Shown here: in pieces, positions 1-64,000 of the stretch
Layout of the letters: every line of letters begins with the position of its first letter
Numbering within the stretch: the first letter of the stretch is position 1
NCBI GenBank assembly: GCA_963965975.1
Contig: OZ014411.1
Span: forward strand, 23,171,249-23,235,248
DNA length: 64,000 bases
From: Xestospongia bergquistia
Taxonomy: Eukaryota; Porifera; Demospongiae; Haplosclerida; Petrosiidae
Direction: 5' to 3'
Position numbers and translations under genes: made by a program
Notes under the pieces: generated by a model
Database searches by the model: none
Seen by the model: only the letters and a program-made list of their open reading frames with translations
Told to the model about the DNA's origin: nothing

Positions 1-636
1 TTAAACATGTTACTGTGTTACATGAGAATCAAATGTCACTTAGTTTACTATATGTACAGAGAGTAAGATCTTTGAGTTGAAAGTTGACAGTGATTAATGT
101 AGTATCTCTGATCTGTATGGATATCGTCCAGTTTGTTGATATCTTGTGAGAGTATTAGAGCATACAACACTTTAACCTATACTAGTAACACTTTCAGATA
201 ATTCATTGAGAGTTGCTAGCTACCTAGCTTGGGGCTTGTTGAAGTTGTTAAGGGAAGAATTATTGGTTTCTTAGAATATATGTAAGTACATGTAGACAGA
301 CATATGATTCTAATAATAGGTATTACTTATAAACTCTCATCTCTTTATTGCTACTAATGTGTTTACAGCACTGAAATTCTATATTTCAGAAAAAAAAACT
401 ATGCTACAAAAAATTCAAATAGTCTTTTGTCAATGTACCTAACCTAGTTCTTTGTAGTGATAGAGCTTGTTTGTGTCACTCTGATATTGGATTAGGTAGA
501 CATGGTGTGAGAGCTGGGAGATGGATACTCTTGTGAAGATGACGATGTGTCTTGTCTTTACTAATGAACAATAACAAATATAATCATAAAAGTATGAGTT
601 ATCTTACTTCTAAAGTTATTTATTGTTTGTTAAGTA
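1..636. other. AT-rich sequence with no recognised gene
   Basis: Reading both strands I find no exon-like stretch, repeat array or RNA gene here. It lies downstream of the broken PPIL2-like copy and may hold the eroded end of its last exon. Confidence 0.5.
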
Positions 637-2979
637 CTAGTAAACCTCTTCATATGGATCTACAAATACTAATGTACCAATAATTTTGACAGTTAATTCT
701 CTCTTTATTTTGTGTAGAACATCCATTCCACCAACTAACCTACATTATATTATGAGAGATAAGTAATGATACTTTATAAAAAGTTACTGTACCTTCCAAA
801 TATGGAATTTTTTGGTTCAAATGAGGACAAGATTTGAATGGTTTGCCCCAGGCTGACTCATCTCCTTTTCCAGTGCCTGTAGGAACACCATCTTGGATCT
901 AGAGACAAAGAAAGAGGATTACAGTGAAATTCCTTTACAAAACTTACCATAAAATGTCCGATAGAGTGATGAAATACTAAAAAGACAAAGATAAGGAACA
1001 GATAAGTAAATTTACTAACTTGTATCATTATAATAATTTTTTTGCACAAGAGAATAAAGTTCTCACATGATTTTGGTACCTAAAAATAACAATGTCATTT
1101 TTGATGTGTCGTTTATTTACTATTAGCAACAAACCAAGTCACAGTGTAACTCTAAATTAAGATCACCCATATTGGTATGGACTCTGACATATCCTAAGAC
1201 AAATGGATTTACAGAAAACAAGTAAACAAATGAACAGACAGACAAATTATAGTAATAGATCCACACATTACTCAGTGAGGTAGTATAATTCCCTAAACTT
1301 TCTTTTAACTTGTCTATATCTAATCACATCAAGGTCCAGTATATCTAAGAGAGACACACCCACACATATAGCATATTATATGATCTATTTACCAGCTTCA
1401 TTCTCTGTTACTGGAGCAGACATCAACAGATGGTTTCACAATGGACACAATGATATATTACAGGAGCTTTATATTCTTCATAAAGTCCATCTAAAGTGGC
1501 TCTAACCTCAGGATTAATGACTAGTAAACAATATGTTAGATCTGTTCTTGCTCTTTCTAGTTCTATAGAGTTAAAAATAAACAATATTATAATTATAAAC
1601 ACAGATATAACAATAGTAGATGATGTGACCAACTCTAAGTAAAGAGGTCTTATTGTACAAATCTTGAACATATAAACAATGGCTACACAATAGGAAGTCT
1701 ACAAAATTTGATATGAAGGTATTTTTCTTACTACATAGCAAATTTAATAAACGTTCTGTTTAAGATGACCATGTAACAACTATTTGTATGTCAGTTCTGT
1801 TTGAAATCTTTTACATGATAAGATCCTTTCTATTAGATTTGGTCACAATATTATAATATAGTATAATGTTCATACATTCTTCATCCACAAATAAGTTGCT
1901 CTTCATGTGATGAGAACTGGAAATATCAAGTTTTTCAAGTGCAGTTGGATTCTATGTAATAAAATTGAGATGACCTTACTAATTATAAAGTAATTACAAT
2001 AATTACCTGTATAGTCATTATGTCACCTCTTTTAAAAGATTGTTCTGTCAAAAGATCTTGAAAGTGTTTAGTTTTAATATTTAATCTGTCAATTGCCTAT
2101 AGAAATGGAGGTCTGTTACTAATATTAGTAGCATAAAAAAGTAAGCATGCACTATTAATAGTAACATAATGATGCAATAATAAAACTATTTATAGTCCTC
2201 ATAAGAATAGACATTACCACTGGGACATATATATCAATAATGTGACTATTTTCATTTAAGACTTTGAAGGTGATTGGACAATCATATTGACTTGTCATGA
2301 ATGTTATTAGTGAATTAAGCCACACACACATTGATTAAATATGTAATACCTTTGGAATTTTTATGAAAATTCAATTTGATGAGTGACTTGGTATCCATTG
2401 GCTAAAATAATATAATCAATTACTAAAGGGTTAAAAATAACTATATATTACCTCTCCTGTTAAAGGATTATGACCATACTTCTTTAAATAGGGTACAATG
2501 TTCCTAGTAATACATCAAATATGAAGTAAGTCCATTGATCTATCCCCTTCTCTGTATTTCCCACATCTTTCTATCCATCTATTCATCCATTTATCTATCT
2601 GTCTGTCTATTGGATCCATCCATCAATCCCTCTGTTCATCCATCTCATAACTACTTACATCAGATCAAACACTACTCCATCAGATGTACAAAAAGAATCT
2701 TCAAATGGCCAAAGAGATAAACTAGACACACAATATTATCACGTCAGTTGTATTATATGTACTTACCTACAACAATTAAATGGAAGTCGTTTGAATTCTG
2801 ATCTTCCACCTTTAGCAGCAGGTGCTGCCTTCTTTCCACCATATATTGCGGACCATTCTGTACAAGTGAGGTATCTGATTGAGAGAGAAAGAAATGGAAT
2901 TTAAAATAGGAACATAATTTAACTACTTTCAGACCCGTTAATCTTTGTATTAAACTTACAATTTGTCTTTCTTGAGCGG
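637..2979 (-). pseudogene. PPIL2-like: PPIL2-like U-box/cyclophilin pseudogene with introns
   Basis: Minus-strand exon remnants follow human PPIL2 (a U-box plus cyclophilin-type peptidyl-prolyl isomerase) in order: 2960-2979 (PLKKDK), 2767-2874 (YLTCTEWSAIYGGKK), 2452-2503 (NIVPYLKKYGHNPLTGE), 2350-2401, about 2218-2283, 2007-2096 (AIDRLNIKTKHFQDLL), about 1880-1951, 1393-1562, 1135-1193 (GYVRVHTNMGDLNLELHCD), 1020-1079, 948-976, 793-898 (IQDGVPTGTGKGDESAWGK) and 637-734 (VGGMDVL to VFVDPYEEV, then stop). Most keep AG/GT borders, so this is a duplicated copy, not a processed one. Lesions: no start codon and an in-frame stop before the first exon; the exon after the GGKK segment is missing; a 1-nt loss in 1020-1079; a shift inside 1393-1562; about 38 core cyclophilin codons missing in 793-898; a shortened C-terminus. 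The alignment is to PPIL2 recalled from memory. Assembly errors could explain one lesion but not all of them. Confidence 0.85.
2530..2670. repeat. Degenerate TCCA/TCTA microsatellite
   Basis: An imperfect run of tccatc/tctatc/tcatcc tetramers fills the interval where the second U-box exon of the PPIL2-like copy would be expected. The only open frame across it is the low-complexity translation of the repeat. Confidence 0.75.
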
Positions 2980-2999
2980 TTAACGGGTTAAAAATTAAA

Positions 3000-3740
3000 G
3001 TCACGCCTACTTTAATGAAGATTTGAGATTTTTGTCAACGGTCCAGCTCACTACAATGCCAAGGGACCAACATTAGGCAAATGGTTGATCTTCAAACACA
3101 TCTCCTGTATAGGTCAGGTCTGGGAGACAATAAGTTAGGCTGTGGTATCTGGTGAACTGGGAGTTACTTATTATGTTAATAGAAAAAAGAATGGTAGTGA
3201 CACTATTTTCAGTCTCTTCTGTTCTCAATGTAACAATATTAGTTGTTCTGACGTTGTTAGGTAGTAATTCTCTACATACCAAAACAAATTGTGTAAATCT
3301 TTAGTTTTCAAAATGAGGGCATGTAGTGTCACCACACCTGAATATTTATATTTTTCTCGGATTCATCATTCTTAATTTACTTTTAATAATATACATACTG
3401 TCTCATATTTTATTATTACTTACTACATTTAAAATTAAAAAAAAAAACATTGTAAAACATTGTAATACAATTGCCATCTCTGCTATCTTGTTTGCATTCT
3501 TTCTATTAATGTTACACATCCCTCCTTTTATTTCCATTTTTAGAAAATCAAAGTTGAAGATCATTGATATAATGTAGTAGTCAAAGAATGGTATTAAAAC
3601 AAGAAAAGATATAGAAATTATATAGAAAAAGAGTTAAGCTATGAATATCATTAATGCCACCGTATCACCACCTTAAGATAATGTAAATTAGATCTATATT
3701 ATTGCAGAAAACCTTATGTACAAAAACAATGCAGTATTTA
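3000..3740. other. Intergenic AT-rich spacer
   Basis: Short open frames occur on both strands, including a hydrophobic one at 3326-3577 (+). None shows splice structure or a recognised domain. It separates the PPIL2-like pseudogene from the 3' end of the Roc-COR-Death gene. Confidence 0.5.
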
Positions 3741-3742
3741 TG

Positions 3743-6700
3743 TTATGTTGTGGTTGCAGATTCTATTTCACAAGCAATTCGATGTTCATCTATATTTCTA
3801 AGAGCTTTAATAAAATCAGTTCTATTAGCTCTACCTCCTTTCAACCACTTCACTAGCATGTCTTTCCGAGATGGTGCAGGCTGAAAAAAATTGGCTGCTT
3901 TAATATCCTTTATCACAGTATCTTTAATACCAAGGTGAATACCCAATATCTCCCAGTCTTCTACCTCTTTTAAAATCATCACCAACAAAGATAAGTGGCA
4001 CTCATCTACACAGTAAGAATAAATATGTGACTCCAATGTTAATGTATAATGAATTACCTAAAGGTCCATCTGGCAAGGATGAGCATACAGGAATAATATC
4101 TACATTTTCATCTAATATGGAATAAAGTGATAACTAATGATGTTAAATGGTTTATGTACATGCACTCTAACTATTAAAGATGTAAAAAGTATTTTTCAAA
4201 TAAAATTAACCTGTTTCCTTATTTGTTGCAGTAGAAGAGGTAGTGTTTTTAGAATCTGTTAGATTTAAGATGAATTAATAATGTTACATATATTACAGGA
4301 CTCACCAACAAACCAACATGTTTGTCTACTGTCAGTCAATAGAAGTGTAGGAAGCTCTTTTTCAATACTACACCTTGCAGCTGGAGGATCTTCATTTAAT
4401 GATAAAATTACTGGATGTGATTTGTGGCCTTTTAAACGATGTTCTTGTTTACATGGGACAGAAACTTCAGCATTTAAGGTGTCTTTGTCATAAGCAAGTA
4501 TATTAGCACAGGTTGTAATGGCTTCGCAAATCACATCACGAAGTTTAAAGCAATTCTTTGGAAGACCATTGTAGTATACCTCCATCCAATAAAATTGATC
4601 AACCAGTAGTATGGAACCAAATAGATCATCAGAATAAAGTAAAATGGCATAGCGTAGCTGTCTTGGGAAGGTTGGCGAACGACTATCAATGAAAAACTTT
4701 GGCTTTTTTTTCCTACCAACTAAAGATACTACAACAGCTGGAAAAACACCCTGAAATACATAATAATCAGTATTATGACAGAACTGGCTAATATGTATAT
4801 GTACACAATAGGGTTTAGTATCAAGATATATGATTATATTACAGAATATTTCTAATTTATACTCACCTGAGGCACTATCTCACTCTCAAAGGTGATTATC
4901 AAGGGATCACATGTTGTTGTAAATATAGATATATCATCTTCTGCTGCTTGACAAGGTGGTAACACAACTGGCATGAAATAACGCTTTATAGAGTCAGTTG
5001 AGTCAACAGAAGCAATAATACATAGATATTGAAGCAATTCTAGAAACTCGCTTTTCATGAATAAAGAAGACACAAAGGGAAGACAAAGTTTATCTACTAA
5101 AGATTCTTCAAAAATTCCATTTTCACGAAAAAGACGTTGAGTGTCAGGAGATATAGATTGGCCTTCAGGCAATATCTCTGTTATTAAATCCACAAAGGAT
5201 ACTCGAATTAAAGATGAAAGCATATCAAGAAGGTATTGCGGATTAGTGAAAATGACGTTTGGGAGGACAACAGGAAAATACAAAAACAAAGCCATTGAGT
5301 GTAAGTAGGTAATAGCTTTCAACAAGTCATCTCTTTTTATTTCAAATTTATCTCCAATATTACAGCAAGACTCAAGCGACAGCATTCCATGTTCTTCTTG
5401 TGATGCTTCCTCCTTCACACGGATTTCGAACATATACCAACTGACAGGTATTGGAATAGTAAAACCAATTTCACTCATATAGGACACCATACGTTCCCGA
5501 ATTGAAGCTGATATTTTTTCCCGATTTAATCGACAAAGATTGTCAACAGGATGTATTAGCTCTTGAGAAGATTCTTTGTAGAAAATGAAGTGGTCACGAA
5601 ACTCGTGTAGTGAAGACAGAATTTGAGCATTCTTTTTACGTAAAGATTCAAAGAAAAGCATTCTAATGCCACTAACTTTGTCATACTTAGTACCAACAAT
5701 TATAAACAAAGGTTTTGTTGTTACACTTTGGTTTCCTTTTACTACAACTTTATTTTTAGAAGCAACTACTGAACGCACAAAATGCTCTATAAGTTGTAGA
5801 TTGGTCATTTGCAACTCACTAGGTTGATTAAGCAGCTTACCACCAAGGGAATAAGAAAACTGAGGTTTATCAGATAACTTTTCTGATAAATTTGTGCAAA
5901 TAATGTTGATTGAATTACAACGAAGAAAGGCACGTGACACATCAGCAAATTGTGGTTGACCACCACTATCAAGAATGTGTATCCATGAGGCTTTATGGAG
6001 ACCTTTGGATGTCTTTCGCTCTTCAAGAACTTTGATAATATCTGCTGAATAGTTATCAACATTCAATTTGGGTGTAGGAGGTGATTCAATACATGAAGGG
6101 TTGTTTGATGTGAGTTCATTTTCATATGGTAGAGGTGCCATATTGTCTGACTTGATATCTGTAATTGTTTCATTTTGTGAAATAGCAGGAGTTGATGTAT
6201 TAGTTAAAACTGGTGTTAGAACAGAATCAGCCTCTTCAACTTGTTGTAATGAATGACTAGTTATTGGAGATGCTGTAGATATTGTGTCATTGGCAGAACT
6301 ATTGCAACTTTCTTCAAGGGCTATGTTTTGTACTTCGGATAATTGGTGGGATATAAGTAACATGTTACTAGTAGGCTGTGATGAGTACTTTGTAGTAGCT
6401 ATATCATCAACTATGTTTTGTAATTTAGGTGGCTGCTCTTGATTATCTTTATCGTCAAATTCTTGTTCAAGAGCACGAATGGCATCTGATAACATATTCA
6501 AAAGATCAAGGCCTGTAACCCTCTCCCAAATTTTAGTTTTATTTTGATTAGTGACTCTCTCTATGGCACGAATTGGTCGAGTTGCTAGTGCTGTGCTATT
6601 GTGCACTTCAGGTGCTGGCCAATTAAAAAGCAATGATTTAAATGATGTTTTACCAACACAGGGTGGTCCCATCAAAACAAGCCTCAAGTTAGTAAGAGAG

Positions 6701-9585
6701 ACAGTTCCTTTGTGAAGACCTTTTTTAAATGTTAGATGTAGTTCTACAAGAGAGAAATACGAGTAGTCAATTGTAGTCATAAGAAAGACCAATACATCAA
6801 AATTAATTCCACTTAATAAGAATATAAAAAGTATATGCTATTATGAAATATTATAACAATTTTCTATAGCACTGAATAAATTATTGAGTTCTTTTGACAA
6901 CTATCTTATAGTTTATTTAGAATTCAAGTGAATTACCCACTGTATAATTAGTAGATATGCTATACTATTACATAGAAACAAATTATACAGTGTGAGTAAT
7001 TCATAGCAATTTTGGATTCCATAGTAATCAATCTATGTATAACTAGAAAATATATTAAGGAATTGTAAACATTAAAGTAATAACAATTTATTATTATGAT
7101 ACAATAATAACACTATTATTGTGATATCACATATAGTAGGCATAGATAATTTAAAATGCAATACATTTACCTATATCAGTCAGATATCTAAGAACTTTTC
7201 TTTGACCGAATCTTTCTGCTAAATTAATAGGTTTGTTACCTTTCTATGAGAAGAAAGAGAATATTTTACTTTAAACTCTTGGGATTATATCAGTTCACTA
7301 ATTTTGTACTATAAACAGTTATCTAATAGTATGCATATGTATCCTTGAAGCCTGGTCTTCACTATAAGATAGTAACTGACCTCATCTTTAGAATTGTAGT
7401 CAGCATTACCTTTTTCTATCAATATTTTTACTACATCATAATAACCATACATTGCTGCATGATGAAGACAAGTACGTCCATACTATATACAAAAAATTAA
7501 TTAACATAGTTGTATATACAATTAATTAATGCACGAAGGTTTAGAATTTAATAAACATGCACTACTTTACATGTAAACTAAAACAATCTTACCAACAACT
7601 CTAATACATACATGTTACATACATTATTCAATATCAACTTTTAGCAAGACTTAATTAAAACTACAATTGCAAGTACACAAGTACTTAATTAAAACTACAA
7701 TTGGAAGTACACAAGTACTTAATTAAAACTACAAATTGGAAGTACACAAGTACTTAATTAAAACTACAATTGGAAGTACACATGTACTTAATTAAAACTA
7801 CAATTGGAAGTACACATGTACTTAATTAAAACTACAATTGGAAGTACACAAGTACTTAATTAAAACTACAAATTGGAAGTACACAAGTACTTAATTAAAA
7901 CTACAATTGGAAGTACACATGTACTTAATTAAAACTACAATTGGAAGTACACAAGTACTTAATTAAAACTACAAATTGGAAGTACACAAGTACTTAATTA
8001 AAACTACAATTGGAAGTACACATGTACTTAATTAAAACTACAATTGGAAGTACACATGTACTTAATTAAAACTACAAATTGGAAGTACACAAGTACTTAA
8101 TTAAAACTACAATTGGAAGTACACAAGTACTTAATTAAAACTACAAATTGGAAGTACACAAGTACTTAATTAAAACTACAATTGGAAGTACACATGTACT
8201 TAATTAAAACTACAATTGGAAGTACACATGTACTTAATTAAAACTACAATTGGAAGTACACAAGTACTTAATTAAAACTACAAATTGGAAGTACACAAGT
8301 ACTTAATTAAAACTACAATTGGAAGTACACATGTACTTAATTAAAACTACAATTGGAAGTACACATGTACTTAATTAAAACTACAAATTGGAAGTACACA
8401 AGTACTTAATTAAAACTACAATTGGAAGTACACAAGTACTTAATTAAAACTACAATTGGAAGTACACAAGTACTTAATTAAAACTACAATTGGAAGTACA
8501 CAAGTGAGTTATGTTCAAAGAAGGCCATAAAATACATAATAGACATTCTATATACAAAATCTGAATATAATCTGACTATATATATCTGACCTGATTTGTA
8601 AAATGGGACCACTTATGTCAAAACATTTGTGCATGGCTGATTTGTAGACAAACCACTGTTAAAACATCTCAAACATCTGTTTTGTATACATACAGTTGCT
8701 ATACATGCATAACTATTCTATATGTATGGAAAACTGTTTTTTTTTATGTTTTAACAGTGATTTCTTTACAAATCAGGTCACAAATGTTTTGACAGAAGTG
8801 ATTTTTTTTACAAATCAGGTCACATATGTATAGTTAACATTGCTTGCATGTTGTATGCTTTTGTAACAACAAGTTAAGGTTATGTAGTATTCTGTTTACC
8901 AATTTGTCACTTTATATATTATATTTAATTACTGTTAACAAAACAGTCATGTATAATAGTCAGATAATAATGTCACATATACTTATGTACTGATATAATG
9001 TATTTACTTCACAACGAAAATTTGGATCTGCACCATGATGTAGAAGAAAGTAAACAACATTATTGTGTCGATTCTCTGAAGCATACCAAAGACATGTTTT
9101 CAGTCCCTATATGTAGAAGTTAAAATTAAAATTATCAAAATTGCTAACTCCATATAATTCCCAATACTAACTTGTAGAATTATTATTGCTTACGTAATTC
9201 CATACAAAATTGATTGGTTGATTTAAAAAGTAGTTGTTATACAGGTATATGTATGTAGCAAATTATTTCTTGCAAACTGAAAGTAAACATCATACTGTTT
9301 TCAATAACTGATGTGCTGTTGAATTGACCATGCACACAATTGATGAATTACCAAAAAATCCAATCTTTGTTTGACTGTTTCAGTTATAATTACTTAAGCA
9401 GAGAGTCTAAACTTAATTATGCACTATACAACTATACATAGTAATTTGAAATACACTATCTCATTAGATAGCTACCAGTAATTATTAATAGGTTAAAAAA
9501 TTGTAGATTAATTAATTCAGTAAGTTTTTTAGTAATATAGCTATAATTATATATATTTTATTGAATTAAATATATACATATAGAT

Positions 9586-9618
<33 letters not shown>

Positions 9619-10894
9619 CAGATATAGACATAGATGTATACACATATATACATATATATAACTGATAATGCTAAAAGATGAAATACAGAATGATTGACAC
9701 TTACAAACTCTGTTTCATCAAAAGCATTGAGATTGGCTCCATTCTGTAATGCCTTTTTAACATAATCAAGGTTACCTTTACAAGAAGCTTCAATTAGAAA
9801 GTTATCCTACATAGAAGATAATAAATGTATTATTATATCACCTATTTAATAATTATATAAATATAAACTTGTAGAAATGAAATAATTTTAAACTCACAAT
9901 ATCACGTTGTTTGACATCTTGTCCTGTTTGAAGGGCTCTTTCAACATTTGAAATTCTTTCATTTCTAACAGACTCAACAAAACGATAATCCTTTGTTGAT
10001 ATGCAAAGAAAATGATTAAGTTAGTAGAAATTTTTAAAATAAAAAGCAATAATATATATATCTGCATATGACCTGGGAGAAGCATACTCTCACATTGCAA
10101 CACTGTGCTGAAGCACACACAAAATTAATGAAAGATAATTCATGGACATCTTGGCTTTCCCAAACCATGCAAAGTGTTAGGTATGCTCCCATCTCAGAAA
10201 TTGATTTTTCTGCTCTAACCACTAAATTACAAAAGATATAATGGAAATTAAGATGAAATAGCATCCCAGTTGGAATTGGCTGCCAACTTTCTTGCTTCAC
10301 CATGGATAGTACGGTTGTCGAAAGGAATTCATTAATTGTGTAATATTATATAACTGTGGTTTGTAATATTACGCGTTAAAAAATGGTAATCAATCCATAT
10401 ATAGCCAATAGCCAAGACAATATTCCACTATCACAGCAGCAAGCAAGACAAACTACTTAAGAGGTTATAATTTCGCACTGAATATGATAGCGAATTAAGT
10501 TAGTACTAACTTATGAAAAGACCTAAAAACAAAGAACAGGACAACAGACGTGAAGAGTTCGTTAGCGGTAATTAACACGTACTACATAAAAATATTGTAG
10601 TTTGCTCAAGTATCTGTTGACTAAACAGTGGTTTCCCCAGGAATGCTGGGGAAGGAGACAACTGCACTATGTGTGGGAGACCAGACCCTTTCAAAGGGTC
10701 TGGGCTCACGAGACTACATGAATGAAATCTATGCTAAAATACATATAATGTTTCATTGCGTATCCTTTAAAACAAATCTACTCAGTGCTTAGGATAGCCA
10801 CAAGATTTCTGGCAATACATTAAGTGAAATATACATCACACAGTCTTTTAACACTCACCAACTCTGACTGATCAACAAGGACATAAGAAGTCAT
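3743..10894 (-). CDS. Ankyrin-Roc-COR-Death domain protein (DAPK-like architecture without kinase)
   Basis: Eleven exons join in frame into about 1,062 residues: 10859-10894 (start), 9898-9990, 9705-9806, 9008-9106, 7381-7482, 7171-7243, 4867-6743, 4306-4750, 4211-4255, 4058-4111 and 3743-4005 (stop). Exons 2-6 encode about five ankyrin repeats (residues 13-168; for example LKTCLWYASENR...LLHHGADPN). The large exon is a Roc GTPase: P-loop GPPCVGKT at about 194-201, LDSGGQPQF (G3) at about 427, TKYD (G4) at about 520, then a COR-like region. The last exon is a Death domain (DWEILGIHLGI...MLVKWLKGG). ANK-Roc-COR-Death is the layout of DAPK1 without its kinase and calmodulin segments. By family knowledge it would be a cytosolic GTPase-regulated scaffold in death or immune signalling. 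About 200 Ser/Thr/Asn-rich residues separate G1 from G3. The start rests on ATG followed by a GTGAGT donor in phase 0; the first exon is the least certain. Confidence 0.88.
7649..8504. repeat. 34/35-bp minisatellite, about 25 units, in an intron
   Basis: The unit is tacttaattaaaactacaat followed by tggaagtacacaag, in four variants: ca(a)attgg length (34 or 35 bp) and caag versus catg. The variants recur in a mostly regular four-unit cycle (short-caag, long-caag, short-catg, short-catg), so there is a higher-order period of about 137 bp. Each unit holds the inverted pair gtactt...aagtac. It lies in the intron between ankyrin exons 9008-9106 and 7381-7482. Confidence 0.95.
8587..8822. mobile_element. 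MITE-like element with about 80-bp terminal inverted repeats
   Basis: The left arm starts tgacctgatttgtaaa and the right arm ends tttacaaatcaggtca. The arms are near-complementary for about 80 bp around a short AT-rich centre. There is no coding capacity. It sits just beside the minisatellite in the same intron. I could not fix a target-site duplication. Confidence 0.75.
9580..9636. repeat. GATA microsatellite
   Basis: About ten perfect gata tetramers flanked by imperfect gatata/gaca copies, inside an intron of the ankyrin-Roc-COR-Death gene. Confidence 0.9.
10633..10703. repeat. Pair of GC-rich hairpins
   Basis: Two back-to-back palindromes lie in AT-rich DNA: ttccccag/ctggggaa with a 5-nt loop (10633-10653), and ccagaccctt+t/a+aagggtctgg with a 1-nt loop (10681-10703). 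They fall in the first intron of the ankyrin-Roc-COR-Death gene. The local base composition differs from the surroundings, so a short mobile-element remnant is likely; a structured RNA is possible but unsupported. Confidence 0.6.
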
Positions 10895-11640
10895 GACGCT
10901 TTACAATGGTTGCCACTAACCACAAAAGGATGGAATTTAATACAGATTACGTCCTACACTTCCGGCAGGAAATCTTTATTTCGTTACGTAATAGTTTATG
11001 TTTAGAGTTAGCATTTCTTGCCGGATGTATGAGCACTCCCAATAAGTAAATACTGTTAACAAACTAAATCATCTGAAACAGAGCACGTTGACTATTCTGT
11101 TCAGGCTCAGTGTGACAGTTAAAATTGATATCGATATTTATTGATCACAGCATGGATGCATTCTTAACATAAAATTGCAACAACCACCTTCAGTCTCAGT
11201 TAGATTGATTTGAGGTTTAAATGATGAATAAGTGGGAAGAAGCATTAGCACTTGTATAAAATTACAGCTGGTAATAGAAAAGTCAATACATTCCAATACT
11301 GAACAGAAAACATTTCTCCATCTGTTCATACGCTACAAAATACAGTTAATTGTAACCATTAACTTGAGTTAACTACATTTTCACATGTATCTCATTTCTT
11401 CACAATTGATTCAGTGATCTCAATAGGTTAAGGGTATAACAGCATTGCCATATGTAATGAGATGACAAAATTAAATAATTTATTAAGGTGCTTTTCATTT
11501 TGATGTACTATTACCTGCTATTCTCAAATAGACTGTTCTTAATATTATAATAATAAGTAAGCGTATTATATATGATTTAGTGCAAGTATTCTATGACAGG
11601 TAACAAAGCAAACGTATATAATTTACCAAGATAAGATTAT
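10895..11640. other. Spacer between the Roc-COR-Death 5' end and the DUSP-like gene
   Basis: It should hold the promoter and 5' UTR of the minus-strand Roc-COR-Death gene, whose start codon is at 10894. I see no TATA box or initiator I could defend, and no convincing exon. Confidence 0.4.
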
Positions 11641-11642
11641 TG

Positions 11643-12292
11643 TTATTGTTTGCACAAATACTCTTTGTATTCTTGTAATGATTTTTCTTGGGACTTTGTC
11701 TCTATGGCATGAATTGGGTATCTTCTAGCTCTGGTTTCCCTAATAGCTTCATTTGCAGACATTTCATTATTTGTGTATAAAAGATAGGCTGCTAACATGG
11801 TTCCAGTTCGACCAACACCTGCACGGCAGTGTATGCCTACAGGACCTTTGGCATTTTTAATTATTTCATTTACTTTCTGCATCTGTGGTTAAAGGAGAAA
11901 AATAGTATTTTTATTTTAATACTGGTATGCATACATACCTTAATATTCTCATACATATAAGCATATATTTAATACATGAATACCTGCTCCATGGTTGGTG
12001 CAGTGAAATTTTTAAAAACAACTGGATAAACTACTATTCCGTTACTTTTGGCTTCATCAAGATAACTTGGTGGATCATCTTCCAGGTTTATCAAAACTTT
12101 TATTCCATTTTCTTTTAAGTACTTCATATTTCCTGTCATTCCAGGATATGCCATGGCAGCTAATGTGTCCTTCTCAAACCATTTGAAATTATAAGGTTCA
12201 ATCTGATCGTTTTGACTAACAACTAACTTCATATGATCGATAGACTTAGATTCCATTTTTCTTGATACTTGATATATTATTATGTGATACAC
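11643..12292 (-). CDS. DUSP23-like: DUSP23-like dual-specificity phosphatase, copy 1
   Basis: Two exons, 11984-12292 and 11643-11882, are joined by a 101-bp GT-AG intron (donor after GAGCAG, acceptor CACAG). The product is 182 residues, or 170 if the second Met (MESKSID, codon at 12254-12256) is used. Exon 2 carries the cysteine-phosphatase loop [11 protein letters not shown], with Cys and Arg spaced as in CX5R. It is followed by the [12 protein letters not shown] helix expected in DUSP23/VHZ. Exon 1 carries the NFKWF...[13 protein letters not shown] segment of the same family. DUSP23 enzymes are small single-domain phosphatases of the cytosol and nucleus; substrates cannot be read from sequence. 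A near-identical second copy is at 32450-33100. Confidence 0.88.
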
Positions 12293-12651
12293 TTCCTTAA
12301 CTGCTGTTACACTTAAGGTATATTAAACACTATTTTAGGAAGATAATAGTATGTATAAATGCCATGGCTATACACACATCTATTTATGTATAATAGTGAT
12401 GCATTTTAAGTATGACTCAAATGCCACAGCTTAGTATGATATAATATGTTAATTTAAAAGTAATTTGGTAGGAGATTTTAATAAATAAACAAAAGAAAAA
12501 CATTTGACTCACAGAATAATAAGAACCAAATTAACTTTAAGTATTGATCTAATAAAATGAGATACAAAACAAAAATAGCATAACAAAGTGACATTTGTTG
12601 TTTTCCATTTATCAATCAATATATCACTGTATCCATTCATTTATCTCTTAC

Positions 12652-13585
12652 CTAGATTTATTTCTTCTTTCTCCACTAGAGGAAAACTGAGCATCTATCA
12701 ATAACAAAAGAATAACTTAGTCAGAAAAGTATTAACTAATATAAATGAATTAACCTTAATCATTATTATTGTGTATTAACTATTAATATTAGTACCTTAA
12801 TAATTAACATTAGTGCATTAACCATTAATATTAGTGAATTAACTATTAATATTAGAACCTTAATAATTAACATTAGTTTATTAACTAGTGAGTTAACTAT
12901 TAATATTAAATGAAATTATGACATTTCTCTTAAAAGTGACAATAATAATAACGTGCTAATTAATAGGGGCAGTAGTTATTAATAGTTATTAATAATAGTA
13001 CCTTCTTCTGATACCTTCTGATCTGACAATCGAAGACTCTGACAACTAAAAATACTGTCATGCCTCTTTTTTAATGATGCTGGACTATCCTCATTATAAT
13101 TACCATGTGTACTGGGAACTGGAGTTAGCTAAAAGAAGGGACAATCTTGCCTCATGAATATTCATAAACACTGTATAGCTTATTAGAATTTAATTTTGTG
13201 AACCTTCTGATACAGAAAAGTTAAGTTTGCATAAATTAAACATGGAGGACAGGAGTGGGGAATAAAAACATATAATTAAATATTGTATCAACAAAATTTC
13301 ATATTCATAAATAAAACCATATGGTACACATACCATATATATGTTGTACCATATGGTACAATATTGTAGCATTGCACCTTAGTAATTAACATTAGTTTAT
13401 TAACTAGTAACTTAACAAGAACTAATTTTAAAGCCACACCTCCTCAGTATATATACAAATTTTATTGTATTCCCTAAAATTTAGAAGCAATCAAAAATTT
13501 AATGACTTGTGTAATAGCTCACTTTAGTAAGTGGTGATTGTCTGTGATGTCTTCTTTGAGATGATCTTGAATTTTTTGTAATCTT
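12652..13585 (-). CDS. Ser-rich coding exons of an unrecognised gene (partial model)
   Basis: Three consecutive exon-like stretches keep frame and GT-AG borders on the minus strand: 13523-13585 (NSRSSQRRHHRQSPLTK), 13002-13128 (LTPVPSTHGNYNEDSPASL, then basic and Ser-rich) and 12652-12694 (DAQFSSSGERRNKSR, ending in phase 2). There is no domain; the composition suggests a disordered, phosphorylatable region. I could not find the first exon. The 3' continuation may splice into the DUSP-like exon near 12256 or end elsewhere. It is supported only by composition and splice phases. Confidence 0.45.
12770..12960. repeat. Imperfect attaatatta-type tandem repeat
   Basis: Repeated attaatattag and aattaacattag motifs alternate at about 20-40 bp spacing within an intron of the Ser-rich gene. 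It is simple, AT-only in character and non-coding. Confidence 0.7.
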
Positions 13586-13625
13586 CTAGCAGGTAAGATA
13601 ACGAAATATTCCTTAAGAACTGTGT

Positions 13626-13749
13626 CTAGAGAGAGACAGAGAGAGACAGAGAGAGACAGAGAGAGACAGAGACAGAGACAGAGAAAGAGAAACAGAAAGA
13701 GAGAGAGAGAGAGAGAGACAAACAGACAGAGACAGAGAAAGAGAGAGAG
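13626..13749. repeat. Purine-rich GAGACA microsatellite
   Basis: About 120 bp of gagaca/gaga units give a spurious Arg/Glu-rich open frame on the plus strand. It is strand-asymmetric polypurine and may form triplex DNA. Confidence 0.9.
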
Positions 13750-14190
13750 TCACAAAATATTAATACTACTAGCGACAATAACATATATAGTAGCTGTTAG
13801 TAAAGAGGTGATAGAAGGAAATACAAAGTGCCATTTACATATTTTGTACATGTACTATTGTCGACAATATTGAGGAACTGTTAAAGTGTCTGGAAGAAGT
13901 TTGAGAAGTACCAAAAAAAATATTATATGAATTGGAAAGTCAATCTAGAGATATCTCTACTCTTAGAGGTAATAACTACAATAGTATATTATATTATTGC
14001 CAGATTACTGCATGCTTCAATAATTATAATATTATACTAAATTTCACTTTCTTAATAAAACTCTGCTAATTTAAAATCTAATCAAATTAAAAAGTTTATC
14101 AACAAAATTGGTATACTCAAAAGTCAGGAAACACACCACAAAATTATTTACTGATATCCATGTAGTATAAAATACATAGTAATAATTCAC
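13750..14190. other. AT-rich spacer
   Basis: No exon, repeat array or RNA gene recognised between the purine repeat and the first copy of the secreted Cys-rich family. Confidence 0.45.
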
Positions 14191-14201
14191 ATGAAATATG
14201 T

Positions 14202-15279
14202 TCATTTAACAAAAATCTCAAAAGAAGCTATTAGAATGTCTTCATTATCTGTTCCCTCATCAGCACAAATACGCATCTCCAAAGCTTCAGTAGTTGATGA
14301 TGTGAGAACTTTATGGAACCAAGGTAGACCAGAAGCATTACAACAATCTTGTTCAAGAGTTCCGCATCCATCTCCATCCCACAATGGATCACTAGTGTAG
14401 AATTTCGTTGATATACTTGAATCAGAACAACCAGACTCACAGAAGTAGTCATTACCAACAAATGAAGGTACAGTTTGAGGACTACCAGAAGAACATGGAC
14501 AGTTATGTGGAGAAGGAACATTATCAAACAGTCCAGCAGCAAATGTCCAGATATGTTTACGAGGACATGAACCATATGTTAAACTAATACCATCAACATA
14601 ATAACTGTCAATTGTATGTCCTGCTTGGTGATAAAAAGCATTTGGACTGGCATATTGGTAACCAATAACTTTACCACATAATTCGTTATACCCTTTACTA
14701 GGAGGAGAGAAATAAACCTGAGCCAGACATCCACCACTAGTACCAGAAGGTCTACCACAAGCTCTTACACAATTAGAAACATACAACCTAAACCCAGGAG
14801 GACACTGGTGAGTTGGATCAGACATATTGAGGTAAGCAATCCTAGTCCAAGGTCCTCCAATCTTACATAACTCCTCCATATGACAATAGACAGTAGTTAT
14901 GTCTCCATTACTAGTAGCTATGGTATAGTAACCTGATGGACTATGAGGCCAATAATATTTAATATCTGCACAAGACCCAGGAATATATGAAGGAGGAGGT
15001 TGTCGACAGTGAGACTCAATCTTCTAGATAATCTTTTAACACAGACCGTGTACCATTGTTCACAGAAATAGAAGTCTTGTCATCATTAGCTAGAGACAAA
15101 AGGAGTTTGTCAATCTTGTCATTGAGAGCTTTACAACTTTTGTTATCAGCAGATGTTGTTAACTGAGAGTTACTACAAGAAGCAGTAAACTTAAACTCTT
15201 GAGCATCAACAATGATGCTACTGATAAAGATCAGCATTAGAAAAAAGGAGAATTCCATACTTAGAGAATTGAAATACAC
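14202..15279 (-). pseudogene. Secreted Cys-rich (fibrinogen-related-like) protein, copy A; single frameshift
   Basis: This belongs to a secreted single-exon family common in sponges and cnidarians. It starts at 15279 with a hydrophobic leader (LMLIFISSIIVDAQEF) and a short helical stalk. After SCADIKYYWPHSPSGYY and VYCHMEELC comes a long Cys-rich domain with GGPWTRIAYLNMSDPTHQC, CGKVIGYQY, IDSYYVDGISLTYG, GNDYFCESGC and DPLWDGDGCG, ending in MRICADEG...FEIFVK at 14202. The N-terminal part resembles the opening of fibrinogen-related domains; I know no reliable family name. Next to copies C and E it lacks the 8 bases tgtgctag near 15024, so the leader frame stops at 15016 before reaching the intact 225-residue domain frame. 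It is therefore one lesion from intact. A polymorphism or assembly error at this site could restore it. Confidence 0.75.
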
Positions 15280-16195
15280 TTGTTTAGTTTTAAAGTGATA
15301 AATAAATTATCAAATCAGTAATTACAAAGTGCCTCATCATTGTGTCGTGAGTGCCATATCAACTAACATTTGAATAGACATACAGTGTGCTATTGTTATT
15401 AATTAAATTTTTGTTGTAGGTTTGCACAATCATACATGACATGGCATAATTGGCATAATAAATGTTTGTCAGTTTATTTAATATTTGTTATGCAATAGTA
15501 ACCTTTTGAACACAATGATGAAGCTTTTCATGTGCCTCCCTTACTAAATAAATACTAGTGCTTAGGAGAAGAACAAATTTTAAATGAAATAACAGAACAA
15601 AAAAACTCTGTACTTAGAGTTACTCTTTATTTGTTTTAAGCATTTGTCAGCAAATAAAGCATTTGCTGGCAAAAATTGCAGTGCATAAAACCTCTGTGTT
15701 AATCACTATCATGTGAGTCCACTACATATGAAAAAATACATTTGCAAACATTTGTGCAAAAGAAATATGCAACCAAAATAAAATAATTGTGTAAATTATT
15801 GGACATTTATATTTTAAACATTGGAAAACGTGTTCAACTTAGAGCTAAATAATGCAACATGATTGATAAAAACAAGAGTTACATTGACAGTACATTTTAA
15901 TAGACATTTCACAGTATTCAAATAAAACAATTTTAATAATTCACAAACCTTTTTTAGCTGAGGCATAAGTAGTGAGGTGTCCTTATGAGTATCATCACAG
16001 AGACATTTGTGTTTATACTAATAATACTGTTACTCAATACATGTACTGGTGATACTTGTATCAAATGAGCACTTGCTATCTGCTGTTAATAATGAAGTAA
16101 TTTTGGTAATTAATTTAATTATATATACAAAATAGAAACGGCAGTATAATGTTTTAACAGCATTCATACCAATATAAAACAAGAAAACAAAACAT
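15280..16195. other. AT-rich spacer
   Basis: No gene recognised; it lies between copies A and B of the secreted Cys-rich array. No array or clear inverted repeat was seen. Confidence 0.4.
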
Positions 16196-16199
16196 CATT

Positions 16200-16760
16200 T
16201 CAAGTTATTCACAATCTCATAAAAAGGTATTGAAATATCTACATCAACCAATGTTAGTACCCTAACACAAATGCATATTTCTAATGCCATATAAAATAGT
16301 TGATGATGTGACAACTTTCATTCCAAAGTGCATTATAAGTACTATAATTTTGCTTGTTTTGACAAAAGTGATCCATTATAGGAGATTATATAGAGTGCTT
16401 AGAATCATATTAAAAAAAATAGTGACCTGTGAAGTATGAGGTCAATGATCTTTAATGTCATCTGCACATGACCCAGGAATATTTGAAGGAGGAGGTTGTT
16501 GAGAAAGAGATAGACTCGATCTTCTGTGCTAGTAAATAATCTTTAGCACTGATTGTGTAGTATTGCTGCTACAGAGAGATTACTTAGTTTTGGCTAATGA
16601 AGTAAGCAGTTCATCAATCTTGGTTTTGAGGTCTTGACAACTCTTGTTGACAGTAGATATTGTTAACCAATAGTTGCTACCACAAGATGCACTAAACGTA
16701 AGCTCAAAAAAAGAAGCTGAAGATAATAGCCAGCAGTAGATAAATAGAAAGCTCCATACA
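16200..16760 (-). pseudogene. Secreted Cys-rich family, copy B (two remnants)
   Basis: Positions 16438-16757 match the leader, stalk and SCAD segment of the neighbouring copies (plus-strand landmarks tgacccaggaatatttgaag and cttctgtgctagtaaataat). Positions about 16200-16395 match their C-terminal end (acacaaatgcatatttctaa). The Cys-rich core between them is deleted. No frame survives. Confidence 0.7.
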
Positions 16761-17106
16761 GATGTTTTCTTAAAGTATTTGCTATAAGTGTAGTGACTTA
16801 ATGAGTTTATTTTCTGTACAAGAGAGTTATTTATCAGGTAAACATAAGAAGTGTAATTATCATATTTGAATTAAACCACATTATGGATGTCTATTCACTC
16901 TATAATAATTTTAGTGAATAAAACATTATGATGTCTGTCAGTGTACTTTGCTGTCCTTTGACCAGTGTGGAATATTTTATAGCATTTGAAGATGATTTTG
17001 AAGACCGAGTTCTTAAACAAATTAAAACCATAAAAAAGGCTTAATTGCAGCAACTTTATTTACTACTTTTATTACATTTATTTCATACACTTCAAACTAA
17101 AAATGC

Positions 17107-18190
17107 TTATTTAACATAAATCTCATAAAAAGCTATTGGAATATCTTCTGAATCATTATCATTAGCTCCATCTTCAGCACAAATACGTATCTCCAAACCC
17201 TCAGTAGATGATGATGTCAAAATTCTATGAAACCAAAGTAGATCAGAAGCATTACAACAATCTTGTTCAAGTAATCTACATCCATCTCCATCCCACAATG
17301 GATCACTAGTGTAGATTTTCTGTAATATACTTGGGTCAGAACAACCAGATTCACAAAAGTAGTCATTACCAACAAATGAAGGTGCAGTCTGAGGACTGCC
17401 AGAGGAACATGGAGAATTGGCATTAGAAGCAACACTATCATTATAACCAGAAGCAAATGTCCAGATATGTATACAAAGATATGTACCATATGTTAGACTA
17501 ATACCGTCAACATAATAACTGTCAATTGTATGTCCTGATTATTGAGCGAAAGCATCTGTACTGTAATATTGGTAACCAATAACTTTACCACATATTTCTT
17601 TATGCCCTTTACTAGGAGGAGAGAAATAAATCTGAGTCTGACATCCACCAGTAGTGCCATAAGGTCTACCACAAGCTCTTACACAAGTATTGTTATACAA
17701 CCTAAACCCAGGAGGATAATGGTGAGTTGGATCAGACATATTAAGGTAAGCAATCCTAGTCCAAGGTCCTCCACTCTTACATAACTTCTCCATATGACAT
17801 AGACAGTAGTTGAGTCTCCATTAGTGGTAGCTATGATATAGTAACCTGATGGACTATGAGGACAATGATTTTTAACATCTGCACAAGAGCCAGGAATATA
17901 ATTATAAGAAGGAGGAGGTCGTTGAAAGAGAGACTCAATCTTCTGTGCTAGTAGACAATCTTGTACACTAATCATGAAGAATTGTTTACAGAGATAGAAG
18001 ATTGGTTTTCCTTGATTAAAGAGGTAAGTAGTTTGTCCATCTTGTCATTGAGAGCTTGATAACTCTTATTATCAGTAGACGCTGTTAACTGAGAGTTACT
18101 ACAAGAAGCAGCAACTTAAACTCTTGAGCATCAACAACAAAGCTACCAATGAAAATTGTCAAGACTAGTAGATGAATGGAAATAGACATA
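17107..18190 (-). pseudogene. Secreted Cys-rich family, copy C
   Basis: Full-length relative of copy A with a leader starting MSISIHLLVLTIFIG at 18190 and an end at IAFYEIYVK (17107). Three breaks are visible against copies A and E: a 1-nt loss just after the leader (about 18113), a 1-nt loss that turns the TVYCHMEE segment out of frame (about 17798), and an in-frame TAA after DAFAQ (about 17539). It still has most landmark cysteines and DPLWDGDGC. Its three breaks make it more decayed than copy A. Confidence 0.8.
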
Positions 18191-18739
18191 ACTGCCAGTA
18201 TTGTGTTCTTTGTTGGTTCTGTTCTAAAGTTGTTATAGCCCAATCAATATCAAGCTAAGACAATGAACAAGGACAATATAGAGCCTCATAGTTATGACAA
18301 AGGAGGGGAAAGCTGTACAAAGAGTCCATAAATGATGTTTGTGTTCCTACCACATACTAAAATAACAGAATATCAATTTTATAAGACAATTATAGCAGTG
18401 AATTGTCACCAAGTGTATGAAGTATATATTAATAAACTACACCATTGACCATATGTTTAGACTATAGTTTATATATTTATATAGTTTATACGTTTATATA
18501 TTTTACAACATACTTATGTACACAATTACTCCATTTCTCTATTAAGAAGACAAGGGTTAAGTAAAATGTTATTTTGACATATACTAAGTTAGAAAGAACA
18601 AGACAAGAATTTTTATTGAAGTTAAGTTTAACTCCTAAGCTATGACTAAACATTAATATATGTCACTCATAAACAAACATCTTCACTTAACAACAACTGT
18701 TAAGATCACTATATATTATCATAAAGATACATTGATAAT

Positions 18740-19110
18740 ATGAGAGCTTTATAAAACCAAGGTAGACCAGAAGCATTACAACAATCTTTGTTCAAGGGAT
18801 CTACATCCATCTCCATCCCACAATGGATCACTAGTTTAATTCTGCACATGACCCACAATATCCAAAAAATGAGATCATTAAGAGAGAGACTCAGTCCTTG
18901 TGCTAGCAGACAAACTTTGAACACAGATAAAGATGGCTTGTCATCCTTAGCTAGAAAGAAAAGCAAATTATTAAACTTGTTATTAAGAGCTTGACAACTT
19001 CATCATCAGTAGATGTTATCAACATATGTTACAGTAAACCCAAACTATTTAGGTTCAATAGAAAAGGTGATGAATAGGTTTGCTAGAAATAGACAATCAG
19101 AGTTCCACAC
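18740..19110 (-). pseudogene. Secreted Cys-rich family, copy D (internal deletion)
   Basis: The stalk segment (about 18840-19050) is joined directly to the C-terminal SDPLWDGD / CCNASGLPWF segment (18740-18835), removing the whole central domain. The fusion point lies at the gcacatgac / actagtttaat boundary near 18840. Frames are broken. Confidence 0.72.
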
Positions 19111-19600
19111 TAAAGTGTTATAATGAACTTGATTGTCTTTTAATCAATGATTAGTTGATCATTCACTTAATGGCAACGAAGCTAGACAGGTCAATAAGCA
19201 AATTATAGTAATTCCTTTCTATGACCACAACAAGGTTTTTTTATAGCTATAGTGAAATTAATACTAATACTATAAAGTTCACTACAAGCATAGTGACAAC
19301 AGTGTATTGATAACCAAAAAATTCATAAATTGTATATAACTAAACTACGTCATCGAACATCTGTTTGGACTTTATATAGCATACATATACATACAATTAC
19401 TTAACAAAACATGTACTGTGATATTATATTTGAAATACACTTGTAAACGCAAGAGCACCCAAATTTTAATATTTAAGTTCAAATATGAATTATACATAAA
19501 AAGTTGGGAAACACTGGACAAAAAATAATTACTGATATAAAGCTTCACTCTGTACACTATGATTAAGTGTGAAAATATATTGTAATAAATCATTCAGCAC

Positions 19601-20590
19601 TCATACAGTAAAAACATTCACATAAAACACAATTGGAATATGTTCATTATTAGTAACCTCATTAGCACAAATACGCATCTCCAAAGCCTCAGTAGTTGAT
19701 GATGCGAGAACTTTATAAAACCAAGGTAGACCAGAAGAATTACAACAATCTTGTTCAAGATTTCCACATCCATCTCCATCCCACAATGGATCACTAGTGT
19801 AGAGCTTCTGTGATACGGTTGAATCAGAACCAGATTCACAGAAGTAGTCATTACCAAGGTACAGTTTGAGGACTACCAGAATTAAGAACATGGACAATTG
19901 CCGCCAGAGACAGTATTATCTAACAAGCCAGCAGCAAATGTTCAGATATGTTTATGAGGAGATGAGCCATATGTTAAAATAACACCATCAATATAATAAG
20001 TGTCAATTGTACGTTCTGCTTGGTGATAAAAAGCATCAGTGGACCAGTATTGGTAACCAATAACTTTAACACATATTTCCTTATTGCCTTTACTAGGAGG
20101 AGAGAAATAAACTTGAGCCTGACATCGCCAGAAGGTCTACCACAAGCTCTTACACTATTAGACGCATACAACCTAAACCCAGGAGGACAATGGTGAGTTG
20201 GATCAGACGTATTGACGTAAGCAATCCTAGTCCAAGATCCTCCACTCTTACATAACTCCTCCATATGACAATAGACAGTAGTTGTTTCTCCATTACTGGT
20301 AGCTATGATATAGTAACCTGATGGACTATGAGGCCAATGATCTTTAATATTTGCACATGACCCAGGAATGTATGAAGGTGGAGGTCATCGAGAGAGAGAC
20401 TCAATCTTCTGTGCTAGTAGATAATCTTTTATCACAGATTGTGTACAATTGCTCACAGATATAGAAGATGTAGATAGAGACAGAAGCAGTTTGTCAAATT
20501 TGTCATTAATAAATTGACAACTCTTGTTATCGGTAGATGTTGTTAACTGAGAGTTACCAGTAAATTTAAACTCTTGAGAACAAAGGTCCT
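19601..20590 (-). pseudogene. Secreted Cys-rich family, copy E
   Basis: Copy E retains the stalk, VYC...MEELCKSGG, the central domain and the C-terminus. It has lost the signal-peptide start (homology stops at about 20590 where the leader should begin). It also has a deletion of about 11 nt near 20129 that shifts frame, a TGA replacing a conserved Trp codon in the HIWTFAAG motif (about 19947), and a further deletion near 19860. It cannot encode a secreted product as it stands. Confidence 0.78.
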
Positions 20591-20689
20591 GCTCAGTATT
20601 TATACAATTCCTATAATAACTACATTGAAAACAAGTGTGTGAACATGTTTACTTAATAGTGAACCTTACAATAAGGTAATACTTAGTTT

Positions 20690-21056
20690 TAATAGTAGTC
20701 AATCAAGGACACACGTGAATAATTTGAATGATTTGGAACCTCTGATATATTCTAAGGTTGGTGACCTATACTACTTAGTTTTTACAGCAATCTTTTGATC
20801 AAGTAGACACATGAATGATTTGAATGGTTTCGAACACCTGATAAGACTCTAAAGTTGGTGACCACTACTACTTAGTTTTAATAGCAGTCTTTTGACAAAA
20901 TATACATGTGAATGATTTGAATAGCTTGGAACATTTGATAAAACAATACATTTGGTGACCTATACTACTTAGCAGTCTTTGATAGAGAGGTCATGTCTAC
21001 AGTAATGTTGTCATCCAGTACATGTACACACTTGAATAATTTGAATCACATGGAAT
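20690..21056. repeat. Tandem repeat of about 100 bp, interrupted by the LTR element
   Basis: Units share tgaatgatttgaatggtt, ggaac..ctgata and ggtgacctatactacttag at about 90-105-bp spacing, with roughly four copies. A further gtgaatggtttgaatgg unit lies on the other side of the Gypsy insertion at 25068-25105, so the element landed inside the array. Confidence 0.75.
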
Positions 21057-21061
21057 ATTTG

Positions 21062-21203
21062 TGTTGTATTCCCAGTCACAAGTTACCGTAAAAGAACTCA
21101 GAGTTATCATTAAAATACAACTCACATACACAACTACAGTTAATTACAAAAATGACAGTTTATATACCTACCCTAAACAATATTCATAGTCACAGTTATC
21201 ACA
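21062..21203 (-). repeat. 3' LTR of the Gypsy element
   Basis: 142 bp reading TGTGATAACTGTGAC to ACAACA on the minus strand, directly after the polypurine tract. It pairs with the LTR at 24812. Confidence 0.88.
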
Positions 21204-21271
21204 TTCCTCCCTTTCTAAGAGGAAACATAGGGACTGAATCTGTCAACTGGTTGACGTAGTCGAGACGAACG

Positions 21272-24091
21272 TCAAATAGGAGGACATGGAGGTTGTGCTG
21301 GAGAGGGTGTGATTGGTGCCAGTGTGGTATATGGAAGTGGCCAATCATCCCAATCAGCGTCATTAGGACCGTCTGGTACTGGTTCTGTAATACCAGCGAC
21401 ACTACGAAATCTTAGTTGATCAACATGACGACGAATACGTAGACCTGTTGTAGTTTCGACAAGATAAGAGACTGGTCCTGTAATTTCAACAACAGTCACT
21501 GGGATCCATTGTGGTGTTCCCCTATAATTCCGAGCATACAGACAATCTCCAATCTTGAATTTCCTACAGGTAGGAGCACGGCCGGTAGTTGACCATTTCT
21601 GTTGCCTTTCAGTAACCTTCCGAGCAATGTCGGGGTGGAGCAAATCGAACTGATTCCGAAGTTTCCTACCCATTAGTAGTTCAGCAGGAGACAATCCAGT
21701 GGTAATCTGTGGTGTGATACGGTAGTGGAATAGTACAGTGAAGAGTCTATTTTGTACATCACCAGTTAATTTCTTCATACAGCTTTTGAAGGTCTGCACT
21801 GCTCACTCAGCGAGTCCATTTGAGCTAGGGTGATAGGGTGCCGTTTTGACATGATTAATTCCGTATTCTTCCATGAAAGATTCAAACTCAGAACTCGTGA
21901 AGGCAGGGCCATTATCAGAGACTAATTGTTCAGGGATTCCGTGTGTGGTGAAAATAGAACGAAGTGAACTAATGGCAGCTGAAGTAGAAGAAGTGGGTAC
22001 AATATGTACTTCTAGCCATTTCGAGTATTCGTCTATAAGAATGAGAAAGTATTTGTTAAGGAAAGGACCGGCATGATCCACATGCACTCAAGACCATGGA
22101 TGCGTCGGAACATCCCATGGATGAAGTGGTGCCCTGGTGGGATTTGCTTGATGAAGTTGACACGTGGAACACTGTTGTACCAGTTCTTGGATTATCTTTA
22201 TCTATTCCAGGCCACCAAACATACAATCTAGCCAAACTTTTCATTCGGCAAATTCCTGGGTGAGATGAATGAAGCTGTTTAAGGACGTGTTCCCTCCCCT
22301 CCTTAGGAATAACTACACGGGAACCTATAAGAAGACATCCATCCACGACATTCAATTCCATCTGTCTGCGGTAATATGGTTCCATCTCTGGTTCAGCATT
22401 GTCTATTGCTTTTCCAGCTTGGATGAGGTGACACACTCTAGATAGAATTGGGTCCTATAAGCGATATAAGCGATAGGTTTTTCACTGTTGTCCTCCATAC
22501 GATGTGCCAGAACAGCACCGAGCCCATAGGGAGAGGCGTCACATGAAAGAATCATGGGTTTGTGACTATCAAAATGTACTAGCAGAGACGATGATTGTAG
22601 TAGGTTCTTAGCTTTTTGATAGGCTTGGTTGTGGACAATAGTCCAATTCTATTTAGAATCTTTACGAAGTAACTGATACAGTGGTGCCAACGTTGTAGAC
22701 AGGTTTGGAAGAAATTTGTGATAATAGTTTAAGAGTCCTAGGAAAGATTTCAATTCTGTAACAGAGGTAGGAATTGGTGCATTTCGAATAGCTTCCGTTT
22801 TAGAGGGTGATGGATACAATCCTTGAGCGTCAATGACATGCCCTAAATATTCAATCGACGGGACAGCAAAAACACACTTTGATTTCTTCAACATCAGACC
22901 AGCTTTTTCAAGTCGATCTAACACTTTAGCTAGATTGTGAAGATGATCATCATGGTCTCGTCCAGCTACCAAAACATCGTTGATATACATGCATACATTA
23001 GGGAGTCCTTGTAGAATACTTTCCATAATCCTTTGGAAAATAGCTGGAGCTAAGGATATACCGAAGGGAAGAAGCAAATATTGAAATAGTCCCTTGTGTG
23101 TACTGATGGTAGTATATTTCTGAGATGATTCGTCGAGTAGAATCTGCTGGTAAGCCTAACTAAGATCTAGTTTCGTGAAAACCTTGCCTCCTGACAATGC
23201 TGCAAATAGGTCGTCGATCCGAGGGAGTGGATACGTTTTAATTTTGGATGCTCGATTATCAGTTACCTTGTAATCGCCACAAATTCTAATGGTGCCGTCT
23301 TGCTTCACGACAAGTACAATCGGCGCTGACCAGTCGGAAAATTTAACTGGTTTAATGATGTCCAGACTAAGGAGGCATTCTAATTCCTGTTCAACTTTCA
23401 TCTTAAGACAATATGGGACAGGACATGGCTTGAAGAATTGTGGTGGAAACTGAGGATCCACCCATATGGTTGCGTTAGTACCTTCCAAGGTGCCTAGTTG
23501 AGAACAGAAGAGGTTGGCATGTTTAGAGATGAGAGTGTCAACTGGTGGGGTTGCTAGAGTGCTGTGAATACTGCCCCAATCGAGTTTGATAACATTCAGC
23601 CAGTTGCGTCCAAAAAGATTTGCACCATTTCCTTGGACCACAACTAATGGAAGGGAGAGGTCTTGTCCCGCATGTGCAACCTGAACGTCGAAAGTCCCAT
23701 GGACAGTGATTGGGTCGCCGGTGTACGACTTGAGCAAGAGAGATGAAGGTTGCAGGGGAATTGACCTAAAAAAAGAAACATAAGTAATTTCACTCATAAC
23801 AGAAACAGCTGCTCCAGTGTCAAGTTCCATTTGAATATCCACCTTGTTTACATTGACAGTTAGGAGAAGGGGCTTGCCACCACCCACGGTGGTAAAGAGT
23901 GTGTACGTTTCATCTCCTTCTTGTGGTGAGGAAGGCTGCCTGAGTGAGGTGGAAGGTGAGCTGAGGTTTGTCTGATGAAGTGTCAGTCTGTCTGGTGATT
24001 TAGCGCCGCTGCGGAGGGGCTGTTGTTGTGGACCTGACGATTGTTGCAAGTGCTGCCGGAGTTTGGACTTGCAGACTTTAGCGGTGTCCAA
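21272..24091 (-). pseudogene. pol: Gypsy pol: protease, RT, RNase H remnant, integrase
   Basis: The aspartic protease site is DTGA (about 23820). RT block PLPRIDDLFAALSGGKVFTKLDL is followed by an in-frame stop near 23157. RT resumes as LLPFGISLAPAIFQ, and its polymerase box reads YIND (about 22990), so the first of the two catalytic aspartates is Asn. The RNase H region keeps only [12 protein letters not shown] and is deleted near 22450. Integrase keeps the HH half of its zinc motif, then shifts frame (about 22190). Its catalytic core has D(HAGPF), D(NGPAF) and E(NGLAE), with stops at both edges (about 22088 and 21801). The C-terminal chromatin-binding region reads to about 21272. Confidence 0.88.
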
Positions 24092-24779
24092 TTTTCTTGC
24101 AGTAACGACATTCTGCAGTCTTCAATTTGCACGTGTCAGAAGTATGATTATCCGCTCCACAACGGTGGCAGGGGCTGGAAGTTGGTCTGGTAGGCTTGTG
24201 ACTAGGTCTAGGGGTTTGATGCACACATTTGAAATGATGCGTTGAGTGTTGCTGCTGCTGAAGGTGACTAATGTCTTGATTTGCTAGTTCCATAGCTAGC
24301 GCTATGTCGAGAGCCTTCTGATAGTCGAGATCAGGTTCCTGTAGTAGTCTTCTTTGAATACGGCCGTCAGCTATGCCACATACGAGTCGATCACGGACCA
24401 TTTCTTCTAGAGAATGGAAGTTACAGTGTTCGCCCAGTTTCTTGAGTTGTGCCACATATGTAGCTACTGTTTCACCTGGTTGACGATGTCTGGTGTTGAA
24501 TCGATACCGTTGCACTATCTGTGATGGTTTAGGGTTGAAATGTTTATCGAGGATCCTAACGAGGGCGTCGTACATTTTATCAGCTGGTTTTTTGGGTTGT
24601 AGCAAGTTTTTGAGAAGTTCGTATGTAGTCGCTCCACAGCAAGTGAGAAGAATCGCCTTTTTCTTAGCTTCGTTATGTTGAAGGTCATTTGCTTCGAAGT
24701 AGTACTCCAATCGTTCTGTGTACAATGACCATGACTGCGTGCTTGCGTCGAATTCCAGGAGTTTGCCGTGTGTAGCCAT
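24078..24779 (-). pseudogene. gag: Gypsy gag (capsid and nucleocapsid)
   Basis: A 233-codon frame starting MATHGKLLEFDASTQSW, with a retrotransposon gag helical core (residues about 20-170) and a C-terminal zinc knuckle CHRCGADNHTSDTC. A second knuckle begins CRYCKKIGH and is cut by a stop; its last Cys continues in another frame at 24091. This may be a decayed shift or the natural gag-pol frame change; the many later lesions favour decay. Confidence 0.85.
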
Positions 24780-24811
24780 CAGTGAATCCAGTTACCCTCG
24801 TCGCCAGTAAA

Positions 24812-24975
24812 TGTTGTATTCCCAGTCATAAGTTACCGTAAAAGAACTCAGAGTTATCATTAAAATACAACTCACATACACAACTACAGTTAATTACAAA
24901 AATGACAGTATATACCTACCCTAAACAATATTCATAGTCACAGTTATCATATTCTTCACAGTCATAGTTATCACA
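24812..24975 (-). repeat. 5' LTR of the Gypsy element
   Basis: 164 bp, about 22 bp longer than the other LTR because the terminal motif gtcatagttatcaca is duplicated next to the outer end. The inner end is followed by CTGGCGACGAGGGTAACTGG, the position of the primer-binding site. Confidence 0.85.
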
Positions 24976-24980
24976 ATTTG

Positions 24981-25352
24981 TTAAGACAATGATATAGATA
25001 GGTCAATACAGTAAGTTTGTTATTATTGTCTTATAATATTTTTGAGTGCAGGTACTGTGTATAGACGTGAATGGTTTGAATGGCATGGAACAGCTGGTCA
25101 TTTATATAGCCTGGTCAATATTTTGGCTTATTACTCTAATATATTTTACAGTGTATGTACATGTAATTATATGTACATTCACAGTTTATATAGTAAAATA
25201 CATACATGTACATTTATATTCTACATTGCTTACCTGGTAAAAAATGGGTAAAGTATTAGAAATATCAAACAGTGATGGAGGTTTACAAGACTCTATTCGT
25301 CAATGAAGTTAATACTTCATTTTCTCTAGATCTCATGTAACAATTAATAATG
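24981..25352. other. Flank of LTR insertion
   Basis: It contains the continuation of the interrupted tandem repeat (25068-25105) and AT-rich sequence. No gene recognised. Confidence 0.45.
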
Positions 25353-28052
25353 TTAGACAGTAAGCAGTTCTTCGTCACTGTGTAATGTTAAACTATCTTT
25401 TCTATGTTTATTAACTAATTTGATGGGTGGAATGATTAATTTCCTTGACTTTTTTTTCTCCACTGCTACAACCTCACAGTTCTACAAAAAACAGTTATTA
25501 ATAGAACAATATATATCTGTTATGGACTATCTAAAATTTATATAGTGTACTTTATTTGCCTTTACTGTATGTATATATTATATGTACATTTAATGTATAA
25601 AAGATATACCATTATACTCATAATATACATACAGTAAGTAGATTCAAATGATATTAAAACTTGGAAGAGATTATATTTTAGTTTCATAAAAAATACCACT
25701 ACTACCACACCTCATACTATATTTATTATTGGAACATTAAAAGACATCCTCGATGTAGAGCTGAATAATGCTGTATTCTAATGTATTCTGTATTCTATTT
25801 TATTCTGTATTCTAATGAGGGTTCTGGTACACCAGTCAAATGTTCAAAAACATCATCTTTAACATTTATGAAGTATATTTAATATAATTGTTGTATTTTA
25901 ATAACACACATTATCAAGAGGTCTCAGATCCAAGTAAACAGAACCAGTATCAGATTTGGAAGAAACTAAAACAGAAAATAAAATAATAAACCACAATTAA
26001 TTAGAGAAAACTAAACTATAAATATGCTAACAAATATGTTCACTGTAAAAATTAAATTGTTATTTTAACAATTACTTTATAGTTTACATTGGTGGATTAC
26101 TATGATATATAGAATTTTTGTGAATTACTCATTGTGTAATTTCTTGGTATGTTGTACATTCTATATTCCATAGCAACCCACTGATGTAAACCACAAATTA
26201 ATTGTTAAAATAACAATTTAATTTTTACAGTGTTAATAGAATATAATAATACATGTACATGTATCTCATATGGTCTGGTGTAAAATTATACACTAGTAGC
26301 ACATAAGACAAGAATCTATAATACCTTCAGTAGAAGATCTTAGCTGAAGTCTATTTATATTAATTGTAGCTTTGTAAATCACTTTAATGGCTTCAATATT
26401 TTAATACACAAATTTATACTTGCTCTTATGGCAATACTTTGTATATAGGTAATACAGCTAACATTGGAATTGTCAAACATAATGACTTAAGACCCATACT
26501 ACACTACAGGAAGTACTGTTGAAGTAATTTGGTATCTTATAATTAGAAAGTGAATAAGAAAAGGCAAAAAAGGTTAAAGTTAACAACAATAACAACACAT
26601 GTTTCTGTCATCTTGTGTGCTAACATAATTTGAGTCATGCCACTTAGTATAGATGTCTTAACTTCCTGTCATGAGGTATTTATTACCTTGTTGTGGTCTT
26701 GTACTAATAGGATTCTTATCAACAGATTGAGGTCAGTAGTAAGCAATCATTGATACATTTCTATGCTATTATTAGCTTGTAGAGAACTGACTGACTCTAG
26801 TTGTTGCATAAGCTGATTATCAAGTACTTTAGGTGATGGGATAGGCTGCCATTGAAATGAATGATATGAATTCTCTTTGAATTCTCTACTTTCTTCTTTG
26901 CCAGAGGGACTGATGCTACCTTCTCTTGACTCCTCTTTAATAGCTTCTAGCGTTATATAAAGGTTACTCTCACTTAAACAATCAAATCAGCTGCTGTGAA
27001 GAACTGTAGCTTTACGAGAACATCCTGGACTAGATCTAAGTGATAAAAACACCATACAACTTATAGATATTGAATTTTCTAATTTACATGTAGTCTTGAC
27101 ATCCAGGTTCTTTCTTGTATTATATCCTATTTATTACACTGTATCCCAATCTATACATGCACACATATCATATTATAGATGATATGTCAATTCTATCCCA
27201 TACTCCTGGTTATTTATATACCTGGTTACTTGTACATGTACATGTATTATGAATTTTCCTGATATTTAGTCTAACAATATTTACTACTGATAAAAATACT
27301 TGCTAGAATTAGTTAAGATGATATATCTGTATTACATAATGTTCATATACTTCTTTCCTGATACATTGCTATCTTTACTAATGTCCTCTTCTTTGTAACT
27401 ACTAGACTCCTCAGTAGATGTATACTGATATCTTTATCACTAATTGACTCAAGAGTTATAGGGGGAGGAGATGGTTGTTGTTGATCATTTTCCAAGTCAA
27501 CTTCCCTATTCCAATTTGTATCTTCTTTGTTGATGGATGTAATATCTTTAAGGCATTGACAAGAAGATCCTCCTTTAAGTGAGCCTTTATTGTTGACTGT
27601 TGTATAATGACTTCTGAAGATTCTAAGACAGACTCAAATTGAGATCGAAATTCATTCCATTCTTGGTCTCCAGTATCAGCCATATCATAGACTTGCTTGG
27701 ATCTCTCTGCTTCTTCAGGAATTATGTGAGGTCTTTCTTTATGATCATGTTTTTCTTTCTTCTCTTCAATATCTTCAATGGACATATCTAGAATTACCAT
27801 GGAAACAAAGAACATAATTATGTAATGTACATGCACATCATAACAACAACTACATGTATAATATACATGTACATGCTATTACTGCTTAATTAATTAATAT
27901 TCATTGATCACATACTATTTTTAATTGATTAACAAACATGTACAGTGTCTCGTCTTTTGATGAATAATTAACAAAATATTATACGTACACTGTAAATATG
28001 TACCTTTCATTGCTGTATTAATATCCTCTCTACCTCTGCTAGCTCCACGCAT
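25353..28052 (-). CDS. Unrecognised multi-exon gene, charged disordered protein (possibly broken)
   Basis: Exon-like segments with splice borders on the minus strand: 28004-28052 (MRGASRGREDINTAMK, start), about 27440-27787 (acidic/helical, SIEDIEEKKEKHDHKERPH, DTGDQEWNEFRSQFESVLES), about 26752-26946 (SREGSISPSGKEESREF, WQPIPSPKVLDNQLMQQL), 26335-26369, 25910-25965 (SSKSDTGSVYLDLRPLDN) and 25353-25481 (VAVEKKKSRKLIIPPIKL, ending HSDEELLTV and stop). Phases agree for the first junction and the last two. Inside 27440-27787 the sensible frame changes at about 27550 (after LLVNAL, then DITSINKEDTNWN in another frame), which is either a frameshift or an unseen small intron. I do not recognise the family. 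It looks like a coiled, charged adaptor-type protein; decay is possible. Confidence 0.5.
26041..26232. mobile_element. 192-bp near-palindromic MITE
   Basis: The two halves are inverted copies for about 75 bp, starting cactgtaaaaattaaattgt and ending with its complement. There is no coding sequence. It lies between exons of the unrecognised minus-strand gene. A related start (cactgtaaaaattgatta) appears at about 46205. Confidence 0.85.
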
Positions 28053-28059
28053 TTTGATT

Positions 28060-28900
28060 ATACCCTTGTCTCTTGTCTATTGCCACATATTCATATGAGT
28101 AGAACGAGTAAATATTTGTAATGACTGACTGTCATCTTCATTCTAAGAAAAAGGAAATTTTATAACAAAACAAACTTAATACAACATTAATCATTAGACA
28201 AGTCCCTTAACTAACAGGGACACAGACATGAAAGAAAATTTGGTCCGGTTAATTAATTATCCATGATGGGAGTTAACTTTTTAAAAATAAACATACAATT
28301 ATTATTCATGACAATCTATTATTAATTAATAATGAGCATTTAATTTTTCGAGAAAAATTGGTCCGACCAAAGCCTGACCGGCAAGACCAGCCCTACGCCT
28401 ATGACTAGTATACTTATCATTTATCTCTGAATCATTAATCTACTGTGTTCATCTCTCTAGGAGACCAACAAACTATAAGACTATGGAACTTAAAAACAGA
28501 AACATTGTTGAGGACACTTTTTGCGAGTGACAGTTTTATAGTCCCAAAGTATCCATTATAATTGGTATCTAACCAGGTATATAGTGAATTGAAGGAATGA
28601 CTAGAGTAAGGACTTGAATTTAATTCTTGCCAATTTTTGAAAAAAAATTCTGCCATGGATGGATACAGTATTAAAATATTATATTCTTTTTAAAATCATA
28701 AGTCGTCAAATTTTAAATTGTCAAATAACATTTGTGAGGCAATTAGTCAAAGCTTTTCATTGTCAATAATTACTGCTATACAGTATATTGGCATTATTAT
28801 AATCATAACAGTAAAATACTACCTTAACTTAAAATTTAAAATTAACAAAAATCCATTGAACCTTAATAATAATGTACTGTACTTTCATTGTACCATCATG
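28060..28900. other. Intergenic AT-rich region
   Basis: Short open frames on both strands lack splice or domain support. It should hold the promoter of the minus-strand gene that starts at 28052. Confidence 0.4.
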
Positions 28901-28918
28901 CCATAGTTTCATCATGGC

Positions 28919-29130
28919 CTCATTCCCATACCCTCATTCCCATACCCTTGCACCATCATACCCTCATTCCCATACCCTTGTACCATCATGCCCTTATTCC
29001 CATATCCTCATACCATCATTCCCATCCCTCGTACCATCATACCCTCATTCCCATACCCTTGTACTGTCATACCCTCATTCCCATCCTCATACCATCATAC
29101 CCTCATTCCCATACCCTTGTATTGTCATAA
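28919..29130. repeat. Minisatellite of cattcccatacccttgtaccatcata type
   Basis: Variable-length units (about 18-40 bp) of cattcccataccc, cttgtaccatcat and taccct repeat about eight times. All three plus frames stay open with His/Pro/Ser-rich translations, which is a side effect of the repeat and not a gene. Confidence 0.9.
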
Positions 29131-29261
29131 TTCTCATGTGAAATTGGTCCCATTGTTGCCAGTTACATACCTCATCATCACAGATATCTATATTAAAATC
29201 AGCTGAGGGGAGATATTGCACAAATATCTTTTGGTAACTCCTCCTTGAAGTCAGCCATGCT

Positions 29262-29600
29262 TTTCTGATGAAAGATCATGCTAGTGTTTGCAACAATCCA
29301 GATACCAATACAGAGGATGGATGTTATAAAAAATCAGTTTCTGGACTCTATAATGTATGACTTGGTTGTGCAAAACTTCGACTTTTAGATTCTAAGCATT
29401 ATGTTCTAGAACATCAATTCATTGTTTATCGTGGGTTTGCATATAAATCTTAGATACAGCTGATCTCAATATAAATATCACATTTCAACAGGATAGGAAT
29501 AGAAATTGTAGGATCAGTTTACTGCAATTGCAAAGATGCAAGTATTTCTGTAAAATGGACAGGACAAACGTTACAAACGTTTGACTAATAACTGTTAAAT
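29262..29600 (+). pseudogene. Fragment of the LRAT/PPPDE-like gene
   Basis: The segment matches the middle of the intact gene at 30230-30560 (gtttgcaacaatccagatac, gaacatcaattcattg...cgtgggtttgcatat). It lacks the signal peptide and the NCQH box and has several stops and deletions. Same orientation as the intact gene, about 0.7 kb upstream. Confidence 0.78.
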
Positions 29601-29991
29601 AACAAAATGCTAGCTAGGATGCAGTCTCAAAGACAACTTGTCTCATACTATATACTACTGAGTATTTTGAACCTTCAATCATAGTTCAGCCTGTTTACAT
29701 TTATTGATTGATCCACCTGACTTGATAATCTACTGCCATTATACAACTGTGTAACTTTGTAATTCTATTTAGCTGATGATATTTTAATACAATAGCATCT
29801 TTTGTTTCAGATAATTTTATTATAAACATTATTAGTATACACAAATATGTTACCCATCTCTTTCATAAAATCTGTTATTAATGTTATGTATAGTTGTCAT
29901 GGAGATAAAACCTAAGTTTGTTGGAATTTGGATAATTAAAACACTTGTCAAAATTCAAAATTCCAGGGAATAAATTCTGCTGATATGTCAT

Positions 29992-30813
29992 GTGCTTTGT
30001 TATATAATGAAGTCCTTAGGTTTGTTGAATAGGTCTTACAATATACTGATGACTTCTAAAATACTGCTTTGTCTTTTGTTGTCTAGCTCTCTTGTTAGAG
30101 CTAATGTAATTCGTAGCAGCAGTAGCTCTGGAGCAGGTACTGCTAATCAAACATGTGGAACAGATAATATAAATTTCTACTGTCCAGTTGATAGACTGTG
30201 TAAACCTCGTTCTCAACGCTGTACTCATGCTAATGTCTGCAATAATCCAGATACCAATACAGAGGATGGGTGTTACGAAACATCAATTTCTGGACTCTAT
30301 AATATACAACTTGGTCATGCAAAGCTTGGATTTTCAGGTTCTAAGCAATATGCTCTAGAGCATCAATTCATTCTTTATCGCGGATTTGCATATGAGTTTG
30401 GAAAAAGTTATGGAGTACAAATCTTAGATACAGCTGATCCTCAATATAAATATCGCAATGGTATGCATTTGAATAGCAAAGGAATTGAAATCATAGGATC
30501 AGGTTATTGTACATGGGAAGATGCAACAAGCTTTGCAAATGGATGGAACAAACGCTATTCTTTTTTCTTTAGAAATTGTCAACATTTTGCAATTGCTCTA
30601 GAAGAATTTCTAACTACTGGTGTATGTAGTGTGCCTATATCTAATCGTGTTAAACGAGAGGATCGCACTGCAGATTTGAATCAACAAATTAATGATATAT
30701 TACAAAACTGTTCCATAGTGTGTTGTGATAATGAAGGGAACAGTGTTGTATCTATGTCTCCAATTATGATATTCATTATATTTAGTATAATACTTGTAGT
30801 TGCTATAATATGA
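29992..30813 (+). CDS. Membrane-anchored LRAT/PPPDE-like protein with Cys-rich N-terminus
   Basis: Single exon, 273 residues (254 if the Met at residue 20, before TSKILLCLLL, is used). Visible in order: signal peptide (about 20-38); a Cys-rich module (TCGTDNINFYCPVDRLC ... CNNPDTNTEDGC, about 53-95); a globular domain with EHQFILYRGFAYEFG (about 123-137) and FRNCQHFAIALEEFL (about 194-208); a basic RVKRED site (about 220); and a C-terminal transmembrane segment (FIIFSIILVVAII). An early His and a late NCxHF Cys are the order seen in permuted papain-like folds (LRAT, PPPDE), which act as acyltransferases or thiol peptidases. RVKR fits furin-type cleavage, so the domain could be released from its anchor. 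The enzyme class is inferred. A poly(A) signal follows at 30946. Confidence 0.72.
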   Translation: MLCYIMKSLGLLNRSYNILMTSKILLCLLLSSSLVRANVIRSSSSSGAGTANQTCGTDNINFYCPVDRLCKPRSQRCTHANVCNNPDTNTEDGCYETSISGLYNIQLGHAKLGFSGSKQYALEHQFILYRGFAYEFGKSYGVQILDTADPQYKYRNGMHLNSKGIEIIGSGYCTWEDATSFANGWNKRYSFFFRNCQHFAIALEEFLTTGVCSVPISNRVKREDRTADLNQQINDILQNCSIVCCDNEGNSVVSMSPIMIFIIFSIILVVAII

Positions 30814-30945
30814 TCAATGCTTTATAATTCTGTAAGCAAAAGAACTACTATAAAAAGTAATTTTGATAATAATAGTTTTGTTTGATTTTGTTTTGGTTTT
30901 ATATTTATTATCTTATAGACAGAATCCTTGACATTGTTTTATGCT

Positions 30946-30951
30946 AATAAA
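30946..30951 (+). terminator. Poly(A) signal of the LRAT/PPPDE-like gene
   Basis: AATAAA about 130 bp after the stop codon, with a second AATAAA at about 30964. Confidence 0.6.
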
Positions 30952-30969
30952 AATTGATTATGCAATAAA

Positions 30970-31555
30970 AGTGGCTTGTAATAGTCACGTGACTTTTAGC
31001 CAATCAAAATTCTTTATTTCAATCAGCTGATAGTGCTTTATAGTTAACACCTGTTATATATCACTGCACATTCCAGTATATCACAACACACATTGCACTC
31101 AAAGTGAGAAAATGGATTTGATAAAATACACCAATTACAGATTTAGTGAACAGAAGAACACTCTCTTAAATGCTGTACATAAGTTAATTAGAATCCAGGC
31201 AGGTTAAAAGATGCACAATGGGAGATGTTCTAAAAAAACTCCAATAGAAGATCAGCAAAAATTCAGGTGAGGTAATTATTATATCACTAACACATTGAGA
31301 AATGGTATTATCAAATTTTAGGGAAATCTTCAATTTTGAAATAACACAGGTAACAATAAGACATCATTATTAACAACTAATTTCTTGAATGGTGACAATG
31401 ACTTGTTAACAATGAATTCAACCCTCTATGGAATATCAGCCATACCCTCCCCAGTGGGAATTTGTAGTTAAGTGTGAATCACACCACTTCAAGTAAACAA
31501 TTCAATGAATACTTTCAGATAATTTCAAGAAATTAATCACTCTCTCTATTATGTG
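30970..31555. other. Intergenic AT-rich region
   Basis: No gene or array recognised between the intact LRAT/PPPDE-like gene and the MITE that follows. Confidence 0.4.
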
Positions 31556-31559
31556 TATA

Positions 31560-31820
31560 TACCGTAAATAGCTCTTATTTCGTTCTCAAAACATTCGTTT
31601 CAAAAAATTTCGTGTTGATAGATTTTCGTCTGACTCTAATTAAATGAAAATTTTGCTAAAGTGAAATTTTTACACAAAGCTGAGACCAAGTTTTGCAATG
31701 GCTCGGGTAATGAGAAAACTTCATTAAATAGAAATTTTCGATTCGCAAAAATTTCATTTATCAAGGTTATCAAGGGTGAAAGCAAAATATTTCACAACGA
31801 AAAAAAAGCTAATTACGGTA
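31560..31820. mobile_element. 261-bp MITE with taccgtaa termini
   Basis: It begins taccgtaaatagct and ends agctaattacggta, a 14-bp terminal inverted repeat with one mismatch. The interior is rich in aaatttcg/cgaaaattt blocks in both orientations. A 60-codon open frame crosses its edge and is not a gene. Confidence 0.85.
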
Positions 31821-31884
31821 ACTCATATACACATTATCAATAAGATTCTAGTCTAACATCAACTAACATAACGGGTTTTAAGCA

Positions 31885-32152
31885 TTAGTTGTCTCTTTCA
31901 ATAGCTTCCTATCTTGTTATTGTGTCTGCCAATTCCATTTTTCATCACAGTAGTAGCTTTGGAGCAGATATTACTCCTCAAACATGTGAAACAGATAATA
32001 TAAAATTCTACTGTCCAGTTGACAGACAGTGCAAGTCTTGTTCTCAATGCTGTACTCATGCTAATGTCTGTAACAATCCAACAACTAATCAAACAACAAA
32101 AGTCTATGATCCTAAAACATGTAATAAAACACATCATGTCAAGATAATGTAG
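31885..32152 (+). pseudogene. 5' fragment of the LRAT/PPPDE-like gene (first)
   Basis: Homologous to the leader and Cys-rich module of the intact gene (TPQTCETDNIKFYCPVDRQC, HANVCNNP), then diverges into unrelated sequence and stops. The catalytic domain is absent. Lies 1.1 kb downstream of the intact copy, in the same orientation. Confidence 0.75.
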
Positions 32153-32257
32153 GAATGGTAATACTAAAAAAACAAAGAAACAAGGTAGCAATAAACAAGC
32201 AATCCATATAAAAGGTTTGTTGAATATAGGTCTCATAATACACTGATAACTTCTATA

Positions 32258-32424
32258 ATACTGCTTTTTCTTTTGTTGTCCAGCTATCTTGTTAGAGCTA
32301 ATGTATATATAATTCATCGCAGCAGTAGCTCTGGAGATGTTATTACTCCTCAAACATGTGGAACAGATAATATAAATTTCTACTGTCCAGTTGCTGAACT
32401 ATGTAAAACTGGTTTTCAACATTG
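32258..32424 (+). pseudogene. 5' fragment of the LRAT/PPPDE-like gene (second), cut by the DUSP duplication
   Basis: The leader and TPQTCGTDNINFYCPV module match the intact gene until about 32424. There the sequence changes within a few bases into the 3' end of the duplicated DUSP segment (agataagattattg). The fragment is thus truncated by that insertion or rearrangement. Confidence 0.78.
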
Positions 32425-32449
32425 TACTCAAGCTAAGATAAGATTATTG

Positions 32450-33100
32450 TTATTGTTTGCACAAGTACTCTTTGTATTCTTGTAATGATTTTTTTTGGGA
32501 CTTTGTCTCTATGGCATGAATTGGGTATCTTCTAGCTCTGGTTTCCCTAATAGCTTCATTTGCAGACATTTCATTATTCGTGTATAAAAGATAGGCTGCT
32601 AACATGGTTCCAGTTCGACCAACACCTGCACAGCAGTGTATGCCTACAGGACCTTTAGCATTTTTTATTATTTCATTTACTTTCTGCATCTGTGGTTAAA
32701 GGAGAAAAATAGTATCATTTATTTGAATACTGGTATACATACATACCTTAATAGTCTCATACATATAAGCATATATTTAATACATGAATACCTGCTCAAT
32801 GGTTGGCGCAGTGAAATTTTTAAAAACAACTGGATAAACTACTATTCTGTTACTTTTGGCTTCATCAAGATAACTTGGTGGATCATCTTCCAAGTTTATC
32901 AAAACTTTTATTCCATTTTCTTTCAAGTACTTCATATTTCCTGTCATTCCAGGATATGCCATGGCAGGTAATGTGTCCTTCTCAAACCATTTGAAACTAT
33001 AAGGTTCATTTGGATTGTTTTGACTAACAACTAACTTCATATGATCGATAGACTTAGTTTCCATTTTTCTTGATACTTGATATATTATTATGTGATACAC
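32450..33100 (-). CDS. DUSP23-like: DUSP23-like dual-specificity phosphatase, copy 2
   Basis: Exons 32792-33100 and 32450-32689 have the same structure and intron position as copy 1 at 11643-12292, and roughly 95% of the residues match. Both frames are open. The loop is [11 protein letters not shown]: the catalytic Cys and Arg of CX5R remain, but the residue after the catalytic Cys changed from Arg to Cys. Homology continues beyond the gene (11627-12486 against 32427-33364), so promoter-proximal DNA was copied too. It is the younger location, because it interrupts an LRAT-like fragment. Whether it is expressed cannot be seen. Confidence 0.83.
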
Positions 33101-33255
33101 TTCCTTAACTGCATGCTGTTACACTTAAGGTATATTAAACACTATTTTAGGAAGATAATAGTATGTATAAATGCCATGGCTATACACACATCTATTTATG
33201 TATAATAGTGATGCATTTTAAGGATGACTCAAATTAATGCTACAGCTTGGTATGG

Positions 33256-33256
33256 T

Positions 33257-33322
<66 letters not shown>
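33256..33322. repeat. TA dinucleotide repeat
   Basis: About 65 bp of uninterrupted ta/at in the upstream flank of DUSP copy 2. Copy 1 has no such tract at the matching place (about 12437), so it expanded after the duplication. Confidence 0.95.
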
Positions 33323-33326
<4 letters not shown>

Positions 33327-33364
33327 GCTAATTTAAAAGTAATTTGGTAGGTGATTTTAATAAA

Positions 33365-35400
33365 TTGTATTGTGAGTTAAGTAACACTGGTTTTCAATAA
33401 ATGCAACATTTATTGACATTATATAATGACAGACATCTAACTATATTAAAGCTATTAAAAAAGACAATATATAAGGTTTCAATAATTTGAGCAGGACAAT
33501 TCTTAGATATGATATAACAGTGATGTTGCAAATAAACCCTTGTGGTATATGTAAAAGTGCTAATATAATTGTTCTAATATCGGATTGTGGTATTATTCTA
33601 TTGGTACTCTAGTACCTTTATATACTGGCAGTTTTGGTAGTGAGATTGTACTATATACATCCAATATTTTAAAGAAGTTTTCAGGTCAAATTACAATATT
33701 AGCCAGGAGTGCAGGTTATGAGGATCAGTGTACTTTTATTATTCTAGATGAAAATAGAGTAAATCAAAGTTGTAGAAGCATAGTATATAAAAATAACACT
33801 TAATTATTGTTAGGACTAAAATCATATCTTTACAATGAAGTTATGATAGGGCTATGTAAATGGTCATAATGCAGACTCTTCTATATACAGTTCTCTCTGA
33901 TTTAGCTCGACAAAAGATGCTAATCCCCCAGTTTGTTGTTTTTATTTCAATGTTTCTAAATGGATCTCCAGAGCAATTACTATTGGTTTTAAAAGTTTAT
34001 CATACACAGCCCATAACAACAGTACAGGTTTGGTACTACAACAAATCATTACCAGGATTATTATCAATATATCATTGACAATATGAGGAGAGATTTTATC
34101 AAGTCCTCTCTCATCTTCTACACATATAGACAGAAAGTTCCTGTTATTATATATACTTTATTGATAACAAAAACTCTTTATCTTGTCCTATCCTTTCTAT
34201 TAATACATTAGTTCCACAGGAGATTTGTATAGGTTCTTTATAGTGGGCTTATCATTACAATACATTTATGTGAGATGTCAGTGACAATTTTAGCAATAAT
34301 TATTAACTGAACTACTGTTTCATTGTTGTATAAAAATATGCCTTTAAGAAAAGAGCAAAAAATTAAGCAATCCATTGCAATATGTACATACACTTTGTTT
34401 ATGAATGACAGTGAGTTCAATGGTATGACAATCAGTCCAATATATGATAAGACAGAGATTAAAGATCCCAAAAAATGGTCATAGTAAACATGTTTGTACT
34501 CAGAGAAATATTACCAATATTTAGAGCTATTGGTTAAGTCTAATGTCCAATTTCAATTTTGAGAGATTGTTTTCAAGTGAATAACCATACACGAGTTTAC
34601 GTTTAAAGTTAGTATCTGATAGAGCCAAAAGTACGCGTAACTTTAAAATTTCTGTAGGCTATAGTGCTGAAAGAGCATTTGGATAGATGTAGCTTATAGT
34701 ACAAAAAAATGCAAGCACAGCTTCTACTTTATTTCTAAGTACTCTAAGCAATGGCATTAATATGATTTAATACATTCAATAGTTTGGATTGATGTTATCT
34801 TGTGTAAAAATGGAAAATCTGTTCATTTGAGCCTTTTCTCTTTCCTTTTACACTGGATTAAATCCATTAGACTACAATTAGGTAGTCTAGAAGTGTTTAC
34901 TTTAATACATAGTTTAATTAGGCATGTATTAAATCAAATGCCTTTTGCTCTAAAATACCTTAAAATTGGAAACATGAAAGTAGCATTGTAATTGACCACT
35001 TTATACATAATTTTTTAGGAAAAATAAAGAATAATGCAAAGCTTTGGAACCAATCTCATTTTATTTGCTTTGATGGAATATAATTATATTTATATATGAC
35101 AAAAACCATGCAGTGGCATATCTTTTCAGTAACCGTAGCAAAGTGAAAAAAATACAGAATGTAGTATAGGCTATCACTTGTAATTGTGTGAGTCAATAAT
35201 GATTGTTTGTTGTTGATATACTCCTTTGATGACACAGCTAACTACATGTACATGGGCAATGTCTTTGGAACAGACATGACATAATAGAAAATGTTGACCT
35301 GTAATACTAGTTCGCGAAGTCTGGGCTTTTCACATGTATAATCTTTAGACCAACTCAAAAAGTGTCTGTGCATGTGAATGCACAAAATGTATTTATTATG
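33365..35400. other. 2-kb AT-rich region without a supported gene
   Basis: Several open frames of 60-77 codons occur on both strands (33585-33803, 33860-34078, 34238-34471, 34800-34991). None has a start context, splice structure or motif I trust. It could be an eroded mobile element. Confidence 0.4.
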
Positions 35401-35403
35401 TTT

Positions 35404-35800
35404 TTAGAGATTCTTTGTTATAAATATTACATTAGTAAAGTGTATTATTATATTCTGTGAGTTCATCAATAGCAAGTGTATACATTTCATGTTGATGTAT
35501 CTATAGGAAATCTCATATAACACACTTGAAGAAATGAACTTGAATGATTGAGCTATATACTGATTATTATAATTATTCAGATTTTTCCATGATTTTGGGT
35601 CTGGATTGAAGTCCAAGTCAAATTCTGAGTCACTAGTAGTGCTAATAAGATCTGAACCGTCTGATAGTGCTAAGATAGTTTTAATTTTCTCTAACTCATC
35701 TTCAGTATCCGATAAATCTGAAGTTTCTGATTCAAATATAGAGTTATATGTTTGAGAAAGATCTTGATTAGCAAACCGACAATTGCCATACGCTATGCAA
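35404..35800 (-). pseudogene. Acidic coding remnant, possibly transposase N-terminus
   Basis: From about 35790 to 35404 one minus frame reads through an acidic Ser/Asp segment (NSIFESETSDLSDTEDELEK, then SDSEFDLDFNPDPKSWKNL) into a hydrophobic tail. Acidic N-termini of this kind precede the core of some DNA transposases such as piggyBac, but no catalytic region follows. No gene is assigned. Confidence 0.25.
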
Positions 35801-35865
35801 GTGGGTTGAGCTTAAATTTTTTAACCCTTTTGTCATCATCATTATTGTCCTACGCCTCGTCCAAA

Positions 35866-35948
35866 AAAATAGCCCGGCGCGGTACGAGTTACATAGTATA
35901 ATACCGCCCCTACGGAAAGAAAGGGGAAGAGGCGGGACGTACTAAGAG
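35866..35948 (+). promoter_or_regulatory. GC-rich leader upstream of the Death-DUF4384 gene
   Basis: An abrupt GC-rich patch (gcccggcgcggtacg, taccgcccctacgg) ends at the ATG at 35949. This is unusual in such AT-rich DNA and fits a CpG-containing promoter or 5' UTR. No defined factor site is claimed. Confidence 0.35.
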
Positions 35949-38024
35949 ATGGCTGAAGCACAATCAGGTAAGTGCCTTTACAATAAAATAACAAACTATA
36001 CTGTCCATCTATAAGCTTTGATAATGTCTTGTGCAATTGTTTATGATATGACACGCGTATTAATTATAATATATCTTTTAGATGACAAGTCAAAGGCTTT
36101 AACTACTAATAACATTATTCGACTTCTTCAACGTAACAACTTCAGATTCAGTAAATATTGGAGAGGTGTAGCCAGAGACCTTAATGTATCTCTTGAAGAA
36201 AGAGCAGAACACCAGCTCTCGGCACTTCATCTTGATGCTGACTTTTCGTACTATTTAGAAGAAATTATTGATCATTGGCTAAGAAACAGTGATGAACCAT
36301 CATGGGAGAAGTTAATTGAAGTGATTGCTAAGTTTGAGAAGAATACTGCTAGGAACATGAAATCTTATTTAGGAATTGCAGATGTATTTAAAGGTACATA
36401 TTTTCTATAGTATTTGATTTGCATTAAAACTAAATTTGGATTTGCTAGAAACTATACTTGGGAAGCAACTGATAACAATATTGTCATATTATCTTTAAAT
36501 ACAGGTATATATCATTCTATGTCAGTTGACAGTGATCCTCGATGTGAACAAGTCTCCAGCAGCACTTTCTCATCTACCACTCCTGCTTCTGTGAAGTTAA
36601 CATCTGACGAGACCACACCAATTTCTTCTTCTTCAATGACAACAGCTGCATCTATCACAGCAGTACCTACTGCTATGATGCCCACTGTCACTCCAATTTC
36701 ATTAAGTATAAATACAGAAGCAATACCAGCTACAAAGCAAAGTTGTGATGACAGTAAGTATGTACAGCAAATGTCAAACAATGATGTCAATGCCTTTGGA
36801 AATTGTTCCATTTATAATTATAGTCAGGACAATCATGAGTACAATAATTATTATGGATACAATATGCAATGTTGTAAGCAAGCCCAAGGCCATTGGCTCA
36901 AGAGCTCCTTAGAATCGCTATGAAAATCGATTGGTTGATTGACCAATCCAATGTTATGTTACATATAATACATGACAAGTCATGTTGAGATAATAGCCAT
37001 CTTCTATATACATGTAGTGTATTTCCTTTTTGTGTTTGTACTTTAGTAACAAGGAAGGGTAGGGCACCAGTTGAGTAGTTGTCAACTTTTGGTTACACTA
37101 TTAGTTATGTCTGGCAGTTGTGGTATAATAGTAATTAAAGTACAGTATTGTTTACTACTTTTCTGCATCTCATTATGTAACAAAAATGACAATGGATTGG
37201 TTAACTCAACCAATTCATTTTACACTGATATTGCTTTCAGCCTTCACATAATGATCAGCTATATATCATGTTATTGGGTACCAGTATAGGTACTTCTACA
37301 TTTTATTGTCTGAGATAGACTATTGAAAGTAAAAATGTGTTATATAATCTAGTTTACACTAGTCATTTCACTATGAAAACACTACTCAATACTATCATTA
37401 TTTAAACATAACAATAGGACAACTCATTGCACACATTGTATAAATTTTCATTTTTTTATTAACACAGATCCTAAACTAGTAGATCTCTTTAAGTCAATGA
37501 CAATAGAGGATGATCAGCAAATTGAGATAAATTGCAAAGTTTTTAATGCTGATACTAATGAATTAATTCAATCCACTAGAGATCCACTTACAAGAGACAT
37601 CAAAATAGCACGTCGCCGACCACCTCGTGTTCAAGAATTTTCCTCTGATTCAGTGAAAATTGGCACAAGCATTCGTCTCGAAATTACATCTGACAGTGAT
37701 TGCTATCTCTATGTATTAAATGTAGGCACGTCTGGCAAGACAAGTTTGTTACTACCAAATGAGTACGAGCGTGACCATTACTTTCATGCCAATCAAACTT
37801 ACTATCTTCCTGGTGAAGATTTTGGATTTGAAATAGAGGGTCCATCTGGAAAAGAAACTATTCAAGTTTTGGCCTTTTCACAAAAACAATCTGACTTGGA
37901 TAAATTGTATGGTGAAGTTATTCATGAAAAGGAACTGTATCGTGATATTACTGTTCGACGTAAAGCCAAAGTTCCAGTGGATAAAAAGGGATATGCTCAA
38001 GTACAGTTTGATGTAATCGTATAA
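35949..38024 (+). CDS. Death domain-DUF4384 protein, copy 1
   Basis: Four exons, 35949-35967, 36082-36393, 36505-36753 and 37468-38024, all joined in phase 1, give 378 residues. Exon 2 is a Death domain (about 15-100; RFSKYWRGVARDLNVSLEER, SWEKLIEVIAKF). Exon 3 is a Ser/Thr-rich linker of about 80 residues. Exon 4 is a DUF4384 domain (about 235-330; GTSIRLEITSDSDCYLYVLN, LLLPNEY, YYLPGEDFGFEIEGPSGKE). DUF4384 is mostly bacterial and often follows caspase-like peptidase domains. The Death domain implies recruitment by Death-fold adaptors in the cytosol. The stop at 38024 is 283 bp before the start of the TPR-CHAT gene on the same strand. Function is inferred from domain company only. Confidence 0.87.
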
Positions 38025-38307
38025 TGGGAAACACCTTTATATAATTCTTAACAAAAAATCTTCTTATAAAATTTATCATCATCATCAACTTTAAAATATT
38101 CTTAACATTATGAGCAGCTCTACACAGTATACTTTTTTTCTATTATAGTCACATGATCAGTTACCTTATTTTGATCTAATGCAATCTTATTTTTAAAATA
38201 TATCAGAGCTTTTTATATTGATAAAGAAGCTATTGCTATAAATTACGTGTATAATAAACTATGTTGTATATAACAACCCCTCCTCTTTCCTTTAATTTGT
38301 ATTCAAA

Positions 38308-41300
38308 ATGGAGTACCTTATCGAGGAACACAAGATTGTTAGTAATTCTCACCTTGAAGAAATTAGAAAAGAACTGGACAGTTTGAGAAATAAAGGAGAA
38401 AAAATCGTTGATTCAATGTCTGATATTTCTTCAAAGAAATTGGGTATGTTCCTTTTTGATAGTTTGGATCATTTTTTGAGTCAATGTTATATGATGGATC
38501 TCGTTTTAGATACCATGTTAACAAGAATCAAAGAATTAAAGGTTACAAATGTATTCGCAGCAAAGTATCTATGTCAACGGTTGTTAGATGCTTCAGACAC
38601 TGCTGTTATACAAGTAAATACACTAGATCAACTAAATCTTGTGTACTGATACATATCTATTGTTTATTTAATAGATATGTGCTCAATATGGGTGGATATT
38701 GGATGAGTGCACTGTATTTGGATGAGTCCAATAGTTGAGCCTAATTCATATAAAACAATCAAATATCAAGCTATATATTTGACAGTCAGCCATTTAATGA
38801 GAGGTTTATTGTATAGTACCATTCATAGATATGGTAGAGTATTAAGAAAGAGGGGATTACAAGCTAAGCAGGGGTATATTGTACTTTTTAATGTTTTTAT
38901 ACCCAAATTATTTTACATTTATGTAATATAATAACAAGAAGATAGATTTTTTTAGCATCCCCTAAACAGCTGACATGCTGACAATTTAAATAACTTATCG
39001 ACTCCCGTATAGAAAAGTGTGCTTATAGAAAAATGCATAATATTATGTAGTAAATAAGTCTATTTCAACTAGAAACTCACTCTCACTTATGAGCTTTGTG
39101 ACATCCTCTTTTTGGTTGGTCCTTTCTCTGAGGTAGCAACAAACCTAGAAGAATTGTTGACAAAAGATATTGATAAAGGTAATATGTTAATTGTATATGC
39201 ATACGGATGTACATTAATTAGAGTTTCAAGAGTCAAATAATATTGTCTGTAATGGTAGATACCATCATCTCTATTTCCTAATTGTTAGACCTTAATCATG
39301 ATAGCACCCATTTCAAAAATAGTGGCAGTTACATGACCTGTTATTTAGCTAATACATGTTTATACATAATATGTGTACAGAGAATACTATTTGGTTACTA
39401 ATGTATTATGAAATAAATGGTTATGTAGGTACATAAATGGAAAGAATAGCCTTTTATGGATTATAGTTGAACATTGTTTTATACTTTATGATTGAAGTAC
39501 TGTAAATTGTAATCATGTTTGTTTCTTTATTAATAGATATGCAATACAAAGTGTGCCTTTTACTTGGACATACCTATCGAGTGATTGGAGAAATTGATAA
39601 AGCCAAGAAGTACTACAAAAAAGCTGAAACTATAGGGAAAGATGACTGTATGGAAGATTGTGTTACGTTGGCAGTTATTTATCAGCAGATGTGTGTGTAT
39701 GCCACAGGAAACAACAACGAACCAATTGAGAAGTTGAATCCTCTTGTTTCAAACAATGCACTTAGTGTGTCTACTAGAGGAATATTGCATCAAGTATTAG
39801 GCAATGTGTATAGATCTGCTGCAGACTGGCATCGTTCAAAGTACCACTTTAATGAATCTATTTGTCTAGCAAAGGAAGAAAATGATCAACACAAAGTAAT
39901 GGAGCGGGTAGCAGAGCTAGGTAGAGTTTATCGTTCATCAGGTTGCCACAGTGAAGCATTGACGCGTCAAGAAGCATTTTTAAAATTTTCTGTTTGTCAT
40001 GGCTACCTCTATAGTATAGCAGCTGCTTGTGGTTATATAGGCTTCACTTACTATTCAATGGGTAAAAGCCATTATAAAGATGCTGTGAAGTTTCTTTATT
40101 GTAGGCTTGAACTTAGTAGAAATGAATTAAATGATGTAGCTGGATATAGATGGTGCTTAAACAACCTTGGTAAAGTGTATCTTGGTTTAAATGAGCATAA
40201 GTTATGTATGAAACTCTTTACAGAATCTGCTGAAATAGCTAAAGACATTGGTAACATGCTTGGCTTGGGTACAGCATATGGTAACTTAGGAACAGCCTGC
40301 AGGGCTGTTGGTAGGCATGATGAAGCCATAAAGTACCACAAACTTTATTTGCATGACATAGCAGAGAAAACTTCAGATACTGGAGGTGTTTCTATAATGC
40401 AAAATGAGTTGATACTGGATTATCTTTTCATCTACAAAGAGAAAAAAGAAAGGGCTGAAAAAGAGAGTATGCTTGAAACTGCCAGATGGTATGCATGTCA
40501 AGCTTTGAGGACAGGTTTAGAGGTTAGGTCAAGGCTTAGTAAAGATGATGATCTCCTAAAAATTGGTAATTTTGAGAAGAATCAAGCTAGAACATATGCT
40601 TTGCTACAGTTTATTCTTGTTGAACAAGGAGAATATAAAGCTGCACTTCTGGTTTCTGAGCTTGGTAGAGCACGAGCCTTGGCAGATTTAGTTGAGGAAA
40701 AATTGAAGGCTTTTAGTCAATTTCTTAGTGATATCATTGATGTTTTCAACCAAGATGGTAGCTTTAATTGTAAGCAAATGTCATCAGCAATGGTACAGCT
40801 AAACTCACTACTTCAATCATTGAAGTCTCATTTGCTAATCTATTCAATAGTCGATAATCCATTGAATGGTAAGGAGACTTTGCTTTATACGTGGTATGTA
40901 CATCCAGTTTCTGATTGTCTTACTGATGAAGTAAGAATATATTTCAATCAAGTGTCATTAAGTCAAAAGAATGGAGACAAAGCAGAATGTTTAGCATTTA
41001 ATGAAGAGTATGTTACTAGTCTTATGCATGAAGTGCGAAGTACAAGTTCTCAATTGATAAAGACAGCTGAATCTGGCATAGATACTGTAACATCTAGAGA
41101 TATCATTCGTAGAAAGATGGCTGTAGTAGCTAGTGAAAAATCACCTCAGCCTGAAAAGAGGAAAGACAAACTTGAAGAACTATATTCACTGTTAATTGAG
41201 CCCATGTCAAAGCATATGCTTTCTAAAGATGCTGATGTCACAAGACTCATCATAATTCCTCAAGGTTTTCTTTTTAGTGTGCCATTTCCTGCTCTCAAGG

Positions 41301-42058
41301 GACCTGGGCATTACTTGATTGAAAAATTTATTATAAGTCTATCACCCTCTATCTATCTTCTTCAATTAGCTTTGAAAAAGGAGAAATTAAAGTTTGGTTC
41401 TGACGTTCGAGCTGACCTATCTGTTCTAGCTGTTGGCAACCCTAAGATGCCACTTGATGAAATAGAACAGTTACCTGGTGCTGAAAACGAAGCCAAATCC
41501 ATTATTGACATTGTTTCTGGTAAGTTGTTATGTGGTGTCGAAGCCACTAAGGCAGATGTTGTTAATAGTCTGCCTCATTTCTCAGTAATACACTTAGCCA
41601 CTCATGCAATATTAGAAGACTCGCTGTCTGATCACCTAGCCAGCTCTGAGTTGATGAGCTCTAAGAGTGATGGAGACTATGGCATTAAAGGTGCTATAGT
41701 ATTGGCAAAATCTAATTCTTCCTGTAGTGGGGTGCTTACAAGCTCTGAAATTAAAGAACTTAATCTTGACTGTGAATTGTTTGTTCTCAGTTGCTGCAAT
41801 ACTGCTCGAGGTAAAGTGACACAGGATGGCATACTTGGGTTGTCAAGATCGCTGATGTGTGCTGGTGCTACTAATATGATTGTTACACTTTGGCCCATTC
41901 ATGACTCTTCAACAGCATTGTTAATGAAGAACTTTTACACTGACTACAAGCTAAGTCGGGATGCTCCTGCTGCTCTGCGTCATAGTATGCTTTCTTTGAT
42001 AAAGAAACAGTACAAAGTTGAGCGTTGGGCTGCCTTTTGTAATTTAGGAATTCAATAA
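38308..42058 (+). CDS. TPR-CHAT caspase-fold peptidase
   Basis: Exons 38308-38613, 39073-39178 and 39537-42058 join (phases 0 and 1) into 977 residues. The N-terminal 135 residues are helical. TPR-type repeats follow from about 140 to 480 (LLLGHTYRVIGEIDKAKKYY, LNNLGKVYLGLNEHKL, YGNLGTACRAVGRHDEAIKY). The C-terminal CHAT domain (about 690-970) has IIIPQGFLFSVPFPAL, VIHLATHA with His about 827, ELFVLSCCNTARGK with Cys about 891, and GLSRSLMCAGATNMIVTLWP. These are the two catalytic landmarks of CHAT, a relative of caspases and separase, so the site looks intact. In bacteria TPR-CHAT proteins act as effector peptidases in defence. Animal CHAT proteins are little studied. The start is the first ATG of the upstream frame, just after a cttcctctt-rich leader. 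Confidence 0.87.
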
Positions 42059-42094
42059 CACTTTATTTTAAAAGTACTAATTTTATCCTTTTAA

Positions 42095-42100
42095 AATAAA
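42095..42100 (+). terminator. Poly(A) signal of the TPR-CHAT gene
   Basis: AATAAA about 37 bp after the stop codon; the corresponding sequence is kept in the duplicated tail at about 51320. Confidence 0.6.
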
Positions 42101-42379
42101 ACTTTTATTTATAGTCTTAGATTTAATTCTTGTGGTAACTTAAACCGTTAAATTCACAAATAACTAGAACTAGAACTGTCTACTACAGAACTGCAACAAC
42201 AAAGTGTAAATACAAAATAGAACAAAGACAAATGTAAAATAAATGATAATACATAGTGTAAGAATTGAGCATTAACACTATGTATACTAATGTCACCTAT
42301 AACAAAGAGATATAAGCACATATTAAATACAATCTATTCATTTCCCCTTTAATAAATTGGGCTAGTGAAGTTCTTAAAA

Positions 42380-42850
42380 GTATCGATCAAGTGTTCCACT
42401 AAGTAAGAACGTGGACCTTTGACAGATGTAACCTTTCAAGATAGCCATTGTTTATGATCTGGAAAATCACGAGTAAATACTGAATCACCAATTCAAAATG
42501 TTGTCTTTTTAAAATGGATGTCATGCTTATAGCTTCAGTAAGTCCAAATGTGAATTGGAAGTTTTCCAAATAAAAGTTCAGCTGGGCCAGTGCCAGTTAT
42601 TGCATGGGGAGCAATATGATAACTAAACAGGAAAAGTGCTATATAAGTGTTATTAATGAGAGAATCTGCTAACTGTTTCTTCATACTTTCTTTGAATGTC
42701 TGGGCTCCCTCTGCCAGAAAATTAGATAATAGGTGATATGCATGGAGCAGACCTAACATGTAATATTCTATTTTTCTTCATGAATTCTTTAACACAAAAG
42801 GGAAAGCTTCTACACCTGATCCAGTAACCCAATGACTCAAACTAAAATCA
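42380..42850 (-). pseudogene. LTR-retrotransposon integrase remnant
   Basis: A minus frame reads AEGAQTFKESMKKQLADSL and GTGPAELLFGK (about 42570-42715), the region after the integrase catalytic Glu. A shifted frame then gives GDSVFTRDFP and VTSVKGPRSYLVE (42380-42510), the integrase C-terminal domain. It is related to, but clearly different from, the element at 21-25 kb. LTRs were not seen. It is missing from the duplicate at 51.3 kb. Confidence 0.75.
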
Positions 42851-43265
42851 ATGCCTATTGAAAATAAAAGTTCCTCAGTAGTTAGTGAAGTAACTGTAAA
42901 TTATAATTATTTCCATACAAGCATTACCAATTCCTATTAAAACCACATCTGGGTGAAAGTGATCTCTGATGTCACTAGGAATATTTTTAGGTTCTACACA
43001 ACTCTTAATTGGGTAGTATTGTGATATCATTCTTTAAGGCAAAGCTACTATCTATAGAAGGATTATCAGAGTCATTTTACCCAGTCAATACTAGAATAGA
43101 TAGTGATTGAAAACAATGAGTGGGAGTATCCCACTTTTATATACAATTTACATTACACTTATGTAATACATGATATTATGGGTCAAGAGAAGACACCGCA
43201 TGTGTATTACAGGTACATATGGAGACTCTGTTATTTGAGTTCAGCAAAAGTACTTTACATCACAT

Positions 43266-43900
43266 TGTTTACTATCAAAATATGCATATATGCACTTATT
43301 TACTGTTCTTTGTCCTTTATATATGTATTCAATTAAGTAAAATGACAAATAAATGTTGTGTTATTTAAATCATCAAAACTACACAAAGAGTAATGATATT
43401 AAAATAAAATTAAAATTTGACATAATTGTTTTCTTTATTGTGCATTCAATGTATAATATTGTAGTTATGTTTTTAATAAGTATACATAGAGATTCTGTTA
43501 TTAGAACTACCCAAAACTAACTTAATTGGAGAAATCATTAATTTGGTAATTATGTTAGACATGAGATAGATATATGTTCAGTACAATATCTACTCAAAGA
43601 CGTAACACATGATGCATTGAGCTGAACAACAAAGAGAATAACAAAATAAGAATATATAATGGAAACTAAAATACTTATATATTAAAGCTTTATAAATCAC
43701 AATATACACATAACATGACTAAAAGTAACAATATGTAATGTGGACATTATAAATAAGATCTCTTAACATATACTGCACAAAACATGGTCATCTAGGTGCT
43801 ACTATTGTTTCTGCATTTCTTGTCATGTGATGGAAGACATACATGAGTGATGTTGGGAATCTCTTTAAGGTCTAACAAGTTAGTTGCATGAATGACTTTC
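43266..43900. repeat. Non-coding repeat shared with 51.3-52.4 kb and 60.5-61.5 kb
   Basis: Stretches such as cacttatttact.ttctttgtcc and gagattctgttatt.gaact match 51350-52430. Part of it matches 61280-61445. The other two loci carry about 600 bp (51487-52080; 60548-61270) that is absent here, which points to a deletion at this locus. Confidence 0.7.
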
Positions 43901-43919
43901 TACTAATACCAGTTATACA

Positions 43920-45240
43920 GAAGACTATTTTGTAATGCGTTCAGTTTGTGATGATCTACCTGACTTCAAGTCAATAAACCAATCTGCTGAGAACTTGTTT
44001 AGATATGGACATGTGCAGGTCATAAACCTTTGTAAGGCAGGCAAACATATATAGATCACTGCTAAATGTCTACCCAAGATGATGAAAGACAGAGTTTACT
44101 TTTAAGGATGGTTCTTGCATCAGAAGGGAATTAATGAAATTCTATATACAGTATGTGGCTGTCTGGTGATCTGCCATGATCAAATTTCCTGGCTTTAGAA
44201 GGTCTAAAACTCCACTATGTCTAGTGAGTTCTTTGTCCAAATTGAGCAAGGGAATAAAGATGACACAAATATAATCACGCCATCAAGTGAGATACCAATA
44301 AGATCTTTAAATGTGTTGTAATTCTAATAGTTAGAAAAATGTCATCTGCTGTAGCTTAGAAAGGTGAAGCTGGTCAATATAAATTTCAGTGGCATCCATG
44401 CAGCATATTACTCTTGTAGTCGGGTATTTGCTCTTAAACTCCTTTGACATGATTCCTTTTATCAGTGCTCTTAGAGGCCATAATGATACTTCTTTCAACT
44501 TCAAAAACAGGAAGTTAATTCAAGCAAGGATAATTCTAGAACAAGTTGTTTGGGATATACCAAAATGGTAAGCAAGGTCCTGTTCCAGTATTCCTAGCCA
44601 AAGATGAATTAATGTAAGAAAAAAGTTCTTCTTGTGAAGGTAATTATGTTCATGGTTGACAATGGTTACTTGTATTTTCACCAAGACTGTCCTCTCTGTG
44701 TATGCAAGAATAGCTCAAAAATATGGCTGGTCCTAAAAATCGATAAAAAGCTTCAACTGCTCCATAAGTAAGAAACGTTAACCCCATAAAGAATGCCAAC
44801 TTACAGTCACTTTCAATTGTTTAATCTTGACATTTCATCATTCATTTTCTTTAATTTTGCTCCAGAAATTAGGTCTTCTCTGTGGCAGAAGCCAACTCCA
44901 CCTTAATCTCATCAAAGTTCTCTTCTGTTTGTGTACAAACATCAACAACATGAACATTGTCAATAACAGTTGAGCTTTCAGTAGATGAAGAGGGGTTGCT
45001 TGGGAACTGTATGGCTAATACTTGGCTTCTAGATGGCTTTCTCTCATTAATTGGAGTTCGAGAGGTAAACAGGACTGGTAGATATAGAGAAGGAACTTCG
45101 TCAGGTTTCAATTTTCGTCCAGAAGCATTAACAAAGTGTTTACTGCAGACTCGTGTATTAGTGTTGATAGGCAAATCTGTCCTCCCAATAGCGTGGACCC
45201 ATTGCTTTATAAGAGATTTCTTACTTTAATGGCAGTCGAA
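43920..45240 (-). pseudogene. THAP plus DDE_Tnp_4-type DNA transposase, copy 1
   Basis: The 5' part (45240-44869) encodes a THAP zinc-finger tail: WVHAIGRTDLPINTNTRVC, SKHF, then KLKPDEVPSLYLP. Further on are a DDE_Tnp_4-like segment with DATEIYID (about 44390) and a lineage-typical LLEQDLAY block (about 44570). The N-terminal C2 of the THAP finger is not in frame, and the catalytic region has stops and gaps. The THAP-plus-DDE_Tnp_4 layout is known from Harbinger/ISL2EU-type animal transposons; I cannot place it finer. Confidence 0.72.
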
Positions 45241-45244
45241 AGAA

Positions 45245-46660
45245 AGAAAAGTGAGAGTTTCTAATAGAATTACTCGAACAACAGGGTATACAGCAGAAAC
45301 GAAATGCACATTCTATTTAACGAGTAACTCCGGGCCGTATTTCCTATTTAACAATTTCGTGAAACGAATACCCGAGTACGTATCGAGTAATGTTAAGCTA
45401 CCCGGTACTCGTTGGGTGTGGCTCAATAATGGCTGCCACTGACTTTATTTTTATTATTATCATTATTATATTAGTATTGTTAAGAAATAATAAATGCAAC
45501 AAAGTAGTTCTTACTTCAAAATCCTGAAAAAAGTCAGCAAGAAAGTAGATGGAAGAAGATAAGTTATGACCACATGGTAAGTAGCCACGCCCAAAATCAG
45601 TTTACACGAGGCAAAATGGCTGACTCTGAGATTCCAGGAAAGTCTGAATGCTGGAAATACTTTGATATACTACAGTAGTAAACTTGAAGAGGTTGTCTAT
45701 TAATTAATGGGTGTGATATTTTAGAGTACTCGAGTACTCGGGGGGAAAATGAGATAGAGTACTCGAATACAATTTTCACTACTCGTTTCAACCCTAGTAA
45801 TGAGTATTGCTAGGTCGTAGTGATAATGAATGTGGAAAATAGGCGCGACCTGCTCTTATGTTTATTCGCGAATGCTTAGTTGCAAGCAAACAACAAAAGT
45901 TACGCCCCTCGAAAATTTCCATGCTATACCGTATTTTGTCGTTTGAACGATCTTATCCAAGAACCTTCAAAGATATCCGTACTATTTTTCTGAAGTTCTT
46001 AAAATCTGAACCACAGACCTGAAGTCTATTCAAGACATTGTACTGGTAAGGTATTGAATTAATTTTAAAAGGCTGCTTCCAGCTTTATATATGGGCATGA
46101 ACATTTCTTGATATCCAGACCTAGCTAAAGAAATAAATTAAAGCACAGACTGCTGTTGATAGTGTTGTCTACTTTTTTTATTATTTATATTTACATTTAT
46201 ATATCACTGTAAAAATTGATTAGTTAATTTAACTAATATTATGATTATAATGTTGCAATTGTATGTATGACTTTGTACGTACAAAATTATTTAATCCAAA
46301 GTGAAAGAAAACATCATGTTTTCACTACTGTGGTACTATTAGATTGTTTGTTTATGTAAAAAAAACAAATAATTTGGTAGAAACATGCAAACTGTATCTT
46401 TTAACAGGGGATAATCTGAGGCATTTCAATATTTTTTAATTCAATTTGTGTGATTAGTAAGCTTCCCCTTACACAGATGCAATATAGTGTATATCTGACA
46501 TTTTAGATTAATATTTATTTTAAATAAAGTCCTCCTTTTATACAGGAACATGTGCATGCAGTTGTACAAACGTTAGTCAATAGCATTTAATGGTAGCCTA
46601 TGATTTCAGTAATTATAACACTTCTTATGAAGCCATGCTATAATAAATTTCTATTTACAA
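45245..46660. other. Upstream region of the second Death-DUF4384 gene
   Basis: It holds repeated actcg-rich patches (45285-45420 and 45715-45790, for example gagtactcgagtactcg), probably part of an eroded DNA transposon. A plausible 5' UTR exon ends at about 46046 (actg|gtaagg) and may splice to the ATG exon at 46664. A short MITE-like start lies at 46205. Confidence 0.4.
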
Positions 46661-46663
46661 TAG

Positions 46664-48887
46664 ATGTCTGCAGGAATATTGGAAGTACCTGACAAGCGAA
46701 AATTACTCGAAATACTAGCACCAATTCAAGACAAATTTCAAGAAGTTGGGTTAGCCTTAGGCGTGCCTGATTATGTTTTAAACAAAACAAGCACCAAATC
46801 AGATATACTAAAACTAAATGACGTGTTAGATAGCTGGCTTGAAATTAAGAGCAATAGTGCTACGTGGGAGATTTTTCTTGCTGCAATAGAGGGACCCATT
46901 GTTAAGAATCAAATTATAGGGGATAAAATACGTGAACATCTTGGTCTTAAAGACGCCACAAGTGAAGGTAGGTAACATAACATATTTTATTAACATCTTT
47001 CTGTCCACTTTGGGAAGTGTTATGAATGTAATTGTTTAATATGCATATATTGTAATAACCTGTATTTTCTGTTTTTTAACCTCGCTGCGCATGGGCGCAT
47101 AGCGAGGGTTACTGTAGTCTGTCAGTGTGTGTGTCTGTTACCCGGGCAAATGGCTTTGAACTACTTTAACTCGGCAAACAAGGCACTGGTAGCCACCAAA
47201 CTATAGTGGAGGGTAGTAAAACTTCTGTATTTCTTAACAATACTGCCAAAAGGAGCGTCAAACGAACAAAAAGCTTTAAAAGTCTGAAAAACCTTTGAAA
47301 AGAAGCACAGCTTTCAGTGACGACTCAAAAATTCAATAAAAACCTCCTGCATAGAGCTTATGACATTTTCCAACTTTTAAAAGTGAGGATTTTTGCCAAA
47401 ATACTTTTTTCGAAAGTTATGACAGTTTTACTAACTTTTGGCAGTTATCTTTGTCGATACATTGAGCGCGAACTAAAAATACTAGCACCAAGCTGTCATT
47501 GGAGAATCACTAACTTTTACTAAGAAGTTGGAAAGTATTGAACCTTTGTCAATTTGAGTGCAAAAGTACCCAGTAGACACACTAAACGGCAAAGCTTTTT
47601 TCCCTTTGACTGAAGAGAAATGCTGAGTCATCAATAATCATCTTGCGCATCACGTGAGATATCTCTTGTCTGTATTCTGTGGTATAGGTCACTTAAGGAG
47701 GCTAAAAAGAATAAAGAAAGTCTCTAGATATGAGGTTAAGCACTTTAGTGCATTTCATCTTCTATTGTAATTTTTAACATACTTTCATTGTTGTATATAT
47801 ATATTGTAATCTATTGTCACCACTCTAAGCTGTTTACATGCCATATATTTAGGTTGAAAAATATCTAGGAGTATAGCTATAGACGACAGAGTAGTAGTGT
47901 CTTGTTTATAATTATTACAAGAGCCAATTTATCTATAAGGCAACTTGACAAGCAGCCTTGGGTGAAGAATTTTGGGAGCTGAAGTATATTAGTAAAGTAG
48001 ACTATTGATTACTACTTTTCTGCATCTCATTATGTACTACTTGCAACAAAAATGACAATGGATTGGTTAAGTCAACCAATTCATTTTACAGTGATATTGC
48101 TTTCAGCCTTCACATAATGGTCAGCTATATATCATCTTATTGGGTTATCAGTATAGGTGCTTCTACATTTTATATAATGTTTGAGATAGACTATTGAAAG
48201 TAAAATTGTGTTATATACTCAAGTTACACTATTCATAATGACTATAAAAGCATTGTCATTATTTAAACATAGAAACAGGATAACTCATTGTGTACATTAA
48301 TTGTATAGATTTTCTTTTTTATTAACACAGATCCTAAACTAGTAGATCTTTTTAAATCAATGACGATAGAGGATGATCAACAAATTGAGATAAATTGCAA
48401 AGTTTTTAATGCTAATACTAATGAATTAATTCAATCCACTAGAAATCCACTTACAAGAGACACCAAAATAGCATGTCACCGACCACCTTGTGTTCAAGAA
48501 TTTTCCTCTGATTCAGTGAAAATTGGCACAAGTATTCGTCTTGAAATTACATCTGACAGTGATTGCTATCTCTATGTATTAAATGTAGGCACATCTGGCA
48601 AGACAAGTTTGTTACTACCAAATGAGTATGAGCGTGACCATTACTTTCATGCCAATCAAACTTACTATCTTCCTGGTGAAGATTTTGGATTTGAAATAGA
48701 GGGTCCATCTGGAAAAGAAACTATTCAAATTTTGGCCTTTTCACAAAAACAATCTGACTTGGATAAATTGTATGGTGAAGTTATTCATGAAAAGGAACTG
48801 TATCGTGATATTACTGTTCGACGTAAAGCCAAAGTTCCAGTGGATAAAAAGGGATATGCTCAAGTACAGTTTGATGTAATCGTATAA
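46664..48887 (+). CDS. Death domain-DUF4384 protein, copy 2 (different Death domain)
   Basis: Exons 46664-46967 and 48331-48887 join in phase 1 into 286 residues. Exon 1 is a Death-fold domain (LLEILAPIQDKFQEVGLALG, DVLDSWLEIKSNSATWEIF, IREHLGLKD) that is not an evident copy of the one at 36082. Exon 2 is a near-copy of the DUF4384 exon at 37468: in the final 175 codons only seven residues differ. The Ser/Thr-rich linker exon of copy 1 is absent. Homology to copy 1 begins inside the intron at about 48002 (37142 in copy 1), so the DUF4384 exon was spliced onto a different Death exon by duplication. Acceptor aatag precedes ATG directly, so an untranslated first exon is likely. No TPR-CHAT partner follows. 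Confidence 0.83.
47078..47720. mobile_element. GC-rich-ended dispersed repeat in intron
   Basis: It starts with the hairpin cctcgctgcgc/gcgcatagcgagg (47081-47108) followed by tctgtcagtgtgtgtgtctg, then unique sequence. It is abruptly less AT-rich than the intron around it and absent from the homologous intron of copy 1, so it is an insertion. Its right end is uncertain. Confidence 0.5.
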
Positions 48888-49139
48888 TGGCAAATACCTT
48901 TATTTAATTCTTAACAAAAAATCCTCTTATAAAATTTATCATCATCTTCAACTTTAATTAATATTATGAGCAGCTCTACACAGTATACTTTTTTTCTATA
49001 TATATAGCTCACATCATCAGTTACTTTATTTTGGTCTAATGCAATTTTATTTTTAGAAGATACTACAACTCTTTATATTAATAAAGAAGCTATTGCTGTA
49101 GAGTGCTTGCATATAAACTATGTTGTATATAACAACTCC

Positions 49140-49190
49140 ACCCCTTTCCTTTAACGTGTATTCAAAATAGAGTACCTTATTGAGGAAGAC
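49140..49190 (+). pseudogene. Truncated start of a TPR-CHAT copy
   Basis: The leader and first codons of the TPR-CHAT gene are duplicated here (aagag/gagtaccttattgagga against gagtaccttatcgagga at 38308). The start codon reads ATA where the intact gene has ATG, and homology ends by about 49190. Nothing of the TPR or CHAT coding region follows. Confidence 0.8.
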
Positions 49191-49460
49191 ACCCATTAGC
49201 CCAAGAAAGTTATCCAAATTGTTAACCCTTTCTTTTCAAATTTTTATTGCATTTTCTTACGCGAGCAAAAGCTGCATAATGTGAATTGATTATCTTATGC
49301 TTGTCTTGAAAGAACAAAAGAAAATGTTATAAAGTTAGATAGATTATGGAGAGAGCAGACATCTTTTATATCTGTCCCTTTAACTTCTATTGTGGATGTT
49401 ATTACTTTTAACAATACAAGAAAGACCAATGAGTATATTTTAGAATACTCATAATTTAAA

Positions 49461-50046
49461 GTCTGAGTGACAAATCAAATTGTTACCGATATGAGATATC
49501 TCTGAGTGAGAAATGAAATTGTTACCCATATGGGATATCTCTGAGTGAGAAATCAAATTGTTACCCATATGGAATATCTCTGAGTGAGAAATCAAATTGT
49601 TACCCATATGGAATATCTCTGAGTGAGAAATCAAATTGTTACCGATATGAGATATCTCTGAGTGAGAAATGAAATTGTTACCCATATGGGATATCTCTGA
49701 GTGAGAAATCAAATTGTTACCCATATGGAATATCTCTGAGTGAGAAATCAAATTGTTACTGATATGAGATATCTCTGAGTGAGAAATGAAATTGTTACCC
49801 ATATGGGATATCTCTGAGTGAGAAATCAAATTGTTACCCATATGGGATATCTCTGAGTGAGAAATCAAATTGTTACCAATATGGGATTTCTATGAGTGAG
49901 AATTAATTGTTACCCATATAGAATTTCTCTGAGTACTAGTAAGAATTAAAATTGTTATCCATTGGAAATTTTTTCAAGTTAAGAAATCAAATTGTTACCG
50001 ATATAGGATTTTTCTAAGTGAGATATCAAATTCATTTATGTGGGAT
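49461..50046. repeat. 39-bp satellite, about 15 units
   Basis: The unit is gtgagaaatcaaattgttac followed by ccatatgggatatctctga, with cgatatgaga variants. Because 39 is a multiple of three, one minus frame stays open for 139 codons as a 13-residue repeat (ISHSEISHMGNNL). Units on the right decay into degenerate copies. It occupies the place where the CHAT gene body would be in the duplicate. Confidence 0.93.
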
Positions 50047-51240
50047 TTGGCTGATCTAATCACTTTTAATAAAACTCTCTACTACCTCAGTTACAAAGGC
50101 AGGTACGTCAAATTTCAGTGCAACTTTTTAGAAACATTATAACTATTTTATTACATTTTAATTTAGGGAGCGCACAATTTAAGTTTGCAACTTTGCATCT
50201 TATCCAACTAACTCTTAAGACTATACTCTGTTACCAGTTGAGGTAAACCAATATTAAATTATTAATATATATACCTTCTATTGTATGACTACTATTCTGA
50301 TTTGTTAGAATATCATTGACCAGATTGTTTTATTGTTAAGAATAGTGTATAACTTCAGTAACCTGTTGTTTAGATCATGCCCAATCATTTGACTTTGGGG
50401 CCAATCTTGATATTTGGTTCTTTACTCTGAATACTATCTCTTTTCTTTCATATCCTCCAATCTAGAGTTAACGTGTAAAGGACAAACAGTGATCATGACC
50501 TATGTCAAGGCATATTTGCATCAGAAAACAATCTTAATTACAGAGATTGACTTCCCTCTGGACTCTCTTCATTGTTATAACACACTTGTTACAAAGCTCC
50601 TTTAACTTGATTATAATCTCTCTCTCTCTTTTTCTCTCATGGTAGGTTTAATGAACACACTGGGTCATAGAGTTGAATTAGTTAGCTGAAAAGATCTAAT
50701 ATAATAAATAACCATACCTAGACTTTGAGTATTTATTCATTAGTATTAAATATGTGTGGACAATTGATTACCCTACAATTAACATACCAACTTAAGACTT
50801 TAAATGTATTTGTAAAGAGACCTGCCCATATCCTGTGTGATCTTCAAATAAGCACCCATATATAAGGATAGTTTATTAGTTATGCAATAATGAAAGTCAT
50901 AACAATAATGAATAAACACAAATTGTCAAGCTGAATGATATACTAATGAAAAACAGAGTATTTTTATGAGAAAGGTATATAAAGTAGATAAATGATACAT
51001 ATTATTGCATAACAAATAATAAAATAACAAAATTAACCTGCAACATGGTTTACGACATTTCCTTCTGTTGCTTATTTGAATGTTGTTCTATAATAATATT
51101 CATTTATAAACAAGATAAATCAAGGTACAAGAGGATTTCCACACCTAGCCTCTCAAACTTTGATACAGTAGCATGTGCATCAAGTATTGACTTGTAAACC
51201 TTTGGTTTATTGATTACACATACGTTTTAAGTCATAATTT
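50047..51240. other. AT-rich sequence filling the lost CHAT interval
   Basis: No match to the CHAT gene and no convincing exon; a 47-codon frame after a ctag at 50465 is unsupported. The duplicated block resumes at about 51246. Confidence 0.45.
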
Positions 51241-51245
51241 CTAAT

Positions 51246-51350
51246 TTGCTTTTTGTAATTTAGGAATCCGATAACACATTTATTGTAAAAGTACTATTTT
51301 TTTGAACTGTTGTGGTTTTAAAATAAAAATTTTATTTATAGTCTTTGTTT
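51246..51350 (+). pseudogene. 3' tail of a TPR-CHAT copy
   Basis: ctttttgtaatttaggaatccgataacac matches the last codons, stop and 3' UTR of the intact gene (about 42032-42115), including the tttaaaataaaa poly(A) signal. It then joins directly to sequence equivalent to 43266, skipping the integrase remnant present at the first locus. Confidence 0.78.
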
Positions 51351-52430
51351 ACTATCAAAATATCCATATATGCACTTATTTACTATTCTTTGTCCTTTAT
51401 ACATGTATTCAATTAAGTAAAATGACAAATAAATGTTGCGTTATTTAAATCAAAACTACACAAGAAATAATGATATTAAAATGAAAAAGTAATAGAAGAA
51501 TCAACATGATATAACAAGCTTTCTTTAAATTATTTGGTCTTTTATCTGGACAGCCAATACTAATGATCGCAAACAAAATGAAGCAATTTTTACAATACAA
51601 TAACCAATCATATATATCTATACAAAAAAGTTCTTAAGAGTCCCCAACTATTAGAGGGCATATCTTCTAACTTAAATCTTACCAGTAAATCTCGTGCTCT
51701 GCAAACAAAAGAGTGAATACCACATCTAGGGCTCAATTTTTGTTTGCTATATTTGGTGATAAGGTCTCTAGTTAGTAAGCCAGAACAACAATAATCATCA
51801 TTAGAGTAGTTATTGATGACTCATTATTGATTGATTGTTGATACAAACTTTGTAGATGATTGTTGTTGTATTGTATATTAAATTACTTGGTTTAATTATT
51901 TGTGATCTTTAGGTTGACTGTTGAAACAAAATAAAGTCTATTATGTCCTTTATTAACTATATTACTTCTCTAATTAAGGAGCTTCTACACAGATGTATAC
52001 ACTGTTATAGTGTTCAATACATGCCCTAATAAGCAAATAGGTGATTAATTACAGGTAATTATTGGAAATTGTAATGTATCAAAATAAATTTAAATTTGAC
52101 GTAATTGTTTTCTTTATGTGTGCATTCAATGTATAATATTGTAGTTATGTTTTTTTTAATAAGTATACATAGAGATTCTGTTATTGGAACTACCCAAGAC
52201 TAATTTAATTGGAGAAAGCATTAATTTGGTAATTATGTTAGACATGAGATAGATATATGTTCAGTACAATATCTACTCAAAGATATAACACATGTTGAGC
52301 TGAACACCAAAGAGAATAACAAAATAAGAATAACGGAAACCAAAATACTTATTTATTAAGCTTTATAAATCACCATATATGTGTGACATGACTAAAAGTG
52401 ACATCATGTAATGTGCACATTATAAATAAG
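51350..52430. repeat. Non-coding repeat shared with 43.3 and 60.5 kb
   Basis: Same blocks as at 43266-43900, plus about 600 bp (51487-52080) that are shared only with 60548-61270. No coding content seen. Confidence 0.68.
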
Positions 52431-52439
52431 ATCTCTTCA

Positions 52440-53497
52440 AAGACTATTTTGTAATGCATTCACTTAGTGATGATCTACCTGCTGGTGACTTCAAGTCAAT
52501 AAACCAATCTGGTGAGAACTTGTTCAGATGTGGACATGTGCAGGTCATAAACCTTTGTAAGGCAGACAAACATATATACATCACTGTCAATGTCTACCCA
52601 AGATGAGGAAAGACGTCGACAGAGTTTACTTTTAAAGATGGCTCTTGTATCTGGAGGGAATGATATTTTATATGCAGAATATGGCTGTCTGGCTATCTGC
52701 CATGACCAAATCTCCTGGCTCTAGAAGGTCTAAAATTCCACTACATCTAGCGAGCTCTTTGTCCAAATTGAGCAAGGGAATAAAGATGACAACGAGTATA
52801 ATCACACCATCAGGTGAGATACCAAGAAGACCTTTTAAATGTGTTGTAATTCTTGTAATTAGCAAATGTCATCAGCTGTAGCTCAGAAAGGTAAGGCTTG
52901 TCAACATAAATTTCAGTGGCATCCAGTATTTACTCTTGTAGTTGGGTATTTGCTCTTAAACGATGTTTCCTTTTTATCAGTGCTCTTAGAGGCCATAATG
53001 ATACTTCTTTCAACTTCAAAACAGGAAGTTAATCCAAGCAAGGATGGTTGGGATATACCAAAACGATAAGCAAGGTCCTGTTCCAGTAGTCCTAGACAAA
53101 GATGAATTAATGTAAGAAAAAATCCTCTTGTGAGGTAATGCATGCTCATGGCTGACAATGCTTACTTGAATTTTCACCAAGACTGTCCTCCTTGTGTTTA
53201 CAAGAATAGTTCAAAGCATCAATGGCTGGTCTTAAAAATCGATAAAAAGCTTCAAGTGCTCCATAATTAGGAAACCTTGTAAAGAATGCCAACTTACAAT
53301 TGTCATACTTCATATTGTTTAATCTCAACATTTCATTATTCATTTTTTAAAATTTTGCTCCAGAAATAAGATCTTCTCTCTAGCTGAAACCAACTCCATA
53401 CTAATCTCATGAAAGTTTTCTCCTGTTTATGTACAAACATCAACAACATGAGCATTGTCAATAACAGTTGAGCTGCAGTAGGTGAAGAGGGGTCGCT
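52440..53497 (-). pseudogene. THAP/DDE_Tnp_4-type transposase, copy 2 (truncated)
   Basis: Parallel to 43925-45000, with LGLLEQDLAYRFGISQPSLL (about 53060), DATEIYVDKPYL (about 52920), GISPDGVIILV and ELARCSGILDLLEPGDLVMA (52670-52830). The DDE_Tnp_4 core is better kept than in copy 1, but frames change at least twice, and the THAP end is cut off at about 53497 where the duplicated block stops. Confidence 0.75.
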
Positions 53498-53785
53498 ATT
53501 AATATAGTTATTTATTTATATAATTTTATTAGTGTATGTATCCTATTTTATTATTTTTATTATATATATAATAATATGATTTTTCTCAACAGTCAACAAT
53601 TTGTTCATTTATAGATAAATAAATAGCTTTGTTAAATATTAATAAAACATAATTATTTTAAGGTCACTCCAATGAGATTCATTGTTTCCTATTACACGCG
53701 CGGGCGGGCGGTATTATTCATTATTTTATTAAACATTAATTATTTTGTATGATTTTTAACAAAAAATTCAAAGTGCACTGAAACC
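53498..53785. other. AT-rich junction region
   Basis: Sequence beyond the end of the duplicated block; contains tatata runs and a gcgcgggcgggcgg patch at about 53697. No gene. Confidence 0.4.
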
Positions 53786-53789
53786 AACT

Positions 53790-56700
53790 TTTACTTTTTG
53801 ATGATTGGTTTGTCAACACAGCTGACACAACGAGGATAGCTGCTGGTACTAGTGAATGGTTCTTCTATACCACAATGAATACAAAGTGGTTCATACTGTG
53901 ATGAATAGTACAGCTTCTCGATTGGGTCATGGCAGGAGTGGTTCTAATTTCTATAGATTTATTAGGAAGAAGGTCAGCCAGTTTAGACCCACAGGTATAG
54001 GTGAAATCATCAAGTAACGACTGCAGCTCCCTCCGTTGCTCAGGTTTTAACTTGTATTTCCAGAATACTAGCCTCCACATATCACATTCGCTGCACTGTA
54101 TAACGAGATTAGCATTCTTGACATGCTGCAGACAGCCATAAAATGGGAGACTATTTTTGCCTTTACTATTTGACTTGAAGGATGGACATTCCTCTATTGT
54201 TTCACTTCCAAAAACTTCAGAAAAAGGGCTTGTAGTGATTATCTTCTCCAAGTACTGGATGAGGGATATGGTGCAGCTTTTGAAAGACATCAGCTGGAAG
54301 CTTAACAGGTTTGCAGAGAGTACATGTTGCTTTCCCACATTTCAAAATATTGAACGTATACTGAGTAGACTGGCAGTAATGTGAGATAAACTCTGCTATG
54401 GAAGAGTGTTGGTCTAAATTATCCTTACGATACCTTCTTCCTTCCTGTAGAGTTGCATCGACTGCAATAACAGCAGACCAAAAATCATGCAGTTCATCTG
54501 GAAAAGCTGATGCAAAAGTCCTAATATAGTTGTCGTGGAGCTTTAATCGGTTAAATATAGAGCAAAGAAGTACTTTGACTGGAGAAAGAGAATCTTGGAC
54601 AGCTAATTTAATTCCACTCTTGTGTGATGCAATTTTTCTCAGTTTAGTGAGGTTGTTACATTTTCCAACTTCTTTCTCGAAATCATCAGGCATTAGATCA
54701 CAAGCTAACCCAACACATTGAAGCCCCAAGTTAAGCACTGACATGATTCACTCGACTGGGTTCCTCCAACTATGGTACGGAGCTGTTCGTCCAGCACAGA
54801 GATAATCTAAGTCCAATTTCAAAAAGAGACATATTAAGGAAAGCTTGACAGACACGTATGTCAGACGATGGTCTAGACCTCCATCTGTGTACAAGAACAA
54901 AACGGACTTTGAAAATGACTGAGATTGCATAAGCTGATATAACTCGCATGTGTGTCTGAATGGTGATGACGGCTCAAATATTGCATCTTTAAGTCCAACA
55001 AAAACAGTACCTACAATGTAAAATCACAGATTTATAATAGTATCAAATTAAAAATAGTGTACATTAGGTCATTTGTTGTTTCCCCATTTCAAAAAAAATA
55101 TCTGAAAAGTGCTTACAAAAATTTCTGATAGTTGAGACATGAAAACCAAATGTAAATAGCAGTCAGGATAATGCTAGAAAGATTGCATAAAATTTTCATG
55201 CATAACATAAAATCTGAATATTGGCAAGGTCCTCATGTAAGCGCATATCTTTTTATAAGCAGTCTACTGTAACAAACACTAGATATAGGCTTTTTTCACT
55301 CTACTGTCATTCGCCATTATACTCCAAGCCAGCATTTAACTACAATTCAGGGGTGCAATTCCTCCCTAACCATGTACATGATTTAAGGAGCAAGAGTTTT
55401 AACCTTATTTGTAAATGTATTTTGCCTGTGTAGCAAAACATTATGTGAAATGCTTATACCTCAAAAATTACACAGAGCTTTGACAAATTAAGCCACCTTT
55501 TTATTTATACAAGCTCACAGATACATAATTACAGTACACATGTGTACATACCTGAGTACCAAGAATCAGAGATTTGATGAGGTATATCGACAAAAAAGAC
55601 AGCTGAAGGTATGAGTGAGAATTTTGTAAAATCATGGTCCCCAACAGTGAGAAATTCGTCTAGTCAGACAGGGACTCTCCTCTCTCTCTCAGCTGATGCA
55701 ACTGGAAATCCTGGCTCACCTACTTTCACATTATGTTTATCATCAAGACAAATGAAGAAACAGTGGTCCCTTACAGTAAGAGCATATTCCGGCATATAAC
55801 GAAACGAGGCTGCTGCATAATGAGAAAACTGGATGTTGTCGGCGCCACTGTCTCTGTTGTATCATGAATTTCATCTCAAATTGTCCTGTGTATTGCAGAG
55901 AACTCCTGGCAGATGGTGTTTTGGGCCAGAATTGAAGGCACACCCACTCTAATGATGGTATAGGTGTCCCAGGAGGGCAATGTACTTGAACTTGTTCCAC
56001 CAGATCTCTGATAGAAATTGCTCTAGACAGGTTAGTAATTAGTCCATGGCGTCTATCATCAACAGCTGCAGAAATATCTTCAGTCAAAAATTTTTGACAC
56101 TCTTCCCAAAAAGAATCGTATTGACTAGCTTCATTTGTATTGAGAGATCGAAGGTCAAATATGATGCTAGGATCTTCCATGTCTATGAGTTCACGAACTC
56201 ATAGACATGGTAAACTGGAAGAGTTCTTTTTATTTCTTCTATAACTGCTTGCCTTCTTTCAAAAATTAGGCTTGGTTCGATGCCCTCTAGTACTTTCCAA
56301 GCAAAGACTTGATTACCAATATTGCTACCAGGAGAATAGACTAGTATGACACATGGATATGACAAACCACTAGAAAATAAGGTGTCCATGAAACGATGCT
56401 TCTGAACAGAATCAGAGAGGAGGAAGTGCGTCAAAGTCTCGTATTGATAATCAGATTTGTCTTGAAGCAAATGATTGATAGATTCCAATGAGGAAGATGC
56501 TGGTAGAAACAAAGCTGGTGCAATGAACTTCAATTTTAGGTTATTGGATAGTTCACAAACAGGAGCGGGTGATTTGTGATAAAGTTTCATACGCTTTGCT
56601 TTCTTTGTCAAGTACTGGCCATAAGATGATAAACTTTCAGCGAGTTCTAGGAAATGTGGTTTAAGCTCAATCCATTGTGGTCTTTCCCAGAAATTATTAC

Positions 56701-57269
56701 TTTGAAGAACAGTGGACAAATCAAGTGCAAACTCATGCAGCAGATATATTGCATGTCAATCTCTTGCGGTGTTTCAAGAGTTGGGGAGTGTTATACCCAG
56801 TGAAGCACAAAAAGATCGAAGGAAGAGCAAGGGCTCTGTTCTGAAATACATGATGGTGGCTGTCGACATACCATAGTATATCTCGCAAGATGTGTACTAG
56901 CTTTTTTGCCGACTTCAATTCACTCGAATCATTGAAAAAAGTACCATGCCTTGATAAGAAAGAGATAATATCATTAAAGAGCTTGTCTTTTTTGTTTCCT
57001 TCTTGAATGAATTCTATGGTAATGTCACTGCTTGGGCCAGCTGACATGAAACTTCCAGGAGACTCTTGACCAGTCAAGCATGCTGGTAAAGCAAGCATAC
57101 TATCCTCAACCATCACATGGTACTTCATGAAATGCCCAAACGACTTGATCACAAGAACGAGTGACAAATTTTCATCACTAACACAATCAAGAGAGTCCTT
57201 GTTCGATCTGACGTAGACAAATAAAACACGACCACATTCAGACGTCACCCTAGGCTTTACTGTGTTCAT
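53790..57269 (-). pseudogene. Large DDE-type transposase-like gene, broken
   Basis: Minus-strand frames run in series from MNTVKPRVTSECGRVLF at 57269 to a Cys-rich end at about 53795. Segments: 56733-57269, 56183-56719, 55743-56180, about 55553-55820, an apparent GT-AG intron (55019-55551), 54749-55018, 54217-54744 and 53795-54220. Candidate acidic triad: CLDDKHNVKVGEP (about 55740), YTDGGLDHR (about 54890) and SWRNPVE (about 54750). The end has zinc-binding CxxC pairs (CSECDMW, CIHCGIEE, CVSCVD). Relatives of this layout are repetitive in sponges and corals, so it is best read as a mobile-element gene of unsettled superfamily. In-frame stops follow RRVPV and NPVE; frames also change near 56720, 56181 and 55815. 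Confidence 0.68.
56177..56210. repeat. Perfect 34-bp palindrome at a frame break
   Basis: ccatgtctatgagttc, a 2-nt centre, then its exact complement gaactcatagacatgg. It sits exactly where one transposase frame ends (56183) and the next begins (56180), as expected if a short inverted copy was inserted and broke the gene. Confidence 0.92.
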
Positions 57270-57935
57270 AAAAAAAAATCACCAATACTGTGTGCTTCAT
57301 CCTCCACTCGTAAGATAGTCCAATTCAACAAAATAATTTTCGTTTCAGCAGCCAGAACACACGTGTTAACCAACTCCACAGAAATAATTAAAATCTAGCT
57401 TCATCACAAACGGCAGTATGCAGGCGGGAAACGGGAAACAATGAATCTAATTGGAGTGGCCTAATGTACAAAGCACAAATGAAGAGACTTAAGAAGACTT
57501 ATAATCTTCCTTCGAACCGTGTCTGTGTCGATGATCACAAGTCCATTGATCTGGTCTAATATGTGACAAAACTCATGTCGCTAAACTGCGAGATTTTTTA
57601 GGAGAGCAAAGTTGAATGTATCTGACCTAAAGAAAAGCAACAAGCTGCAGGCTTTGCTTTTCTCTATCTAAGACCTTTATGTGGTGTCTAAATATAGTAA
57701 AATCATAACTATAAATGAGTGAGCTATATATGCTCCTTCTTTCATACTTTATTAATAATATGCTCCTGTTTGATGCTATGAAAAAGATGAAGGAATCATA
57801 ATAAGCAAATTAGTTGTTACTACTTGGTAACCTAATTACAGTAATTACTAACCTTGATGTAGTAGCCATTGTAAGATTTCTTCCTGTCTTCTCTTCTATA
57901 AAAGTTCATGCAACTGACAATCAACATTGCATTTC
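57270..57935. other. Spacer upstream of the VWA gene
   Basis: Divergent intergenic region between the broken transposase-like gene (-) and the VWA gene (+). It should contain the VWA promoter; a ctataaaag box lies at 57896-57904, about 35 bp before the start codon, too close to be a certain TATA box. Confidence 0.4.
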
Positions 57936-57938
57936 AAT

Positions 57939-59934
57939 ATGAAGCTACTTCTGTTTTCAGTGGTGTTCTACTTAGCAGCTACTGTCAAAGCGCAGAACTG
58001 TACAGCTCTAGCTAGTGCTGGTAACTGTGACTTCTATACTCAGTGTCTAGAGGCAAGATTTCAATGTGGGAGAAATGGATATCCTATTGCCTATGGTGAC
58101 AGGTATTGTCGTCTATTCACAAACAAGCAAAGCTGTTTCACATCTGAAGTAAGTATTCATTGCTCTTTTAGAATAAAAGATTTATTAATTTTGTAAATAT
58201 AGGGTCAATCTTGGGTCAATAATACACAGATTTGTCTCATGCAAACCATCCTGAACAGCAATGTCTATAGCTCAACTGGAACATGCAGTGAATTACAGAC
58301 ATTTGCTTTTGATAGTCATTCATCCTGTTATACTGACAATGGATTTTGTAATGATATTCTTTTGAGAAACACCAGCTTGAACTGTCTTGCCTTTGAAGTT
58401 TTTTCTAGCAATGATTTCTGGAATAGGCAGGGAATTCAACAGGTTTGAGATAATGGTTGTCAATTCTATATTGATCATGTATTTAGATTCTCAATGCAGC
58501 TATAACATGTACCAGGCAGATTGCTGATAGTTTCTTGTCCTTTGTGAATGATTGGATATCACATGCTGTACAATTAGTTACACGTCAACTCCTTCAGACT
58601 TTGAAAGATCTTCTTGGAGGTAAACAATTATATTTTTATCATCTAATTTTCATATCCACTGTGCATGCATATAGGTTGCAATGCTGGTCTTGACATTGTC
58701 TTTGTATTGGATGCTTCAGGAAGTATTGGTCAATCAAACTTTGTAATAATGAGGGACTTTGTTAAAAGTATTATTTCCAACTTTGAAATAGGAGCTGACA
58801 AAACACGTGTTGGAGTTATACGATATGCAAGTTCAGCTTCTATTGTAATTTCACTTGGTTCAGTTAATAATGCTTTACTGCTTAATACTTCAATTGATAA
58901 TATTGCTTTCACTAGTGGTGGAACAGCCACACATTTAGCCTTGAATCTTTTAGAAGATGCCTTTAGCAATGCTCGTGTAAATGAAGGAGTCCCTCGAATA
59001 GCTATTGTTTTTACTGATGGTGTATCTAATTCACCATCTTCAACTGTTCAAGCTGCACGGGCAATTCATGCAGCTAATATTGTAGTGTATTCATTTGGTA
59101 TTGGAAGTGGTGTCAACAACAATGAACTAAATGCTATAGCTTCTAGTTCTAACAATGTCTTTTTTGTCTCAAACTTCTCTCCAAGTCAATTTGCTGCACA
59201 ACTACTCCCACTACAAACAACAGCTTGTACAAGTAAGCGTATACATTAAAGTTCTAATCAGAATATTGTATTTTATCTCAAATAGCTCCAGCCATTTCTT
59301 CTATTAATATTAGTATAACAACAACACTTGATATGAGTGCATTCCGTTTGCTACAATATGCCTTTCCTGATGAAGGTCTCACAATAAAATTTGTTATTGT
59401 ATCTGGACAATTGTTAATTTATGGATCGTTTTCAGTACAAAACCCTACTTCGTTGACAGCTGATTTCTCAATCCAAGGTACTACTACTACTGGTATAGAT
59501 TTCTTTATAAGTCCTGAGTTACGTCAGTCAGTATTTGATTCACAAAGTAATCGTCGACGTCGTCAAACTGGTTCACCATCAAATACAACAGGTAATGTTT
59601 TTCTATCAATTGGAGGTCTTCAAGCTAACAACACATTCTTATTGAGCACAACACTTGGAGATACAACTAGTCCAGGTAAATATGAAGACTAAATATATGA
59701 TCTATGTACTGTGATATATTAACAATTTGGTAGCTGTATATATAATACAAAAATGTTGTCATCTATTATAACTTATTTCTGATATGTTTTTGTACTATTT
59801 TGTTCCTTACAGCTTGTCCAGGTACAGATGAATGTAATGAAAGGATAGCAAAATTAGGATGCCATGTGTTGGCTGATGATAATGTGACTCCACTACCACG
59901 ATTTTGTGAAACTATCAATTATCGTACATTTTAA
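57939..59934 (+). CDS. Secreted Cys-rich protein with VWA domain
   Basis: Six exons (57939-58148, 58203-58442, 58487-58619, 58675-59232, 59286-59675, 59813-59934) join with consistent phases into 550 residues. The signal peptide is MKLLLFSVVFYLAATVKAQ. A Cys-rich module follows (CDFYTQCLEARFQCGRNGYP, GQSWVNNTQICLMQ; about 20-150), then a helical stretch. The VWA domain (about 197-380) has a complete metal-ion site: DASGS, TSGGTAT and FTDG. The C-terminal part carries a RRRR site (about 475) and ends in a Cys-containing tail. VWA domains bind ligands through a metal ion, so an extracellular adhesion or recognition role is likely. I do not recognise the N-terminal module. There is no transmembrane segment. 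Start chosen at the Met directly before the leader. Confidence 0.86.
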
Positions 59935-59939
59935 ATAAA
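59934..59939 (+). terminator. Poly(A) signal overlapping the VWA stop codon
   Basis: AATAAA begins at the last base of the TAA stop, giving a very short 3' UTR if used. Confidence 0.45.
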
Positions 59940-60109
59940 GAAAAGAGTCTTTTAGAGATTTTTAGACAATAATAATGTTATTCCCTCAATACATTAATTA
60001 TGTCGTAGTTAATACAAAACGATTTTTCTTCTTTATTTCCAGATGAATATCATTGTTGTTATCATATTTACAATTCATATAAAAAATTATACTAGACATT
60101 CATAAATAG

Positions 60110-60540
60110 AATATCTGTTATTGTGTATAACTTTGTCATTGTTTTTGTTACCAAAATCTCATCAATATAATGTAAGACCAACATTGAGTTACCACAAAGC
60201 CAAAACTGGTCTATTTCAATATGTATAAAGTTAACTAGAAGCCAAAAGTAGTTTATATCCAATAGCTAAAATTATGAGCAAGAGATAGACACAATTCAAT
60301 TTAACTAACTGGATTAGTTCAGTTGAAATAGTATTTGCTTATAGCTTCAATTGAAGACATGATTCAATTACTACAGCAAAGTGGGCGTTAGAGAAATGTG
60401 GTTGTAGATCCAATTTGTTGGCTTAATATTAATGCATATTGAGTTACATTAGTTTTGACCTTGAAACAACTAAGAATTGAGCTTACATCATATTGATGAA
60501 ACTGTTGTAACAAAGACCTCAGTTAAAATAACAAAATGCT
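60110..60540. mobile_element. Long-inverted-repeat MITE, copy 1
   Basis: Ends gtttttgttaccaaaatctc and (complement) gtctttgttacaacagtttc, with about 70 bp of inverted homology including atcaatataatgtaag. A second copy lies at 61690-62054. No coding sequence. Confidence 0.78.
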
Positions 60541-60547
60541 TATTTCA

Positions 60548-61480
60548 GTGATAAAATGATATGACAGGCTTTATTCTTTAGACAGGCAATGCTAATGCAA
60601 TTTTTATAATATAACAACCAATCATATATCTACACAAATTCCTTAAGAATCATCAGCTATTAGTCGACAACTTAATGAGCATATATGTCTTCTAACAGGA
60701 AATCTCTTTAGTAGATGTTATGCTCAACGAGAAAAGAGAGTGAATTCCACATATAGGACTGAACTTTTGTTTATTATATTTGCTGATAGGTTCTCTTATT
60801 AGTAGCTCATTTATTCTAGTAGCTGTAAGACATTAGGATTTATTTGGTGCATCTCAAATAAACCAATCTACAGTGACTTTTAAATCTAAATTAATTTTTA
60901 ACCAATTGTAATATTACAAGTATTATAATTATTAATTTTTCTTACTAGAGCTAGAGTAGTTATCATATTAGTTCTCACTATGTAAATGTTCTGTGCTCAT
61001 AATTATATCACTAATTTCATTTAAAAAGGTGAAAGCAACAATGCTCGTCATTAAAATAGTTGCTGAAGACTCCTTATTGCTTGGCTTTTGCTAAGCATTC
61101 TATAAAATACTTGGTTTTAATTGTTAGTAATCTATTGATTGTCTAACCATAGTAAAGTTTACTATATTCTTTATTAACTATATTACCTCTCTATAATGAA
61201 GGAACTACTATAATTTACTGTTGTACAGCTCAATACATGCCTTAAATTATGAAAGTACATATTTACAGCTAATAATTGGAAATCCTAATGTTTCACAATA
61301 AAATTAAAATTAGACATAATTATTTTCCTTATGTGTCCACTGTTTGCATTCCATGCATAATGTTGTACTTATGTTTATTTAATAAACTGCATAGAGATTC
61401 TGTTATTGGAACTACCCAAGACTAATTTAATCAGAGAAGTATTTGTGATTATGTAGGTTACGAGATAGATTTATAATATC
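60548..61480. repeat. Third copy of the dispersed non-coding repeat
   Basis: Matches 51510-52250 (for example caaccaatcatatat.tctac and gttattggaactacccaaga). It lies exactly between the two MITE copies, and nothing in it looks coding. Confidence 0.7.
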
Positions 61481-61689
61481 AGGTGTATTATCTGACCTTC
61501 CAAGATAGCTAGCTAGTTTCCTACTTTATAGATAATATTTGCGAAAATCCAAGACATTTTGAATTGTACAAACCATTTCTCTATAGCTAATTCCTAGCTA
61601 GAGTTTGTGTTCATTCTCAACTTGAACATATTGTGTAGTATCCATTTTCAAGATCTTATTTTAAATGTGCATTTAAAAAATAAATAAAT

Positions 61690-62054
61690 ATGTTATTTCA
61701 ATTAAGGTTTTTGTTACCATAGTTTATTCAATGCTATGTAAGCCCAATATTGACTTACCACAAAGCCATAACTAGATTAACTGAATTTGCCATTACAAGC
61801 CATAATCTTCAAAGTTTATTTCTCAATAATTGAAACCAAAAGTAGAAGATGGATACTATAATTTGATTGAACTAACCAAGTTATTCAGTTGAAATCATGC
61901 TTCAATTGGCAAGACATTATGTTTTGTCTTCTAGTTGGCATGGCTTTGTAACATATTGACTTAGACTAGTTTTGCCTTTGTGGTAACTTAGAATTGGGTT
62001 TTCATTGGACTGATGAAACTATATGGTAACAAGGACTTCGATTAAAATGACAAA
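61690..62054. mobile_element. Long-inverted-repeat MITE, copy 2
   Basis: Ends atttcaattaaggtttttgt and the complement of tggtaacaaggacttcgatt, with internal ccaatattgacttaccacaaag matching copy 1. Diverged by many substitutions, so not recent. Confidence 0.75.
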
Positions 62055-62715
62055 ATGCACATAACATGATTGAATTCAGTCATGTTGATTGTGTATATAT
62101 GGTGATTTATAAAGCTATATTATACATATTTGGTTCCAATTATATAGTTTTGTTTTATTATTCTCCTTGTTGCTCAGTTCACAATGTGTACAGGAAGAAT
62201 AAGAAATTAAGACTTGTGAAATAAACAGAAAGAGACCAAGAGAATGAATACAAGCAGAAAGTGTAGGTAAAAGATCAGAAAGGTTTACATAGAATACGAT
62301 ATCAACGTGATAGGTAAGAAAGATTCAAGCAAGTTATAGAATGCAATGATTATGTGTAAATGAAAATTCCAATAAAGTTTTTTTCATTATAATTTAATTT
62401 TCTGTATGCGTCTCTTGAGTATATTCAATGGTTGGTCTGTGTTTGTCTCAAAGTATCGTTAATGTTCACACAATTTAATTTAATAATCTCAAAGTTATTT
62501 TCTGATGAGAAAAACATGATCCAATCAATATAAATAATATATATCTCCAATTATCATATGTATGTTTGTTAAATTAGCTTTTACTTCATAAATTCACTAA
62601 CTATGTATTAAATATACAATACACTATAAAAGATTGTTAAACACACCTATACTTGCTTGCTCAGCCTGCCCCACGAAGTGTTCTATATTTTCCTAGTATA
62701 GCCATAACTATAATA
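62055..62715. other. AT-rich region without a recognised gene
   Basis: No exon-like stretch or array seen. Confidence 0.4.
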
Positions 62716-62720
62716 ATATA

Positions 62721-62777
62721 ATAACTTAATGGTAATTAACATAATAATATATTACTGTTACATTACCATTAAGTTAT
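62721..62777. repeat. 16-bp inverted repeat
   Basis: ataacttaatggtaat (62721-62736) and its exact complement attaccattaagttat (62762-62777), with a 25-bp AT-only loop. Confidence 0.9.
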
Positions 62778-62882
62778 GGTTATATTAACGGCAGTAGGAG
62801 TGGCGGGGTTGTTGTGTATAGTAAGATTAGAGTCTACATCTATCATTTAATTTAGTAAGTAACCACAGATATTAATTCCAAA

Positions 62883-62936
62883 TGGAGACTCCAGAGGCTG
62901 TTTGCAGCACTGACATAAACAGTAGTTCTGGAGCAC
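62883..62936 (+). CDS. Candidate first coding exon
   Basis: ATG GAG ACT CCA reads METPEAVCSTDINSSSGA up to a gtaata donor. The layout (short Ser-rich first exon after a GC-richer patch, phase 1 donor) resembles the first exon of the Death-DUF4384 gene. I could not find a convincing next exon before the window ends; a ctgcag acceptor at about 63642 is possible. Confidence 0.25.
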
Positions 62937-62968
62937 GTAATAAATGTATAACTATAAATAATAATGAC

Positions 62969-63057
62969 AGTATCTTTGATTGTCGTTGTCATTACAGATA
63001 TTGTCGTACAGTCTGTACGACAATATCTGTAATGATAATAATGTAGTAATCAAAGAT
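62969..63057. repeat. Perfect 22-bp-arm palindrome inside a longer inverted repeat
   Basis: tcattacagatattgtcgta+ca (62989-63010), a 3-nt gtc loop, then its exact complement (63014-63035). Outer flanks also pair (tatctttgatt with aatcaaagatg). A hairpin of this quality is young or selected. Confidence 0.93.
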
Positions 63058-63059
63058 GT

Positions 63060-64000
63060 TTCATTAAAGGGAGGAGCTTGCTAGAACTATAATTTATATA
63101 TAAAAATAGTAACACAAGGGTGTGTTGCTATTTTTAGTAACCTCGTGTCTAAGCTGTGTCTAGATAGTAGGTGCGGTTTCCAATCTCTGGAGCGCATGGC
63201 CATGTTGCTGTTCCCTTAAAGCTAAAGAAATCGATTGCGTAGTTGAAGTCTGAGTGAATGTGAATGGCAAATATTACAGGAATTTCAAAAGCTGACTATT
63301 AAACTCTGAACTATAAGTTATCATCCCGAACAATTGTCTTGGGATATCTAAAGTTGGCAATGTAAGGACTAAGAATGAGTAGTTTAAAGAAATTTCAGTT
63401 GTTAATAAAGTAATTTTCAACATAGTGTTTACTGCTTGAGTATAACATTTTGGGATTTAGATTAGACATTTTTAGTTTAGACATTCTGGGAACAACCCCA
63501 CTTCAGCTTAGTGTAATACGCACTCAAATCTAGCTCTTATCCCTTTTATTATTTTATATCAATGCCTGGACTTGTTATATGCACTTTAGTTGATACTATA
63601 TTTGTTAATTGCATATGTCATGGCATATTTCCATCCTGCAGAAATACCAAAGAAAGTATGTGGTTATGTGGGTGTGGCCATCAAGAAGATAATAGATGTT
63701 AAATCAAAGATTTCAACCGAAGTGTTCCAGGTGGTCCTATGATTGGTTTAGATCTGTGTATACAACTGGGTATGTTCATTTATTTTTAATCTATTGTTAC
63801 AATTATGTGACTTTCAAGATTGTCAAATGAAATTTGCTTAGTTTGACATTGCCAACTTATTGCTAAGAAGGAAGGGTTGGGGACAAGGACATACAGGACT
63901 TGTATAGCAGGAATGTGGATGTGGGTAGTACATACTAAAACCTGAGAGAGTGGAAAATGCAAAATGGCTGTTGTGATATGCATTGGATGCAGAAAGAGCA
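63060..64000. other. End of window without a supported gene
   Basis: A GC-richer stretch at 63120-63240 and possible exon near 63643-63698 were seen, but no frame or domain is convincing. Confidence 0.35.

Follow-up and report, generated by a model that had tools for sequence, protein, structure and literature searches.

Within the window, the whole 64,000-nucleotide stretch of Xestospongia bergquistia DNA analyzed here, a gene encoding a Death-like domain and DUF4384 (gene 1) is followed on the same strand by a TPR-CHAT gene, with 283 bp between the two and both spliceable. The coordinates, strand, spacer, and ATHA and LSCCNT motifs that the first-pass annotation gave for this pair are all present, confirming its central observation. 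Every intron of gene 1 is in phase 1, and the spliced open reading frame runs without internal stop for 378 amino acids plus the stop codon. Its last exon matches the Pfam DUF4384 profile (PF14326) with 74.7 bits against a cut-off of 27, in line with its initial assignment, and the same profile finds only two matches in the whole 146-Mb genome, both inside the window. PADLOC, which covers known defense families, returned no match for the DUF4384 protein. We also considered a fold for this domain, using a model made from five sequences (mean pLDDT 60), for which the best Foldseek hits were the beta-sandwiches of PDE6D and UNC119 with E values no better than 1.2e-3 (TM about 0.3-0.4), too weak for an assignment.

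Table 1. Features of the Death-DUF4384/TPR-CHAT locus and of the second DUF4384 gene, in window positions.
Feature	Positions	Strand	Basis
Gene 1 exon 1	35949..35967	+	Start codon, ends in phase 1, GTAAGT donor, in phase
Gene 1 exon 2, Death-like domain	36082..36393	+	hhalign against Pfam-Death exons from this genome
Gene 1 exon 3, linker rich in Ser/Thr	36505..36753	+	Phase 1 to phase 1
Gene 1 exon 4, DUF4384 (domain about 37653-37874) and stop	37468..38024	+	Pfam E 6.1e-21
Spacer between gene 1 and TPR-CHAT gene, 283 bp	38025..38307	+	Sequence
TPR-CHAT gene exon 1, helical region, family unassigned by Pfam/NCBIfam	38308..38613	+	AlphaFold2 single-sequence model
TPR-CHAT gene exon 2, predicted, 46 bases, phase 0 to 1	39133..39178	+	Inferred by splice-site reading
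TPR-CHAT gene exon 3, TPRs and CHAT (CHAT about 41165-42046)	39537..42058	+	Pfam
Presumed catalytic His codon (HLATHA)	41603..41605	+	Aligned column is His in 34/35 rows
Presumed catalytic Cys codon (LSCCNT, second Cys)	41795..41797	+	Aligned column is Cys in 34/35 rows
Gene 2 Death-like exon, other Death subfamily	46664..46967	+	hhalign to Pfam-Death set
Segmental copy of 37112-38332	47973..49191	+	Self-BLAST, 89.7%
Gene 2 DUF4384 exon, duplicate of 37468-38024	48331..48887	+	Pfam E 7.6e-21; in frame with 46664-46967

The three exons of the TPR-CHAT gene are in phase, their exact joins being a splice-site reading. Exon 3 carries a TPR_12 match (Pfam E 3e-16) and a CHAT domain (PF12770) that scores 181 bits against a cut-off of 24 (E 3.5e-53) and spans model positions 2-287 of 289, so that the CHAT called earlier at the C-terminus stands, as do its two catalytic landmarks, both conserved in their aligned columns. 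The domain is a putative Cys/His protease, with the presumed His/Cys pair in place. Genome-wide, the CHAT profile finds 13 matches; PADLOC recognized a generic TPR match in the protein and nothing further. Exon 1 has no match in Pfam or NCBIfam and none but itself in its own genome, and its AlphaFold2 single-sequence model contains three long helices and one short one (mean pLDDT 71). We considered and rejected a Death domain here, as the model is also unlike a six-helix Death bundle. As no Death-like fold was found at this N-terminus, any contact between the two proteins would more likely run through DUF4384 than from Death to Death.

The second DUF4384 exon of the window is joined to a different Death exon, forming gene 2 (46664-48887; DUF4384 at 74.4 bits, cut-off 27). 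It lies in a segmental copy that spans the end of the intron, the DUF4384 exon, the spacer, and the first bases of the TPR-CHAT gene, in which the start ATG reads ATA; the remainder of the CHAT gene is absent from the copy, and gene 2 has no CHAT neighbor inside the window. The two DUF4384 exons are 97.3% identical, versus 90.3% and 89.5% for their flanks (Fisher p 2e-7), with a dN of 0.016 and a dS of 0.070. The exon has thus been duplicated under exon constraint.

Neither Death-like exon matches the Pfam Death profile (PF00531) at E<=1 (36084-36392 in gene 1, 46664-46972 in gene 2). Aligned by hhalign with 12 Pfam-Death exons of the same genome, the gene 1 exon gives 96.9% (E 2e-10) and the gene 2 exon 97.5% (E 7e-12). 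A genome search with the gene 1 exon yields 94 matches at E<=1, itself included, and two Pfam Death matches elsewhere in the genome (C7:2506385 and C7:2358986) overlap matches of this kind; it is because of these overlaps and the profile-profile comparison that we call the exon Death. A search against solved structures placed the Death chains of PIDD and FADD at E 0.065-0.94 among unrelated chains, some of them scoring better.

Nine of the 22 fetched relatives of the Death exons were examined, and NACHT open reading frames were found downstream of three (L050 and L058 of the gene 1 type, L060 of the gene 2 type), as neighboring reading frames, and a Roc domain downstream of one. The presence of NACHT just downstream of some relatives of both exons makes an upstream sensor for the Death gene, as first suggested from the sequence, plausible. 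Sponge NLRs with an N-terminal DEATH domain are described in PMC12909245; in the window, by comparison, Death is tied to DUF4384.

The first-pass annotation had described DUF4384 as a domain that commonly sits behind caspase-like peptidases in bacteria, an arrangement also present among the bacterial loci examined. In the cyanobacterial genomes sampled, DUF4384 genes also often adjoin CHAT genes. Among 52 DUF4384 places in 24 such genomes, chosen for short DUF4384 open reading frames, at least 14 lie no more than 5 kb from a CHAT, against 2.7 expected under uniform placing. Seen from the CHAT side, seven of the best 77 rows (E<=1.3e-27), the seven coming from six genomes, lie no more than 3 kb from a DUF4384, always on the same strand, where 0.14 would be expected; the other 70 of these nearest cyanobacterial rows have none at that distance. 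DUF4384 comes first, as in the sponge, in three of the seven linked rows and CHAT in four, and CHAT is first in six of the seven close cyanobacterial pairs among those listed.

Two kinds of cyanobacterial locus resemble the sponge pair. In the first, a caspase (C14)-DUF4384 gene lies near a TPR-CHAT gene (L138 of Calothrix; L100/L142 in genome G249; L102/L147 in G052; L122/L144 in G101; L112 in G233). As in the sponge, DUF4384 lies toward the C-terminus and the TPR-CHAT gene is close by on the same strand, and the nearest relatives of the sponge CHAT in the comparison set include those of L138, L142, L147, and L144, whereas a caspase takes the place of Death. CHAT is the first gene in L138, G249, and G052 and the second, as in the sponge, in G101 and G233. 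Downstream of caspase-DUF4384 in L112 is a TPR open reading frame on the same strand, a likeness of gene layout for a pair whose CHAT falls outside the sequence comparison. The second kind, in Nostocales (L073, L075, L085-L087), consists of an HTH-like-DUF4384 gene followed by a TPR-CHAT gene with the order, strand, and short spacing of the sponge pair; unlike in the sponge, the N-terminus is HTH-like by our own reading, and both CHAT and DUF4384 fall in clades apart from those of the sponge.

The sponge genes could still be incidental neighbors, real genes that work apart, with Death-DUF4384 a product of rampant Death-exon shuffling and a CHAT gene nearby by chance. Death-like exons are indeed very common in this genome (983 candidates in one search and 807 for the gene 2 type, 150 scored of each), so Death fusions would arise easily, and the second Death-DUF4384 gene stands without a CHAT in the window. 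We nevertheless regard this explanation as somewhat unlikely: the 146-Mb genome has just two DUF4384 and 13 CHAT matches, and uniform placing would put a CHAT no more than 5 kb from one DUF4384 locus with a chance of about 0.001, a value for one event tested after being seen, and DUF4384 and CHAT are linked in the sampled cyanobacteria too.

To place the window CHAT, we compared it with others of its own genome and with a set drawn from cyanobacterial genomes and plasmid records only. The domain shares 40.2-45.5% identity with six TPR-CHATs from cyanobacteria (L083, L084, L131, L132, L133, and L138), versus 27.2% or less with 11 of the 12 other CHATs of its own genome (the twelfth, L011, is too partial), and by blastp it reaches 328 bits, versus 108 for the best own paralogue. 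It is thus nearer to the cyanobacterial CHATs compared than to its long-TPR counterparts in the sponge genome, and on these affinities we class the window TPR-CHAT as one of bacterial type. For the HTH-DUF4384 pairs, which match the sponge gene order best, CHAT identity to the window domain is just 23.6-26.8%. Both CHAT trees omit L011 of the own genome and the two L087 pieces (too partial); the first had 35 rows, and the tree for the AU test had 32, long branches (own L013, L137, and one L133 row) having been removed. This test rejects a single clade of the window CHAT with 10 other own CHATs (p 0.0006) and leaves standing a clade with own L004, L006, and L009 (p 0.42).

The sponge DUF4384 has its best match, at 42 bits, in a stand-alone Deinococcus protein, versus 12-25 bits for the cyanobacterial HTH type and 12-15 bits for the handful of caspase-DUF4384 rows among the matches. 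In a tree built after removing seven duplicate loci, it branches deep, outside the HTH-DUF4384 clade; grouping it with that clade is rejected (AU p 0.0005), and grouping it with Deinococcus is borderline (p 0.047). With the sponge domain not nearest to CHAT-linked ones and barred from the HTH clade, a joint transfer of the two genes is a possibility rather than a result. No relatives of DUF4384 or TPR-CHAT were confirmed in viral contigs, and a search of genome contigs that started from the sponge DUF4384 sequence confirmed no DUF4384 there.

These trees bear on a second alternative, in which the TPR-CHAT gene is an old animal gene of TTC28 type that has kept its bacterial likeness, and DUF4384 was acquired separately and landed beside it. 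The clade with L004, L006, and L009 allows for such an age, as does the position of DUF4384 outside the HTH clade for a separate origin. Animal TTC28/TPRBK and coral TPR-CHAT proteins share the TPR-then-CHAT order of the sponge gene, and TPR-CHAT genes occur in many animals, mostly in one or two copies, according to PMC12314368. We judge this history distinctly unlikely in view of an identity of 40-45% with the closest CHATs from cyanobacteria and of 27% or less with own ones, and because own L004 and L009 reach only 28.6-33.6% with the same cyanobacterial rows. Bacterial contamination or misassembly, suggested by the bacterial type of the domains, is highly improbable given spliceable phase-1 introns, a Death-like exon from a large family of the same genome, a 28-Mb contig with window GC of 27-43% and no step at the genes, and a DUF4384 duplicate that carries a diverged intron.

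We tentatively favor, as a reading that is quite possible though far from assured, a two-gene protease module of bacterial type residing in an animal chromosome, in which a Death exon has been joined to DUF4384 so that NLR-type sensing could feed the CHAT. DUF4384 and the TPR-CHAT protease, often neighbors in cyanobacteria, would have entered the sponge lineage, most simply together. A Death-like exon like those that precede NACHT elsewhere in this genome would then have been joined to DUF4384 through phase-1 introns, in the position where cyanobacteria have a caspase or HTH-like part. An activated Death-NACHT or similar sensor might gather the Death-DUF4384 protein by Death-Death contact, DUF4384 may dock onto the TPRs of the TPR-CHAT protein, and clustering or allostery would turn on the Cys/His protease for substrate cleavage in defense or cell death; the interaction between the two proteins is one we infer. 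The second adaptor gene would have arisen afterwards, when the DUF4384 exon was duplicated next to a different Death exon, and with two adaptors a single protease could take input from two kinds of sensor. The fuller version of this proposal, that the CHAT module was taken over as a unit and its caspase or HTH-like part swapped for Deaths of the NLR repertoire, giving a caspase-independent route from an NLR-like sensor to CHAT with two interchangeable adaptors, we consider rather unlikely as a whole.

In animals, Death-domain adaptors signal to caspases, as with FADD and PIDD. The proposed sponge pathway likewise has a Death-domain adaptor upstream of a caspase-fold protease, but the effector would be CHAT rather than C14, and coupling would be through DUF4384. 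Comparisons of the parts that bacterial and animal cell death share (caspases, Death-like domains, NACHT/STAND NTPases) usually proceed one domain at a time. At this locus, the sponge seems to have retained a neighborhood of bacterial genes and to have spliced an animal adaptor onto the bacterial partner, which hints that an animal adopted a bacterial defense or cell-death module. If the link works, an immune pathway would combine a transferred effector module with native NLR parts, and what DUF4384 does, as a domain that accompanies caspases and occurs close to CHAT, could be tested directly. A TPR-CHAT protease that acts with a partner protein is described for Csx29 of Craspase (PMC9729208, PMC10028731); its partner, unlike that proposed here, is an RNA-guided nuclease, and the likeness noted is one of architecture.

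A Gasdermin search in the sponge genome gave no match, but its control was equally silent, so the negative carries no information. Within the collection of papers searched, none joined a Death domain, a CHAT domain, and an adaptor. Judged by titles, the five papers there that mention DUF4384 concern bacteria, and the three that join CHAT domain, sponge, and tetratricopeptide concern corals and fungi.

Gene 1 reads as a single frame across four exons whose introns are all phase 1 by our reading of the sequence, and its exons run in order from the start through a Death-like domain and a Ser/Thr-rich linker to DUF4384. From its stop at 38024, the TPR-CHAT gene begins 283 bp further on the same strand, and its last exon alone encodes ~840 codons comprising TPR and CHAT. 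The Pfam profile searches are positive far above the cut-off for both DUF4384 in gene 1 (74.7 bits) and CHAT in the TPR-CHAT gene (181 bits), and in the CHAT alignment the active-site His and Cys, presumably the catalytic residues, occupy the expected columns. The arrangement reported in the first-pass annotation, a Death-DUF4384 gene closely followed by a TPR-CHAT gene, is thus borne out by frame, scores, and active-site residues. This gene-pair evidence comes from one locus in one genome (146 Mb, 21 contigs), the 64-kb window sitting within a 28-Mb contig. The Death and NACHT content of that genome is consistent with the first-pass annotation's description of it as a sponge.

Features of the gene pair, its duplication, and the rest of the window
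Feature	Position	Strand	Remarks
646-aa ORF	4852-6792	minus	weak Roc match, under cut-off (Pfam)
Tandem array	7645-8505		offsets near 34 and 68 bp (self-BLAST)
Three ~1-kb copies	14186-20578		79-84% identical (self-BLAST); Cys-rich 225-aa ORF in one copy, no Pfam match
Gene 1, Death-DUF4384	35949-38024	plus	
TPR-CHAT gene	38308-42058	plus	predicted exons
Duplicated segment	37112-38332 and 47973-49191		89.7% identical (self-BLAST)
Repeated element	43390-45000 and 52071-53497		flanks the copied segment left and right (self-BLAST)
Gene 2, Death-DUF4384	46664-48887	plus	no CHAT gene after it within the window
Death-like exon of gene 2	46664-46967	plus	
Tandem array	49462-50032		~39-bp units, directly behind the copied segment (self-BLAST)
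Transposase HTH ORF	52913-53161	minus	PF13613 (Pfam)
VWA-domain exon	58647-59249		Pfam E 5.5e-39

A whole-genome search for DUF4384 returns two matches, both inside the window, the second lying in the copied segment. Because this copy breaks off ~25 bases inside the TPR-CHAT gene, where the ATG reads ATA, the first copy probably represents the older arrangement. Upstream of the copied DUF4384 exon lies another Death-like exon, from a different, very large subfamily (hhalign 97.5% against the Pfam-recognised Death set of the same genome), which by splice reading can be joined to it in frame. The copied DUF4384 exon is 97.3% identical to the original, compared with 90.3% for the intron and 89.5% for the spacer (Fisher p 2e-7), and the exon copies differ with dN 0.016 and dS 0.070, a pattern that fits either selective maintenance of a coding exon or gene conversion at a later stage. 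The flanking repeated element may have contributed to this duplication.

The Pfam Death model does not match the Death exon of gene 1 (exon 2), and 2 of its 94 genome matches at E<=1, self counted, coincide with Pfam Death hits. Taken together with 10 relatives, the exon aligns to a set of 12 Death exons that Pfam recognises elsewhere in this genome (hhalign probability 96.9%). Among four relatives run against Pfam, L050 and L058 give Death just under the cut-off (E 3e-4 and 1e-3), and L048 and L049 show no Death match. We accept exon 2 as Death-like, with the reservation that Pfam Death misses it. For 9 of the 22 fetched relatives, we checked one long adjoining ORF each. L050 and L058 (gene-1 type) and L060 (gene-2 type, 58% identical, ~0.15 Mb off) are each followed by a same-strand NACHT ORF, an adjacency at ORF level; a Roc ORF adjoins L065, and the adjoining ORF of the remaining five gave nothing above a cut-off. 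Since NACHT ORFs follow these three relatives and DEATH-NACHT-LRR receptors are described in sponges (PMC12909245), the Death domains in gene 1 and gene 2 appear to be of kinds carried also by NLR-like genes.

The sponge genome holds thirteen CHAT loci. Against its six closest cyanobacterial TPR-CHATs, the window CHAT shows 40.2-45.5% identity, versus no more than 27.2% against the other 11 sponge CHATs aligned (L011 being too partial to include); other cyanobacterial CHATs are more distant, those paired with HTH-like-DUF4384 genes reaching 23.6-26.8%. At full length, the top cyanobacterial match reaches 328 bits, versus 108 for the best sponge paralogue, L004. Trees of 35 and 32 rows place the window CHAT among cyanobacterial TPR-CHATs, apart from a clade of seven sponge CHATs. 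A single clade with ten sponge CHATs is rejected (AU p 0.0006), and one with L004, L006, and L009 is not (AU p 0.42); we infer that these three are TTC28-like genes, and in L004 many TPRs precede CHAT. Judged against sponge and cyanobacterial CHATs, transfer from bacteria is the likeliest reading for the window TPR-CHAT gene, and among the cyanobacterial genomes and plasmid records compared, the donor looks cyanobacterial.

In Nostoc, Anabaena, Fischerella, and Desmonostoc, a DUF4384 gene precedes a TPR-CHAT gene on the same strand at five loci (L073, L075, L085, L086, and L087, the last with its CHAT frame split in two). We read the N-terminus of these DUF4384 proteins as HTH-like from the sequence itself, DUF4384 being the only Pfam domain in L073. 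This pair recurs in genomes G195, G082, and G095; in G129, no CHAT lies within 6 kb after the DUF4384 gene, and in a sixth case, Nostoc edaphicum L076, group II intron genes take the place of TPR-CHAT. All 7 long DUF4384 ORFs tested encode caspase-DUF4384 proteins, as does the one in Calothrix L138, where a TPR-CHAT gene immediately precedes. Of 292 cyanobacterial genomes, 71 contain DUF4384 (61 above cut-off). It lies within 3 kb of 7 of the 77 nearest cyanobacterial CHAT rows (6 genomes, all same-strand, two rows sharing one DUF4384), against 0.14 expected, and is absent from that range in the other 70; going by coordinates, DUF4384 leads in three and CHAT in four. Conversely, CHAT occurs within 5 kb at at least 14 of 52 DUF4384 places (2.7 expected) in a non-random sample of 24 genomes chosen because they carry short DUF4384 ORFs, three of these genomes having come from the HTH-type pair query; G046 and plasmid L073 (both of length 247,167) count as one, being apparently the same replicon. 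Plasmids of Rhizobium (two) and Azospirillum (one) carry a DUF4384 gene directly ahead of a caspase gene. Across these neighbourhoods, DUF4384 thus appears as a companion of caspase-fold proteases in several bacteria and, among cyanobacteria, of CHAT.

The Nostocales HTH-like-DUF4384 genes also adjoin a divergent gene annotated Cas1 (L073, L075, L076) or, in L085-L087, an ORF of matching size; RT and Cas1 are detected by Pfam in L086, which hints that the module is linked to CRISPR or to RT.

Placement of the sponge DUF4384 inside the HTH-DUF4384 clade is rejected (AU p 0.0005). Its nearest relative by score is a stand-alone Deinococcus protein, a grouping that is borderline rejected (AU p 0.047), and in a tree of 100 columns it sits deep among the remaining rows. 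Given this deep placement and a comparison set of cyanobacterial genomes and plasmid records, a bacterial origin of both DUF4384 and CHAT is likely, and their joint transfer would be the simplest option.

The first-pass interpretation, in which a Death domain links an upstream sensor to the CHAT effector through DUF4384, is partly supported overall, and gains a stronger basis from the bacterial-type CHAT, the cyanobacterial linkage, the NLR-type Death exons, and the duplicated adaptor exon. Death domains recruit one another through Death-Death contacts as a family property; an NLR-like sensor would recruit the Death-DUF4384 protein in this way. DUF4384 would then dock on the TPRs of the TPR-CHAT protein, as suggested by the cyanobacterial gene linkage and by the N-terminal exon of the CHAT protein, in which profile searches and a structure model find no Death-like region. 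The CHAT protease would thereby become activated, as suggested by CHAT proteases that work together with a partner, for example Csx29 in Craspase (PMC9729208). Gene 2 suggests two adaptors serving one protease.

Many Death hits across the sponge genome (L034, L036, L039, L041, and others) lie inside single open frames of ~360-405 aa, possibly a repeated, intronless gene family; Death is the only Pfam domain in the two run, L034 and L017. The latter, of 378 aa, lies ~6.4 kb upstream of another sponge CHAT locus, L012, on the same strand (G000 C1:6443486-6451313).
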